In this document: positions 1 to 64,000 of the stretch, in pieces
Layout of the letters: each line of letters starts with the position of its first letter
Position numbering within the stretch: position 1 is the first letter of the stretch
Made by a program: the position numbers and the translations under genes
The notes under the pieces: generated by a model
Databases searched by the model: none
Told to the model about the DNA's origin: nothing
Seen by the model: only the letters and a program-made list of their open reading frames with translations
Assembly: GCA_914767715.1 (NCBI GenBank)
Contig: OU612069.1
Location: forward strand, 17,107,387-17,171,386
Length of the DNA stretch: 64,000 nucleotides
Direction of reading: 5' to 3'
Source of the DNA: Membranipora membranacea
Taxonomy: Eukaryota > Bryozoa > Gymnolaemata > Cheilostomatida > Membraniporidae

Positions 1-735
1 TGCAGACTTAACTCATTCACTTTATAGCTGGTGTAACATACAAATCAGATGACTTCGTCAAGGACCATGGGATGTGAAATAAGTAGAGACAGCAAAGCTC
101 AGACAATTCTATAATAGAATCGCTAATGTCGTTTCCCTCTGTTTCCGTAAGTTACCCATGTTGACGTCCCTTGTTTATGGTACTGAATTAACTGTTGTTT
201 CCTATGACAAGAACATGCTTTTTCGAAGTGACATTTTGATATCATAGAAAATAACAAATGTGCAGTTGACGTGTTTTGGCCTGGAGTGGCTACTATAAAA
301 GCACTGGGAGCCCAATGCAAGTCAAGCTTATTGGAACCAAAACTTAAAAGCCATCATATCTATTGGATAAAAGACTGCTGTATTTTCGTATCACAGTTGG
401 CTGTATCTTACACACCATTGTCACACCAGGTTGGTTAAAATAAAATTTAGTGATTAAGTAAAACACATAGTTGGATTTCTTCTCCCCTGACCTCGTAAAT
501 AGAACCTGGATGATGCAAGAAAATATCGTACACTGGCAAAATAACCCAGTACATGGCCATTAAAATCTATTGGTAATGTTATTTGTATTGGTATAATTGA
601 CCTAATCATTTTGTTCTGTCTGATGATCTGAGTCTATGAACTAGGCCACATGACTGCTTCTCAAGACCCAAAGTTACCCTCCCGACACCGCCTCAAACAT
701 CTAAAAGGCCTTGCAGTTCCCCGAGACTGCATGCA
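1..735. other. No gene recognised
   Basis: AT-rich sequence with short frames only. No splice-supported coding exon or repeat was recognised. Confidence 0.5.
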
Positions 736-964
736 GGCTCTCGGCCTATAGGCTAAGATCAAATTGTCATGGCCAATGGCTGATTAGTGCCTGTTTCAGT
801 TTCTGGCAGCTTGCTGCAAACTCACGATTAGGAGGTCCACCATGGCCTCACCTCTAGGATGCATTCTAGTTTACTAGGGTGTATAACACTCTCGGTACGA
901 GGACTACGGGAAACTTGAGTCCCTCTTTAGGGGCAGCCGACCCTCTGTTTTGTCATTAACAGGG
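736..964 (+). mobile_element. SINE with U2 snRNA-like head, copy 1
   Basis: The head reads CTCTCGGCCTATAGGCTAAG followed by atcaaattgt, close to the 5' end of metazoan U2 snRNA. The body is shared with the copies at 6460 and 10223, including ACGATTAGGAGGTCC, GGCCTCACCTCTAGGATGC and CCCTCTTTAGGGGCAGCC. It ends near ttaacaggg. Confidence 0.8.
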
Positions 965-2689
965 CCTGCAGGCTCTGCGCGATACCATACTTGCACAGCT
1001 GCTGTAATTGGTGTTTTCTAGCCTGTCTTGACAAGACACCTTACCCCCCCCCCCAGCAGACTCCGTGGACTTGACATTATGTCTTTTAATGAGAAATAAC
1101 CCATTGTGAAGGGTACACATATTTTGTGACGGTGACCATCCAATAGTGTGGGCATTTGGGGTGTAGGGAAGGCAACTGGAAATTTCACAGACATGAATAT
1201 AATATATATAGCTGAGGTTCTAGTATTGATAATTTTGTAGGTTTGTCATGGTAGCAACTCTGCGCCAGCAGCCGTTTCCTGTAATTGAGATTCGACGGCC
1301 AACAATGGATGTACTAGTTTAGATATTACACCTGGATATCTATTTTTCCCACCCAGTGCCCCAGCGGTTGAGGGTGGGATATCAACGCACAGTGTTAGAT
1401 GTGGAAAGTATGAGTTGGGGGGATAACAACCAGGCAGAGTCCCAGCCGCCAGAGCTCTGTGGTGATTACAATTGAAAATGTATCAAGTTGAGCCATACTT
1501 TGGAAAACTCATATTGTTACTATCAGCTGGCTGTAACCTGGGTTATGAAATAAAGGGGGATGCATCCCCCAGGACAAAGTAGGAAGGGGGACATCATCCC
1601 TTTGTATCTCTCTAAATTCTTACACTATCTACGCATATAGATGTCAATGAGAGCTTCACACTATCATTCAGTAGATTTCCAGTTTAACAGGTTTAATAGC
1701 CTCTTTTACTGGTCTAAATATTTATAGAATAAGTCAGAGCGGCTAAAGTTCTGCGACCGCGAGAACTATCAGAGCCCTGTGCTTATTATTCGAAAGACGC
1801 CACAAAGGAAGAAAAAGATTTTTATAATAGGATAGTGGGAGGCTGAATTTGATTAGAATACTTTGATATCAAAACAAGAAGCGTTATGACTTGTGCTATT
1901 CAGGCCAACCATAAAGAGTGAAATCTTCTTTTTTTTTTTCATTCTTGATGATATTCTAAGTTTTCTCACGGGAGGTAAAGTTACGGTATGGTACTCCCAT
2001 TCGACTCATTCTGATTCCCCTCTTCTGTTCAGACATTAGCCAATGTCATTGAATACATTATATCCACTGATTCCTAGTTGAGCTACAAAATCTTCTCTGG
2101 ACATTGTTCAACACGGTTGTCAGAAGCAGTCAGCCCCAACTAATTTATATTGTGTGGAGCAAGCCGATAGAAGTTGGTTGGATGCATGCCGAAGTGGTTT
2201 TTAAACAAAACAATTTATCTAGTATGTAGGAATATATACGGTATCTATACAGTTTTTATATTATAATATCAAGGCTCGAAGGGTGAGGTTTCAAACAGAC
2301 ATTACATAACAGGCTATCCTAAGGCAAAACAATTGAATTATATAACAATAATTGGAACTATCTCATCAATATTTTTTTAAGTTTAAAATTTAATTTCTCT
2401 TGAACTGACAAACTTAGAGGTGTAGAACTAGGACATAGTATTGACACAACCTACCTACACATATAAATGCTGCCAAATGCCATTATAATGAATTGAACCA
2501 TCTGGACTATAACCCTGAATAACGTTCTAACTGGCAGACTCACAGGTGTCTAAGTCTAAGTCGTCATTGCGGAGAGGGCTACCCCTCTAAAGTACAGGTA
2601 CAGGGACCCATGGTACTCAAGCCGCAGCCTATGCACTTGCCCGCCGGATTCCCGGCAACATTTTTTATCGAAGAGGCAGAGGGAGATCT
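965..2689. other. No gene recognised
   Basis: AT-rich sequence. A run of 11 C lies at 1044-1054. The stretch 2570-2690 may be the 3' part of the SINE on the minus strand. No coding exon was recognised. Confidence 0.5.
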
Positions 2690-2885
2690 TTTAACTGCAT
2701 GTGGGGTGTGCAAACACAGAGGGGACCTCCTGTATTTTTAGTCCCCTTCCGTAAGGACCTGGCTAGGATGAGTGGCACGCCAGTACCAAATGAGAAATGA
2801 ATGCCAGCTCCGGGAATTGAACCTGGACTTCACAGATCATAAGTCCTCACCCTTAACCATCAGACCACTCCTGACTCAGAGGTGT
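2690..2885 (-). mobile_element. tRNA-type SINE, family B, copy 1
   Basis: Minus strand: an A-box-like segment (TGGTCTGATGGTTAAGG), then a B box (GGTTCAATTCC) about 30 bases later, then a body with CTAGCCAGGTCCTTACGG. The same order and body are found at 33173-33331. The lower-coordinate end may extend to about 2570, but there is no second copy there to check it. Confidence 0.7.
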
Positions 2886-5800
2886 AGAAACCAGATATTT
2901 GAAATCATCATAAATTCTGATCTAGAAAAATTTAATTCTATATTGCCCGAATTCCGTTAAAATAAACACATTTTTTTGAGCACTTATAGCTAGGTGTCTT
3001 CTGGACTAATGTTGTGTTTTTAATGGAAATATGAGATGGATTAAAGTCTCCTCTAGCCTTGTTTTGCCATTAGGGCATGAAAACCTTAGCAAAATTAATG
3101 TTCTAAAGTCTGCTACAAACAGGCAACTATACGCGGATCTCATCAGTTTTACACTCAAATTTCAGACTCAACGTTTTGCATATTGAAGGACAGATTCACG
3201 TTGTATCTAAGTTGTTCTCACCAAATCTCTGAGATATAGGGTGGACGGGGATTCGAAACAAAATGTTGCTCTTCCTGCCAGCCTATAGAAAAATATGCAG
3301 CAATAGCAAAACCGTCCTGAATTGGGTAGAGGGCAATGATCAAGGAAAATGTAGTCACTTAATAAATTCAGGGATTAGTGGTTTAATACGCAGCATGGAT
3401 GTTTTTGGGGATACTAAATCAGTATACAAACTTGTCTTTGTCTATAGTTGTGTCAGTAATCTGATCTAGCTATAATTCTGCTCTGGCTGACGTCCCAGTA
3501 ACGGCCTTTAAAAACTCAGGCAAGCTATTTGTCAAATGTTTACAAGTGGTTGGCTGTAGCGTTACTAAACTTTTGGACCAATTAAATATGAGAAATTGTT
3601 TCCAGCAATCATACATAAATTCCCATAAGCTTTTTCAGGGCCTGATATGTTCCCTTAATCCATGAATATATATATCAGTGCATTTAGCTGTAGTTGTTTC
3701 CTGCTCTCATCTGGTAAAAGGTTAATGTGTTGGTACGATCACATTTTATTCATTTGTCAATCTAGAAGCTTCCTTGTTGTGCAATATTTTCAGATATTTA
3801 TTAGGACCCTTTATGCGTACAGGTCATGCTTTACATTGAGCTAACAGTAAGCTGTTGTTCGATGCTATCAATGCAAAAAATCTGTGGTGTTAGAGCATGC
3901 TGGGTTTGCTTGTTATGCCGGTATGAGGACGTTAATTCTTAGTCATTAGGTACATATTGAAGAAACTTTCATTTTAGTTTAACATACACATTGTTTACTG
4001 CTCCATCGAAACAATCCTTACTGATGTTGCTTGAATTGGATAACAAATAGGTCACAGCTGTCAAATGAATGAAATAAAATTAGAATGATGAAGGATGAAA
4101 AGCAACTGTGGTAACAACATTTCTTGACTTATAGTTATCTGTTGGTTGTTAATGTATCTTTCATGTTAGAGAGGTTGGAAATATGGCCTTGAATGTGAAA
4201 TATGACAACTTCTGGGTGTCGGGAAAACATCACATTTCACTTTCAATTTGGTATGACAATGGTACATTATAACTCATTGTAATAGATTGTCTTTGCTATT
4301 GTCTTGAGCTCGTAATTCTGAATCACGATAGTGTGAAAAGTGACCACAAAGGTGAATTGTATACATAAAAAAAATTCCACCTAGCCTGAGACGGCGGTTA
4401 AAATATACCCATCCTATCTTATATCTTTTATCTATATCATGCTGTGTTGTAACAATATTAATAATTTAGTGGAAGAGTGCTTGTTTGGTTACGAATTAGG
4501 AGACAAGGTTATCAAGCTTATCAAGCTTGTCAAGTCAGGCTAAGATGAAATGTCAGTGTGGCTGTATTCATAAATCAAGAAAATCAATTCATTCATATGA
4601 CAAAGCTATGCCTCGCACGACCTGTTTTGTTACCTGCATAAATGCTATGCACAAATGATGCACTGCAGGCTAAACTGACTATTGCAGTTTCTCTATCAAT
4701 TGTCTTGTTACCAATCAGTCACATCACATACTTGAAGGCAATCACCCAGGAAGTTTGAGAGGCCATAACTTCCTCAATATTTGGATTCTAAAGCTGGAAT
4801 TCACTCACATGATAGATTAAAATATGGAGACTAAGATGTGATACGAAAGAGCAGCCTCAAACTAAGTATTTAAGTTTCCATCCTTCATTCCTGAGGTGAC
4901 TTAATGTTTTGATATTAGAAATTGTTCTATTTTAAATTAAGCTCTAATCCCATAATTGCTAAAGTACAGTGCAGCTTTTAATAACCAACCATATATTTGC
5001 ATAACAATAGATTTAAACTCAGACCATCATACCATTTTTAAAAACATCAGTGTCATTTGAGTTGCCAGGCACATCCGTAACAAAGAATTTAAACTTTATA
5101 CCTTCATACCTTCTCCTATTCTAATTTATGGAGTTTTAAGCCTACACTATTTGATACTATGCAACATATGATCGCACTCAATGACACTCAATCACAACAC
5201 GATTCTGTGATTTAAACACCTTCTATACTATCTAATTAATACTTAGCGGCTGAATAAACTAATGTTTGTAAGTTTATAATTATTGCCAGCTTTTATTCAA
5301 TCTGTTCTATTTTTATGTCACAAGCTTACTATTTATATACCGTTATCAATGTCATGACATTTTGTTAATTGACCTATTTACATACACACACATTTTAATC
5401 ACACTTTCCTTATTATACAGGGTACAATAATAAAAGGAAGAATTCAACATCACTTCACTATAGTTGCCATCGTTCAGTCCACAAGAATTAAACCTGTACA
5501 CTTATGATGCCACAGTAAGGAAAAGGTCCTTTCTTTGAACATGCTGAATAGTTTGGTGTAGGATTCTGGGTTTGATTTATGACTAAGCTGGCTTGCTTCA
5601 AGATCAATCATTTGATCCCTTTGACCATGGTGTCTGACTTGCTTGGCTTATGGGCCTCCAATTCGGAGTCATCTTCAATTCTTTGTTCGACTCCTCAATG
5701 CTCTTTTGAATTTAAATGGTCATGGGCTTCACATTGTAGACCCTACCAACTTGATAGTCGGCTTCATAGACTTTGGTACCGTTCCTGCTATTTAGCAGTT

Positions 5801-6459
5801 GCCTTAAGAAGGTTGTCCTTTCTCTATTTTGGGACATACATTGGAAAATAGAGTTAAAATTGCTTCTCCCAGACAAAAATCAGCCCAGTACAAAAACACT
5901 TTCAATGATTAGTATGTTAAGCATTGAAAACTCTTTGGGACATGGTTTTGGATATAATTTCTGTGTACTAGATGCTCATCTAGGTCGATTTTCGACTGAT
6001 TGATCAGTATACAAAAAGAGAGAGGACCACCCTACAGCCATAGGAAGTTTGATATTGTCTCATGTGCTCAGCTGTCGGAGCTCACCACTTCAAGCCCAGT
6101 GTTGTGAGACGGACTGAGTCGTCCCCTCCCAGCAAGAAAGGGCACAACTCAGACAATTATTTAACACCTTATTACACTAATTGGGCGGCTATAATGACAA
6201 ACTGTTGCGGTGACACGGCAGTTTTCAAGTAATTGTTTCCTTGAACTTAAACTCTCTGTTAATCGTTGCCTCGTTGCTCGGAAAAGAGGGTGAATGACAC
6301 CATTGTCAAGCATACTTAGGGGCTTACAGGCATAGGACCTTTTGAGGCGCACATTAATTAAGATAATGTTGCTAGTGGCAACAGTCATCCATTTAGACTT
6401 ATCTGAGTTAGGCTCAGACATCACCTCTAGCAGCATAATGCACTCTGGGTTATTTTTGG
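2886..6459. other. No gene recognised
   Basis: Long AT-rich stretch with short unrelated frames. A faint kinase-like string near 5715-5790 was judged too weak to annotate. Confidence 0.5.
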
Positions 6460-6690
6460 ATTGCTTCTCGCCCTATTGGCTAAGATCAAAGTGTCACTGC
6501 CAATGGCCGATAAGTGCCAGTTCAGTTTTGGCAGCTCGCTGCACATCCACGATTAGGAGGTCTTCTATGGCCTCACCTCTAGGATGCATTCTAGTTTTCT
6601 AGGATGTATCACATTCTCAGTATGAGGATTTAGTGCACCTTGCGTCCCTCTTTAGGGGCAGCCCAATCTTCTGTTACTTACTAAACAGCA
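6460..6690 (+). mobile_element. SINE with U2 snRNA-like head, copy 2
   Basis: The head reads ATTGCTTCTCGCCCTATTGG then CTAAGATCAAAGTGT, which is the U2 snRNA start with a few changes. The body matches copies 1 and 3 to the CCCTCTTTAGGGGCAGCCC segment; the last 15 bases have diverged. Confidence 0.8.
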
Positions 6691-9600
6691 ATTGCTAGCC
6701 AGCAGCCAAATATTATACTGTGCATTGACGGGTTGCTTACAGCAGTTCAACGACAGGATATCACTATACCACCTCGTGGTTGGGCGATACTCAGGAACCA
6801 AGTATCATACATAGCTCACTCGCTTACCACAGTTCCAGATGGTACCAAGTTACCATGTTAGCCGAGTTCCAGATCGCAGTTCAGCACCTACCATCCTCTG
6901 AACCACCTCCGGGTGTGGGCGATACCAAGTATCATATAGCGCGGCTAGTAGATTTGGATCACCAATCTCTATATACCACCTCAGTAGTGGATGATAATGT
7001 GTTCTCATAATATAGCAGATTTACAGATTAATCACCCCAGTCTCAGTAATTATTATAGAAGAGTTGCCAAGATTACATGAAAAGATTTTTGCCTAAAACA
7101 AGTAGCATATGTTAGCACTTATTAAAGCTTCGAGGGCAACCCTGAGCCAATCCGATTACCTCTGTACCAGCTTACCTGGCATTAGCTCCCTCCCACCCGC
7201 CAGCCAATAAAAGCCAACACATGGGCCCGATGATGCACACCTCCGTTGTGTCTCCTGCTTATTCACTTATCTCTTTTGTCTGGCTGACATCACTCTTTAG
7301 TTTGTAATATTCTCTCCCAGCTGCCACCAATTTTATAACCTAGCAGGCTGACATTGGTGAGGAGTTATGCTCTTTCAGTGTGTGAAGGGGCAACTCCTAA
7401 CACAATCGCAGTATACAGATACATCCAAGTTGGGATGTTGTTCGTAATGGACCAGTGCCAATACCTGACATACACTCAAACTAGAGTATTGTGAATCAAA
7501 GGAAATCAAAGAATCTTTGGACCGAAACATAAATTAAGTCTTTGCTGTACAAAATAGGGGTAAATAATGAGTACGGGTAGAATCATCAGTGTTAATCACA
7601 CATAAAATGGTAATGGTGCTGTTTATATATAAACAAATTAAATTATATAAATATATATAAAGACGTATTATAGTTCGTCATATATTTATAGTGATAGGCC
7701 TCAGGAGGGACTCGCAACGATTTATACATTGCTGTTTTGATGATGAATGAACAACCCTTTGTTAGAGGGTAGGGGTATTGAGATTTCAAGTTATCCCCAG
7801 ATCTGCTTGAAGCACGAAAACTTTTTCGGATCTGGGGTAGGCAAATAAAAATCAGGGTAGAAAAGATCTGGAGTTGAGCTAGCTGGATTGGAGTTGAAGT
7901 CAACTTTGTGGAAGAAGAAGAGATTACTGCTCATCTTCCCCAAACCACCGACCCTCCTACTAGTAACACATAGAGACATGCACTAGTATGTAGTTTGACC
8001 GACCACGGGTATCACACCTTGATATGATAACGCTATTATGATATTGCGTGCAAACAACACTCACTGGGATGCGATTTGGCTGAAGTGGAAGAGCTATAGT
8101 TAGTCAATGAATACTTGGTAGTGTGGAAGAATGGCAGGCTGAGTCCATACAGGGATGCACTCAGTTTTGTTAGCGTGTTGTAGCTGTGACAGTTAAAGCT
8201 TTAATTACAACCAACCAAAACCTTGCTTGATGAACTGACCTTTAATTGATCTCAGAATTCAAAATTTCCACCGATTGAAAGCCTTAGATAGCTATAACAG
8301 CCAATGGAATATGATTGTAGTCTGGTAACCTAGTAATAATCAATTGAACTCCTGAAAAACTGGGGTGATAAATTCAACCTCTGCATAAGCCCGGGTCGGG
8401 GGTATTGCCTACGCACCGGCTGGCAGACATTTGTCTGGAACTTTATTTCGATGTTGGCCTTGAATTATTGGTAATACTTGAAGTCAATAGTTTTGTTAGG
8501 TGGGTGGTTGTGCGAGAGAACACGTGCAGTTAGACTGTCCCGGCTTGTCTAGAAAGGTTAGCCTGCACAATGATTAACATCAGCAGGACTGTTCACATCA
8601 CTTTGGTGACCAAGCCTTATCCCCATATCCTTAGATTTTTTGTTTGTTACGACAGTCTAATTGCTATTTACTAATTGATAACGGCTTACTTTTTGTTGTC
8701 TGCTGTCATCCATTGTCCTCAGGTCTCATGTGTTTTCTGTGATCAGCAGGAAACTTCAGCTGTAAATAAAATCAAATTGAATTGATGGCAACACACCCAA
8801 TAGAATTTTGTCTATCTTACAACCTTGGACTTTACTGGTTACGAAATTTGAACAAATTTTTTTTTCTTACCTAGATACCCATGTTATTAAAGTAAGGATA
8901 AAACGCTTTGTTTTCACAACCCCCCACCTACTGATAAGTCATGATATGTAAGCCTGTTAACATTGTGTATATCTGATAATTTCAACTAACTCATGTAGTC
9001 CAAAGCCTGAGAAGCATGAATTGAGATTTCATATGGCCAACCCAACACATGAATAAGAGCAGGCGCATATGATGTACTGAGGTTGAATTGACACCCTCTT
9101 TCAGAGATGCAAATACTTTGAGTTTGGGAGACCCAGTTAAAGCTAGGAATTGCTGATTTGATATGTTATGTTCTTCAAGATAGATGTTGGCATTTTAATG
9201 TGGGGTCATTAATATATACTTCATATCGATGCGTAGGGTAACTAAATGGTGTGTACCGATCCGCTCACACATACTAAGAAAAAGAGGAGGTAAAAATAAT
9301 AAGCAAAAAGTTCAAATATGGGCTAGTTGATGTCCACGTAAATTGCCGACATATTCTCTGGATTTGTTATCATATCAGATAATCTCACTCCCTAGTCTAT
9401 TGCGCATCAAGAAGAACATCTATCTACGGACTATGGTGAATGCAAATAAAACTGTGTATATGTTCTATATACTAGCCATTGCTACAACATAATTGTACAT
9501 CCTTTCAAAAATTGATCCTTCATATCCAAATCCAAATCTGACAAAATGCCAATTACTCTGCCATCTCTTTCATCAATATCAATAAGTCTTTACAGTTTTC

Positions 9601-9991
9601 TATCAGATTGTAATATTAATTGCTGGTATTATCAGATCAACTACTTGCTTGTTTGTCTAATTCCCTGTGATTGTAAAAGTAGGCATCATTCCATGGTTTA
9701 GGTTTATTTACGCTGTCAAGAGAATAGGCGTTTTAGAGATTTATGGTTGTGAACTCCACACAAAGAAAATGTCTCACCTTGATAAAGACAAGTGATAGAT
9801 AGAGTCCTTTACTCTAGATGGTGTAGAGCAAAGTACGTTGTTGTTCCACTATTCTTATAATGTTATAACTCTGAACATCTGTATGAAAAAATTAATAATA
9901 ATTATTCTAAGATTCTAAGCCTCATTATTATATATGCGTATGTGAATGGGCGTCACATGGGTTACATCGTTATATGCCTCACATCACATTA
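6691..9991. other. No gene recognised; one short internal repeat
   Basis: Segments at about 6768-6812 and 6901-6938 share ACCACCTC, GGGCGATAC and CCAAGTATCATA, so a small repeat or decayed element lies here. The rest is AT-rich and shows no coding exon. Confidence 0.5.
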
Positions 9992-10223
9992 CCCTGTTTA
10001 TGACAAAACAGAAGGTGGGCTGCCCCTAAAGAGGGACGCAAGTTGCCCGGAGTCCTCGTACTGAGAGTGTGATACATCCTAGGAGACTAGAATTCATCCT
10101 AAATGTGAGGCCATAATGGACCTCCTAATCGTGAGTGTGCAGCAAGCTGCCGGAAACTGAAACAAGCACTAATCGCCCGTTGGCAGTGACACTTTGATCT
10201 TAGCCAATAGGCCGAGAAGTGAT
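9992..10223 (-). mobile_element. SINE with U2 snRNA-like head, copy 3
   Basis: On the minus strand it begins ATCACTTCTCGGCCTATTGG then CTAAGATCAAAGTGT. Over about 35 bases it differs from U2 snRNA at only a few positions. The roughly 195-bp body is shared with the other two copies and ends ttctgttttgtcataaacaggg. This is the best-preserved head of the three. Confidence 0.85.
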
Positions 10224-12179
10224 CACAGATGCCCCTGTACCTCCTAGTACTGTGATTGATGTTTTGAAGTGGAATAGACTTTTCCTGTCATGTTTCTTGG
10301 CTTATGCCTGTCAAAAGATGTTATCAGCAAGATTGATCAAGCCATATTACATCACCTTGCATAATTTAACTACCAGATGTAGATTGACGTCAAATACCTC
10401 TACAAATACTTCTTATCAACATGATACAATACGCACCATGAACAGCCTTATCTCTTTTCAACTTTACAATGATATACATGAGGTGAGTAAGGTGGCTCGG
10501 AAAAAGGTCATAATTAAAGCTAAGAACAAATATAAAGGGCTGATTATGCGCTTTACTCCCTGGAATGATCTGAAAGGCAGTACAATAGCTTCCAAAATTA
10601 ATATGCATTAATTCTTCAAAGAGCCCGTCATGACCACAGTTGTAGATAGGGCTCCCCCCACACAGGACTGTCTATAATATCTATAAATTAAGAATCCCAA
10701 TCTATAAACTTAAGCGGCTGCGATGGCATGCGGCTTTTGGACTAATTAATGCCATAAAATCCTTTAAATTAACAATCTATTGTACCTACCGTAATGATGT
10801 ATCATATCAGATACAACCCTCCGTTTGCTCTGCTCTGCTTTGCTACACAACGACCATACACACACTAAGAGAGCACAGGAGACACACAGCACTGACAGCA
10901 CTTGAGAGATACATTAAGAAATCTATAAATCTATATCTTTACTTGCATCTATCTATGCCTACAAGCCTATAAGCTAAGAAATGGTCATCTATAATCTATA
11001 CTATAAGTAGGGGGGGGGGGGGGCCCGTAGATAGTGGAAGTTTAAAATGTAATGTGTATGTATACGGCGGAAAGAAAGCTACGAGCAATGGACATTCTGC
11101 CATCAAAGTTCATTGACTTTTTGTTCTCATGACAGGAGCCTTATAATATGGCTTATAATGCACACTTGATAGTCATAAACTTAGGGTACAACATATCTGG
11201 GCGTGACCACGATAAGCCTATTGGTCACACAGGGAGGGTTGTGACATGATACCATATTATTTTCCACAGATCCTCTAAATCCAGACAATTTTGATCAATG
11301 TATGCATTCTAAGTGCTCTGACAGCGGCAAAAGCAATTTAATGTAATTGTCCTAATACTTCAATATCCCATAGACTATATCATGAGCAATGCTTCCCTAC
11401 TTATCACAGCGCATTCAAAATTCACTCAGGTGCATGTCCTAGACAGAGATACAGTTAACTCACCTTGTACTTGTCATCCTATGATCAGCACCTCTCTGGT
11501 TTGTCAGCTTCTTGTCCGTCAGTCCGTCAGTGACAACAAAGATTTGCTCCCAATAAAAATCTCGGTTTGCTTCTCGGTTTAAATTCTCCCGTCTATGTGA
11601 AACAATCCAAGCCAGCGATTGTCGATCTACCGTCACAAGTTAAGAATGTGGAATGATTTGGGTCACGTTTCTCATGATTCAAAATACTGTTATCACTAAG
11701 TTGTGTTATCATATTGAGGCTTGTGTTGGATTGAAGTACTGTGTGGGTACTATCAGCATCTCACAATGTTTACTCAGGCTAGCCTAAAACCTGATAAGAA
11801 CTGCTGTCAAATATTAAGCAGTTTTTCTACCACAAATATAAAATGATACATAAGGTTGTGAATGAAAGTAAAACTTTTTCAACAAGCTCCATGGTCAAAA
11901 TTTAGAACAGAAGTTACATTTTCAATGCCATCTAAGTATAAATCTAGACTATTTTTAGAGATTAATTGTACCAATTATGCTAACCCTGGTTTAGAGTTAC
12001 TACAAACAAAAATGTTCACGATCAAATATTCTTAGTCAGATTGCGTGCCTTTGTATACTGTCTTGTCACACATTACTAACTTATCAAAGTAAGAATCAAT
12101 GGCAAGTCTATGAGCATACAAAATAAGGGCTCATCACTAATCCATTCATCTCTCACGATGTGTGCTAATGCTGCTGCAC
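10224..12179. other. No gene recognised; poly-G tract
   Basis: A 130-codon plus-strand frame overlaps the SINE edge at 10219 and runs to 10611, but it resembles no family and has no splice context. A run of 14 G lies at 11010-11023. The rest is AT-rich. Confidence 0.5.
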
Positions 12180-12290
12180 TATGAACCCATCCGGATGCCT
12201 ATCGGACAACCGCCGGTTGTCCGCGCGGCATCCGGTTGGCCGTCGGACAACCACCGGATGCCAAATAGGCATCCGGTTGCAAAAATCGCG
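12180..12290. repeat. GC-rich cluster of nested palindromes
   Basis: One hairpin is CGGACAACC-gcc-GGTTGTCCG. Another pairs ACCGGATGCC with GGCATCCGGT across five bases. Further copies of GGATGCC and its complement lie between them. The GC content is far above the surroundings. The block leads into the 43-bp tandem array. Confidence 0.8.
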
Positions 12291-12371
12291 TCCGGACACA
12301 TATTTGACAGAGGCGGATGGGTTCGTAACAGAGAAGGATGGGTTGTAGACACTCATCATCCAAGCATAAGA

Positions 12372-12559
12372 CCCATCCGGACATGTTTTTAGCAGCTAAA
12401 ATTACTGCTCAAAGCCCATCCGGACAGGTCTTTAGCAGCTAAAATTACCGCTCAAAGCCCATCCAGACAGGTTTTTAGCAGCTTAAATTACTGCTCAAAG
12501 CCCATCCGGACAGGTTTTTAGCAGCTAAAATCAATGCTCAAAGCCCATCCGGATGGGCA
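12372..12559 (+). repeat. 43-bp tandem array, about 4.4 copies
   Basis: The unit starts with CCCATCCGGACAGG and continues through TTTAGCAGCTAAAATTACTG to CTCAAAG. Starts lie at 12372, 12415, 12458, 12501 and 12544, exactly 43 bases apart, with a few substitutions. The array ends in a perfect 16-base palindrome, GCCCATCCGGATGGGC. Confidence 0.9.
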
Positions 12560-13454
12560 AAATGTCAAGTGGACATCCACATGCGAGACCAAGGAATAAA
12601 CTCCTTGCCGAGACAATAGAAAATAATAAGTGGTCGTCCATTTCATAAGAACACAAGTGCCAAATGGACGGCAATAATGGCTTGACTACTGCCAAAAAAA
12701 TAAATTCATAATAATAATCATAATGATGACGATGATGTCCTTGTTGGGAGTCGTTTGTGAGTGGGGATAATGCATCATGTGATGTACCTTCAGGTTTACC
12801 TGCATGTGTGTAGGTTCCAAACTCCAGCTGTGTCTTGCAGGAACTTTTATACAGTTGAAGAGGATGATACATATAAGCATTAAGTTGTTATACCCCAAAT
12901 AACAATGTAAATCAGGGAAAGTTCTCCAGTCCTTGATTACATGTAGAGCCAAAAAAAGTTATGGTGAAATGACCAAACTTGAGTCGAGATCGAGGTCAGT
13001 CATAACAGGACCAATAGAATATAAAGTTCAGTCAACTGGACACACTAATACTCATCAAGGTGGCCGGCCACTTAATACTTGAAATGCTTGCTAAACACGG
13101 CCACTTGACAGTGCATTATCAATTATATTGATTTATAAAATGGATGGCCATTTAGCAGTAAAGGACGGGTGTTTAGCACAAGTGGATGGCTATTTAACAG
13201 AGGTAATAAGTGGACGGCCTTTTAGCTGACACATATTTATCACAACAAATGCAACCTGAAATGAATACATCAACTTTATAGAATGTAGCAACAGGTGATA
13301 CATGATTATATGCCTTATAAAAGCATAGTAAGCTAGCTTTAATGGTTTAAGGCATGTTTTACACAATTTTCAAATCATGATACTCTTGTAATCTGTTTTT
13401 TTGCAATAACTGCATATTACCAACAGGTAGCAATCGATGCCAGTGACTTTTTGG
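12560..13454. other. Degenerate repeat with GGACGGCC/TTTAGCA motifs
   Basis: Between about 12580 and 13230 short motifs such as GGATGGCCATTTAGCAG, GGATGGCTATTTAACAG and GGACGGCCTTTTAGC recur in both orientations. They echo the TTTAGCAGC part of the 43-bp tandem unit. No gene is seen. Confidence 0.5.
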
Positions 13455-13710
13455 AGCTGTCTTCTTAATGTCAGAGAGAGGACAACTTTCAGTTGATTCA
13501 GTAAACTGCCTCTCAGATGCATTGTTTATCATGCCACAGCTCACATGTACAGGTGACTGCCACGAACAATGGCCCTGGTAAGAAAACTTCTCAATTGGCG
13601 CGTCTGGTCGCAGTTGGAGGCACCCTCATATTTCACATCAGGGCCTATTGATGCCACCTGATGAGAAGCTGTGGTACTGGCAGTGGTACTTATCATCTCT
13701 TGTGAGTAAC

Positions 13711-13835
13711 TTCTGTTTTACAGCCATGGATATCAGCTATAGGCTTATGAACAATTCTTCATCATATCTGGAGTTTATCTTATTCTTCAAAAGCTGAAGA
13801 TCATTACTTACAGAAATCTCTTCAAGAAGGTGCAA
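13711..13835 (+). pseudogene. Inverted partial copy of PCID2 intron 9/exon 10
   Basis: The stretch repeats PCID2 exon 10 (16614-16739) in the opposite orientation. It encodes [17 protein letters not shown] and [11 protein letters not shown], against the parent [17 protein letters not shown]. The intron acceptor (ttctgttttacag) is copied too, so this is a DNA-level duplication and not a retrocopy. About 17 bases are missing near the exon start, which breaks the frame. The donor has become gcaagt. Sequence at 13455-13490 also matches PCID2 intron 9 (16962-16998) in the matching order, so the duplicated block reaches at least from 13455 to 13835. Confidence 0.85.
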
Positions 13836-15042
13836 GTATAGCCAGGGGCAGATTTTCATCTGTGTTGAAGGGTGGCTTTATATGGCCAGGGGAGGCATTT
13901 TGTGATTTACATAGCCTTAAATTGGCTGAAACAGTGAACACATCATTCGTAGCTTTGTCAATTTATCCAGTAATAACTCAACTCAACTTTTACCAGTTGT
14001 TTGATAAGGCGTATGTATCTTTGAAAAAATGTATGTAATGCATTTGATGCACTTAACTAGCCGGTTAAATGCCACGTTGCCAATAGTTTATGATCTACAA
14101 ATTCTAACCCATCAACACTTGATGTATACTTATATCTATTGAGTGTCCATCCTGCCAATCTGAGCCTTTTCTGTTCCTTTATCAGTCCCGCAACATGCCC
14201 AACCCTGTCAGAGCGATGTATATCATATGCGAGATTATCCACATCTGGAATAACAAGAACCAAACCAAAACCAGGTGACCTGTTTAGCTCATAGTTTGAT
14301 GTGTAGTTCACGAAGTGACAACATCTTGCTATCAGAAAGAAATGAATTAAATGACGACATGGAATAGAGAACATACATCTACACAGTCAGCGAGATTGAA
14401 GAATTCCTTTGAAGTAAATCACAACGTACTCATACCTTCCAGAAACTCATTGGGACACATACACCTGATCCAACACCGAGATCATCAAGTGAACCATCTG
14501 TATAATCATTGATGTCGGAATCAGTTACACAAAACCTTGTCAGTCAATTGAGCCACCAAGACAATTGCAACCCACTGCCCAAAACCCCCTCCCTGCAGTT
14601 GTCAGTAAATTTTTATATCAATCAATTTGGCAGCAAAGATGATATAGATCACTGTCGTTCTTTAAAGTCAGGTTTATATGGATGTTTATTTTACATACTC
14701 CAAAAGTCTCCATGATATTCAAAGTATAAGATCGGTTTTGATATTGAAATATCATATTGTACATTTATAACTAGTCTTATAACATGACATAATAGATGAT
14801 GTCAATAGTTTCCATACAATATAATGTTGCATTATTGACTGTAGCACAAGAAGGTCAATAAATCACTTTATCTTAAAACAATGTCTGTGAGTGATTTATA
14901 CAGAGATAAAGAAATATTATGATGACGTTGTGGGCGAGTTACATGATGACTGGGAGAGGGTCTTTTACAGATATTCCATGAGAGTGCGTACTATAAGATG
15001 TCTATAAGACGGATGGTTACACGACATCTCTTCTACAGTGCG

Positions 15043-18000
15043 TTATAGCACTTCTGTGAGAGCAGGGAAGGGTTCCTGTTTGCTGAATACGACAGTTCTG
15101 TGGGCGTGTGAGATGTAGCCTTTAATCTTACCCTGTAACACAGTAAACAAAAATGTAAGTTAAAGTTAAAACATAGGTTAACAATCTGTGAACCCATAAT
15201 GTCCTGATGATTAGAAAAATGTTGGGTCAAAATCAGACGGTCATATTTCTACTGGCCAACAAATTGGTGGTGAAACATTGGTTGCCTTCAGATCACCATA
15301 AAGAAAATCAGATATCTATATGAACATGCAAAGCAAGTTTTTTTGTGGCAGCAAAGTTGAGTAAGTAGTTTCAGCTGTTACTCTGCTACTACAGCTAGCA
15401 GACCCCTAGAAACTCTTAAATCCACTGATCCTGACATGCTCTTTTCAGGTTTTTCAATGTTTTAAGATCATAAAATAATATTTTGATTAATTTTCCTTTT
15501 GCTGGCAGCATTTTTAACAATTAGCTGCTTATTGAGCAACATTATGTAAGATACAATATTACCACTGCGATCAACATAAAGAACTCCACTAGAATTAACT
15601 GTCCAGCCTTTACCACCCAATTTAGTAACTGTAAGTGAAAAATAGGAGGAGGCTGCCACCAAACTAACAGGTTTGTTTTATTATATGAAAAGTTGGTATA
15701 TTATCCCAGTAAATCAAATACTGTGAGTTCGTAGGGCAAATAAAGATTACCAAAAAATGAAAATTGTGGAAAATAGGAATTAGCTTTTTTTCAATTATTT
15801 TAGCAAGGATCTTTGTGTATCATAGTGGTCAGGGGGAGGCAATAAATCACTATGATCCACTATGATCCAAATTTTCAGAGTTTGCAGCAGTTTTACTGCA
15901 GTTAGGTTCACAGGCTGTTATATTTCATATGCCTTAATGACTTTTCAGCCTGAGATCTTTAAAACCATACCAAACATGGCCTAGTAGCACTGTCACTTTA
16001 AAATCCCTATATGAGAGAAAAACTGAAACCAAAAGACAATTTTGAGCCTAATGATTACATACCTCATATATAAGATTAGCAACGATACATTCAGCCTCAT
16101 CTATATCGATATCTTCATACTTCATAAGCTGTAGAGCAGATAGGAATGAGCTGACTGGTAACTGATGTGTCTTCAGTAATATCCATCTGTAGTATAGTCA
16201 AGAATTAATAAAAGTGTGGTGATTAACGTAAAAATTGTAAGAATGTATAAGAATTACTGATCTGATTCGTTGTGTGTATTTTTCTGATCGATAATGCATG
16301 AATCGATTCATAAAGCCATCATCTTCAATATCAATTTGATGGTCAGATAAATTGATTTTTATCTACCCTAGGGGAGAAAATGTTAGCTAGAGTTTAGTAG
16401 AGCTTGGTAGAGGGTGAGTGGAAGTTAGCCAGTGCTATAGCAAAGTAAAGAGTGTGTGCAAATTATAGCAAGGCTTTTGTCTATTTGAAGCAAGCTCAAA
16501 ATGGAGAATTTTTCCGGCTGCAATAACATTATTCCCTTTAGATGTTTATTATTCCCACTAATGTCCCATATATTTAAGTAAACATGGCTGAGAAGTATGC
16601 ATTAGCAACTTACACTTTCTTGAAGAGATTTCTGTACGTAATAATCTTCAGTTTTTCCAGTATAAGATAAACTCCGGATTTGATGAAGAATTGTTCGTGA
16701 GCTTGTAAAGCCTCAGTTAACTTCAGCAGATTTCCATGTCTGTAAAACAGAAATAATTTATGAAGAATGATACAATGTGGGCTAAGTACCAAGGCTCACA
16801 TTGGGTAGGGATAATGGCTATTCATGTTGAATTTGAGGATGCCTACAAACGATTTAGCAGATATGATGGGTATCATATTATATAATATAAAAAAGGTTTG
16901 TATAATATATCCAAGTACGACCATCTAGACCTCTGAATATGATGCGTGCCAAATATCTAGAAAGTTGTCCTCTCTCTGACATTAAGAAGACAACTCCGAA
17001 GTATGCACCATGCATTTATTGCTAGTTATTCCCTAATTTCTTGTAAGGGTAAGCTGAATGAATGAATATTTGTGCAGATAGTAACCAGTAATCCAATATT
17101 CCCTTAACCACAAGTAGGTTTGACAAGTTTGGAGTTATCAGAGCTTAGGAGGTCATTTTTGCTTCATTCAAGTGTTCAGGTTCATTCAATATGATCGCTA
17201 GTGATTACACGGAGTATGTTTTTTTTTTAAATTTAGTTAAAATTGCAAGTTTTTGTCTCTGTCTGAAGACGCCAAGCTGCTCTCAGTTTGCAGGCAGGTC
17301 AGAGCACACCTGGGGCGTCAATTGAGCCCAGGAGTCAATAGACTGCAGCGGGTTTCGAACCCGAGACCTCCAACGCTTGCGCGTTAGAGGGCAGGCGCTC
17401 TAACCAACTGCGCTACCTCCTATCCCTAGGGTTAGTAGTAGAGGCAAAAGATTGAATAGTAAATGGTATTCACCTCACAGCATCAGCGACATCCGAGAAC
17501 TGAGTAAGATCATACTTCTGTAAAGCTTGTTTACTTGGCAGTCTACCCTATAATGGAGATTACACAGCTTAACAGCATAACAAATTTATACTACAGTATT
17601 CTCTGTTCTTGAATTGTCATCATGGTTTCAGATGAAGCCAACTGAGATGTTAGTGAATGAAAAATCTCCAACATTGTCATTAACTCAGGTGAGTTCATAC
17701 ACAAGGACAACTTTAAATTTTACTGTGTTTTAACTGCTAGACCGGTAGAATGTTGAAATATCACAGCGAGGTCAGGCTAGGTTGTGGGGCGGATTTTCTT
17801 TGCACATTTTCATCTGGGTGCAAACAATGCAGTGGGATTCGAACCAAACTGCAGTCATCTTTAATGCAAGGTAGCTATGAAAGTAAACCAAGATCAGAAA
17901 AATTGCCCACTCACCATCAACATTTTGACAGGTAGCAGAGATATGAGGATGAGCCTCTTATTGGCCCGAGATATTCTGTGGCAGCGCTCAAAAGCAAAGG

Positions 18001-21000
18001 TAAGATACTCGTCCGCTGACTTAAAATCATTCTCAAACATACACTTCCTTCCTACATAGTATCTGTGAGCAGAAAATAAAACAGAGGTGGCTATCTCTTA
18101 GTAGTCATTCGATGATCATATTATTGTTAGCATCATATTCTTCAGATTGCAAGGTTTTGTCTTCCTTGCAAACCCGAACAATTTATAGTGGACTGATCAT
18201 CTTCATTAAACCACTGCTGACACAGCTGGGCTTCGCCCAGCAGAGCTACCACTGAAAAGTTTAAATAGAGAGTTGTGGCATCAAAACATCTAGCTTTGCA
18301 TGGAGTTATATGAGTTATAAGATATGAGCTCTCAAAAAGTAAGGAGTATCTTCTTCCCCAGCTATCCGCCATTAGTGATGACAAAAGTTGACCCTGACCA
18401 ATCAGGTGCCTTTAAAATCTAGCTGAGATCCATCGCTAATAAAGTTGTTGGATCTCAGCTAGATTTTAAAGGCACCTGATTGGTCAGGGTCCACTTTTGT
18501 CATCACCATTGGCGGGTGGCTGGGGAAGAAGATACTCCTTACTTTTTGAGAGCTCAAATAACACCATGCAAAGCGACTGGCTAGATGTTTTGATGCCACA
18601 ACTCTCTTTTTAAATTTATCACTGATGGCTCTGCTAAGCAAAGCCAAGCTGTGTCAGCAGTGGATAGACACTCGAAATACATGTTTGAGTTGCTGACGAT
18701 GAATATCTATAATATAATCATATCAGAGACTATAGATAATATATCCATAGTCTCTGATCATATTACATATATAATATTGCTGTCTGTCAGGGTTAACAAT
18801 GAAGGACGCTGATGTGCCTGCAAAGGAAGTGTTTTATAGTGGCGATTAGGTTTCCAAGTCATTAGTGGCACTCTTCAACCAGTGACAGTCGTAACCCAGC
18901 GTGAAGCATATCTGCTATCATGGCTGGAGCTGCAGTGCCGACGCTGAACAATGGTGCTTTTAAATCCTTCGAGAGAACACAGGTTGAAACAACAAAAACC
19001 TCATTGACAGACATATAAAGTATGAAAGATTCAATATGTTGTTCTTAGGGACTGGGAGACACCCTAGATTCATTGATTGTTAGCGTACAATAAAAGTCAG
19101 GGAGATAATTGACATGTTATTCTTGTTGAGCGCTAAATTAGTTCAGAAGATTGGTACCCCAAATGCAGGATTAAATTTCTAGCAGTTAGGTCTTGCGAAT
19201 TGTCATGCCTTCTTTCATAGGACAATGTCAGGAGTTGTCTTACTCTATAGGGGGCTGAACAGATAAGATGATGAATTTCGACATGGGGGTAGCTCACACC
19301 TAGTGGTATGGTAGTCAGCGCAATACAGATAGAAACAAAATATTGCCCATATTTCATAAACCTAACAAATAAACCTCCCTGTATGTGACTAGCTGGGAGA
19401 GTGAGAATTTATCTTTGATAGGAAGACTATCTATAGCCCTGGTGAGAGGTTTACACAGATGTAGCTTGTTTATCTAAAAGTAGAACAAAGATTGTTCATA
19501 ACTCCATACATACAATAATGTACAGTATCAGGAAGCACTGGACTAGTAAAATTATAATAGCCTCAAATTGATGTGTGATGGGACTTCAGAAATTACGTAC
19601 ATGCAACTGTCATGCCTGTAGGGAAACAGTCTACGCACTCAGACTGCAAATATAGTATAGACCACTTGTGATACCCTGTTATCAAAGGTGCCGCTATCTA
19701 GACACATTCCAGAGTCTAAACAATTAGACTTGAGACTAAGTAGACATGTATATGTAGCCCATCAGCTTGTGTCAATAATTTGAATATTACATATACAGAT
19801 GACTAGAGACTATGAAATGTGTACAAATGTAGCATTGCTCGTTATCCACTTTCATATGAGATATCTTGAAGAAAATGGCATCATATATACATGTATAGAA
19901 AAGTAATTCATCAATTTTGACCAATTACATATCTCAACTCAACTGTGATGGGTATAGTTTGAGTATGCTTACCCTGAAGTAAATCTTGAAGAGCTGGTTT
20001 ACAAGATTCAACATTCCCCACTTTTTAGAGTTTGCTGGTGCAGATCGGCTGTAAAAAACAAACAAAGTTATGTATGTAATCATCTAAACTGAATTAACAA
20101 GATATTGAAGTTATCCTACATCAGTTAGGTTTCCATCGCTAGCAAATTGGGCAAATTAGTGTATACTATCAGGGACAGCCATAGACATAAAAATGCTGTG
20201 TATATTCATGGGGTAAGCTATCTTATCTATATTTGAAGTTGTCTATACTTGAAGCTACCTTTCTATGCTTGCTATATAGGCCTTATCCTCAGCCAATATT
20301 GATATCAGCTGCCTGCTATAGATATTTGATTCTACCCAAACATTGATATTCAATAAGTTTGATGATCAGCCTGTTAACAGGTAGAGTAGGTTAAGTAAAG
20401 ATAGATGAAAAACCAAATAAAACCGATGCCAATACCCGAATACCTGATGCACTGACGATTAGACCCAATTTACATCAGTGCCTTCATACTACCAATTCAA
20501 AGAAATATTGTAACAGTGACTTCTCACCATGTCGGGCTGGAACGAGTTGGATCCAGTTTACCTGCATACTAGTTGCTCTCCCTCCACTAGTCACCCCAGT
20601 GGCTGGCGGGTTGACGAGTGGAGGGGGAGAAACTCCGAATGCAGATAACTGGATAAGACTTTGTCTAACCAATGAGGGAGTTCATTGGTCTAATGTCTGG
20701 CAATTGATGCTCCATCCAGCAGGTATCATATTTTATCTGCACTAAGGTTGTAAAACTGACCTGTCACTAGCACAGACCCTGAAGCAGGCCATCAGACCAT
20801 CAGCTGCTTTCTCCAACATCTCACCTTTCTTAGATGTGTGAAATTTACGAGCTCTCTGTGTCTCTGCCTGAAAGATACAGATTAAATTAAACTTTATTTA
20901 ATAGGAATATAAAACTCATCTGATTCAATGCCAATGGAATTTAATGCACTCTTTCAATTTCATTTGCAGAATGATTCATAGTATCCAATATCACCGGTAT

Positions 21001-23143
21001 GGCCATAAATAGCCATGTGTTGGCGAAAGATGCTATGGCCTTCCCCTCAGCATACTTTAGGCTATGATCTATTGACATGTACATTGAAAGCTTGTTTTAT
21101 AAAGCTATATGGGAGTGGGAGTGTTATTCAGGTAAACTTAGAAAAATACTGAAGATGAAGATCAAGTATTATTAATTTTGCCGGGATTGAGGTGCCCTGC
21201 TTCTATGGGTGCACGGATATATCAGAATAGGGGAGCATATCAGTTTGAGATAACTATTATCAACATCGGTTTGACGCACAAAGGAGTAGTTTTCCATTGT
21301 TGATAGACTTGGAATGATCCGCTTGAAAAAAAGCCCAGAAATGATATAACTAAGGAAATTTCATATAACAGCATCATGATCAGGCAATGATGCATTTCAC
21401 AGCAGGTATGAGCACTCACCGACAAGGCAAATAGCCTGAGATCGATACACAGAACGAACATGATAGGTAGAGCCCAGTTCTCATCCTTCATCGCCTGCAT
21501 AGCCTTCGAGAATGCTGTCACAGCCGCTGCCTGACATCCGAAAGCTTCAATAAAGTTGTGATTACTAACCGCCCATAGAGCTCTAAAAATTAAAATGAAA
21601 ACACTCGCATGAGAATGTAACTCCAAATAATGACAACTTTATAAAAAAAAAGCCAGGAAGACAGCAGCAGCCAAGTTACTACATCTATGAATGAGTAAGC
21701 AATTCTTTGCAGTAACTTATAAAATTGCCAGAAGGAACAGGTCTAAGTAGTAGAGTACAGCAGTTGCATATGATTGAAACCCAGGCACTCTCAGCCATAT
21801 TGAGACCTGATGTAAATAGTATTATAGTTGAGTGCAGAATCTGCTAATCTGTGAACCAATTTTATCGGGCAAACAGTATGTCAAATCAAGTTTATCACAG
21901 TATATTTCTAAGCAAAATCCTCCAAACCAGTCCCACCCCTTGGCAATGTGTTGTCACTGATTGGCTGTTGTGTGGGTATGAGAGCCAATGCCAGGTCACT
22001 GAATGTACCCGTCGACATATAGTGAATGTAAAACCGAGTACTTTCACTTCATCTTGATAGGTACTTTCTAACCAGTAGCAACAGGCTTTGCTCTAACAAC
22101 CCTCCGCCAATCAAAGCCCAGCCCAAACCCTCCTCACAAGACACAAAATGAAGCAAACAATGTTGATATATGATTTAATTTCTGACTAAGCAACAGACAG
22201 AGATATTCACAGAGTAAATATTTAGCCTGACCTTATGTGAGCAGCTACTATCTCATCCCAGGGCTGTCTGAGGATCTGTTCACATTTCTGTTCAGGATTC
22301 TGTAGCTGTAGTCGAGGGTTGTTGATGTGTGGATGTTTGAACGATAGCAAAGGCTAAAGAAACAGAAAAGATTAGAGAATTAGCGAACCGGAGAACTAGC
22401 AGGCTCTATGCTGATAAATTGTCTCATGGTGCAAGCTAAACAACGCTGCATTTTGCAGCCTTGCTTTAATTTCAAGTTTGCAAGCTATTAGATTGCGACA
22501 GAGAGCTATAGGATGGCTGCATGCGCCATTGCCAAATATTTCAATTCGGATGGCATTACAGTGTCATGAACTTGTGTGCCATTCTGCTCATTCCGTTTCA
22601 GTCCACCGCTGTAACCCTTATTATAACAGTCTGTTCGCATGAGGTGATCGGGTGCTAAGATCAACCATTTAGTGATATTGTTGTTAATGTAATGCTTCCA
22701 ACATTGACCTGGGATATTATTTACGGCTTGGTAGTTCAGATGTGAAGGAATAAGAAATTGAACTCAGTTATTAGTAAGACATATTTACCGCTAGATTTAG
22801 TCCATCTCGGTCATCAAGGCAATCAGAAACCTACAGAGACGAACAATAACAAGCGTTAAATCGGTTACCTAGGTCTAGGTCCTCGATTCTAATAGACATC
22901 TCTTTTTGGTGAATTTCAAGGTAGATCTTTATGATATAAGCTTCTCTTGCATGACATTCACCTTAAATTAAAGCAATGGGAAAAACAGCAAGGAGCTTGA
23001 AAATATGTCTCTTTCAAGATTGTTCAGCCCAAATCATTAATGAATGAATGAAAAGGTAAGATCGCCAGAGTCAAAGTTTGCGATCGACTATAATACAGGT
23101 AACTTACATGAGAAAGGTAGGAGTTCAGTGTGGTGTGCGCCAT
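15043..23143 (-). CDS. PCID2: PCI domain-containing protein 2 (TREX-2 subunit), 12 exons
   Basis: Exons (minus strand): 23108-23143, 22789-22830, 22232-22353, 21420-21582, 20761-20867, 19973-20048, 19379-19473, 17915-18062, 17474-17547, 16614-16739, 16063-16186 and 15043-15132. They total 1203 nt, giving 400 residues plus TAA; human PCID2 is 399. The protein starts [10 protein letters not shown], carries DENWALPIM and [17 protein letters not shown] in the middle, and [17 protein letters not shown] near the C-terminus, all close to PCID2. The C-terminal half should be the PCI winged-helix domain. In known systems PCID2 works in the TREX-2 mRNA-export complex at the nuclear pore with GANP, DSS1 and ENY2. 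All donors are GT and all acceptors AG, except that exon 7 must end at 19379 to keep frame and is then followed by GG instead of GT. A possible polyA signal (AATAAA on the minus strand) lies at 14685-14690. Introns hold a SINE and a foldback element. Confidence 0.97.
17262..17424 (-). mobile_element. tRNA-derived SINE, family A, copy 1 in PCID2 intron 9
   Basis: Minus strand: GGTAGCGCAGTTGGTTAGAG (A box) and GGTTCGAAACC (B box) give a clear tRNA-like head, but the acceptor arms do not pair, so it is not a tRNA gene. The tail CCCCAGGTGTGCTCTGACC is shared with the copy at 48833. The element ends near an A-rich stretch on the minus strand. Confidence 0.85.
18205..18662. mobile_element. Foldback element (long imperfect inverted repeat) in a PCID2 intron
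   Basis: Two arms of about 220 and 215 bases run outward from a short centre near 18438. The outer tips are CCACTGCTGACACAGCT and its complement. The inner arms share GCACCTGATTGGTCAGGGT and AAGTAAGGAGTATCTTCTTC. A few indels separate the arms. It lies in the intron between exons 8 and 7 of PCID2. No coding potential is recognised. Confidence 0.85.
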
Positions 23144-24245
23144 GCCTCAACCTGTCGTCCAATGTGGTTCAGATTCTTCCACTGCTCTTCCTGTGCAATT
23201 CGATCTGCAATCACACATAGGGCTTTTTATATATAGAATAATGATGGGCAAGTTATTTACATTGTAATCCAGAGGTCTACTGCAAAACAAGGTAGCTGGC
23301 AATGTTAGACTAGATCAAAAGTTAGTCTAATTTTGCAATAAACCCTGTGTTTGGCAGTAAGCTAAGGGTTAACTCCTTGCAAAATTTTCCTCAAATTTCT
23401 CCTTCTCCCATCCAATAAGACAGATTACCTGAATCACGCGTGAGCAAAGCATTTCTGCAGCATCATGATATCATGGGGGGGGGGGGGGCTGATCGCCAGG
23501 ATCCTTTTGCATAACCTTTAGGTTCAGGGAAAAGGACCTAATAACTCAATAGGCTTGTACTTGAGATAATGCTGAGTGGTAGTTAAACCGTGTGTTAGGT
23601 CTTCATAGGAGAGAGAGCGAGGGGAAGGAAGTGACATCGATCGATGATCGCCCCATATGCCCGACGGATGGTATAAGTGAGCAATTGATATCGGATTGTA
23701 CATGTCTGCAGTGCCCCTGAGCACAAATCAATTACAACAAATAATCATAACCTAGCAGCGTCACTCAGCAATGAACAACAATGAAGGTACAGCCGTCACT
23801 CCTTTCATTGCTCATTGCTGCTTGGCACTGCTAGGTTTGCAACCTGAAAAAACTAACTTAATCCTGTAAGTTAAAAGGTCAAGTTCATTACAGACAGGTA
23901 AGTTGGAAAGAATGTAAATTGTAAATGTAGAGAAATAAGAGTTGTGGACTCCCTGACACTAATCAAAGATCTCCAAATCAATTGAATTACGTTTCTGTAT
24001 CAACTTGATAAATAGAATCCTGCAGAATAATGATAACTTACATCACTTACATCAACTTGCATCAAAGACGACATCACGCTAGACCATCTAGGGGGGCGTA
24101 AGGGGCGTGCCTCAGTTTTGGGACATAACTACATAGGGATTGGACATTGCTCCAGAATACCATCCCATGGGTATGGCATTTGGGTTCAGAGCAGGTACAA
24201 GTACCCATTCAGTAGGGCATCAGTAGTATTGTCCTCTGATTGTCC
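23144..24245. other. Upstream region of PCID2
   Basis: This should hold the PCID2 promoter, but no TATA box or other element can be supported. It contains a run of 14 G at 23475-23488 and the hairpin at 23749. Confidence 0.4.
23749..23836. repeat. Imperfect hairpin
   Basis: CCTAGCAGCGTCACTCAGCA and the opposing arm TGCTGCTTGGCACTGCTAGG pair with several mismatches. The inner part (CAATGAACAACAATGAAGG) also pairs with CCTTTCATTGCTCATTG. It may be an old MITE. Confidence 0.6.
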
Positions 24246-24720
24246 TTAGATATTCACATCCCTTATTGTCCGGGGCAGAAAACAGTTCCCTGTGGCAGCG
24301 ATAGACCGTGGCTCGTTCCGTGTTTGTGATCTTGTCGAGACTGTAGTATGGGGCTGGTTTATTATTTCATCGTAGGATGTGCAGAGTGCAGGGTGTGCCT
24401 CCTCTCTTGACAGTACCTTATTTAGGAGCTTTACCCTGGAGTTCTTCCGCCGAAGATCTAGCTGTTCCAGCTGCAATTTCTCCTTTGCTTCCGTAACAGC
24501 CCTCCTCCCATTCAATCCACAGATCATTCTCACACCTTGGTTTTGCACAATCTCGAGTGCCTCAATCTCCCTCTTTGTGGAAGGATCCCAGGCACAGGGA
24601 CCATATTCCAGATGAGGAAGGCAGAGAGACTTGTATGCAATCAGTCTGGCTCTCTCCGGTGCCCAGTAGAGAGCTCGTCTGATCATCCCAATCTGCTTTC
24701 TGGCGCTGCAGATTATAATA
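24246..24720 (-). mobile_element. 5'-truncated CR1/L2-like non-LTR retrotransposon, reverse transcriptase C-terminus
   Basis: An open frame of 146 codons encodes LIAYKSLCLPHLEYGPCAWDP, then EIEALEIVQNQGVRMICGL and LQLEQLDLRRKNSRVKLL. This matches the region after the reverse transcriptase of CR1/Jockey/L2-type elements, where LVRPHLEY and CVWDP motifs are usual. Catalytic RT motifs are absent, so it is a dead 5'-truncated copy. The frame is still open, so insertion may be fairly recent, or a short frame survived by chance. Confidence 0.85.
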
Positions 24721-24860
24721 TAAGTTTGAGCAAGGAGTAACTCCTTGGTTTGAGATCAACAACAACGACCACAGCAAAATAAAAACTCCAGGGGGCGGTC
24801 AAACATTGCCAAAGTACGGGCTTCGTGAGTAGACCTGCCTATGGATCAATCAGTTCCATT

Positions 24861-24931
24861 CATAGGACTGCCGCAGATCCTGATTTTGGGCTTGGTGCAA
24901 GCCCAAAATCAGGAACTGCGGCAGTCCTATG
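24861..24931. mobile_element. 34-bp hairpin element flanked by direct repeats
   Basis: Two 34-base arms (24861-24894 and 24898-24931) differ at one position and are separated by the 3-base loop gtg. GTTCCATTC lies on both sides as a direct repeat, which looks like a target-site duplication or a duplicated flank. Confidence 0.75.
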
Positions 24932-25735
24932 GTTCCATTCATTCATTCAGAATCAAAATAATGCAGCAGTGAAACAACATACTATTATTTTGAAGAATGG
25001 AAGCTGTGAACCTAAATAGGGAGTTCATTGCTCTCAATCTAAGTTGTAATATTGGCCCCCAGCCACAGCAGGGAGTTCCATATTCCCTGCCCACAGGAAA
25101 GGTCGAAATATTATGATAATTCATTAGAGTTGTGCCATCATTCATAGAAAGAAAAGTTTTTTTCACATAATTTCTGAATAAATGTGCTAGTTTGGCTCAC
25201 TCAGGGAATTTCGTAGTTCGTAATCCATAATTGATTTGAGGAGAGCGATATATAGCCCATGTTTGATTTATAGCCTGTATTTGTTGATTAGCTGTGATTT
25301 TGGTCATACATACAGGGTAGACCGAAAATCACCCGATTTTGGCTATTATTTGATATTTCAGTAAGAGAGCAACTCCCAATAGCCCGGAATTGTGTACAAT
25401 ACAGGTAAAAAATATTTATGTGATAAAGAGCCCACGCACCTATAACCAGTTGGAGAGGTTGCTCACAAAAATGGCACGAAACAGGTCTATATTTCCGCTT
25501 CCTTTGTATACAAAAACATACTATTTATGTGAAAATATTTCTCTGTAACTGAGTGAGTGTGATCCACCAGTATAAGACAGCAAGTATTAGATACTATGAC
25601 TACTGGTGTAAGAATTGTGATACTGGTTTATATACTACTGATTATGATACTTATGTGCAATTAAGTGAGGCCATAGCCGTATCAGCTTGCTCGCATCATC
25701 TCTAGTCTTTGTGGCAAATGTGTGCTAAACCATAG

Positions 25736-25833
25736 CATAGGCATCTGGAGTTACAAGCATGTCCAGTATCAACCACCCCCTTTCCCTCGGGGGTGGTTGA
25801 TACTGGACATGCTTGTAACTCCAGATGCCTATG
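25736..25833. mobile_element. 45-bp perfect hairpin element flanked by direct repeats
   Basis: The arms 25736-25780 and 25789-25833 are perfect reverse complements around an 8-base loop (tttccctc). TGTGCTAAACC occurs on both flanks. The lack of mismatches implies recent origin or constraint on the stem. The stem could form a long RNA hairpin if transcribed. Confidence 0.85.
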
Positions 25834-26513
25834 TGCTAAACCTACTACTCTACATGTTTCAGCAGTAGCTAGCAGCTATCAAGTAGTTCAAATCAAAGAT
25901 GAGAGAGAGAGACACTAAAACCAATCATCATTTCCTAACCAATGAGAAGGAATTCATTGTCCTAACTACTAATATAAAGTAAACTATCATAAATAAATCA
26001 TAAGGCAGTGCATATCAAACCATCCACTCCAGTGTCCATCAATCATAAACATATGCACAGCTACCTTTACAACAAGGAAGTATGTCAACTTTAGCCTACA
26101 ATGCCATTCTAATAGTAGGGCGGTTGATCTTGGAAATTGATAGTCAAATTACACGAATGTCAGTATTGTAACTTCAGATGCCCTCACTTCTATCAATTAA
26201 ATCAACAATGAGTAGCTAGTAATAGTACTCAAAATCTAGCCAGTCAGTCTATTAGTATAATATGATTGAGTGAGTGATATATTCATGAGGCCTCGCAAAC
26301 TTACTTTCTTCTGTTTGACATGGGTAAAGCATGACTGTAACAAGTGCATCATACTAGCATGTGCTCATGACAAATCAGTTGCGGCAATGCTTTAACTGAA
26401 GAATTGGATACTGCGGATAAATTACTGTGCCAAGTGACAGTGGATTGTGTGCAAATGAATGTTTGTTGATCTTATGTTATCCAGGATCCAGTCCAAGTTA
26501 ATTTGGATTGCAT

Positions 26514-26569
26514 TTTATTGATAAAGAAAAAAGAAAAGGTTATGAAAATTACTCTGAAATGAATTTATT
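26514..26569 (-). terminator. Candidate polyadenylation signals of the MULE-Ulp1 gene
   Basis: AATAAA occurs on the minus strand at 26564-26569, 23 bases past the TAA, and again at 26514-26519. Either could direct cleavage. The first is close to the stop codon, so the second may be the better candidate. Confidence 0.4.
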
Positions 26570-26591
26570 AAAATTTTAGCATTCTTATGTT

Positions 26592-27028
26592 TTAGAAAAA
26601 AACACCACAATCTAGCAGTGAGTGTAAATCATCACACATTTCCTCGTACAGTGTGCCTGTAGGGTCAGGTAACCTTACAACATTATCAAGCACCACGGTA
26701 AATTTACTGATTTTATAATAATGTATAAAATATTTTAGAGCAGGTGAAATGAGATAGAGTGAATTGTAGGCTTTAGTGGCCATACCAAATTTCTCGTAGT
26801 CACTGGACTTTATTTGTATAAAAGCACTAGTTGACGTATTTACTTTCTTCCACCAGATGTTGCTGTGGTCATTGAGGAACACGTACAACGAGGCCTCCTC
26901 TTGAATGTTAAGAACAAGCTCACCATCCTGTGTCTTTCCTCCTTTTAATTCATCCAAAGGGTCGATGATCCTGTTTGACCTCATTCTCAACCAATCTATT
27001 GCTTCATGCCTGTTGACACTTTCACTGG
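26592..27028 (-). other. Exon 27: unrecognised C-terminal region
   Basis: This last and largest exon encodes 145 codons including TAA (residues about 1066-1210). It is open throughout, with WLRMRSNRIIDPLDELKGG near the start and LPDPTGTLYEEMCDDLHSLL near the end. I do not recognise a domain. The composition is mixed and looks globular, without low-complexity stretches or membrane segments. Confidence 0.7.
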
Positions 27029-30000
27029 CTAAAACAGAATTTGCAAAAATTGTATTGGTAATCACTTCAGCGTGTTTTTATGTAAATACCAACAGAGTTG
27101 TCTGTATCCATATGCATCAAATTTGCTGGGTATCTTTCTTGCTTGTCTTGAAATAAACCATGACTAAAGTTGTTGCTTGATTCAATCTCGGAGGATTTCG
27201 CCAGGTGCAACACAAAACAGCTTATGGATCAAGTTAGACCATGTTTATATGTGCAAGTGTCAGGGGCAAAATTATATTTAAGACTGTTTGCCTTTATTAT
27301 TGTTAAAGTGCTGACCCTAACATAGTTTACCAAGTAAAACAAAAACGATGTAATTTAATGTAGCTAAGACTATTTGATACAACTATTACTTTCCAATGTT
27401 GCCAATGTAACCAATAGCATAGATATTAAAATTGGCAGCAAACAAACTTCATACACCCTTATTCCTTTTTACAACTCTTACCTCTCAGTAGTGAGTCTTT
27501 ATTTTCAACAGCTGCTGTTGTACTCATTTTCCTAAACACTGGTTCTTTTTCTGTTTCTGCTAGAATCACAAAATACAGGGATGATTTACATGATATGTTA
27601 AGAGTGTCTTACGCTCCACAACAAGCTTTTACTGACACCATGCTTAAGGCGCAATGAGCATCAAAGGTATGTGAGTTCTGTCCACTCTACATTGGGACTG
27701 ATACCAAGTAGAGTTTTCATATCCTAACAACTGCTAACGATGTTTTATTATTCCATTGATTGACATGTTAGAATTATTGGAGTAAGATGCGAAGACAATA
27801 GGGTAAATATTCCATGTTGACTGTTGAGATTTCATATACAACCTTGTTAAATTCCAGATAAAGATGCATTACATGATAAGCTGCACAATGTACCAATCAC
27901 CTACATGTATATGTATATTGTAACACGAGAAGAAGGTCTATTGACAACATTATGTTGCAGCTGTCATGGAGGATATTCGATACTCACAACTGGTAGGAAG
28001 ACATTGCTATTGCAAAATTACACATAAATCTCAAGATGTGTATTGTGAGGGTTACTATTGGTTTTCTTTTTCTGCTATAGCTGAGTTAGAGGAACCAACT
28101 GGTACCACTTGGGATATCTAGGCATTCTAATATCACACACTCGGATATAAGCATTTTATATCAGAATTTCACCATAATGTAATTAATTTCAGTGGATCCC
28201 CACATGTACACATTCTTTTTATCTTAGGAAATCCATGCTTAGTGACGATTGTCAACTTACTGTTGTGGTTCATCAGTTTGTGTTTGATGTGTTGCCGAAA
28301 CAAAGTCACTGAGTCACTAATTGGAATACCATATACTCCGCTTGGTTCCCGGTCTGTATACTGCTCAGCAATCTAGAAAAATTAAGTAAGTTTTATCAAT
28401 ATATACAGCTAACAGGCCTCATCATATAAAACATTGAGAAACTATGCATATATAATAGTAGATATTAGCTAGGCTATTTTGAGGGTTAGCTAGAACCAGT
28501 GTTTGATACCTAAGGTTTGGGTCTATATAGAGTATTAAGGCACAGGCCTGCTTGCTGTCACTTTCACTGGTTGAAGTGTGTGCAAAAGTGCAATATTTCC
28601 CTCTCTGCATAGTAACACCTCTATTTTTTCTTACCTCAATGATTAACAAGATAGCTGGGGGTTCCCCTATAGGAGGGGGGCGACTAATACGCCGTTTCCT
28701 GGTTAACCCCCAATAAGTTAGAAATAAACATTTAAGTAAGTACAGTAAGTTGCTGGAGAACAGCATGGGCAGGGCAAGAACTTTATAGGAGGAAATTCGG
28801 CCTCGATACTTTAGAAAAGGCTGAAAATTTAGCACCAACCACACATGCACCCAAGTCACCTTTCACACACTGATAAATATAGTAACAAAAGGTAGTATTT
28901 TAGGGCGGGAGGGTGGGAATTGTGAAAAGACGACTTGTCACTTCAGTTGTCTAGAATGAATGGGATGAGAAAAACCCGCGAACTGAGGAGATAAGTAAAT
29001 TTGCATAAACTCGCTAAAAGGTGTGCCGCGGTACAGAATAATGCTTAAGGTAAGATAAGATAACTACAAAATAAGAGGCTCAGTGGCCAGGGTAAGCTAG
29101 TAAATTTTACCAGCTATAACACAGTACTGTGTTATTAAATAACTGAGCCTTGTCACATTGCTCAAGAAAAAATGAGTTTTTTAGGTGTGGAAAACTCTGC
29201 ATTTTTTCTTACCTCAATGATTAACAAGATAGGAGGGGGGCGACTAATACGCCGTTTCCTGGTTAACCCCCAATAAGTTAGAAATAAACATTTAAGTAAG
29301 TACAGTAAGTTGCTGGAGAACAGCATGGGCAGGGCAAGAACTTTATAGGAGGAGATTTGGCCTCGATACTTTAGAAAAGGCTGAAAATTTAGCACCAAAG
29401 GAGAGGAGTTTATAACGGAGCTCCCTTTCGCCAAATACACAGCCCAGTAAAGTATCTGTATCAGTTAAATGACAAGAGGTTTTATCCTTTGACCAATGCA
29501 CATCTTCGAACAGAAGGGCATGGGAGCTAGCTGTGGTGCAAAACTCTGATGGTCGAAGAAACCAATAAAAAGCTACTGCCATCATGCAGCGAAATTGGCA
29601 CGCAACTCTAGGAACTCTGCCTTCTTTTGTCATGAACAAGGACCAACTCATATTATTTCCATGCGTCTCTTGGTTTTCAGATAGCATTGTGTCAATCACC
29701 TTTATCACATGAAGCCCACATGATGTACCGTCTAACTGTTTCACAGTATCAAGAGTTTTGAATTGCCACTGCTGAAAAAGACCATGTCTTTTACTCCACT
29801 CTCTACAAGGTACAGGAAATTCATTGAAATAAAACATAGATTATGAATATGAACATGAATGACAATATAATAATGTGAGGAACAGAGTTGAATGTGGCAG
29901 TCTATTGGAAATTTCTGAAAAGTTGGTGCACAAAACATTCATGCTCCACGTTTTTGGGCTCAAATTCATGGATATATCTAAAAGTTTTGCAATTAAGCTG

Positions 30001-33000
30001 AATGATCCAAATAATTTATGCACTGTTGGTCACATTCTGGAAATCTCAACACTTTTATAACTATCTGTGTCTTACAGTTACAACCATATTCAACCCCTCA
30101 CATATCAATTTAAATTATCTACAGTGTTTAACAACCATCAAACGATATATCAGTAATGTGAGGCTGGGAAAAAAAGGATAAGTAATGCATGCGTATATAA
30201 TGTAATGCTTTTGAGTTTTGAGGCAAATTAGATTTGGCTTCGATCTGTTGAAACTAAATTAGAAGGCCTACTACAAATACTCTTTGAGTTAAATTATGTA
30301 AAAATCGTGAGTTTCTGTTCCAAATTCCAAGGCCACTATACCTCTTTGTCAACTAACTATGTTATTTTCCTGTTACTGCATTTGCGACTGGGTTTTTAAT
30401 TAACAATTGACATACTCTTTTAGATTTTGTGGGGATGATGAAGTCTTTAGCGAGTCCGCAATAAATACTGTACGATTTGCCACGTCCATTATCTACAAAA
30501 AGGATCAGGTAAATAGCTACATGTTTTCGCATTTGATGCCAACATTATACACTAAGCATGTGTCGTGAGGTGATTGACATTGCAATTCCACAAACAACCA
30601 GTGCACTTGCTGTTCACTGTGAGGCAATCTGTTGATCAAATAGATGTGACTTGTGATCCCGTCTTGTGGTAATGCTACTTGATAGATTGGTAACAACACT
30701 TTTTTTGCCACAAAAATACTTATGCATGTGTTGTAGATGGTTTGGATGCTAAGTTAAGGCTGAAATCTACTGTACTGTATTATCTATTATGTATAAACAT
30801 AAACTTACTCCTAAATAGAAATGCTGAATGGCAGCAACATGCCTCGGCACTAGTACTGTGTGATACTGTGTGTACTGTTTGAAACCTTCTAGCATTTCAT
30901 TGACTTTGAGCGCCAATATCTAAAAAAAAGTGGATAAATTGTCTTACAATGAGTGCTATGAAATGATGTTTTTACCCATAGTATTCAAAGGCCCTACACA
31001 TTCCCTTAGTTCAGCAAATTATACAGTGTTCTACATGCATAGATTTCATTGCAGAATCTCAGTGAGCTCATTGGCACAAAAGTAATATAAGAGAGTCCTA
31101 TACTGCTCTAAAACTTACCTTGTCGTCTGTCGCTGTTATTATACTGAGACTGGCATCAATGATCTGTAAAAGGGTAAGATAATTTGATGTCCAATCTCTT
31201 TTTTTGATTGTAGAATTATAACTTATGTTACCTGGATATCTCAGGAAAGGAAATATTTTAAGGACTACAGCTTAAACTACTGCTGCCACTCAGGCAAATT
31301 TGAGCTCTTTGAATTCTGTAGAGCTCCAAGATAATCAATTGAGCCTTTACTCTCAGAATTGTCACCCGATGGGCAAATAATTTGCATTAACTGATCTTCA
31401 AAATCAGGGTATGAAATAAACGCACTAGGTGATGATTGTCCACTAGTGATACGTACGCTAGCATGTTTTGCCCATTAGGTGACAATGCTGAGATTGTAGC
31501 CTTTTAGTATTAATTTTGCACTATACAGAATTAGAAAGCACACATTTGCCTGTGTGGCAGCAGTGGTTTAAGCGGAAAATTGGAAAATTCTCAATTGAGA
31601 TAGGGTTTTTTTATTTCTGAATTGGTTCTATCGGACACTTTAAGTAAAAAGATTTGAGAAATCTGAAGGTATCTAAAGCCTAAATGCTGCTCAATTTTGG
31701 CCAATTATCTCATGACAAAGTTTCAGCGTTATGCTAAGAATCTTGCCCGAGAAGGGCAGGCTTGGGTTCATCAGCCTCTGGACTTAAGCTATTTGACAAA
31801 TCTATTCTTTTAAGTTTCAGTGGAACTATGGTGTCGATGTTATAAGACTTTTTAATTTGATAAATTAAAAAGTCTTTCATAAAAACTTGACAGATGGCTT
31901 TATTGTGGGACTCCTGAAAAAGCTATTTTGTCATAATTTTCAATTGCCTCCTAGTATAGACTATTGCAACAAAGAAGACAGCACTCGCACAGAAGCTCTG
32001 AAAATAGTCTACTGAATATAATAAATTGTAAATGATACAATCAATATTTTTATCATACGAGAACTTTATTGGAATTCAAACTCCACTAACTTGCTAAATG
32101 GGATGTCCCCCTGGTGTGAGTTGCCACAAACGTTGATTTGCAGCAGTAATTTACCTGAATTTCAAGAGTGTAAAATCACCATTGTTTGGTTCATTTGGAA
32201 AGAGCAATTCTCGGTCGGGATTTCTATCTGATACCCTGAATATGTTTATCTTGTAGGGTAGTGTATGTGATTGAGAATAATGTGATGGGATATTCCACTG
32301 CACTACTATGCTATAGATGCAGTTGTACTTACAGTGTCAGTTATAAGCTCCTGGGAGCATAGTGTATCAATGTCAGACTGATATATGCTGATTCCGTTTA
32401 TTCGAGTCAAAATAGGTGAGGTTATAACTCTGCTTGTGGTAGCTGAATCCTGCAGTCACAAAAACACAAAAAAATTACTGTAGCTTATGATTCTTCGAGT
32501 AGTGACCTTATGACTGCATCCCCCTCCAGGTTATCAAGGGCTCAATTACTTGATTGGCTCAGCTCTGTTACTGTATTACTATAGAAACCACTATAATACA
32601 TAATTACACTTTCACATATATCAGAGAGATAGTTCTCATACCTATGTGGGGGCGATCAAAAGTAGTTTATCATACAAAGTCAAAACCATTTAAAAGGCTA
32701 GCATTCTTACCCATCAAATACTTGTTAATATAACAGATATTTGCTCATTCAATATATTTAAGTTCAAACATTTGGTCCAGTCAGGACAAGGAAATCACCG
32801 CTTAGAGGATAAATTCTCCTTAAAAGTGACAACCTATGTACTATGATGGTGTGCAAGCGCCCTACCCAGGTGTTAGAATTCACTTTCTTTTAAGAGGGAT
32901 AGTGCGTATAGGGATGATTTTACATTGTCCTAACATCTGTCAGTTGAAAATTTATATCAAATTGGTTTCTATTGCGATGCTCACCATACTTATTCTCTTC

Positions 33001-36000
33001 AGCGATTGAAAGAACCTCCCTTAAGTATGGATCAAGACAAATGCAATACCACCATTAATACACTCTTGTTGCAGGAAACTATTAGAATAGAGATGAGTTG
33101 GAAGAGGATGAGAGAGAAGGCTGCAATATGGTAACTATATAAATATCTATATTCCCTATTTCTAACACATTGGGAGTCCAGAGTGATCTAATGGTTACAG
33201 TTATGGACATGCGATCTTTGTGGATCAGGTTCAATTCCTGGCACTGGTAGTTATTCCTGATTTGGTGCTGGTACACAGCTCTTCTTAGCCAGGTCCTTAC
33301 AGAATGGGATTAAAAGCACATGCAGTAAAAAGAACACATAGGCGTCTTTGATATAAAGGGTAGCGGGGTTTTGGCAGGTTTGGGCATAGGGCGCGACAAG
33401 AGTATTATTGATCCATGTAATCAAGAGAGGATAACTCTTCCTGCTTTAAAGACGATTAATGCATTGAATTATTTGTGGTTCTTACCATGATGATTCGCTT
33501 CATGCCTTTTCTGATATCCATAATGTTTTGTTCTTGTAGGGAATATCCCACCTTTTCCGGTAGGCCTTTCTCAGACTTGCAATAATCCATGCAATACTGT
33601 TTATAAAAAAATACCACTGTTGTGTTAAAAACAAGTTTTGCTCATAATATACATGGACATATATATTCCTGCTCTCCTCTAGTATAGATATATATATGTG
33701 TATATATATATATATATAACCAGAAGAGTACAAGAATTTCAGGAGGAAAAGTTTGCCGTTTTGCACAGGCTTGGAATTTATAGCTAGCCAACATTTACTC
33801 AACCTGTAGTCAAACTAAACTCTAGCTAATGTCCGCTGATACACATTCATTGGTGAATAAAGTAGGATTTGTTGAATGGAATGGGCTGAGTGGGGTGGAA
33901 TTGCAATCCAATATCAGGCCATCAGTGCCACGGCGGTGATTGACTCAAATCCCATTGGCATTCTTGCTTGGTTGTTCAAATCCCTAGTACCATTTGGCTA
34001 TCAAATGCCAGTATTGAACAAAACATAAGGCTATTCCATATACATGAAAGATAATCTATACACATACATGATGGCGGATAGGCTGATCAATTTTCAGATA
34101 TTTTTAAAATTAAGTAAAAAAGTTAAGTTACAATTAGTACATGGCGTAAATGTTCGTAAGGAAACTGAGCTACTTCCAATTTGGCTACTACAGTTGCATC
34201 AGAACATGAGGTGCCAAAACTGCAGTTTAAATGTCTTAAATCTTTTCAAGACTATCATACCGCTAAGGTGTTGCGACTAATATACTTATGTGTATATATC
34301 CCTTCAAATTACAAAGCCTGGAATATTTATATTTTAAAAAACAGGAAAATTTTATTTGGTCAGCAGAGACCTGGTAGGTAACGTCCAGTCAACTTGTCCA
34401 TATTTGATGTCTGAATGAACCATAACTTTCATTTATCAAACAAAAGTTATACTGAAATTGCAAATAAATACATACCTGGACTATGTATATGCCTGAAGCG
34501 TTATTATCAAGCTGTGTGGCACCCGGGATCTGCCTTGTGACAGTGAATCCCCCAAATTTTACATCATCCAACAGCAATTGCCTAGAAAAGATGTAGTAAT
34601 GCACATAGATGCAATGGAAGTCATTACAAAATCATACTCCAAACCTTGAAGTTGTTCTACAGTATGAAAATATTTCAATTCTGAATGGTATTGGGTAACT
34701 CTGTTGAATCTTCATCACTCAGTGCTGTTTTGAGTTCGGACTGTGATAAATATATTAACTTACCTTTTCACATTACCCAGTGATCCATCGTTATCTCTTG
34801 GGTGTAGGTAGTAGACCATACAAGCTCGTACATCGATCACCTAAGATAAAATTTAAACTTTGTTGTATTTTAAGTCCTAGTTGAGGATCTTTTAGTAATA
34901 CTAAAACACTTAACTTAGCTAATAGTCAGAAAACTCAGGTAAACTGCAATATTTTATCAAATATTTTCCTTCCTCCCCCTCCTCCTCTTCAACCCTAAGT
35001 GCTGCTGTTTGTTGCTATACTGTCCATAACGTCTTAATCAATTCTCAATTCCAATTGAGAAGTAGTAAAGCAACTTACCAGTAAGTGATAGGAGCCTTTA
35101 GAGGAGTCGTACCTTGGCACAAATAAGACATCTTCACCAGTACTCAATGATACAGGAGAGTCCACAGCAACACACTTAAACATGAAGAAATGGTTATAAC
35201 AATTTCTTATATTTAACTCATGTGTTGCTCAAATTTTATATCAAATGTGGTTTCAGTAAATAAGTTGATATACTACAAACATGCAAGCACAGGAAAATCC
35301 TTTTCTCCAATCAGATCTGTAAAATACATCGATGTTTATTGCAGGAGCAGTCTTTTTGCACTGCGCACTTTAAACAATCTGTGAAATTGGTGTCTTGCCT
35401 GATCTTATTTCAATTTCCAAAAACTTAACGTGATATATCGCCTTTTCAGTTTCTCAGGAACTACTTGTCCCATCTCAAAAATTTTTTCACTGACACATTG
35501 GCAGAAGTCTGACTTAAGTTTAATATCGCAATTTTTTTTAAACTAAAATACATTGAAAACATATAGGCAGCAATGGGCAAAATGATGCAGTAAATTACGT
35601 TATGCAAAAGCGTGATGAAAATCTATGCAGTATTACATGCAAAGCACATTGTGTACAACAATGGATCACCGTTATTTGGGTTGCATGTATTGAGGGGTCA
35701 GAAATGGCCCTTTAACTATTGCAAAAATCAATTTCAAGTCTCGAAGACAGGAGGCCTAAAATCATAAGGTTGCACTAAAATGTGACTCCTCCAGTAAGTG
35801 CCACGCCTCCTCTTTATGGTGAAAGCATAAACTAATCAAATACCTCAAATACAAGGCACAGAGGGCTCAATTTAAAAAGGGTACTTTTTGCCCCAAAATG
35901 AACTTCCAGAGGTCACTGCAACTCAAATATTTGGGAGGTTTCAACTGTGAAAATAACTATAAGACATGATCACCAATACAATATTAAAAAAGTGTTAAAA

Positions 36001-39000
36001 AGCGATATATCACGTTAAATACAATGACTTGAGTAGGTGTGATGTATCAACATTACAAAAATTGCTCTGTTAAATTTAAAGCATGTGTTAGGTTCAAAGT
36101 TATGAAGATATCCAAGTCTAGTTACGCCTACCTTTTTGGTGTAGCCTGTTTTAGTTCTGTCAAGGGTAAGGTTAATGCAACTCTCTACAACCTGTAAAGA
36201 TCACAATATTCAATTGATCCCTAGCTTAATCTCAAAACAAAACTGTACTTACACCTGACCTCAACTTATACCTGTCTTAAACAGTCAAATTGAGCCAAAA
36301 TACCTCAACGGAAAAGATTTTTTATTTCCTATCTGACACATTGAGTTCATTTTTCTTACAAAACCAATACAACCAGATAAACCAAACTGCTCTAGGCAAT
36401 CTGAAATGTAGTCACTGCCTTGGTTGTAGTATATAACAAAAATGGTCAACATCATCTTAAGAAAAAATATTAGGCTGAGCCCTCCAGACTCTTTCCCCCT
36501 TTCCCATTTTCAGCATATGGTCTTGGAACTAAATCATAGGGTTGACTATATGATCAATTTCGTCTCAAGGTATAAGCCAATTTGAGCTGTCCTGTGTCAA
36601 GTTTTGAAGCATCTAGCACGAGACATCATCTGATGATTTTAATTTTCTACATTTTAATTTATATTGTTCTATTTAACTTTCCATAAGTTGTTAATGCCAA
36701 CTTCTCAAATTCCCAAAAGAAGCTTACATGGATAAAGTCCTCAGAAAAATTTTAAATAAATCAACCTCGCAAATTATCAAATAATGAAAAAGTTGTTTGA
36801 TTTATATTCTGTTGATATTTTATACTTGTGGGGTAATGAGCATCAGTAACACTTCATATACATAATATCCAAATAGAAAATGCAATAAAAAACTTACTGC
36901 CGGGGAAATCTCTTTGTACGGATCATCTATGGAGTCAAGATCTGACTGGAGGATTGCACAGTTTTTTATAACTCCTATTGTCTCCTCGTCACCACCTGTA
37001 ACATCAGCAATAGTATTTTAGTGAACACTCAAAATTTGGATTCACAAAATATAAACTTTTATTCGTATTAAAATTTTTTTGTGATTTGTATTTTCTTATT
37101 CCATCAAATTGCCATGTGATGTGTGCTTTCAAGCCTCAGTTTTCACCTACGGCTTGTATTGCAATGGCAGCGACATTTTAGGAACTGTCAAAATACACAA
37201 GTATTAGGAATACTATGTCAATATTCATGCCAGAACCTGGTAAACCCGTTAGACGTGTTTATTTTGTTAAAAGTTGAGTACGTTTAGCAGCAAAATATAT
37301 CTTCAACTAAGTATAAGAGTTTACACCTACCTGCTTTTCCCTGAATTCTGTCCTTGTACTGAGCAGATGTGGTATACTCTTCAAGCTGTAAGGTAGCAGA
37401 TAAAAGGTTCTTCAAAATTCTATTTCAGCAAGAATTATTCTCTTCTCTGGCATCATTTTAATTTTTTATCATATGATTTTTTATCAAAGGAGTGTCTTTT
37501 CATTGATACATAACTCATTGATATATTGTTATTGATATACTTTTCATTGACATATTGTCAGCCTAGTAATAACATATTATTCATTGGTAGTCAGGCTTTA
37601 CCTTTGGCATCTTCGGCAGGAACCGCTGTGCCTTCTTGTCCTTTCTCCTAATGAATGGGCAAATCTTTTTCCTTGTGGCAGAGCCTGCAAATATAAAAAA
37701 AAATCCATGGTTTATGACACGTAAGTGTAGTGGAGCAAGAGAAACACACTAACTTGTTTTTTTGGGTCCCCAAAGATCTTTACTTCCTGAACATTCTTGA
37801 AGGCTGCAGTTTTCTCTGTTGCCTCTCAACTCTTCCTCTATGTATTGAAAAAAGCTGCGATTATCTCTTTTACTCAGTATTCCCTATTTTTCCTATTTCT
37901 CTATGAGGTACATTAAGTTATTTTTCATGATAGGTGCAGTAAAAACATTTTGAAAACGTCCACATGACTAATTCTTACTTGTGAATTTAGTAGTTTCCAT
38001 GCAGTCTTTGCTATCCATATTTGATGTCACTGCCTGGTCATTCTCAAGGGAGGCTGTCCCTGTCAAATACATACAACCATAATTATTTGCCAAATCTGTA
38101 TGAGCATGTAGTATTGATACGCAAAACACATATTATGAAATGCCGATGTCAACCCATGCTTCCAAATCCAATCAAAACTGTTTACTTACAAACTAGGCTG
38201 ATTTTTGACAGTTTTGATCAAAATTTGCTTACTAGGAGCACTGATGGCGGAGAAATTTACTGCTTGAGCAAGCAAAAATTAAAGTCAAATTTGAAATAAT
38301 ATAATGGTAACGTGAATGAGAATAATTAACAACCTTGTACATGCAGATCTAGTGTGTTGTATGATGTTTCAGGAAGGGTGTTGGTAGTTAGAGCCAGATG
38401 GATTAGATGTTTACACCAAGTTCCGTGGTACTGGGAGTCAGGACAGTCACAGGATACAGCCTCAAGGTTAGTAGTGTAAGATTTCTGGGACTGTTGGGTC
38501 TGCAATTTGCGCATAGCCTTTCTGATGAAGTTCCTCGGTCTACTGCAGAATATTGGCTTGACCTGATCATTGTACCGCTTGACACATGACATGCTCCCTC
38601 TTTGTGTAGCTTTGTACCTATTGGAACCAAAAAATGAGCCTTGTTGAAGAATTGCATGCATGGATCTCCGTCTATATTATACTATATTCTTGAGACATCA
38701 GCTTACAAGCGGATCATCTTTTTTACCTAGCATGGGATACAGGCCAAACAGTGGAGGTCTGTGTTTTTCACAATGGTAAATTGGTAAGTTGGGTGAGACA
38801 TGCCTTAAGCTCTCTCCTCATAGGCCTCCCCTCCGCGCTTGACATTATTTCATGATGAGAAATGATGTTGCGCGCTGCTTGTGGCCTTGCGCACATTATT
38901 GGTACTGGTTAGAGAGAGAATATACTTCCCGAGTGTTAGTGTTTAGCCTGCTTACCTTTTTTCCCTGTTTGGCAACAGATCTTTATGGATCCTCTTAACA

Positions 39001-42000
39001 ATCACCAAGGATGGAGATTGGTGGCTGCCGCTGATTCCTAGGTCAGATTTTACAGTTCTGTTTAGACGTTCGAGGCCATTGTTGGTCAACACATCATTAA
39101 GCTCTCTGGGTTTATTATAGAATACTCTACTCCATTTCTGTAAAAGATATCCGACTTGATCAACATGTGAAAGCATAATTCATTTACATCCAAATCAGGT
39201 ATAATGCACCCTTTAGGGTAGCCTGTCTAAACAACACTTGTCAGGGAGGGGGGCAAAGCTTGTCAATTCCATAAGCTGTCAAAAAGAGAAGACAACTCCT
39301 ATCAATAAGATTCTTCTAAGGGTTTTCATCATTGTGGTTAGTTCTCCCGTGTAAAAATCAAGATGATGAGGAAAGAAGGAACTGAGCATTAACATGGAAA
39401 CCCCTATTGGAAAGAGTTTTTCTCGAACCAAGTAAGAGTTGACAAAGTTTGACAAGATTAATCTTAGTGGAACTAAGTAAAGCTATGGTAGTATTGTATC
39501 TCAAATATTGGGCAACTAGGAAATGTAGCGAGTCTCTGCAACCACCCTTAGAAAGGGCAGCAGATTCAAGTTTACCTCTTTTTTACGCATCCAGTACTCA
39601 AGGTAGTCCTGTATCCTACCAAAGTAGGGCATGTCCTTCAGCGTCCGCATCGCTAAGTCATAGTCTTCCTTCTTCACCGACAGAGCCAACCTGCTCATAA
39701 GCTGCAATGCCTCTGCTGCCTCTGCTTCATTCAGCATTGATTTAAACTTTGTTTGCCAGTTCCGTTTGGCATGGAAGAGGCAGATGATCTGCTGTGCATC
39801 TGAAATTTTAAAGGTTGATAGCCTTAGCATCTAATTTTATAAAAGGAAAGTTAACGCTTCCCACCTTTCTGGCAAACGCCATGAAAATAGAAACATCAAA
39901 CAAAGAGGTGGCAATATACATGTATGTTTATATGAAGCACTCTGTTTGAGACTGAATTCTTTTAATCATTTTCACCCTGATAACAAAATTTGACTAAGAT
40001 TAGGCCTCGCATTATGGACTTACTTCATTTAGCTTATTTGGAAAAAAGATCTACCAAGGGCTGTCATGTACCCAGGTATCATATGTTAAACCAGAAAATT
40101 AATGTATAGCATTTGTTGGATCGTTACACTAACCTGGGAAGACCTGTTTTGCTGCTTTTTGGTAGGCGGCACTGTCATCCATCATGATGAAATTAGGAGA
40201 AAAGTCACCTATCTCTTTTAGGTGATGCAACGCTGCCTTTACGGTGTCTGCTGTCTCATCCTTGATGATGGCCATCATCACCGGCTCGTAACCGCAGTTA
40301 GTCTGCACTGCCACCATGAATAACATACTGTTCTCACAGTCGATGTTATATGTGGCATCAATAAATATAGTCTCACCATATCTTGATGCCAGATGTTTGG
40401 TGAAATCTGTCATAATGTAATGAGTGTTCTCTCCAGATTCTGATAATACAGAGGGATCCACTCTGTAAAAAGAAGTGTATTGCCTTTATACATAAAGTTG
40501 TGTGCCGTTTGCACAAGTAGGCTAATCAAGCTATGTGCGGACTTTGTGCCTTGATCTGCTTGAAATGCCAGCTTCCACTCTGAAACCATGCAGTGTAACT
40601 AGGTTTTGGTCACAGGTCAATTGAACAATAATAGTCACATTGTGTCTCCTCTGACACAGGCATGAAACGATGCAATTAAAATGGGCTGGTGTGGTTCCTA
40701 AGATTGTGGATCAATACATTTAGATTGACCAAATGTATACCAGAAATTGTAACCATCCCAAATCTATATTGTAGAACTCATGATTTCTCAGCGACAAACT
40801 ACCAATGGTGAATCACCTTTTTATTCAATCAACGACTGGCTGGGCACGAAAGTTCATGGAGACTCACGGTATTACTATGTTCACTTCTTGCAAAGGTATC
40901 ATAATCAACACAGTTTCTGAGTTGATGCCAAATAATTGAGAACCGGGCTGACTTAAAATTTGATCGGAATATCTTAATTAAAAAAACCCTAAATAAATAA
41001 AGCCGATAAGTTCGTCCTTTTTGACGGACATTACCCGACACCGTTTACAGATGAGAAATTATTACCTGTTTAAATCCAAAATATTTCCTAGGGCCAGATA
41101 TTTTCCTGATTTTTATCAACTCAACTTGCCGCTTGTATAAAAAACAAAATGGAATCCAAATAATATGTGCTCAGTTAACTAGAATGCTCTATACCCATAG
41201 ACTTGTTATACTATTATATATGTATATATATTAAGTCTATGGCTATACCTCTGGTCAGTGTTCGAAATACAAAATTTAGATTCTCATTCCAATGTAACAC
41301 TACTTTACCTGTGTCTGTTGTATCTTATCAATGACGATATCCTCTCAACAGACGGAGAAAATCTTTGACTTTTAACTGATGCGTTGTAATCATTGTCGAT
41401 GAGTGTTTTCATGTCCCTAGTCTTTTCTACCCCTTTATTTACAAGCTCTCTTATCCTCCTAGACACAACTTTATCGGTTGGCAGTGCCAGGTCATTCAGC
41501 TACAAAAACAATGTGTAGCCAGTGAACTTTCAATAACATCCAATATATGATAAAATGAATAATATGGGTATTCTAATGACAACTCTGGGGGCGGGGGGGG
41601 ATTTTCAGGCACCAGCTAAAACATCTGTATACACTGCATTCAAGTGTGTAACATAATTTTATTTCTTCTGGAGCTTTTCATTGCATCAATGAGACCTTGA
41701 TCTCTGCTCATCTGTCCACTTCGTTTGCTTGCATAGTGGTGAACCATTTTTGATCTATGACTTAGCAATTTACAAAATATTTGTTTATTTTTGTTGTGAT
41801 AGATATTCTGCTGAACCAAGGGAGCATAACATTACACTATTCATACGCAGTACAAGATTTACTCACCTCGCCTGTGTCATGCCCGGAATGCTCTCCTTTA
41901 AATACAACACAAAACTGGCGCTCAAAGTGAGGTTGATTGTCAAGCTTGAAAGTGCTTCGGACTTTGTTGACATTGTGCTGGGTCATATCTGCTATCTGAG

Positions 42001-45000
42001 AAAAAATTATTGCAAAAATCAACAACTCAATATATTATAGCAGTTTGTTGAGCTTGAATTTGGGTCCCCTCTCTCCATTTGGGTACTGGTAAACATACAC
42101 CGCATTGGAAAAAAGTGTCACAGCTGTATACTAAAAACTCTTTCTGATTCAGCATTTGCATCAATGAAAATTTCAAGGGGCGAGGTTCTTCTAATATGTA
42201 GAGATTGAATTCTGATTCATTTCAATTTAGTGACAAAGTACCTGAAAATTTGTCGTCAAAACAGTTGGAAATTGATATAAATGAGCACCCAAATTATTTC
42301 TCAAACTATGTCATCCTGTTTTCAATGATGTAGACGCTGAATCAAATAGAATTTGTTCTACAATGAGAAATTTTCGAGATAAACCCTTTTCAGCTTCAAT
42401 TTGCTATGAAGATTAACTAATTGGAGAGAGGTCAACTCCGACAACAGACTCCAATTTTTGAGCTTACAAAACTGTCCACCAACTGAGGTAGATTCTTCAC
42501 AGCAAGATTTGTCATCTTAATTTAGTAGACAGAGCATTTTCTATGTCAATATGCTGGTCCCATCCCCATCCAGTCACACTGTATTTTATGAGTATGATAT
42601 GCACAAACAACAAGCAAAATATTCTCTGTAACAATAAAACATAATATCTCCCATGTTTATGATTATTTAAATATTCATTGGTGATGTTAACATTGGACAA
42701 GCATTGATATCTAAAATTCAAAGAGAAATGTTCTTTTTTAGATGTTTTGCCTAGTCCAACACAATATATCTCAATATTATGAAGAATCAGCAACTATTCA
42801 ACTTGTTTCGCCATATAACAGAATGAAGATAAATGATAATGGTAAGTGATACTAACCACAACGTGGTTTTTGACATATTCGGAGTAGTAATAAATGGGAC
42901 GACATGTTAAAACTTTCCCAAGAACAAATTATGTATTGTGGCCCATAAATTCCAATAGCCTAGACTGCATATTGGGTGTCATTCAGCACACTGATTTCGA
43001 GATTACACTATTAGTATGTGTATCTCTGGTCGATAAAGCTTCTGTCGCAAATATTGAGCACCTACATTTGGCTGAAAGAGAGGACAACTTTAATTTTATC
43101 AAACAGACATGATCGAAACAGAATTACCTAGCTCTGCATTATTAGTTCTCTTTTCTGATCTTAGGCTAGCAATACACAGTTTCGATGTCACTTTTCTTAT
43201 CAAAAACATGTGCTGAATGCTCTTCTAAAACTGTTGAAAGGTGATATCAGATTTTCTAAATATAAATTAGAATATTTTAACAAAGAATGAGAAAATGATA
43301 AGTGTATATCCAAAAGTTTGGGTAATCATCTATACGTCTCCTAAATACTGAATTTCAGCTGCACTCAGGCTAAATGAATTAATTCACTCTCTATCGATCA
43401 GAGATATACATGCAATAGTATATCACGTGATCAGTGTGGTCATTCAGTGCATTCTGGGCTTTTTGACTAGTTGCTAGTCGTCCCTAGTCCCAAGCTCAAT
43501 TTTAGAGCTGCAAAATCAGGTTTATTCCAGACATGTCTCAATAGTTTCAGTGTCATGACTTAGGCTTGACTTTTGACAGTGGAATTTTCTAGTGAGTTTT
43601 AGGATTCTATTGATGAAGTAGGGTTGATATTCCCTTTCAGCAAATGGAATAAAAATGAAAAGCGATTTGCAAGAAAACAGTTTTACCACTGTTCACAACC
43701 CAGTTGATATCACAATAATTGATAAGCATACTAACACAGAGTAAGGATATACAGAGCAGGGACACTTCAATGATAGCTATAGTGCCTGTGGTTTGTGATT
43801 CACAGTTGGGAAATTGTGCACAGCTGGATGCCAAGAACTCAATATCTCTAGATGTTAGTTACAATGGGATTTTGCTTGAAGACATACCTACATATGATGG
43901 GTCATAATTAATTCTGTATTTACCCTAAAGACTGAGTTCCACCTTTTTTATGGTGTATAGCTTCAAGAACAGACATTTAAAAAAGTTGGAAATCAGAATT
44001 ATGGCCCATCATAAGTGTGCATGAAAGATCGCCATTGTAAGTTATATAATAAGTAAAATTGGCAGTTATCCAAATTGACGACCCCCCCCCCCCCCCCCCC
44101 GATCAAACAGTGATTTTTGCAGCTTTTAATTAAAAAACTTTTAGTTGCAGTCATGCTCAACTTACCTTATATTTAGTAAAAACTAGTCGCTCAGTTATCA
44201 TTGCCTTTGCCCTGCATCCTTGTTTTTTGGTGTTCTGAATGAAAAAGTGGCTTTCCTTTGGTCTGGGATGGTCTGAATTCTTCCGCTCCTGCACAAGAAT
44301 AGAGTTAGGCAATTTTTGTAGGGCAAGAAAGCAAACAATTCTGAAAGCAGTGGCAGATTAAATTAATATTTTGGTTGTCCCAATTCATCCCATCTTCATA
44401 TGATAGGAAAGCTGTTACTTCATGATATTCTTTCCTCCAGTTCAGTAGGCAGGCTAGTTTAACAAGATGTTTCAAGATATGATCATGCCCAGGTACACGT
44501 TTTTTTTTCCTAAAAATTTATGCTTGATCGCAGTAGGAAATTTTGAGAGTTATTTCCCTGTTTTTACTTCAAACTTGGTCGTCATATGTCATACGTCATA
44601 CATCATATTTCAATTGTTTTGGCACTGACAGTACAGTGATAGAGCATGACACTGCCAATCGATGTATTAGGAGATGGTCTAATGGCAATTGCTCATAGGC
44701 TTAGTAAGTAACTCACATACTCACACCTTTTTATGAGGTTATTTCCTAACCAGAGTATCCACAATTAATACAACTTGCTAAAGAATGACTGCAATTATAG
44801 TAATTGCCATAATAATCTGTTTCTTCACCAACAGCTATTGCCATAATAATGTTCTCATTTGAACTGGAAATTACCCTTAACTTTACAAAGTTGTACGTAC
44901 CATTCTCCTCTCCTTGATAGGCTTTTGCCTATCTACCCCTTGGGAGCAGTAGAGGAGCTTAGATCCCGCTTTGGCATACAGGAAATCATCTCCTGGCGCT

Positions 45001-46522
45001 CCCATAACCCGGTGTTTTCCTTCATAAACGACTATAAAACAAATAAAGGTATTCAAATTTGAGACTTTTGACTCCTATTTTAAGCCATGTACTGTTATCA
45101 TTTTTAATATCGTGGGCATCAGTTTTTAACACCTTTTTTTCACTACCTATAGTATGTTATAAAGTCAATCAATCAATAATGAAATTTAAGTTGGCTAATT
45201 TTACAATTCCTCTATCAGTTAAATCAGAATGGTGGATTTAATTATAGAAAATTAATTTTTAAGCCAGCCCGCCCAACGCGCAGTTTGTATATGTAGGCCT
45301 ACCTTAGGGCATGGATTTTTTTTTTGCGGAAAACAGTAGGTCATTATTGATATCGATGATTTCAATTAAACTTTAACTGAATGCTTAAAAACACCTTGAA
45401 AAATAATGAACAACCATTCATTTTCATCACCTCCCCTCCCAAGAATTATGTGGCATTTCAGTTCTTGTGGACTGCGAGCAATGAAATTCCAGGACTAAAT
45501 TTACTTTGCACTGCCTCCCTGCCTGCACTGCCTGGCCGGATCACTCAAGTGGCCCAAGTTATTTAATATGCAGCCTATTCCATTCATTAATCCATTGATA
45601 TCATGTAAATAATGATATTAGATTGATGAATGTTTATTGACATTGGCAATTTTGTAGGGTATGAATAGACAGTCAATCATCAACTCTATTCAACAGTATA
45701 GGGATCTGAAGCTTAGCAGCGAATTGTGTTAGCCAAGGGTCAAGAGTTATTGAAAATAATCGAAGAGTGTCAACAAACTAATTTGACTGAGGCCACATTT
45801 ACTCAAAATTTATTGGCCCCTACACTAATCTGTGATTTTCTCTTGTTCTGAGAACAGCAAGAGCTCCCTAGTCTTTTTCACCATGATATCCAGCTGTGTC
45901 TGCTGAAGCTTTATTAAATTGATCTCCCTCAGAAAAAACACATCATTGATATACAGGCATTAGGGTGTTGTTGTATAGATTAAAAGTGGAATATTTATGC
46001 CAGGGAGAATTCTCCCTGATCCAATCGACATGCACCAAATCATAACAAACAAAATCCACAGCCAGCCCTTAATGGCATTCGAGATGAAGATTGCGGCCAG
46101 AGATGGCATATCTAGGTTGACTGCTTTATGCTTTCGGTAATCTGCTTGTAAAACCCATTCAATTCAATTTTGAGGGCTCAAAACTGCTCCCTAGGCTTTG
46201 GCGGTCGGGGCTCAGCCCCGTACACCGTTTGTGGGGCTTACAGCATCCCCCAAACCCCCCAGCTGGGTTTGCCCGGGCGCTTTGCGCCCTCAATGTGCAG
46301 CTACGCTGCTGAGGATAGTAAAAGTTGGCAGGGTCACATTTAAAAGCTAGAAATCCCTCCCCCCCCCCGGCTTTGCAGCCACAGTACATGCTTGATAAGA
46401 AAAATACACTTACTTCCTTTGTTGAAAGATCCTATGTACTCATGTACAATAAATTTGACAAACTGATCAGTTTCATGTTGCTTGAGAAAAGCTTCAGCCT
46501 CCTCCAGTGTACGGTACATCAT
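26592..46522 (-). CDS. MULE transposase-SWIM-tandem Ulp1/SENP protease fusion protein, 27 exons
   Basis: Exons (minus strand): 46414-46522, 44901-45031, 44166-44288, 41867-41995, 41309-41499, 40134-40462, 39576-39799, 38956-39137, 38334-38617, 37979-38059, 37754-37837, 37602-37684, 37331-37385, 36898-36995, 36132-36191, 35079-35174, 34764-34840, 34476-34581, 33486-33596, 32333-32449, 31119-31163, 30809-30919, 30416-30492, 29700-29802, 28261-28372, 27482-27559 and 26592-27028. All have GT donors and AG acceptors, and phases close over 3633 nt (1210 residues). The start is the ATG-ATG at 46522, just after an in-frame TGA. Domain order: zinc-finger-like region (65-160), MULE DDE core (about 228-440), SWIM (529-543), Ulp1-like A with Ser808 (about 690-850), Ulp1-like B with Cys996 (about 865-1040), unknown tail (1040-1210). 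Function is inferred: a transposase-derived nuclear protein with deSUMOylase-like or other isopeptidase activity. Weakest points are the choice of exon 1 and the weak donor of exon 24 (gtgatt). Confidence 0.88.
28623..28838. repeat. Direct repeat, copy 1 (intron of the MULE-Ulp1 gene)
   Basis: About 200 bases are almost identical to 29201-29398, in the same orientation. This copy carries an extra 18 bases at about 28654-28671, which include a GGGG-tt-CCCC mini-palindrome. Both copies lie between exons 25 and 24. Confidence 0.9.
29201..29398. repeat. Direct repeat, copy 2
   Basis: This is the second copy of the repeat at 28623-28838, without the 18-base insert. It directly adjoins the recombinase-like fragment at 29400-29670, so both may belong to one decayed element. 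Confidence 0.9.
29400..29670 (-). pseudogene. Tyrosine-recombinase-like fragment in an intron
   Basis: The minus-strand frame reads MMAVAFYWFLRPSEFCTTAS then LLFEDVHWSKDKTSCHLTDT. The F-L-R-x-x-E-F motif and the following D-V and S-K-D pattern resemble the catalytic region of Crypton/Ngaro/DIRS tyrosine recombinases. Only a fragment remains and the SKTD-like motif is degenerate. It follows the weak donor of exon 24 in open frame, so a read-through transcript would add it to the Ulp1 protein. Confidence 0.45.
31842..31876. repeat. Small AT-rich perfect hairpin
   Basis: AAGACTTTTTAATTT and its exact complement flank a short loop (gataa region). It lies in an intron of the MULE-Ulp1 gene. Confidence 0.7.
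33173..33331 (+). mobile_element. tRNA-type SINE, family B, copy 2, in an intron
   Basis: A box GTGATCTAATGG (33183-33194), B box GGTTCAATTCC (about 33229-33239) and the body CTTAGCCAGGTCCTTACAG match the copy at 2690-2885. It lies in the intron between exons 20 and 19 of the MULE-Ulp1 gene. Confidence 0.7.
33486..36995 (-). other. Exons 14-19: Ulp1/SENP-like domain A, probable pseudoprotease
   Basis: Residues about 669-851. The layout follows a C48 (Ulp1) peptidase: an N-terminal LQSDLDSI helix region, then SYHLLVIDV with His751 at the catalytic His position, then VYYLHPRD where the usual catalytic D-S is not obvious, then TQLDNNASGIYIV. In active family members the last motif reads Q-x-D-x-x-S-C-G; here Gln802 is kept but the nucleophile position is Ser808. 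A Cys-to-Ser change at this place normally abolishes cysteine-protease activity, so I infer a binding or scaffold role. Domain assignment rests on motif order and on the clearer second copy downstream. Confidence 0.65.
38334..38617 (-). other. Exon 9: SWIM zinc finger
   Basis: The motif VSCDCPDSQYHGTWCKHLIHL gives C529-x-C531-x9-C541-x-H543, the C-x-C-x(n)-C-x-H pattern of SWIM domains. SWIM fingers commonly follow the MULE transposase core and are thought to bind DNA or protein. The residues before it (about 473-525) are basic, with an RPRNFIRKAMRKLQ stretch. The exon is closed by canonical splice signals on both sides. Confidence 0.88.
38956..40462 (-). other. Exons 6-8: MULE-type DDE transposase catalytic core
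   Basis: Residues 228-472. Exon 6 carries the first Asp in IFIDATYNID (D263) and the second in FIMMDDSAAYQKAAKQVFP (D323 or D324). Exon 7 has the C-x2-H motif CLFHAKRNW. Exon 8 has TNNGLERLNRTVK with the third acidic residue, E435. These are the hallmarks of the Mutator-like (MULE) RNase-H-fold transposase, and all three acidic positions are kept. The frame is open across the exon junctions without stops. Two introns split the catalytic core, which is unusual for an active element and suggests an old or domesticated gene. Confidence 0.9.
41867..45031 (-). other. Exons 2-4 of the MULE-Ulp1 gene: C2HH zinc-finger-like DNA-binding region
   Basis: Residues 37-164. The possible metal ligands are C65 (in LLYCSQG), C105 (in KKQGCRAKAM), H157 and H160 (in GEHSGHDTG). 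The spacing C-x39-C-x51-H-x2-H and the position in front of a MULE transposase resemble the WRKY/GCM1/FLYWCH-type fold used by MULE and FAR1-like proteins to bind DNA. The assignment is by motif and position only. A profile search could place it in FLYWCH, FAR1 or another subfamily. Confidence 0.6.
46195..46320. repeat. GC-rich mini-hairpin cluster in intron 1 of the MULE-Ulp1 gene
   Basis: Three short stems with 3-base loops follow one another: GGGGC-tca-GCCCC, GGGCGC-ttt-GCGCCC and GCAGC-tac-GCTGC. The GC content stands out sharply from the AT-rich flanks. No gene is recognised here. Confidence 0.75.
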
Positions 46523-48832
46523 TCAAATTTGCTAATGCGGACGTTGTAACAAGCACACCCTGAACTCATTTATTGAAGATTTAGAATGATCATACCACCC
46601 ATACACAGACCACCCATACATCAGACCACCCATATTCAGAACAACTGGTAGCTGAGTAAAAATACCTTCACCAGATGCAATGTTTATCAACATCAAGGTG
46701 TTACCAGAGACTATGGATATAGAGACCTTCCACTTGCGCATAAAATGCGAATAGCCAATCAGCGTTATTTAACGGTCACGCCCACTTCTGGTTTTAAAGT
46801 TAACGTCTGCTGCCTCAAACAGCAATGGCTTTCTCAATGAAATTTCAGGTTTTTCACCTGAGTTATTTGTGACAAATAACCACAATCTTGATGACAAAAC
46901 CAGATCAGACAACAACAAAGTCACAACCAACTTGTTATTGCATTCTTAGCCAGAGTTGAACATTACACATATATTTGTAAGAAAGTAAGGGGGGAGGAGG
47001 CAGTAAAATCCATCATAGTTGACCACTGTGGTTAATGATGACCTGACATATAAGGATAGGTGCTGTGATGAGTTGTTTATCATCTGTGAGGACAAGGGGA
47101 TTCCTTTTACTAATTCCTTTAGTAAGAGTGATTCTTTATGGACCAAATTATCACTAACACTTTGATAAAAATCCTTGCCCATATTATTTCTTCTTTTCTG
47201 AATTGTTCACTTGGAATGAAAGTAGTTCCATCAAGGAATGAGCGAATTAGGAACGATACCTCAGGCAGGTCACACTCTCGCAGCATGTAACAATCAAATA
47301 GTGATTTTGGCAGAAAGACCCCCTGATGATTAGTGGCTCACAATAGAATTTTAATGTGTGATAAAGAAATTTATTCACATTTCATTTTCCTTGAAACATT
47401 TGTAATTATTGCACAGTAACTTCAAACTAAAAAAATTATTATTATTACAAAATTAAAATCTTTCATTTCAGGCTATAGAATGATGTGAAAACCGTAAGGA
47501 CTGCAGGCTACTAAAGAGTGATACTGAGTTATAAACATAGTTGAGCTACGCTGAAGATTGATTATTTAGGAGATCATCATCAAACTCTAAAGGTGAATGT
47601 AGTTGATCGCACATGTCTTCATGCTGGAAACCTGGGGGGGGGGACCTATTATGAGGTCATCCGGGATCTTAGCAGACTAGCACATTATCGGAACTGTAAA
47701 ATTTAGACCGAGTTTGCGAAAAGCAGCAATGGTTGAATAAATTACGTTCTTTCAAGTGAAGCACTCTGACCTTAAAACTACATAATACTTAGCCTATTTC
47801 ATTTCATTCATTATGTAAATGAAAATATTAGATGATGTATGTATTAACATTGAGGTGTTACTAAATCTTGCACTGGAAATTTTTAGACTATGTTTCTATA
47901 TAAATGCTGCAACGGACAGACTGTTACACATAATGATGCCTGAAAAAAGGCCTTTCAACTGACAGTCATCTAGATACCATTTTTCTCTCACAGACTGTTG
48001 GGGACATGTAAACCATTATCAAGAGTAATAACTAGTGCACTCAGTAGCTGTGTCATTCTCTAGGGATGGTGCCCAATGGAAACCATTATCCACAATATCG
48101 ATAATAATTCTTTGTTGTTTTTAGAATCTCCAAATTACTGTCATAGCTACCATCATCAGCTAAGTGCTTCGAATCGATTATCATATTTGACTAAGATATA
48201 TCTCAGCTCATCTCATCTCAGAACATCATGCATGCTTTCTTCTACCTACACTGGATTACCTAACAGAGATTGCGGATGTACTCGAGGTATTTGGCTAATA
48301 TTTATGCATAAGCTCTTTAGTTAAGTGAGCTCTTTGGCAGAAGAGAAGAATGCAGTCATTTGATTGTCAAAGTTTGGTATTCTTGGTACTGACAAACCAT
48401 AATGTTGAGTTTTGCTGCCTCGACAGTTTAGACTATTAGCTTAAGTTTAGCTCATTGAACTGTTTGGTCTAATTTATCCATTATGAAGGGTTGTCCTTTC
48501 AGATTACAAAATTGATGACGTGATTAATCTTCCGCTGCATTTTGATCTAGGCAATTTTAGACGAAGATGTCTCAGTTCTTCATTTACTGTTTCGATGTTT
48601 TAGGCATTTGCTATGGGTGTTACGTCATGGACACTCACAAGATACCAGATATACCATTTACAATAATAAGCACGAGATTAAGTAAGGTAAGCAGGCTGTC
48701 GACCAACTTGTGTCAACGCTATATTGACCGCACAGTTCTGAATTCTCAGGACAAATAGATTGAAAGATGCTGCCTTGGTACCTCAAATGTCATCCCTGCT
48801 TGTTGTTGGTAAAGAAATTGCGGTTCAATGAG
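46523..48832. other. Upstream region of the MULE-Ulp1 gene; no gene recognised
   Basis: The promoter of the minus-strand gene should lie at the start of this stretch, but no defined element is visible. Short runs of G (47634-47643) occur. No terminal inverted repeat matching sequence beyond 26.5 kb was seen. Confidence 0.4.
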
Positions 48833-49072
48833 TAGGTGGTGGCTCAGTTGGTTAGAGCGCCGGGCCTTCAGCATGCAAATGTTGAAGGTTGTTAAATCCC
48901 ACTGCAGTCCATTGGCTACTGGGGATCGATTGGCCCCCCAGGTGTGCTCCGACCTGCCTGCAAACAGAGAGCAACTTGGCACAGATATTGCGGCCTCGCC
49001 ACTAAGGCACTAAAATTTCGCCGTCCATGCTTCGGGATGTGGCCTGCGTTAAGAGATCTGATTTTAATCAAT
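48833..49072 (+). mobile_element. tRNA-derived SINE, family A, copy 2
   Basis: GGTGGCTCAGTTGGTTAGAG forms the A box; the B box has decayed. The body carries CCCCAGGTGTGCTCCGACC, as in copy 1, and a 3' module (CGCCACTAAGGCAC, CCATGCTTCGGGATGTGG) that recurs at 60225. Confidence 0.85.
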
Positions 49073-49769
49073 CTTTAATTTTTAATCAACTTCATCAAGT
49101 TATTTTCACAGATAAGCATTGATGATTATAATATCAACCTTGCTGTTTATGTTGTAGGTTGCTCATCAGAGTACTATGGCTATTCAGACTTCACAAGGCT
49201 CAATGCACTAGCAGCACACAACTCTTCTCTCATCAGACTGACAGCCTTATTCGTTTAACAACATCAGGGCCATTTATCTAAGTCAATGATATTTCTCATC
49301 CCTCTTTCATAGCTCAAAAGCGGTGTTCAGCATCAAATTTGTCTTCATATATTATCCAGTCATTGATACCTCTGTTTCTGTGATCGGATCTTTGACTGAT
49401 ATTACTTTTGTATTTGTATTTTTGTTAAATTGTGTAGGTTTCAGATTGGGAGCTATCTGTACTTGTAAAAACTATGAGTAGACAATCCACGTATTTATGT
49501 AGAGAATTCTTATCAAATCACTTCTCACATTTCCTATTTTCAGTGCAAGTGGTGATGGTGTTTTATTGTAGTAATGTTATCAAATCTCAACATTTTGTGC
49601 ACAATAACATATTGTACTTACCAATGAATATCTGATACCAATTTAATACAAATAAAATATTTATCAATATTTTATAATCAGAGGTCTTCTAGTTATAATA
49701 CGACAGCTATGTAGAGTGTATAAAAAAATATGTAATATCTAATATTAAAATAGTGTTAATAAGTTTAAT

Positions 49770-50165
49770 ATAGTGCCCAGGCCAAACCAGAACATATTGA
49801 TATTATCAGGGGTGTTATAACATGACAGCTCATTAAGTGCGCAAATGAAAAAAATAATTGTGATAGCAAGCTCCGACCAGTTTCTATCAATTTATAATGT
49901 GTGTATATCAATTTTAATATAAGCGACCAGGCCAAACCAGCACATATTGATGATTTTATCAGGGGCCTTATAAAATGTCAGCTCATGCAGAGCGCAATTG
50001 AAAAAATTAATTGTGATTGTTACTTCTGACAAAATTCTATCAATATCAGAAAACACGCAAATAATTTGAATATAGAGCCTAGCCCAAATCAGCACACAAA
50101 TTGACGGTTTTCTCAGGGGTCTTATAAAAAATTTCAGCTCAGTTACATGTAGAGCTCAAATATTT
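49770..50165 (+). repeat. Diverged ~150-bp tandem repeat, three copies
   Basis: The landmark AGGCCAAACCAG lies at about 49780, 49930 and 50081 (last copy changed to agcccaaatcag), so the period is about 150 bases. Shared parts include TATCAGGGG and TGTCAGCTCAT. The copies are old. They directly precede the 208-bp array. Confidence 0.75.
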
Positions 50166-50169
50166 GATT

Positions 50170-51340
50170 CAGCTTATACGTTCAAAAATCACAAAATCTG
50201 TCAAGCGCTATCATGTGTAGTCGATGCAATTTTTTACCAATTCAGGATGTGACGGCCATATATACAGCTTATTTTGTTCAAAAATCTCCAAATCTGTCAT
50301 GCGCTATCATGTAGTTTTGTCATATCAATATTTCAATACAATTTTTTACCAATTTAGGATGTGACAGCCATATATACAGCTTATTTTGTTCAAAAATCAC
50401 AATATCCGTCAAGCGCTATCATGTGTAGTCGATGCAATTTTTTACCAATTCAGGATGTGACGGCCATATATACAGCTTATTTTGTTCAAAAATCTCCAAA
50501 TCTGTCATGCGCTATCATGTAGTTTTGTCATATCAATATTTCAATACAATGTTTTACCAATTTAGGATGTGACAGCCATATATACAGCTTATTTTGTTCA
50601 AAAATCACAATATCCGTCAAGCGCTATCATGTGTAGTCGATGCAATTTTTTACCAATTCAGGATGTGACGGCCATATATACAGCTTATTTTGTTCAAAAA
50701 TCTCCAAATCTGTCATGCGCTATCATGTAGTTTTGTCATATCAATATTTCAATACAATTTTTTACCAATTTAGGATGTGACAGCCATATATACAGCTTAT
50801 TTTGTTCAAAAATCACAATATCCGTCAAGCGCTATCATGTGTAGTCGATGCAATTTTTTACCAATTCAGGATGTGACGGCCATATATACAGCTTATTTTG
50901 TTCAAAAATCTCCAAATCTGTCATGCGCTATCATGTAGTTTTGTCATATCAATATTTCAATACAATTTTTTACCAATTTAGGATGTGACAGCCATATATA
51001 CAGCTTATTTTGTTCAAAAATCACAATATCCGTCAAGCGCTATCATGTGTAGTCGATGCAATTTTTTACCAATTCAGGATGTGACGGCCATATATACAGC
51101 TTATTTTGTTCAAAAAACACAAAATCTGTCAAGCGCTAACATGAAGTCTTGTAATAATAATAATTCGATGCAATGTTTCACCAATTTAGGATGTGACGGT
51201 TCAAAAATCACAAAATTATCAAGCGCCATCATGTAGTCTTGTCATAATAATATTTCACTGCATTTTTTTACCATTTAGGAGGTGACGGCATTATGTGCAG
51301 CTTGTAATGTTCAAAAATAACAAAATCATCATGCTTTATT
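50170..51340 (+). repeat. 208-bp higher-order satellite array
   Basis: The landmark TCATGTGTAGTCGATGC starts at 50211, 50419, 50627, 50835 and 51043, exactly 208 bases apart. Each 208-bp unit is made of two related monomers of about 95 and 113 bases that share CCAATT-AGGATGTGAC and CCATATATACAGCTTATTTT. Units are almost identical in the centre. From about 51118 the copies are diverged and shortened. Confidence 0.95.
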
Positions 51341-52139
51341 ATCTTTTCTATTGCATTTTTAATTTTACTATACACATTGCAACACCATCATGCGAAGCAC
51401 ATGAAAAGACAGCTAATTATGCTTAATTCCACTTCACTTTAAAATCATCAACCTCTCTCACAATGAGTGCCATCAGATTTAGCTTATTTGAAAATATCAT
51501 CAGCAACATAAATATGAGAAAAATAGAAATTAATCCCATCATAAATTTGGTTTTGTATCTATAGCAGTAAATCATGAATTCCAGCAATTCGATGCAGTAG
51601 TCTTTCTTTCTATAATCACTGAAGGCTTTCATAAGAGCCGCCCTCTCTCTGAGGCTTGAATAAATATATCAAGAGATATCAGTACTAATAATATTTTGTG
51701 AGATTATAAACCCTAAATTAATATCTGACAGCAGGTAAAAGCTGCCTGTGTTTCACTTAATTCCTTTTCGTTGCTTTCATAGCTGAAATTAATAAAAGAT
51801 TATTATTGTCTTCTCCTTGATATTAAGGAGACAACTCCAAGGACTGCCAATAACAGCACATATAGAATACAATGATCAGACTTCCTTCTGTGATGAGTGA
51901 ATCTCCGTTGATGTGACATGATAGCTGCCTCTCCCTCACATAAATTTGGAACTGTAGAGCCTCAGACAACCCCTCATCATTCATATGCTGTCACATAATA
52001 ACGTCTTTAAAAGGAAAATACAAAATGAAAGTAGGGGAGAAGTTTGACCTCACAGACTTGGAGTGATAAATGACGAACCAGATTGGCTGTTGGCCATGTG
52101 TAACTGCTACAGATGTATTCACATATCTGTCAAAAAATT

Positions 52140-52400
52140 AGTATCATGATCAGGACTAAACACCTGACATGGTTCAATCTGGTAACCATAGGCGGGTTTA
52201 AGCAGAGCAAAGCAGAGTGCAAGGACCGCCTTATGCAATGAACTTTCTTCTCAGTTCCCTTGGGCCTGCACCCAGTGACCAAGCACCCTGATTAAGTTTG
52301 TAAGTAAGAACAGCAAAACAACATGAGTATCCCTACGATCAACAGTATGTTGAGAGTTTACCTGAAGTTCAAAGATTTTATCTGTACATGATATAGGGGT
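52140..52400 (+). repeat. Dispersed repeat, copy 1
   Basis: The core at 52200-52310, with GGGCCTGCACCCAGTGACC and AAGCACCCTGAT, recurs at 54945-55045. Weaker similarity extends to both sides. The second copy lies inside the inverted-repeat element at 54108-56545. Confidence 0.75.
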
Positions 52401-53963
52401 AGAACTAAAGCTCCTGTATACTCAAATCAAACAGTTAGTTGTTGCAAGAGTATTGCTGTATTGAAGCAATGTAGTTTAAATAATGTCATAGAGCCATACT
52501 AGCATATTCACTTGTATTAGCTTGGAAGAATGCATGCAGAAGTATGGTGCACATTTTCTATTGTATGCATTATATATATGATATACCTTCCTCTGCATCG
52601 GTAATAATGTATCCAATGCTGACAGGATATCTCATTTACTTTAACAATAATACTTCTGTAAGCCTTATTTATGGCTCCCAGTCACTGAAAAGAGTTTCTT
52701 TGAATTAAACTCACAGAACCATGACTTTATTTTGCATAAGTCCTACATCAACCATTCCAATCTGTCTGAAAGAGATCTTCGGAAAGCGGGCCATTGACAA
52801 GAGACATAAGGACTGCAAGTGATATGAAATTGAAACCAACCCTGACTGATAATCTCTTGGTCTACAATAGTAATGTAGGAGATCTGTGGATTTGCACCAC
52901 CGGAGTTAGAATCACTCAACCACAACAGGGCATAAAACTTGTAACAAGTAAAGTGGGATGATATCCATAAATGTGCCAGGGACACTCAAGCTCTTAGCAT
53001 TGGCAAATGTGTACTGGCTTGTTCTAAATATTCTTGGACTGGTCCCAACTGACCACGCCCTTTAGGATATCGCAACACATTGTCTGAATGTCTTTGGAAT
53101 GATATGTGTGATATGTAATGCGATGAGACGATAAGGTGGTCCAACTTATCCCTTTGCTAAGGTTTACATCCATTAGAAATAAGCAACGTAAATGATAATT
53201 ATCAGGATATATAGATGCTTCGTATGTCCAGGCAAGAGTGGTCAGTAACTTCATTTAGGTCAGTTTGGCATCTACATAGTAGTAGCAAGGAGTAGTAGTC
53301 CATTGCATATCCCAAGTCATTGGCTCTCCGGCTAAGCAAAGCCACCTTCTCCAAAAGTCTCACACTAATCTCTAGTGTGCTATGTTCTCGCTTGTCAGGA
53401 TACTTACTCGGACAAAATGAAACTCAGCATAAATAACACTCAGTCATTAAACTAGTGAAGTTGTGACTCAGTAGAAAGCCTTGGTCAAAGGTGTAATTGC
53501 ATTTCAATCGCTACACAATTGTGTGTGAAAGTATCTCAGAATTGTATGTAGTCAATGAGTACTATTATAGTATGTAGTGTGGCAAAGGATATATTTATAA
53601 ATTATTAAGGTGAGGTAAGTAAAGTAAGGCTTGCTTTGCTAATTTATTGAGCACAGCAATACTTCTTAATCTTTAGTTAGTTCTTGTAGCTCCAGATACA
53701 GCATCCCAGATGCCTATCATAGCCTATATGCTACATCTTATGAGCTTGATGTAGTTGATCAAGCTGCTGCATCAATATCCTATCAAGGTTCTGAAACACA
53801 AAATGTTTGATACACAAAATGTTTGATAAAATGATGCTAGTAGTAAAAGAAGAATACAATTTTCTTGGAGGAAAATTAAAACCTTGACCTCTGGATGATG
53901 GTTTGTCGGATGTGTTATAAATGACCTATCTATAACCTCAATATGACATCTTACTAAATGACA

Positions 53964-53990
53964 GCCTGGGCGCGCGAAGCGCGCCCAGGC
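53964..53990. repeat. 12-bp GC hairpin with 3-base loop
   Basis: GCCTGGGCGCGC-gaa-GCGCGCCCAGGC is a perfect stem with a 3-base loop. It matches the style of the mini-hairpins at 12200, 18222 and 46200. Confidence 0.85.
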
Positions 53991-54107
53991 CAAGCTTTCA
54001 TTTTCTGATTAGAAAAGCTATTAAAGAAGATAACTCCGTCACCGCCAAAGTCGGGTGATCTTCTGGCTGCGTACATACAGTATCTGATTGAGTGAAGAGA
54101 GCACATC

Positions 54108-56545
54108 TACGGCAGACGAGCTGCGCCATGTGGTAAAAATAATTCGGAATGGCGCAGCTCGGCTACATGCAATTAACATGTGGCGCAGCTCGGCTAGAGG
54201 CAATTTATGTGTGGCGCAGCTCGGCTAGTTTCAAATTTTGAAGCCATGTTGTTGAGGAGCTGACATAACTGGTCCCTTTATTTCTTTTTTCGTTATTTGT
54301 TTTGTGTAACGTAATTTAAGCACAATAATAATTATACTATGCCTAAGAAAGTTCACTTGACGCATTTTTGTGACAGCTGTATTACCATCTATATTCATGC
54401 AGGGATGATATGACTTGGCTGTTTAGTCTACAGAATAACGCATAGATAGATGAGAATTTTGTCAACAGTGACTGAAAGTTCTTTGAATAAAAAACAGCTT
54501 AGGTGCCCTACTTAGGTCTCGTTCCCAAATCACTCTCTCATAGATAGAACTATACCTATGCATTCTGAGTAAACGATTTGTGCACGAATTGTCTAATTGA
54601 GCTAAATGACCAGACTACCTTGGGAGGATTGATTTTAGTTGAGAAGACAACTCATATGTCTGATACAATCATACCAGAGAGTTAGGGACAATTGTTATAT
54701 TTTGTCCCCAACTCCTTGATCATACATACTCCCTGATATCTTTTGCTCACCCAAGGACTTACTATCACTCTCCAATGTTGGAGTAAGGATATGCGTTTGG
54801 TTTGACCCAAAAAAGTTGGAACAATGTGACTACGAGCCAGAATACCTGTGGCCGTTATACATATTATATTCAATGTACCTGAAAATAAAAATGATCAGCA
54901 CAAAACACTGTGAATCATTTGATCTGGTTATTATTGATAGATTTAAGCAGAGTATAGCAGGGTGCGAGGACTGCCTTACGCAATGAACCTTCTTCTCAGT
55001 TCTCTGGGGCCTGCACCCAGTGACCAAGCACCCTGATGAAGTTTGTTCATCTAATTGATACCGCAAAAACTCCCTAGGTATCACTATCAACAGCATTGGA
55101 TACTAACTGAAGTTGCATGCTTGACATTGATTTATCATCAACAACTTACAGTTAGATGTTGAAAGACTAGGCGATGAGCTGTGCTACGGCATTATTATTG
55201 TGTATAAAATCTCATGGATCTCTAGTTGTTCATTGGAAAATACTTTTACTTGGCGAAGTCTCAGCATCTTAAATCCGGCTAAGTGAACCAGCCACTGTCT
55301 TACCAAGGAGTTCCCTCTAACTCCTTGGTCTTACCAATGCAATCCTGATACATGTTGAGGTTTATACGGGATCAAAGATTAAGTCGGTCTAGTGATGATT
55401 GCATATCATTACTATGGCTTATCTCTGGTTAATCTCTAAAATGCTCCTTCATAATCATACAGGCTGTAAAATAAAACATGTAAACATACAAAAATGTTAT
55501 TTGGACAGATTACTGACACATCAATCACAGTCAAACTTTAAACAAAGTAACTTGATGAGCTCTAAAGCCCTCTCTACGCTTGCAGTATATGCCCTACATC
55601 TAGCAGACATGACTACACACCTTACATTGTATACACTGTATACACGAGTTACTCCAAAGCCTGGGTTGGTCTCTGGCAATGTTTGACTGCCCCCCCCCCC
55701 CCCTGGTTGGGTTTCAAACAACAAAAAACCCAAAAGAGTAGTCAAATACTCACTGCCATTGACCCAGATGTTGGAGTAGGCCTGTGACCATTCCTCACTC
55801 AGTAGCAGCCTTTAGTACTAGCACTAGGTAGCCTGTGAGTGTGAGTAGTCACTCTTGATTGATACATATTAATTTCATCAACATCATTACCAACTATCAA
55901 AACATTGGGCAGCTCATTGCTTTGTTTGTGCACCCACACAATAAAGCCCAAACCAACCAAAATAAGAAAGTGCAATGATGTGAGTGTTAGAAGCAAGGAG
56001 CAACCAGGGAAGCTGATACTCCTTGGTAGAAGAGAGAAGTAGTAGGTTAAGGTAGTACAAGTAGCCCTATTTAAATGATCATCACATCCAATCCAATCAT
56101 TCCTTCACATGATGATAATGATACTTAATCACTACCTTAATAATATAACTTTCATACCTTATTGTGGAGAATACTATATTATACTTACAGCCATATCATA
56201 GGTGGGGAAAGTCAAGCAACTTCTCAAACACTGACTGTGACTCCCTGCTGTGACTGCCACTCCTAGTTCAACTTATGAAAAATAGTCCTCTTGCTTTTTC
56301 AGCTAGATTCTTGAACAATAGAGCTGTGATAAATTCCCGCTCATTTATCAGTTCCGACAGATGAGCTAACTTTTACAAGTCTATCAATATTGGGAATCAT
56401 GTGCTCTTGATAACAAATTTTGAAACTAGCCGAGCTGCGCCACACATAATTCGCCTCTAGCCGAGCTGCGCCACATGTAAATTGCCTCTAGCCGAGCTGC
56501 GCCATCTGACATTATTTTCTCCCCTGGCGCAGCTCGTCTGCCGTA
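54108..56545. mobile_element. 2.44-kb DNA transposon-like element with ~135-bp inverted repeats
   Basis: Both ends begin TACGGCAGACGAGCTGCGCC in opposite orientation and stay similar for about 135 bases. Each end carries three direct copies of TGGCGCAGCTCGGCTA plus one inverted copy of its core at the tip. CACATC lies immediately outside both ends (54102-54107 and 56546-56551), a 6-base target duplication. The interior has no recognisable transposase, so it is probably non-autonomous. It carries the repeat shared with 52140-52400, a C14 tract at 55690-55703, and unassigned AT-rich sequence. Confidence 0.88.
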
Positions 56546-56684
56546 CACATCGCCATAGCTGGGGTTGTATGAAGATAGTCTTCAAAGGTATGTTAGTACT
56601 GACTATTGCATGTACTACATGATGTAGTGGGAGAGGAACTATTATTTTTAATAATTCACCACAATCAGGCCTTCCCATCTGGAC

Positions 56685-56800
56685 TAGGTTGGTACTATTA
56701 CTAGTCACTGGTGCCAGTTCAATGGTTGAGGGCCCCAGTTGTCTGGGCCTCGACCACTGGAGCACTCAACCAATGGACTTGCACCAACTACAGAAGGCAT
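56685..56800. mobile_element. Imperfect hairpin related to the one at 58134
   Basis: The segment 56762-56791 (CACTCAACCAATGGACTTGC then accaactac) matches one arm of the 58134-58205 hairpin with a few changes. An opposing arm (GGTTGAGGGCCCCAG and flanks) makes a broken stem-loop. It is probably an older copy of the same small family. Confidence 0.6.
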
Positions 56801-58133
56801 GTGCTGTTAATATTAAGAGTCCACTCTCCAACATTACAAGGCCTACTACTAGGGAAGGCACAACAATGGTTCATAATGTGTTGGCAATCAATCAAAGCCA
56901 ACACATTAGGCCTATTGGTTAATATAATGGCCTACAAGAAAAGTGATTCAACCAACAACTAATAAGTATCATCATGCTAGTATTACTAAATTTTCATGCC
57001 TTTCCAGGTTGAAGTTAGCTTCATTGTGAATGACCGATGATCATTCGACCGTTGGGCTAACTTGAATGGATTTAGGAAAGGCCTGTTTGCACCTCCATCT
57101 GATGTCTGTGGATCAGCCCTAGATGGAGGGTAGATAGCAGATAGTTGGAGTCCATCTACTCTTACACCTTCTTTGCATTCACTCTGCCCTTTTAGATTGA
57201 TATGGAAACTGGGATGCTGAGGGCATTATGAAATTTTATGCTGTTCTAAATAGGCCCTAAAAATTCTTGCTGGCGACTGGTGTTGTAAAACGTGTAGACC
57301 TACTATAATACATGTCCCGTATAGCAAGTGCCACACTTCGCACAACACCCGAGTGTTGGATTGGGCTAAGTACCTAGAACTAGAATATCCCTTAGCACGT
57401 AACATGACCTTCACCAACAAACCCTCTACTATGAATATTTGATGAAACTGGCTACTACCCAAACAGAAAAGAACTTTTGCTGTAATGCATTTAAATATCA
57501 AACAAACAAGAAATTCATACAAAGTCTCTCTCCTATTAGTAGAAAGACTCTCTTGTTCAGTTTTAAGGGCTCTGCCGTCAGGGATGACTATAGATTTGGC
57601 AAGACAACTACTTGTTGCTTCACAATATTACTATATGAGCTATGAGGTGCATCTTGCCTTATCTTAGTAAGCTCGTGTTGTTGTAATTGTCAAATCAATA
57701 CAAAAAAGGGGCTTCATAATAAAGTATGAACGGTGCATCGGATTGAGAACCTGAAATACATCTCACACACATCATGAGCATCATGAGGTCTAACCCTTTA
57801 TGCCTTTATGATGAATTTTTTATGACAAAGTGCCCTGCGTAAGTCACATTTTTCACTCATGACACTTGAATTATATTGTCCTTGTGACTGCACAATATAA
57901 ATAGCCAGGGAGGGTGGTAGAGCAGCCTCTCCCACACTCCCTGGCTAGAGTATAGTCTCTGTCCTGACAATGTCTTTGAACATAAAATAATTTAGGATGA
58001 GGACTAGAATATGTTGTTTTGCTTTATACTCTTATTAGGCTACGATAATTGGGGACATAATAGACATACTTGGTGAAAAATTCTGGCATGCTTATAGAAA
58101 TGCATTCCCTATTTCCATGGATAAATCCACAGG

Positions 58134-58205
58134 CCGTCTGTAGTTGGTGCAAGTCCAGTGGTCACTGGGGCACTCGACCACTGGACTTGCGCCAGCGACA
58201 GACGG
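58134..58205. mobile_element. 30-bp-arm hairpin element
   Basis: Arms at 58134-58163 and 58176-58205 pair at 27 of 30 positions around a 12-base loop. The arm contains GCAAGTCCAGTGGTC. It lies just upstream of the proposed first kinase exon. Confidence 0.75.
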
Positions 58206-58428
58206 TTTGTTGTTAAATTGATGGTCGCCAACTCTATACGTGTAGGCCTATCAGAGCAATCTTAATTTGCCTTGCTGAAAATCTTTGTGTCCTTTTATCG
58301 ATATCTTCCTCTCTTTCAGGTTCAATGACCAATGGGCCTACTGGGCCTATGTTGTTGAGTGAGTAGTGTATGAATGGTGAGAAGAGGGTGATACATTACA
58401 TACTTTCCACACTTAGAGGAGGTAAATC

Positions 58429-61400
58429 ATGGAGCAGCCTTCACATTCCCAGGTATGCCATTGTCTGACTTGTCCTCAAAACTTTATCTGTACATGGACA
58501 TTTTTTATGCACTTTATTTGCTGCTAATGAGAACATGCGGCATCTAGAAAAGTATACTAATAATGATGATTGCAATAAGAGGTTTAAAAAGGCCTAAAAA
58601 AGTCTGGTCAGGTTTTCCAAAAACAAATCTTTAGGTTATTGCATTTACATGTAGCTTTAAAATGATGATTTGCTGAGATGAGCCGTTCTGCTGTTTGAAA
58701 TGGATTTGTCTGATAACCTGGCACTATGCCTGTTGCACAAAGAATGAATTCAGTAGCCTACGAATAGCTGTGTGTCTAACCTCAACTGAATTTTTTCATC
58801 AAGATAGTTCTAGACAATTGTTGGCATTAATGCCCTCCCCCTCCGTCCCCTCATAGGGCATGTTAATCAACTACATGTATCTAGTGAAACAGCGTGTGGA
58901 GACAAAGGCCTAGGCATAATAATGCAATAGAAATTACAAGTTTTGTTACTTCCAGGGTGTAAAATTCACTTCTTCAAATAGAGAAATTCGATCCAAAAAT
59001 ATTCTTCGTCTCTGAAGTCATTAAAGGTCTCCCTCGCGGAGGTTCAACATCTTATATTACATCATGTGATCGTCTCTGATGAGACAAGTTTCACTTTTAC
59101 TCTGTTGTCAATCTTGATTTTAGTCTATGAAGTGCTGGAAAATATCAGCAAAACTGATTGAAACCCCTGCATTGATGTTAATTTTACCCAAGGTGACAGA
59201 TACAGATCAAATGTCGGAAGTAACCATAGACAAAACAAACACACCTGTGTAACAGTCAAATTTCCAAGTAGTGAATTTCCAAAGCTGTAATATGAAGCAC
59301 ATATGAATCATCACTGTTTAACATTGCATTCAATTTTAATAGATTGATATATATCATCACGCTGTGTTGATATCTAGTCTGATAAGCAGTGATTTTTGGT
59401 GAAAACTGTTTACAATATATTACCAGCCAAAACCACAATCCCACTTGAACGTGTGACCCAGTATGAGTAGTCAGCCTCAGATGTCTGATATATCAATCTA
59501 TTTCTGTTACTTCCTGGTAAGGCACTATTATTCTGGATCTCTGATTGGAAACTGTCAAGTAAACTGTGGTAATTAAAAACCAACTGCTAGTGCCAAATAA
59601 AATAACATCACAATAAATTGTATTCAAAGGTGACAGGGGGAATTGGTTACCAGGAAACTATTTGCCTAGTGAAATTGCAATTTTACTACAGAATTGGTTC
59701 ATCCTAGTAAGTGATAATTAATCTCTAGGAGTCACCATAAAATTGTTAAACTTAAAGTTGATTTGCTGTTGGAGTTGTCCGCTTATGGTGTGTTTAAAAG
59801 GGACACCAATTAGTGGTTTGGGTAATCTTATGGTTTATAAAAGACAATGAAATTTTCAATGTCATTCCACAGCTACTAAAATCCAAAATTGCATTCTCTT
59901 TGAGCTCAATGAAAACTGTTAGGGTGATAAATGCTAATGCTCGATTGAGCTTGTCGTTCAAATTACTGTCATGATTTGTTGTTTGTTGCTTTTCTAGTCC
60001 ATACCGCGGAGGAGGGAGTCAGACCGTCTATCAGAGCAAACCCTCAAAGACAAAGACCTTAAGGAGCTGATAGAGATAAGAAATGGGCTCATCATTGCAC
60101 AGGATGTGAGTATATGAAATATACAGGACAGACAGGCAACGCCTTCAAAATAATCTACTCTTTACCTAGTACCTTTTTCCTAAGCTATTTAGCATTATCC
60201 AAGCGAGTAGAGGATTGCTGATCATTGACCGAGATATTGCTGCCTTGCCACTAAGGCAACTGGTATTTCGCCGCCCATGCTTCGGGATATGGGGTGTGAT
60301 AAGACACCTGATTTTAATTAACTTACCAACCAACCAGCCCCTTACCCTATTTGGCTTGTTACCATGAGTATTTGGTCATGTTCTAAAGAAGGCGACACTA
60401 TCTTTTGCTAATAAGGTTCAATTGGTATTCATGGCAGGAGGATCACACAACATCAAAAGAGTACTGGGTACAGAACGTTGAGACATGTCAGACTGGTAAG
60501 ATGGCCAATGAGACTGTTACTGAGGCGGATTAAATTAAATGGTTTTTACTTAACAAAACAGATGCCTCCAAATTTTTCTTTTTTACTACATTGATATTCT
60601 TACTCAGGACAAAATTCCCTTCGATTTGATATATGATGTTGCTTTGTTCCTTCCGATATCACGAACCGTCAAAAAAAAGATGATCTGTCCGTTGACCATG
60701 CAGTGTGCAGAGCCATTTTACCTCTAGTAGATCAGCCAATTTGACCAATGACTTTCCCTCTGACTGCATATTATGGTCCTGAGATAGTTGTGTACTGTGT
60801 ACCCCATAAAACATTTGGCGAAAGTTAACAAAACGCATACTACAACTTTTTAATTCCTCAGTCAAATAGCAGTGTGTCAAGCAAACACATTATGATGGTC
60901 AAACATCTAGACTAGCCAATGTGTTGGCTCTGATATGCTGTTGGGAGGGAGAGAGCCAATGTCAGGTTAGATGGTACTTCCCTGAAAGTACCTATTGATA
61001 TATGATAAATTTGAAAGTAATACAGTTTCACTTTTAATTTCACTTACACTTATACTTACACCAATCAGTTCAGAGCCAATACATTGGCTACCTCTAGACT
61101 CCGAACATTTGTCTTATTGTTACTTGTAGAAAGATTTCAAGGAGAAAAAGTCACTATACATAAGTGAGATGATTGGAGGCGGTACATTTGGTAATGTGTA
61201 TAAAGGTCAGCTCTCTGATGGCAAGAACGAAAAGGAACTGTGCATTAAACAGGTATATAATACCCTCCCTGAAGAACATTTATCATCCCCTCTCTTGGTA
61301 CTGCAACAATCGGACTAACTTGGGATGATTGTCCTTCCACACTCATATAGTATTACCTAACTCAAGCAGCATATCTCATTTCACGATAGCTTTATGACCA

Positions 61401-63634
61401 AATTGCATCATGACAAATGTTGGTACTTTTTCAATCAGGCAAAGAATGGATGTGTGCTGGCTCTGATAATTGAACATGAGATATTCAATATGCTGGAGAA
61501 ATCTCCTCATGACAACATCATTAATCGACTGTTTTTGGCACAGTGGAATGAACTAATGATTCTTGGATTGGATTTCTTTCCAGGTGTGTAGAACAACTCC
61601 AAATGTAAACGAATGGGATCTTGATCTAAAAAAAGAACATTAGTATGATTTTATGTGCTATTTTAGGGCAGCAAAAAGGGACCTATTGACAGCAAGTCCT
61701 GCATCATTTGTAATTTGAATAAGGAACATTCACATTTTCCAGTGCGATTAAAGTTATCGTAGCGCTTTTGGGTTCAAGATATTTGCTGGCGTAAAAAAAA
61801 TTGTTGAATCACACACCAGTCATCATAATTTTTGAAAGATTTTCCCCGACCTTAGGAGACCATCATCTGAATTTTGAGCATATCAGACATATTAATTTCT
61901 CATAGAACTATAGGTCTATGAGGGAAGGTGGTTGATAAAAATTGAGAGTTGAGTGGTTGAGGAAAGTTGTGAAGAATTGTTTTCGAATAAAACTAATAGT
62001 TTTAACTGAGCCCTTACGCTATTTGAAAAGTCGCCACAGTGCTTTCAATTAAACAAAGACCTTCAATGTGCTACCAAATATGGGGATGCGCCAATAAAAA
62101 TATAACAAAGTGAGTGCTGACCAGGTTTTCTATTAAGCTGTGTTTACACATGCGACAAATCGGCTAAATATAACAACTCCGACACAGGTCACCGATTTGA
62201 CTGACCGTGTAAACAGTGATTCGGTGTTTAAATCGGTGTTTAAATCTGTATTGTTCAAAATCGTTCACTTGTGACAATGTCACAAGTAGGGGTGGAACGA
62301 CCTCTTGAGGTTGGAGTTGAATTTCGGATATTTGACTTCGGATTCAACCACAAACCGGATCAGATATGTGTTATGTCTGATCCGAGATGACACGTTTTTA
62401 ATCAACACTTACTAAGCATCATTTATCTCAATAAAAATGACAAGGAAAGAAGTATTAATTTGTGGTTCAGATTAGATAGTGGAGTTTGGCTGAAAGCACT
62501 CAGTGGTGATCAATAGGCAATCAATACCTATCTTATTTTCATAGCTAGTTATATTGTTGCTGATTAAATTTGATGGATGTGTTTTTCTGCTGAAATTGAG
62601 AGAAGCATCTTTACTCAGATCGTTGTGAATAAGGACATAATTTTTGTCCAATGATGTTCCCTGTAACAAACTATCTAGTTTAATGTACAAGGTTATCCTC
62701 TTCTTCAAAGTAGGAGGACAATTCCTATCCTATGTGCAGGGAGTTTGTTCAAACTCAGTGATTACAAACATCGGGGTTTGAGCAATGAACTAAACCTCAT
62801 TGGTTTGAGTGATCCTGACATATTGAGTCAAGAGATCTTTGTACTCATTAAATGATACTTTCAAATAAACTGTTTGTGTGATCCTTGCACCGTGGTTGTT
62901 TGAGTGATAAGTTGGTCCTTGTAAAGTATTATATCCAAGCAGATACATGCGCATTTAAATTAGGGTAATAGTTCAGGGAAAAGATTGTTGACGCTGTTTA
63001 TCCATGTATTCAATGACCTTAACTGTATATTATGGTGCAAGAGTACAGCTGTTTGGACTTTGCGTTTGTACGCGTTATCCGGATCCGATCCGAGGTTGAA
63101 TTTATCGACCGATCCGATATCCGATCCGAGGTTGCCTAACCTTGATCCGTTCCACCCCTAGTCACAAGTGAACGACGAATCTTACAATTATGAATGCTTC
63201 AGCCAATAACAGCGCAGCTTGTCTCACTAGCCAATCAGAGACAAGTTGGGTTGGAAGTTTGTGTTGAAATCGGTTAGGCATGAACAGTGTGTAAATTGCG
63301 TATTGTTGACATGTTGACAGACAACGATTATAGAGCAGATTCATAATCTGTGTCGGAGTTGTTATTATTTGCCGATTTGTCGGACGGACGTGTAAACGCA
63401 GCTTTACCCAGTTCAGGCAAAAAAGTGTTTTATTGTTGTTAACCATCACAGCTTCATTTTCTAGGATACAATTTGGCACATCTTGCTGAGATCTGTGCTG
63501 CAATGGGAGTTAAGTCTTTCCCACAAGATGACTTTATCCGTGTTCTACAGCAGCAGAATGATGTTCTTAAACTCCTCAGGGAGCAAAAGATCCTCCACTG
63601 TGATATCAAACCAGAAAAATTTATAGCTTTATAA
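58429..63634 (+). CDS. Protein-kinase-like gene, frame stops after the catalytic loop
   Basis: Proposed exons: 58429-58452, 59998-60105, 60438-60495, 61134-61252, 61439-61583 and 63465-63634, all with GT donors and AG acceptors and consistent phases, giving 207 residues. Exon 4 has the glycine loop GGGTFGNVYKG (78-88) and the Lys102 of LCIKQ. Exon 5 gives the helix-C Glu (about 115-117) and the hinge LDFFPG. Exon 6 gives HCDIKPEK, with catalytic Asp198 but Lys203 where Asn is expected. A TAA follows at 63632-63634, one codon before a good donor (gtaagt at 63638), so DFG, activation loop and C-lobe are missing. It may be a decayed kinase, a truncated product, or an intact gene with one wrong base. 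The short first exon is the weakest part. Exon 3 could be skipped in frame using an acceptor at 61129. Confidence 0.65.
60225..60322 (+). mobile_element. SINE family A, 3' fragment
   Basis: This fragment repeats the 3' module of the copy at 48833: TTGCCACTAAGGCAAC, TTTCGCCGCCCATGCTTCGG and the ending CTGATTTTAATTAAC. The tRNA-like head is missing. It lies in an intron of the kinase-like gene. Confidence 0.75.
60914..61088. mobile_element. Short inverted-repeat element in a kinase-gene intron
   Basis: The ends AGCCAATGTGTTGGCTCTGA and AGCCAATACATTGGCT (with TCAGAGCC) are inverted copies. The first 70 bases resemble 21940-22030 in a PCID2 intron. No coding content is seen. Confidence 0.6.
62136..63403. 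mobile_element. Harbinger-like MITE carrying a nested insertion
   Basis: The ends AGCTGTGTTTACAC (left) and the complement of AGCTGCGTTTACAC (right) are inverted repeats, and both ends also share GACAAATCGGC and AACAACTCCGACACAG. TTA flanks both ends (62133-62135 and 63404-63406), as expected for PIF/Harbinger elements. Without the nested hAT-like copy it would be about 390 bases. It lies in the last intron of the kinase-like gene. Confidence 0.8.
62287..63160. mobile_element. hAT-like MITE nested in the Harbinger-like MITE
   Basis: The ends TAGGGGTGGAACG and its complement are inverted, with similarity continuing inward (subterminal GGATCGGAT repeats on the right). GTCACAAG lies just outside both ends (62279-62286 and 63161-63168), an 8-base target duplication typical of hAT elements. 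No transposase is seen in its 874 bases. Confidence 0.9.
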
Positions 63635-63638
63635 TCCG

Positions 63639-64000
63639 TAAGTCTTGTCCAAGTATACTATTTACACTCCCCTGGTTCCTAATTCATTGGCAACAAAGCT
63701 TATACGGCATCAGCACAGACTTAAAGGGCAAACAAGGTTGCAAACAAGTTCTCATTGATTGATAGCAGATTGCACCTTCTGCATAGGGAAATAGAAAAAT
63801 TCTTATTCGGATGGTTATTCAGTCACAATTCTTGTGAAACAATTCATCCATCAGGTGCTCAAACTTGGAACCTCTCCAGCAACTATTTTGAGTTTTGCGC
63901 CGCGTCATGCACAAAGCTGATGCTGCCCAGCACATTAATTACTACCCACTAATGCATTGCTGCGAAACCTTGGTTGCCCTTTAATAATAAACCTATAAGA
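63639..64000. other. Sequence after the last kinase exon
   Basis: It starts with a good donor (gtaagt at 63638) and looks intronic. No further kinase exon (DFG or APE motif) is seen before the window ends. Confidence 0.5.

Follow-up and report, generated by a model that had tools for sequence, protein, structure and literature searches.

A probable 28.8-kb Mutator-like element with a predicted 28-exon transposase and Ulp1 gene in the bryozoan Membranipora membranacea

Results and Discussion

The stretch of DNA analysed here (the window, 64,000 nt) is part of chromosome 5 of Membranipora membranacea (GCA_914767715.1, contig OU612069.1, positions 17,107,387-17,171,386 of the forward strand). 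In all likelihood, it contains a structurally intact Mutator-like element (MULE) of 28.8 kb carrying one predicted 28-exon gene, whose product would combine a FAR1/ALS2CR8-like N-terminus, a MULE DDE transposase, a SWIM finger, a pseudo-Ulp1 domain and a Ulp1 domain (Table 1). The locus is read as an element because it has Mutator-type ends, a 9-bp duplication, fitting empty sites and copies elsewhere which carry the introns. The best reading is a low-copy, potentially autonomous MULE with 27 predicted introns, which suggests that a cut-and-paste element is able to bear an intron load as high as that of an ordinary gene.

Table 1. Features of the element and its predicted gene (positions in the window)
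Feature	Position	Strand	Evidence or remarks
Mutator-like element, 28,756 bp	25316..54071	- (gene strand)	Two empty-site paralogues and ends common to further sites; later nested repeats counted in
9-bp target-site duplication TACATACAG, left	25307..25315	.	Empty-site comparison
9-bp target-site duplication TACATACAG, right	54072..54080	.	Empty-site comparison
Left terminal inverted repeat	25316..25343	+	3' side of gene; 22/28 vs right end
Right terminal inverted repeat	54044..54071	-	5' side of gene; 22/28 vs left end
Exon 1, start codon, FAR1/ALS2CR8-like N-terminal region	46414..46522	-	ATG immediately follows in-frame stop; manual model; in no copy covered by exon comparison
Exon 2, ALS2CR8-like	44901..45031	-	PF15299; splice sites intact in C5:27.58 Mb copy
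Exon 3, ALS2CR8-like	44166..44288	-	Gene model, Pfam, copy comparison
Exon 4, ALS2CR8-like	41867..41995	-	Gene model, Pfam
Exon 5, ALS2CR8-like	41309..41499	-	Gene model, Pfam
Exon 6, MULE DDE domain with D263 and D323	40134..40462	-	PF10551, 2.3e-12
Exon 7, MULE domain, C..H motif	39576..39799	-	Gene model, Pfam; splice sites intact in C1 copy
Exon 8, candidate third catalytic position E435 (NNGLERLN)	38956..39137	-	Gene model, copy comparison
Exon 9, SWIM finger C529-x-C531...C541-x-H543	38334..38617	-	PF04434, 5.4e-5
Exon 10, linker	37979..38059	-	Gene model, copy comparison
Exon 11, linker	37754..37837	-	Gene model, copy comparison
Exon 12, linker	37602..37684	-	Gene model, copy comparison
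Exon 13, linker	37331..37385	-	Gene model, copy comparison
Exon 14, first Ulp1-like domain begins	36898..36995	-	Gene model, copy comparison
Exon 15, first Ulp1-like domain	36132..36191	-	Gene model, copy comparison
Exon 16, first Ulp1-like domain, H751	35079..35174	-	Copy and domain-pair comparison
Exon 17, first Ulp1-like domain, H766 replacing catalytic Asp	34764..34840	-	Domain-pair comparison
Exon 18, first Ulp1-like domain, Q802 and S808 (replacing catalytic Cys)	34476..34581	-	Ser in 4/4 readable copies including window
Exon 19, first Ulp1-like domain ends	33486..33596	-	Copy comparison
Exon 20, second Ulp1 domain begins	32333..32449	-	Gene model alone; stretch absent from C5:27.58 Mb copy
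Exon 21, second Ulp1 domain	31119..31163	-	Gene model, copy comparison
Exon 22, second Ulp1 domain	30809..30919	-	Gene model, copy comparison
Exon 23, 18-nt microexon QVHWLF, H945	30592..30609	-	Weakest exon, donor GTGGAA; HW and AG/GT also present in C5:27.58 Mb copy
Exon 24, second Ulp1 domain, D961	30416..30492	-	Gene model, Pfam, copy comparison
Exon 25, second Ulp1 domain, Q996 and C1002	29700..29802	-	Gene model, Pfam, copy comparison
Exon 26, second Ulp1 domain ends	28261..28372	-	Gene model, copy comparison
Exon 27	27482..27559	-	Gene model, copy comparison
Exon 28, C-terminal region, stop codon	26592..27028	-	No Pfam match; 91-95% identity in 3 copies

Borders and ends of the element

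The borders were obtained from empty-site paralogues, in which the left flank up to 25315 and the right flank from 54072 are joined with a 9-bp overlap. Each empty site (C5:16734510-16734518 and C5:17339970-17339978) holds a single copy of TACATACAG, and the fit to the element borders is exact in both of the two paralogues read, out of six flank matches in all. The element sits in a local repeat of chromosome 5 and is absent from both sister repeats read. The length of the duplication agrees with that of MULEs (8-11 bp, usually 9 bp). The ends themselves are imperfect terminal inverted repeats of 28 bp, for which equally good random pairs were obtained 2 times in 2,000,000. An earlier note, on an interval that stops short of 25316 and 54071, had seen no terminal inverted repeats; short imperfect ones do lie at these two positions. 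In the available text of PMC13359780, the terminal inverted repeats of arthropod MULEs are 13-1193 bp long (20-95 bp in most species); the 28-bp ends are short, yet inside this range.

The core of the end motif (two mismatches at most) occurs at 7 places in 339 Mb, while the reversed control gave none. The left terminus is common to four other copies at three further insertion sites with different flanks, and the right terminus to two further insertion sites with unrelated flanks. This bears on segmental duplication or an assembly artefact as a substitute for transposition, to which several copies on chromosome 5 could point, and in particular those at 18.87 and 18.96 Mb, which have an identical flank, so that at least one extra copy was made by duplication. 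Such an origin is extremely improbable for the locus as a whole, given the identical end points within different flanks at other sites and the empty sites with the 9-bp duplication.

A position near 46945, where one copy stops, was also considered as the end of the element; it was ruled out since 46703-47114 belongs to a different repeat and the empty sites put the end at 54071. This separate repeat is present at at least 40 places (40 scored of 210 candidates, window included). The region 46.6-56.6 kb has 22 ORFs of at least 70 residues, none of which was recognised as a known product on viewing the ORF list, and an Rfam search of the window gave no match.

Gene model and transposase

The predicted gene runs on the minus strand from 46522 to 26592, and its 28 exons, placed manually, are joined in phase into 1,216 codons without an internal stop. 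The stop frequency in the introns (0.0646 per triplet) gives a chance probability of about 6e-36 for so many open codons, a value that makes the case look too strong because the freedom of exon choice is ignored. GT is found at every one of the 27 donors and YAG at 26 of the 27 acceptors; moreover, the splice dinucleotides are kept in 55 of 57 cases across 29 exon placements in four close copies, a count which leaves out three exon-6 placements from distant copies. The open in-phase chain and the canonical splice signals claimed in the earlier note thus stand, while its count of 27 exons and 1210 codons has to be raised. The exon it missed is probably the 18-nt microexon at 30609-30592, judged by arithmetic, as the six additional codons match its length; this was the sole placement found that keeps the phase between exons 22 and 24. 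Two other candidates were dropped, an exon at 30698-30592 (LLPIYQ...HWLF), which is out of phase with exon 22, and one near 40579 with neither donor nor frame.

The predicted domain order is ALS2CR8/FAR1-like N-terminus, MULE DDE transposase, SWIM finger and two Ulp1/C48-like domains. In the Pfam search with the spliced protein, matches were found to MULE (PF10551; 2.3e-12, 47.6 bits against a cut-off of 27.6), ZSWIM1-3_RNaseH-like (9.3e-11), ALS2CR8 (PF15299; 2.7e-9), Transposase_mut (2.3e-7) and SWIM (PF04434; 5.4e-5). The candidate DDE residues D263, D323 and E435, which by the DDE motif would be the catalytic positions, are all present in the predicted protein, as had been noticed before.

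Two adjacent genes within one element, a transposase (about exons 1-9) and a protease (exons 10 or 14 to 28), would be another way to read the same exons. A single spliced protein is predicted here from the DNA, with which it is consistent, and several plant MULEs have the transposase and Ulp1 as separate units, sometimes in opposite orientation, according to the available part of PMC2528002. Here, all exons are on one strand, the phase is unbroken over exons 9-14, and the AG/GT signals at exons 10-14 are intact in the C1 copy, which makes two genes unlikely.

The two Ulp1-like domains

The earlier note had put a MULE transposase, a SWIM finger and two Ulp1 domains into the protein. The first two are borne out by the Pfam values above, and the two Ulp1 domains fare differently. 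The second one comes just under the Pfam cut-off for Peptidase_C48 when searched as a piece (0.00053, 20.3 bits against 20.7; 0.0029 with the whole protein), and its region matched no C48 enzyme among PDB sequences (best E 0.53, another fold, at chance level). It keeps the His-Asp-Gln-Cys set H945, D961, Q996 and C1002, with H945 on the manually placed microexon; these residues are presumably catalytic, as assigned with C48 motifs.

The first domain has no C48 match in Pfam, nor does its region have one among PDB sequences (best E 0.15, at chance level). Direct BLASTP of the first against the second domain gave an E value of 0.002, and their alignment score of 79 was reached in 0 of 2000 shuffles (38.8 +/- 6.2); the predicted Ulp1 kinship of the first domain is drawn solely from this comparison. 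It is without the catalytic Asp and Cys and has H766 and S808 instead. With the window included, S808 is Ser in 4/4 readable copies and H766 is His in 3/3 copies in frame, the fourth being frameshifted, where two of the copies counted are duplicates of one insertion. The first domain, with Ser for Cys and His for Asp, is predicted to be a pseudo-protease.

Other copies in the genome

Four other copies match the element in introns and exons alike (88-96% identity). The copies are dispersed over the genome and few were found, all counts being lower bounds; they have decayed through stops, frameshifts and deletions, and among the stretches read the window copy is the only one with both ends and all exons. 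No right end of the left-end copies was detected by motif or target-site duplication in the stretches fetched, and a further copy complete at both ends was not found, the two right-end copies having been read over 0.8 and 0.5 kb. In the C5:27.58 Mb copy, the divergence is about equal in exons and non-coding sequence (0.032 and 0.032). The pooled dN/dS is 0.52 (Fisher p 0.012), and the 18.96 Mb copy has 0 synonymous and 9 nonsynonymous differences. Given the equal divergence and the latter ratio of differences, constraint on the protein is only weakly shown.

These copies bear on the takeover by the host that the earlier note had proposed, i.e. a MULE-derived gene kept for the bryozoan's own use with ends surviving by chance. 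The intron count resembles that of a host gene, the exons are all intact in the window copy alone among the copies read, and the pooled dN/dS is below 1. Against this, the ends are intact and recur at further insertions, the 9-bp duplication and the empty sites fit, the copies with introns are decayed with similar divergence in exons and introns, and the insertion lies in a chromosome 5 local repeat and is missing from both sister repeats read. Lost ends and a single copy, as for a domesticated gene, are not what the locus presents. Domestication, which had been the first working reading, was dropped on the 88-96% intron matches elsewhere and the empty sites, and we regard it as very unlikely. 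The other possibility raised in the note, an intron-rich active element, is upheld as far as the status of an element is concerned, by the ends, the duplication, the empty sites and the intron-bearing copies. The note had also named many near-identical copies with terminal inverted repeats as an observation that would speak against its reading of a host takeover. This holds in part: copies with common termini exist, yet the number found is small and their identity is 88-96%.

A capture like that in Pack-MULEs would mean that an intron-rich host gene of old MULE origin is carried between MULE ends and moved by another transposase. Intron-bearing captured sequence is reported in plant transposons in the accessible text of PMC2528002. 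The genome has other MULE families (PF10551 is matched 32 times, counting the window), so many introns are uncommon in the gene of a transposon, and diverged relatives of the predicted protein (46-68% identity, on C2, C3 and C7) could include the host version. The cargo, however, is itself a MULE transposase with the three candidate DDE positions lying between the ends, and among the 42 matches listed none looks like an intact host version (38 of 133 candidates scored), so that capture can be given very little weight.

Proposed mode of action

By analogy with its family, the element would be transcribed and its 27 introns then removed, the terminal repeats would be bound by the N-terminal region and the SWIM finger, while excision and re-insertion of the element would fall to the DDE domain. 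It would multiply as DNA, and the introns would survive in the copies for this reason. It is about as likely as not that the C-terminal Ulp1 domain acts at the insertion complex and strips SUMO, or a modifier related to it, from the transposase or from host proteins of repair or silencing. The chances are likewise about even that the first Ulp1 domain, predicted to be dead, serves to bind this modifier or to position the protease. The complete scheme would be a functional autonomous MULE that transposes as DNA together with its 27-intron gene and makes one transposase-SWIM-pseudo-Ulp1-Ulp1 protein, the dead domain guiding a live deSUMOylating one; it is put forward tentatively, as a possibility rather than an expectation.

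Comparison with known elements

For hydra and lancelet, Mutator elements with Ulp1 (MuDR types in Repbase) are already in print, as the available part of PMC2836005 indicates, and these share with the bryozoan element a MULE transposase and Ulp1 in an animal DNA transposon; they are set beside it here by domain content. The same source describes Ginger1, in which a DDE transposase likewise carries Ulp1 at its C-terminus and some families have 1-4 introns, but its transposase is Gypsy-integrase-like, not MULE, and at most four introns are given in its table. The plant KAONASHI/melon, rice and grapevine Ulp1 MULEs likewise have a MULE transposase beside a C48 domain, with one Ulp domain in either orientation in the text available of PMC2528002, whereas the bryozoan element has two in tandem, on the same strand and in phase with the transposase, the first predicted dead. 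The animal Phantom/Muta elements also have the MULE DDE and an 8-9 bp target-site duplication; Muta1, however, is 3,198 bp long with two exons and 145-bp ends (PMC5225508, as far as available), while the bryozoan element measures 28.8 kb and has 28 predicted exons and imperfect ends of 28 bp.

In the open-licence literature, searched by title and start of abstract, no report of a 27-intron or double-Ulp1 MULE was found, and the intron load, the size and the pseudo-protease/protease tandem appear new relative to it. If the 27-intron reading is true, we know of no cut-and-paste element richer in introns. The Ulp1-bearing MULEs gain a bryozoan member together with a predicted pseudo-protease/protease pair.

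ZSWIM1/ZSWIM3 and CARF (ALS2CR8) are vertebrate host genes. Their Pfam models match the transposase core and the N-terminus of the element, where, unlike in these host genes, the matching gene sits in a mobile element. For vertebrates and mammals, introns in host genes that stem from transposons have been interpreted as gained later, because the parent elements are assumed to be intronless (PMC3369469, in the portion available). If the gene is spliced as predicted, a MULE with defined borders and 27 introns exists, intron number alone does not tell whether a gene is mobile or belongs to the host, and such a gene could undergo domestication with its introns included. Should the element moreover be autonomous, it would be the kind of animal MULE from which intron-rich ZSWIM/CARF-like host genes could inherit introns ready-made. 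An annotation pipeline could easily label such a locus as an ordinary multi-exon gene.

Boundaries and insertion site of the element

The Mutator-like element (MULE) in the window is a real, well-bounded element. Its left flank, on the gene's 3' side, is similar to a repeat with six further occurrences, which all lie in the 16.5-17.4 Mb part of chromosome 5; two of them were examined as empty-site paralogues (C5:16.734 and C5:17.340 Mb; C with a number denotes a contig of M. membranacea). In both, the left flank (through 25315) and the right flank (54072 onward) meet with an overlap of nine bases, TACATACAG. This fit holds apart from indels further out, and the element is therefore 28,756 bp long with the ends given in the table. 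The same nine bases are present on either side of the element in the window. The termini, GGTAGACCGAAAATCACCCGATTTTGGC and CGCAGCCAGAAGATCACCCGACTTTGGC, are inverted and identical at 22 of 28 positions, which was equalled by 2 of 2,000,000 random window pairs, a figure subject to the choice of the 28-bp length after inspection.

Moreover, the right end is repeated at exactly 54071, with unrelated flanks, at C6:15247840 (90% over 144 bp) and C10:14275745 (98% over 87 bp), and a diverged right end lies at C2:2503201. Four other copies hold the stretch past the gene's 3' side. In three it stops at window positions 25313-25316; in the fourth, at C5:18.87 Mb, the left end is present with a small deletion behind it. 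Since the 18.87 and 18.96 Mb copies have a common flank, the four left-end copies (three on C5, one at C8:12.866 Mb) represent three insertion sites. The end core, with at most two mismatches, has seven listed places in 339 Mb (reversed control, none), six at ends already identified and the seventh at C10:13695655. Among the copies examined (the right-end copies over 0.8 and 0.5 kb), none but the window's own was seen to have both ends, and the stretches fetched for the left-end copies yielded no right end; this counts against our reading.

Features in and around the element (window positions)
Feature	Position	Strand	Description
Open frame in left-flank repeat	24246-24755	minus	169 residues; by eye like a non-LTR reverse transcriptase tail; no Pfam match above chance
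MULE	25316-54071
Hairpin	25736-25833		perfect, 45 bp; of a widely dispersed hairpin repeat
Predicted gene	46522-26592	minus	ATG to stop
Exon 28, C-terminal part of the protein	26592-27028	minus	145 residues; without Pfam match, yet 91-95% conserved among copies
Open frame continuing past exon 25	29346-29699	minus	by eye resembles a tyrosine recombinase piece (FLRPSEF); no Pfam match
Exon 23	30609-30592	minus	18-nt microexon; donor GTGGAA
Portion of dispersed repeat	46703-47114		inside the MULE, just upstream of exon 1
Tandem array	50180-51197		5' part of the element; 208-bp unit, 4.9 copies, 97% matches
Stretch in right flank	54108-56545		about 2.4 kb, between 133/132-bp inverted repeats 90% alike

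Gene structure

Our manual model of the gene has 28 exons and 3,651 nt, encoding 1,216 codons plus the terminal stop. All 27 donors are GT (GTAAGT in nine) and 26 of the 27 acceptors are YAG, and the introns measure 69 to 2,170 nt (median 438, total 16,280 nt). The exon chain proposed in the earlier note stands; its count of 27 exons and 1,210 codons equals our model minus exon 23, which appears to be what separates the two. For exon 23, the weakest point of the model, we found no other placement that leaves exons 22 and 24 in phase; this exon contributes the HW that holds the catalytic His of the Ulp1 domain. Splice dinucleotides are conserved at 55 of 57 sites (29 exon placements in four close copies), which is mild support because the copies diverge by about 3-4%; in this comparison exons 1, 4, 5 and 20 are covered by no copy and exon 6 by three distant copies only. 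Judged from this sequence model, transposase and protease are likely fused in one predicted protein.

Domains of the predicted protein

In Pfam the protein matches MULE (E 2.3e-12), ZSWIM1-3 RNaseH-like (9.3e-11), ALS2CR8 (2.7e-9), Transposase_mut (2.3e-7) and SWIM (5.4e-5), and falls slightly below the cut-offs of DDE_Tnp_ISL3 (1.1e-4) and Peptidase_C48 (0.0029 for the whole protein, 0.00053 for the piece alone). The first of the two tandem Ulp1-like regions had no C48 match in Pfam and no meaningful match in a PDB sequence search. It aligns with the second: BLASTP gives E 0.002 for a portion of the region, and the local score of 79, over most of both domains, was reached by none of 2000 shuffles (38.8 ± 6.2). 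H945, D961, Q996 and C1002 of the second domain align with H751, H766, Q802 and S808 of the first. Counting the window, S808 is Ser in all four readable copies and H766 is His in the three in frame there, the C1 copy being frameshifted at H766; two of the copies are duplicates of a single insertion. From these residues and their retention, we predict that the first domain is a dead protease and already was one before these copies diverged.

Copies in the genome and their divergence

A protein search of the genome (339.3 Mb, 18 contigs; the window is contig 5, 17.107-17.171 Mb) listed 42 matching stretches including the window's own, with 38 of 133 candidates scored. When nine fetched regions were compared with the window by BLASTN, four copies matched in the introns too, at 88-96% (C5:27.576-27.588, C5:18.871-18.875, C5:18.963-18.967 and C1:22.307-22.318 Mb), every one internally deleted or truncated; the remaining five were similar only in a portion of exon 6 with its borders, or in short repeats. 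A fragment of exon 6 with 70-80% protein identity occurs at six places (C5:26.76, 27.06, 27.56 and 27.87; C7:22.99 and 24.83 Mb) with alike altered upstream stretches, as if spread within another repeat.

Pooled over three copies, dN/dS is 0.52 (24 changes at 519 synonymous and 48 at 1,950 nonsynonymous sites; Fisher p 0.012), leaving out gapped exons (exon 22 of one copy; exons 9, 11 and 17 of a second), five codons where a copy has a stop, incompletely covered exons and the 18.87 Mb copy. Singly, the copies give 14/250 versus 22/962, 10/208 versus 17/758 and 0/62 versus 9/229, the last running opposite to the other two. Divergence is nearly equal in exons (0.027-0.038) and non-coding sequence (0.032-0.045), as expected for copies drifting after insertion, and we count this against our reading.

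Proposed working and relation to known MULEs

As in the MULE family, the DDE domain would cut and paste at the terminal repeats; a 9-bp duplication is demonstrated for the window insertion. By analogy with the C48 family, SUMO or a related modifier may be the substrate that the second Ulp1 domain cleaves. The authors of PMC2836005 suggest that Ulp1/OTU domains function in transposition or repair, and that of the window element might act likewise. For a dead first domain, a role in binding or regulation would have about an even chance.

Ulp1 within Mutator elements is described for plants, hydra and lancelet in parts of PMC2836005 and PMC2528002. A survey of 50 MULE lineages mentions SWIM, FAR1 and a single case of OTU; the words 'Ulp1', 'protease', 'introns' and 'Bryozoa' do not occur in its main text (PMC6446971). 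Arthropod MULEs measure 1.4-10.0 kb (PMC13359780), and in the portions consulted of a giant-transposon review covering elements >20 kb MULEs figure as small carriers (PMC6431247). The window element thus belongs to an established superfamily and carries an accessory domain already known there; as far as our literature searches reach, it is novel in intron number, size and protease pair.

Nested and neighbouring repeats

The stretch in the right flank is absent in both empty-site paralogues examined and probably represents the nested insertion of a second DNA transposon. The dispersed repeat upstream of exon 1 was scored at 40 places of 210 candidates, window counted, mostly at 84-85% (best others 94-97%), and is partly common to the C5:27.58 Mb copy.
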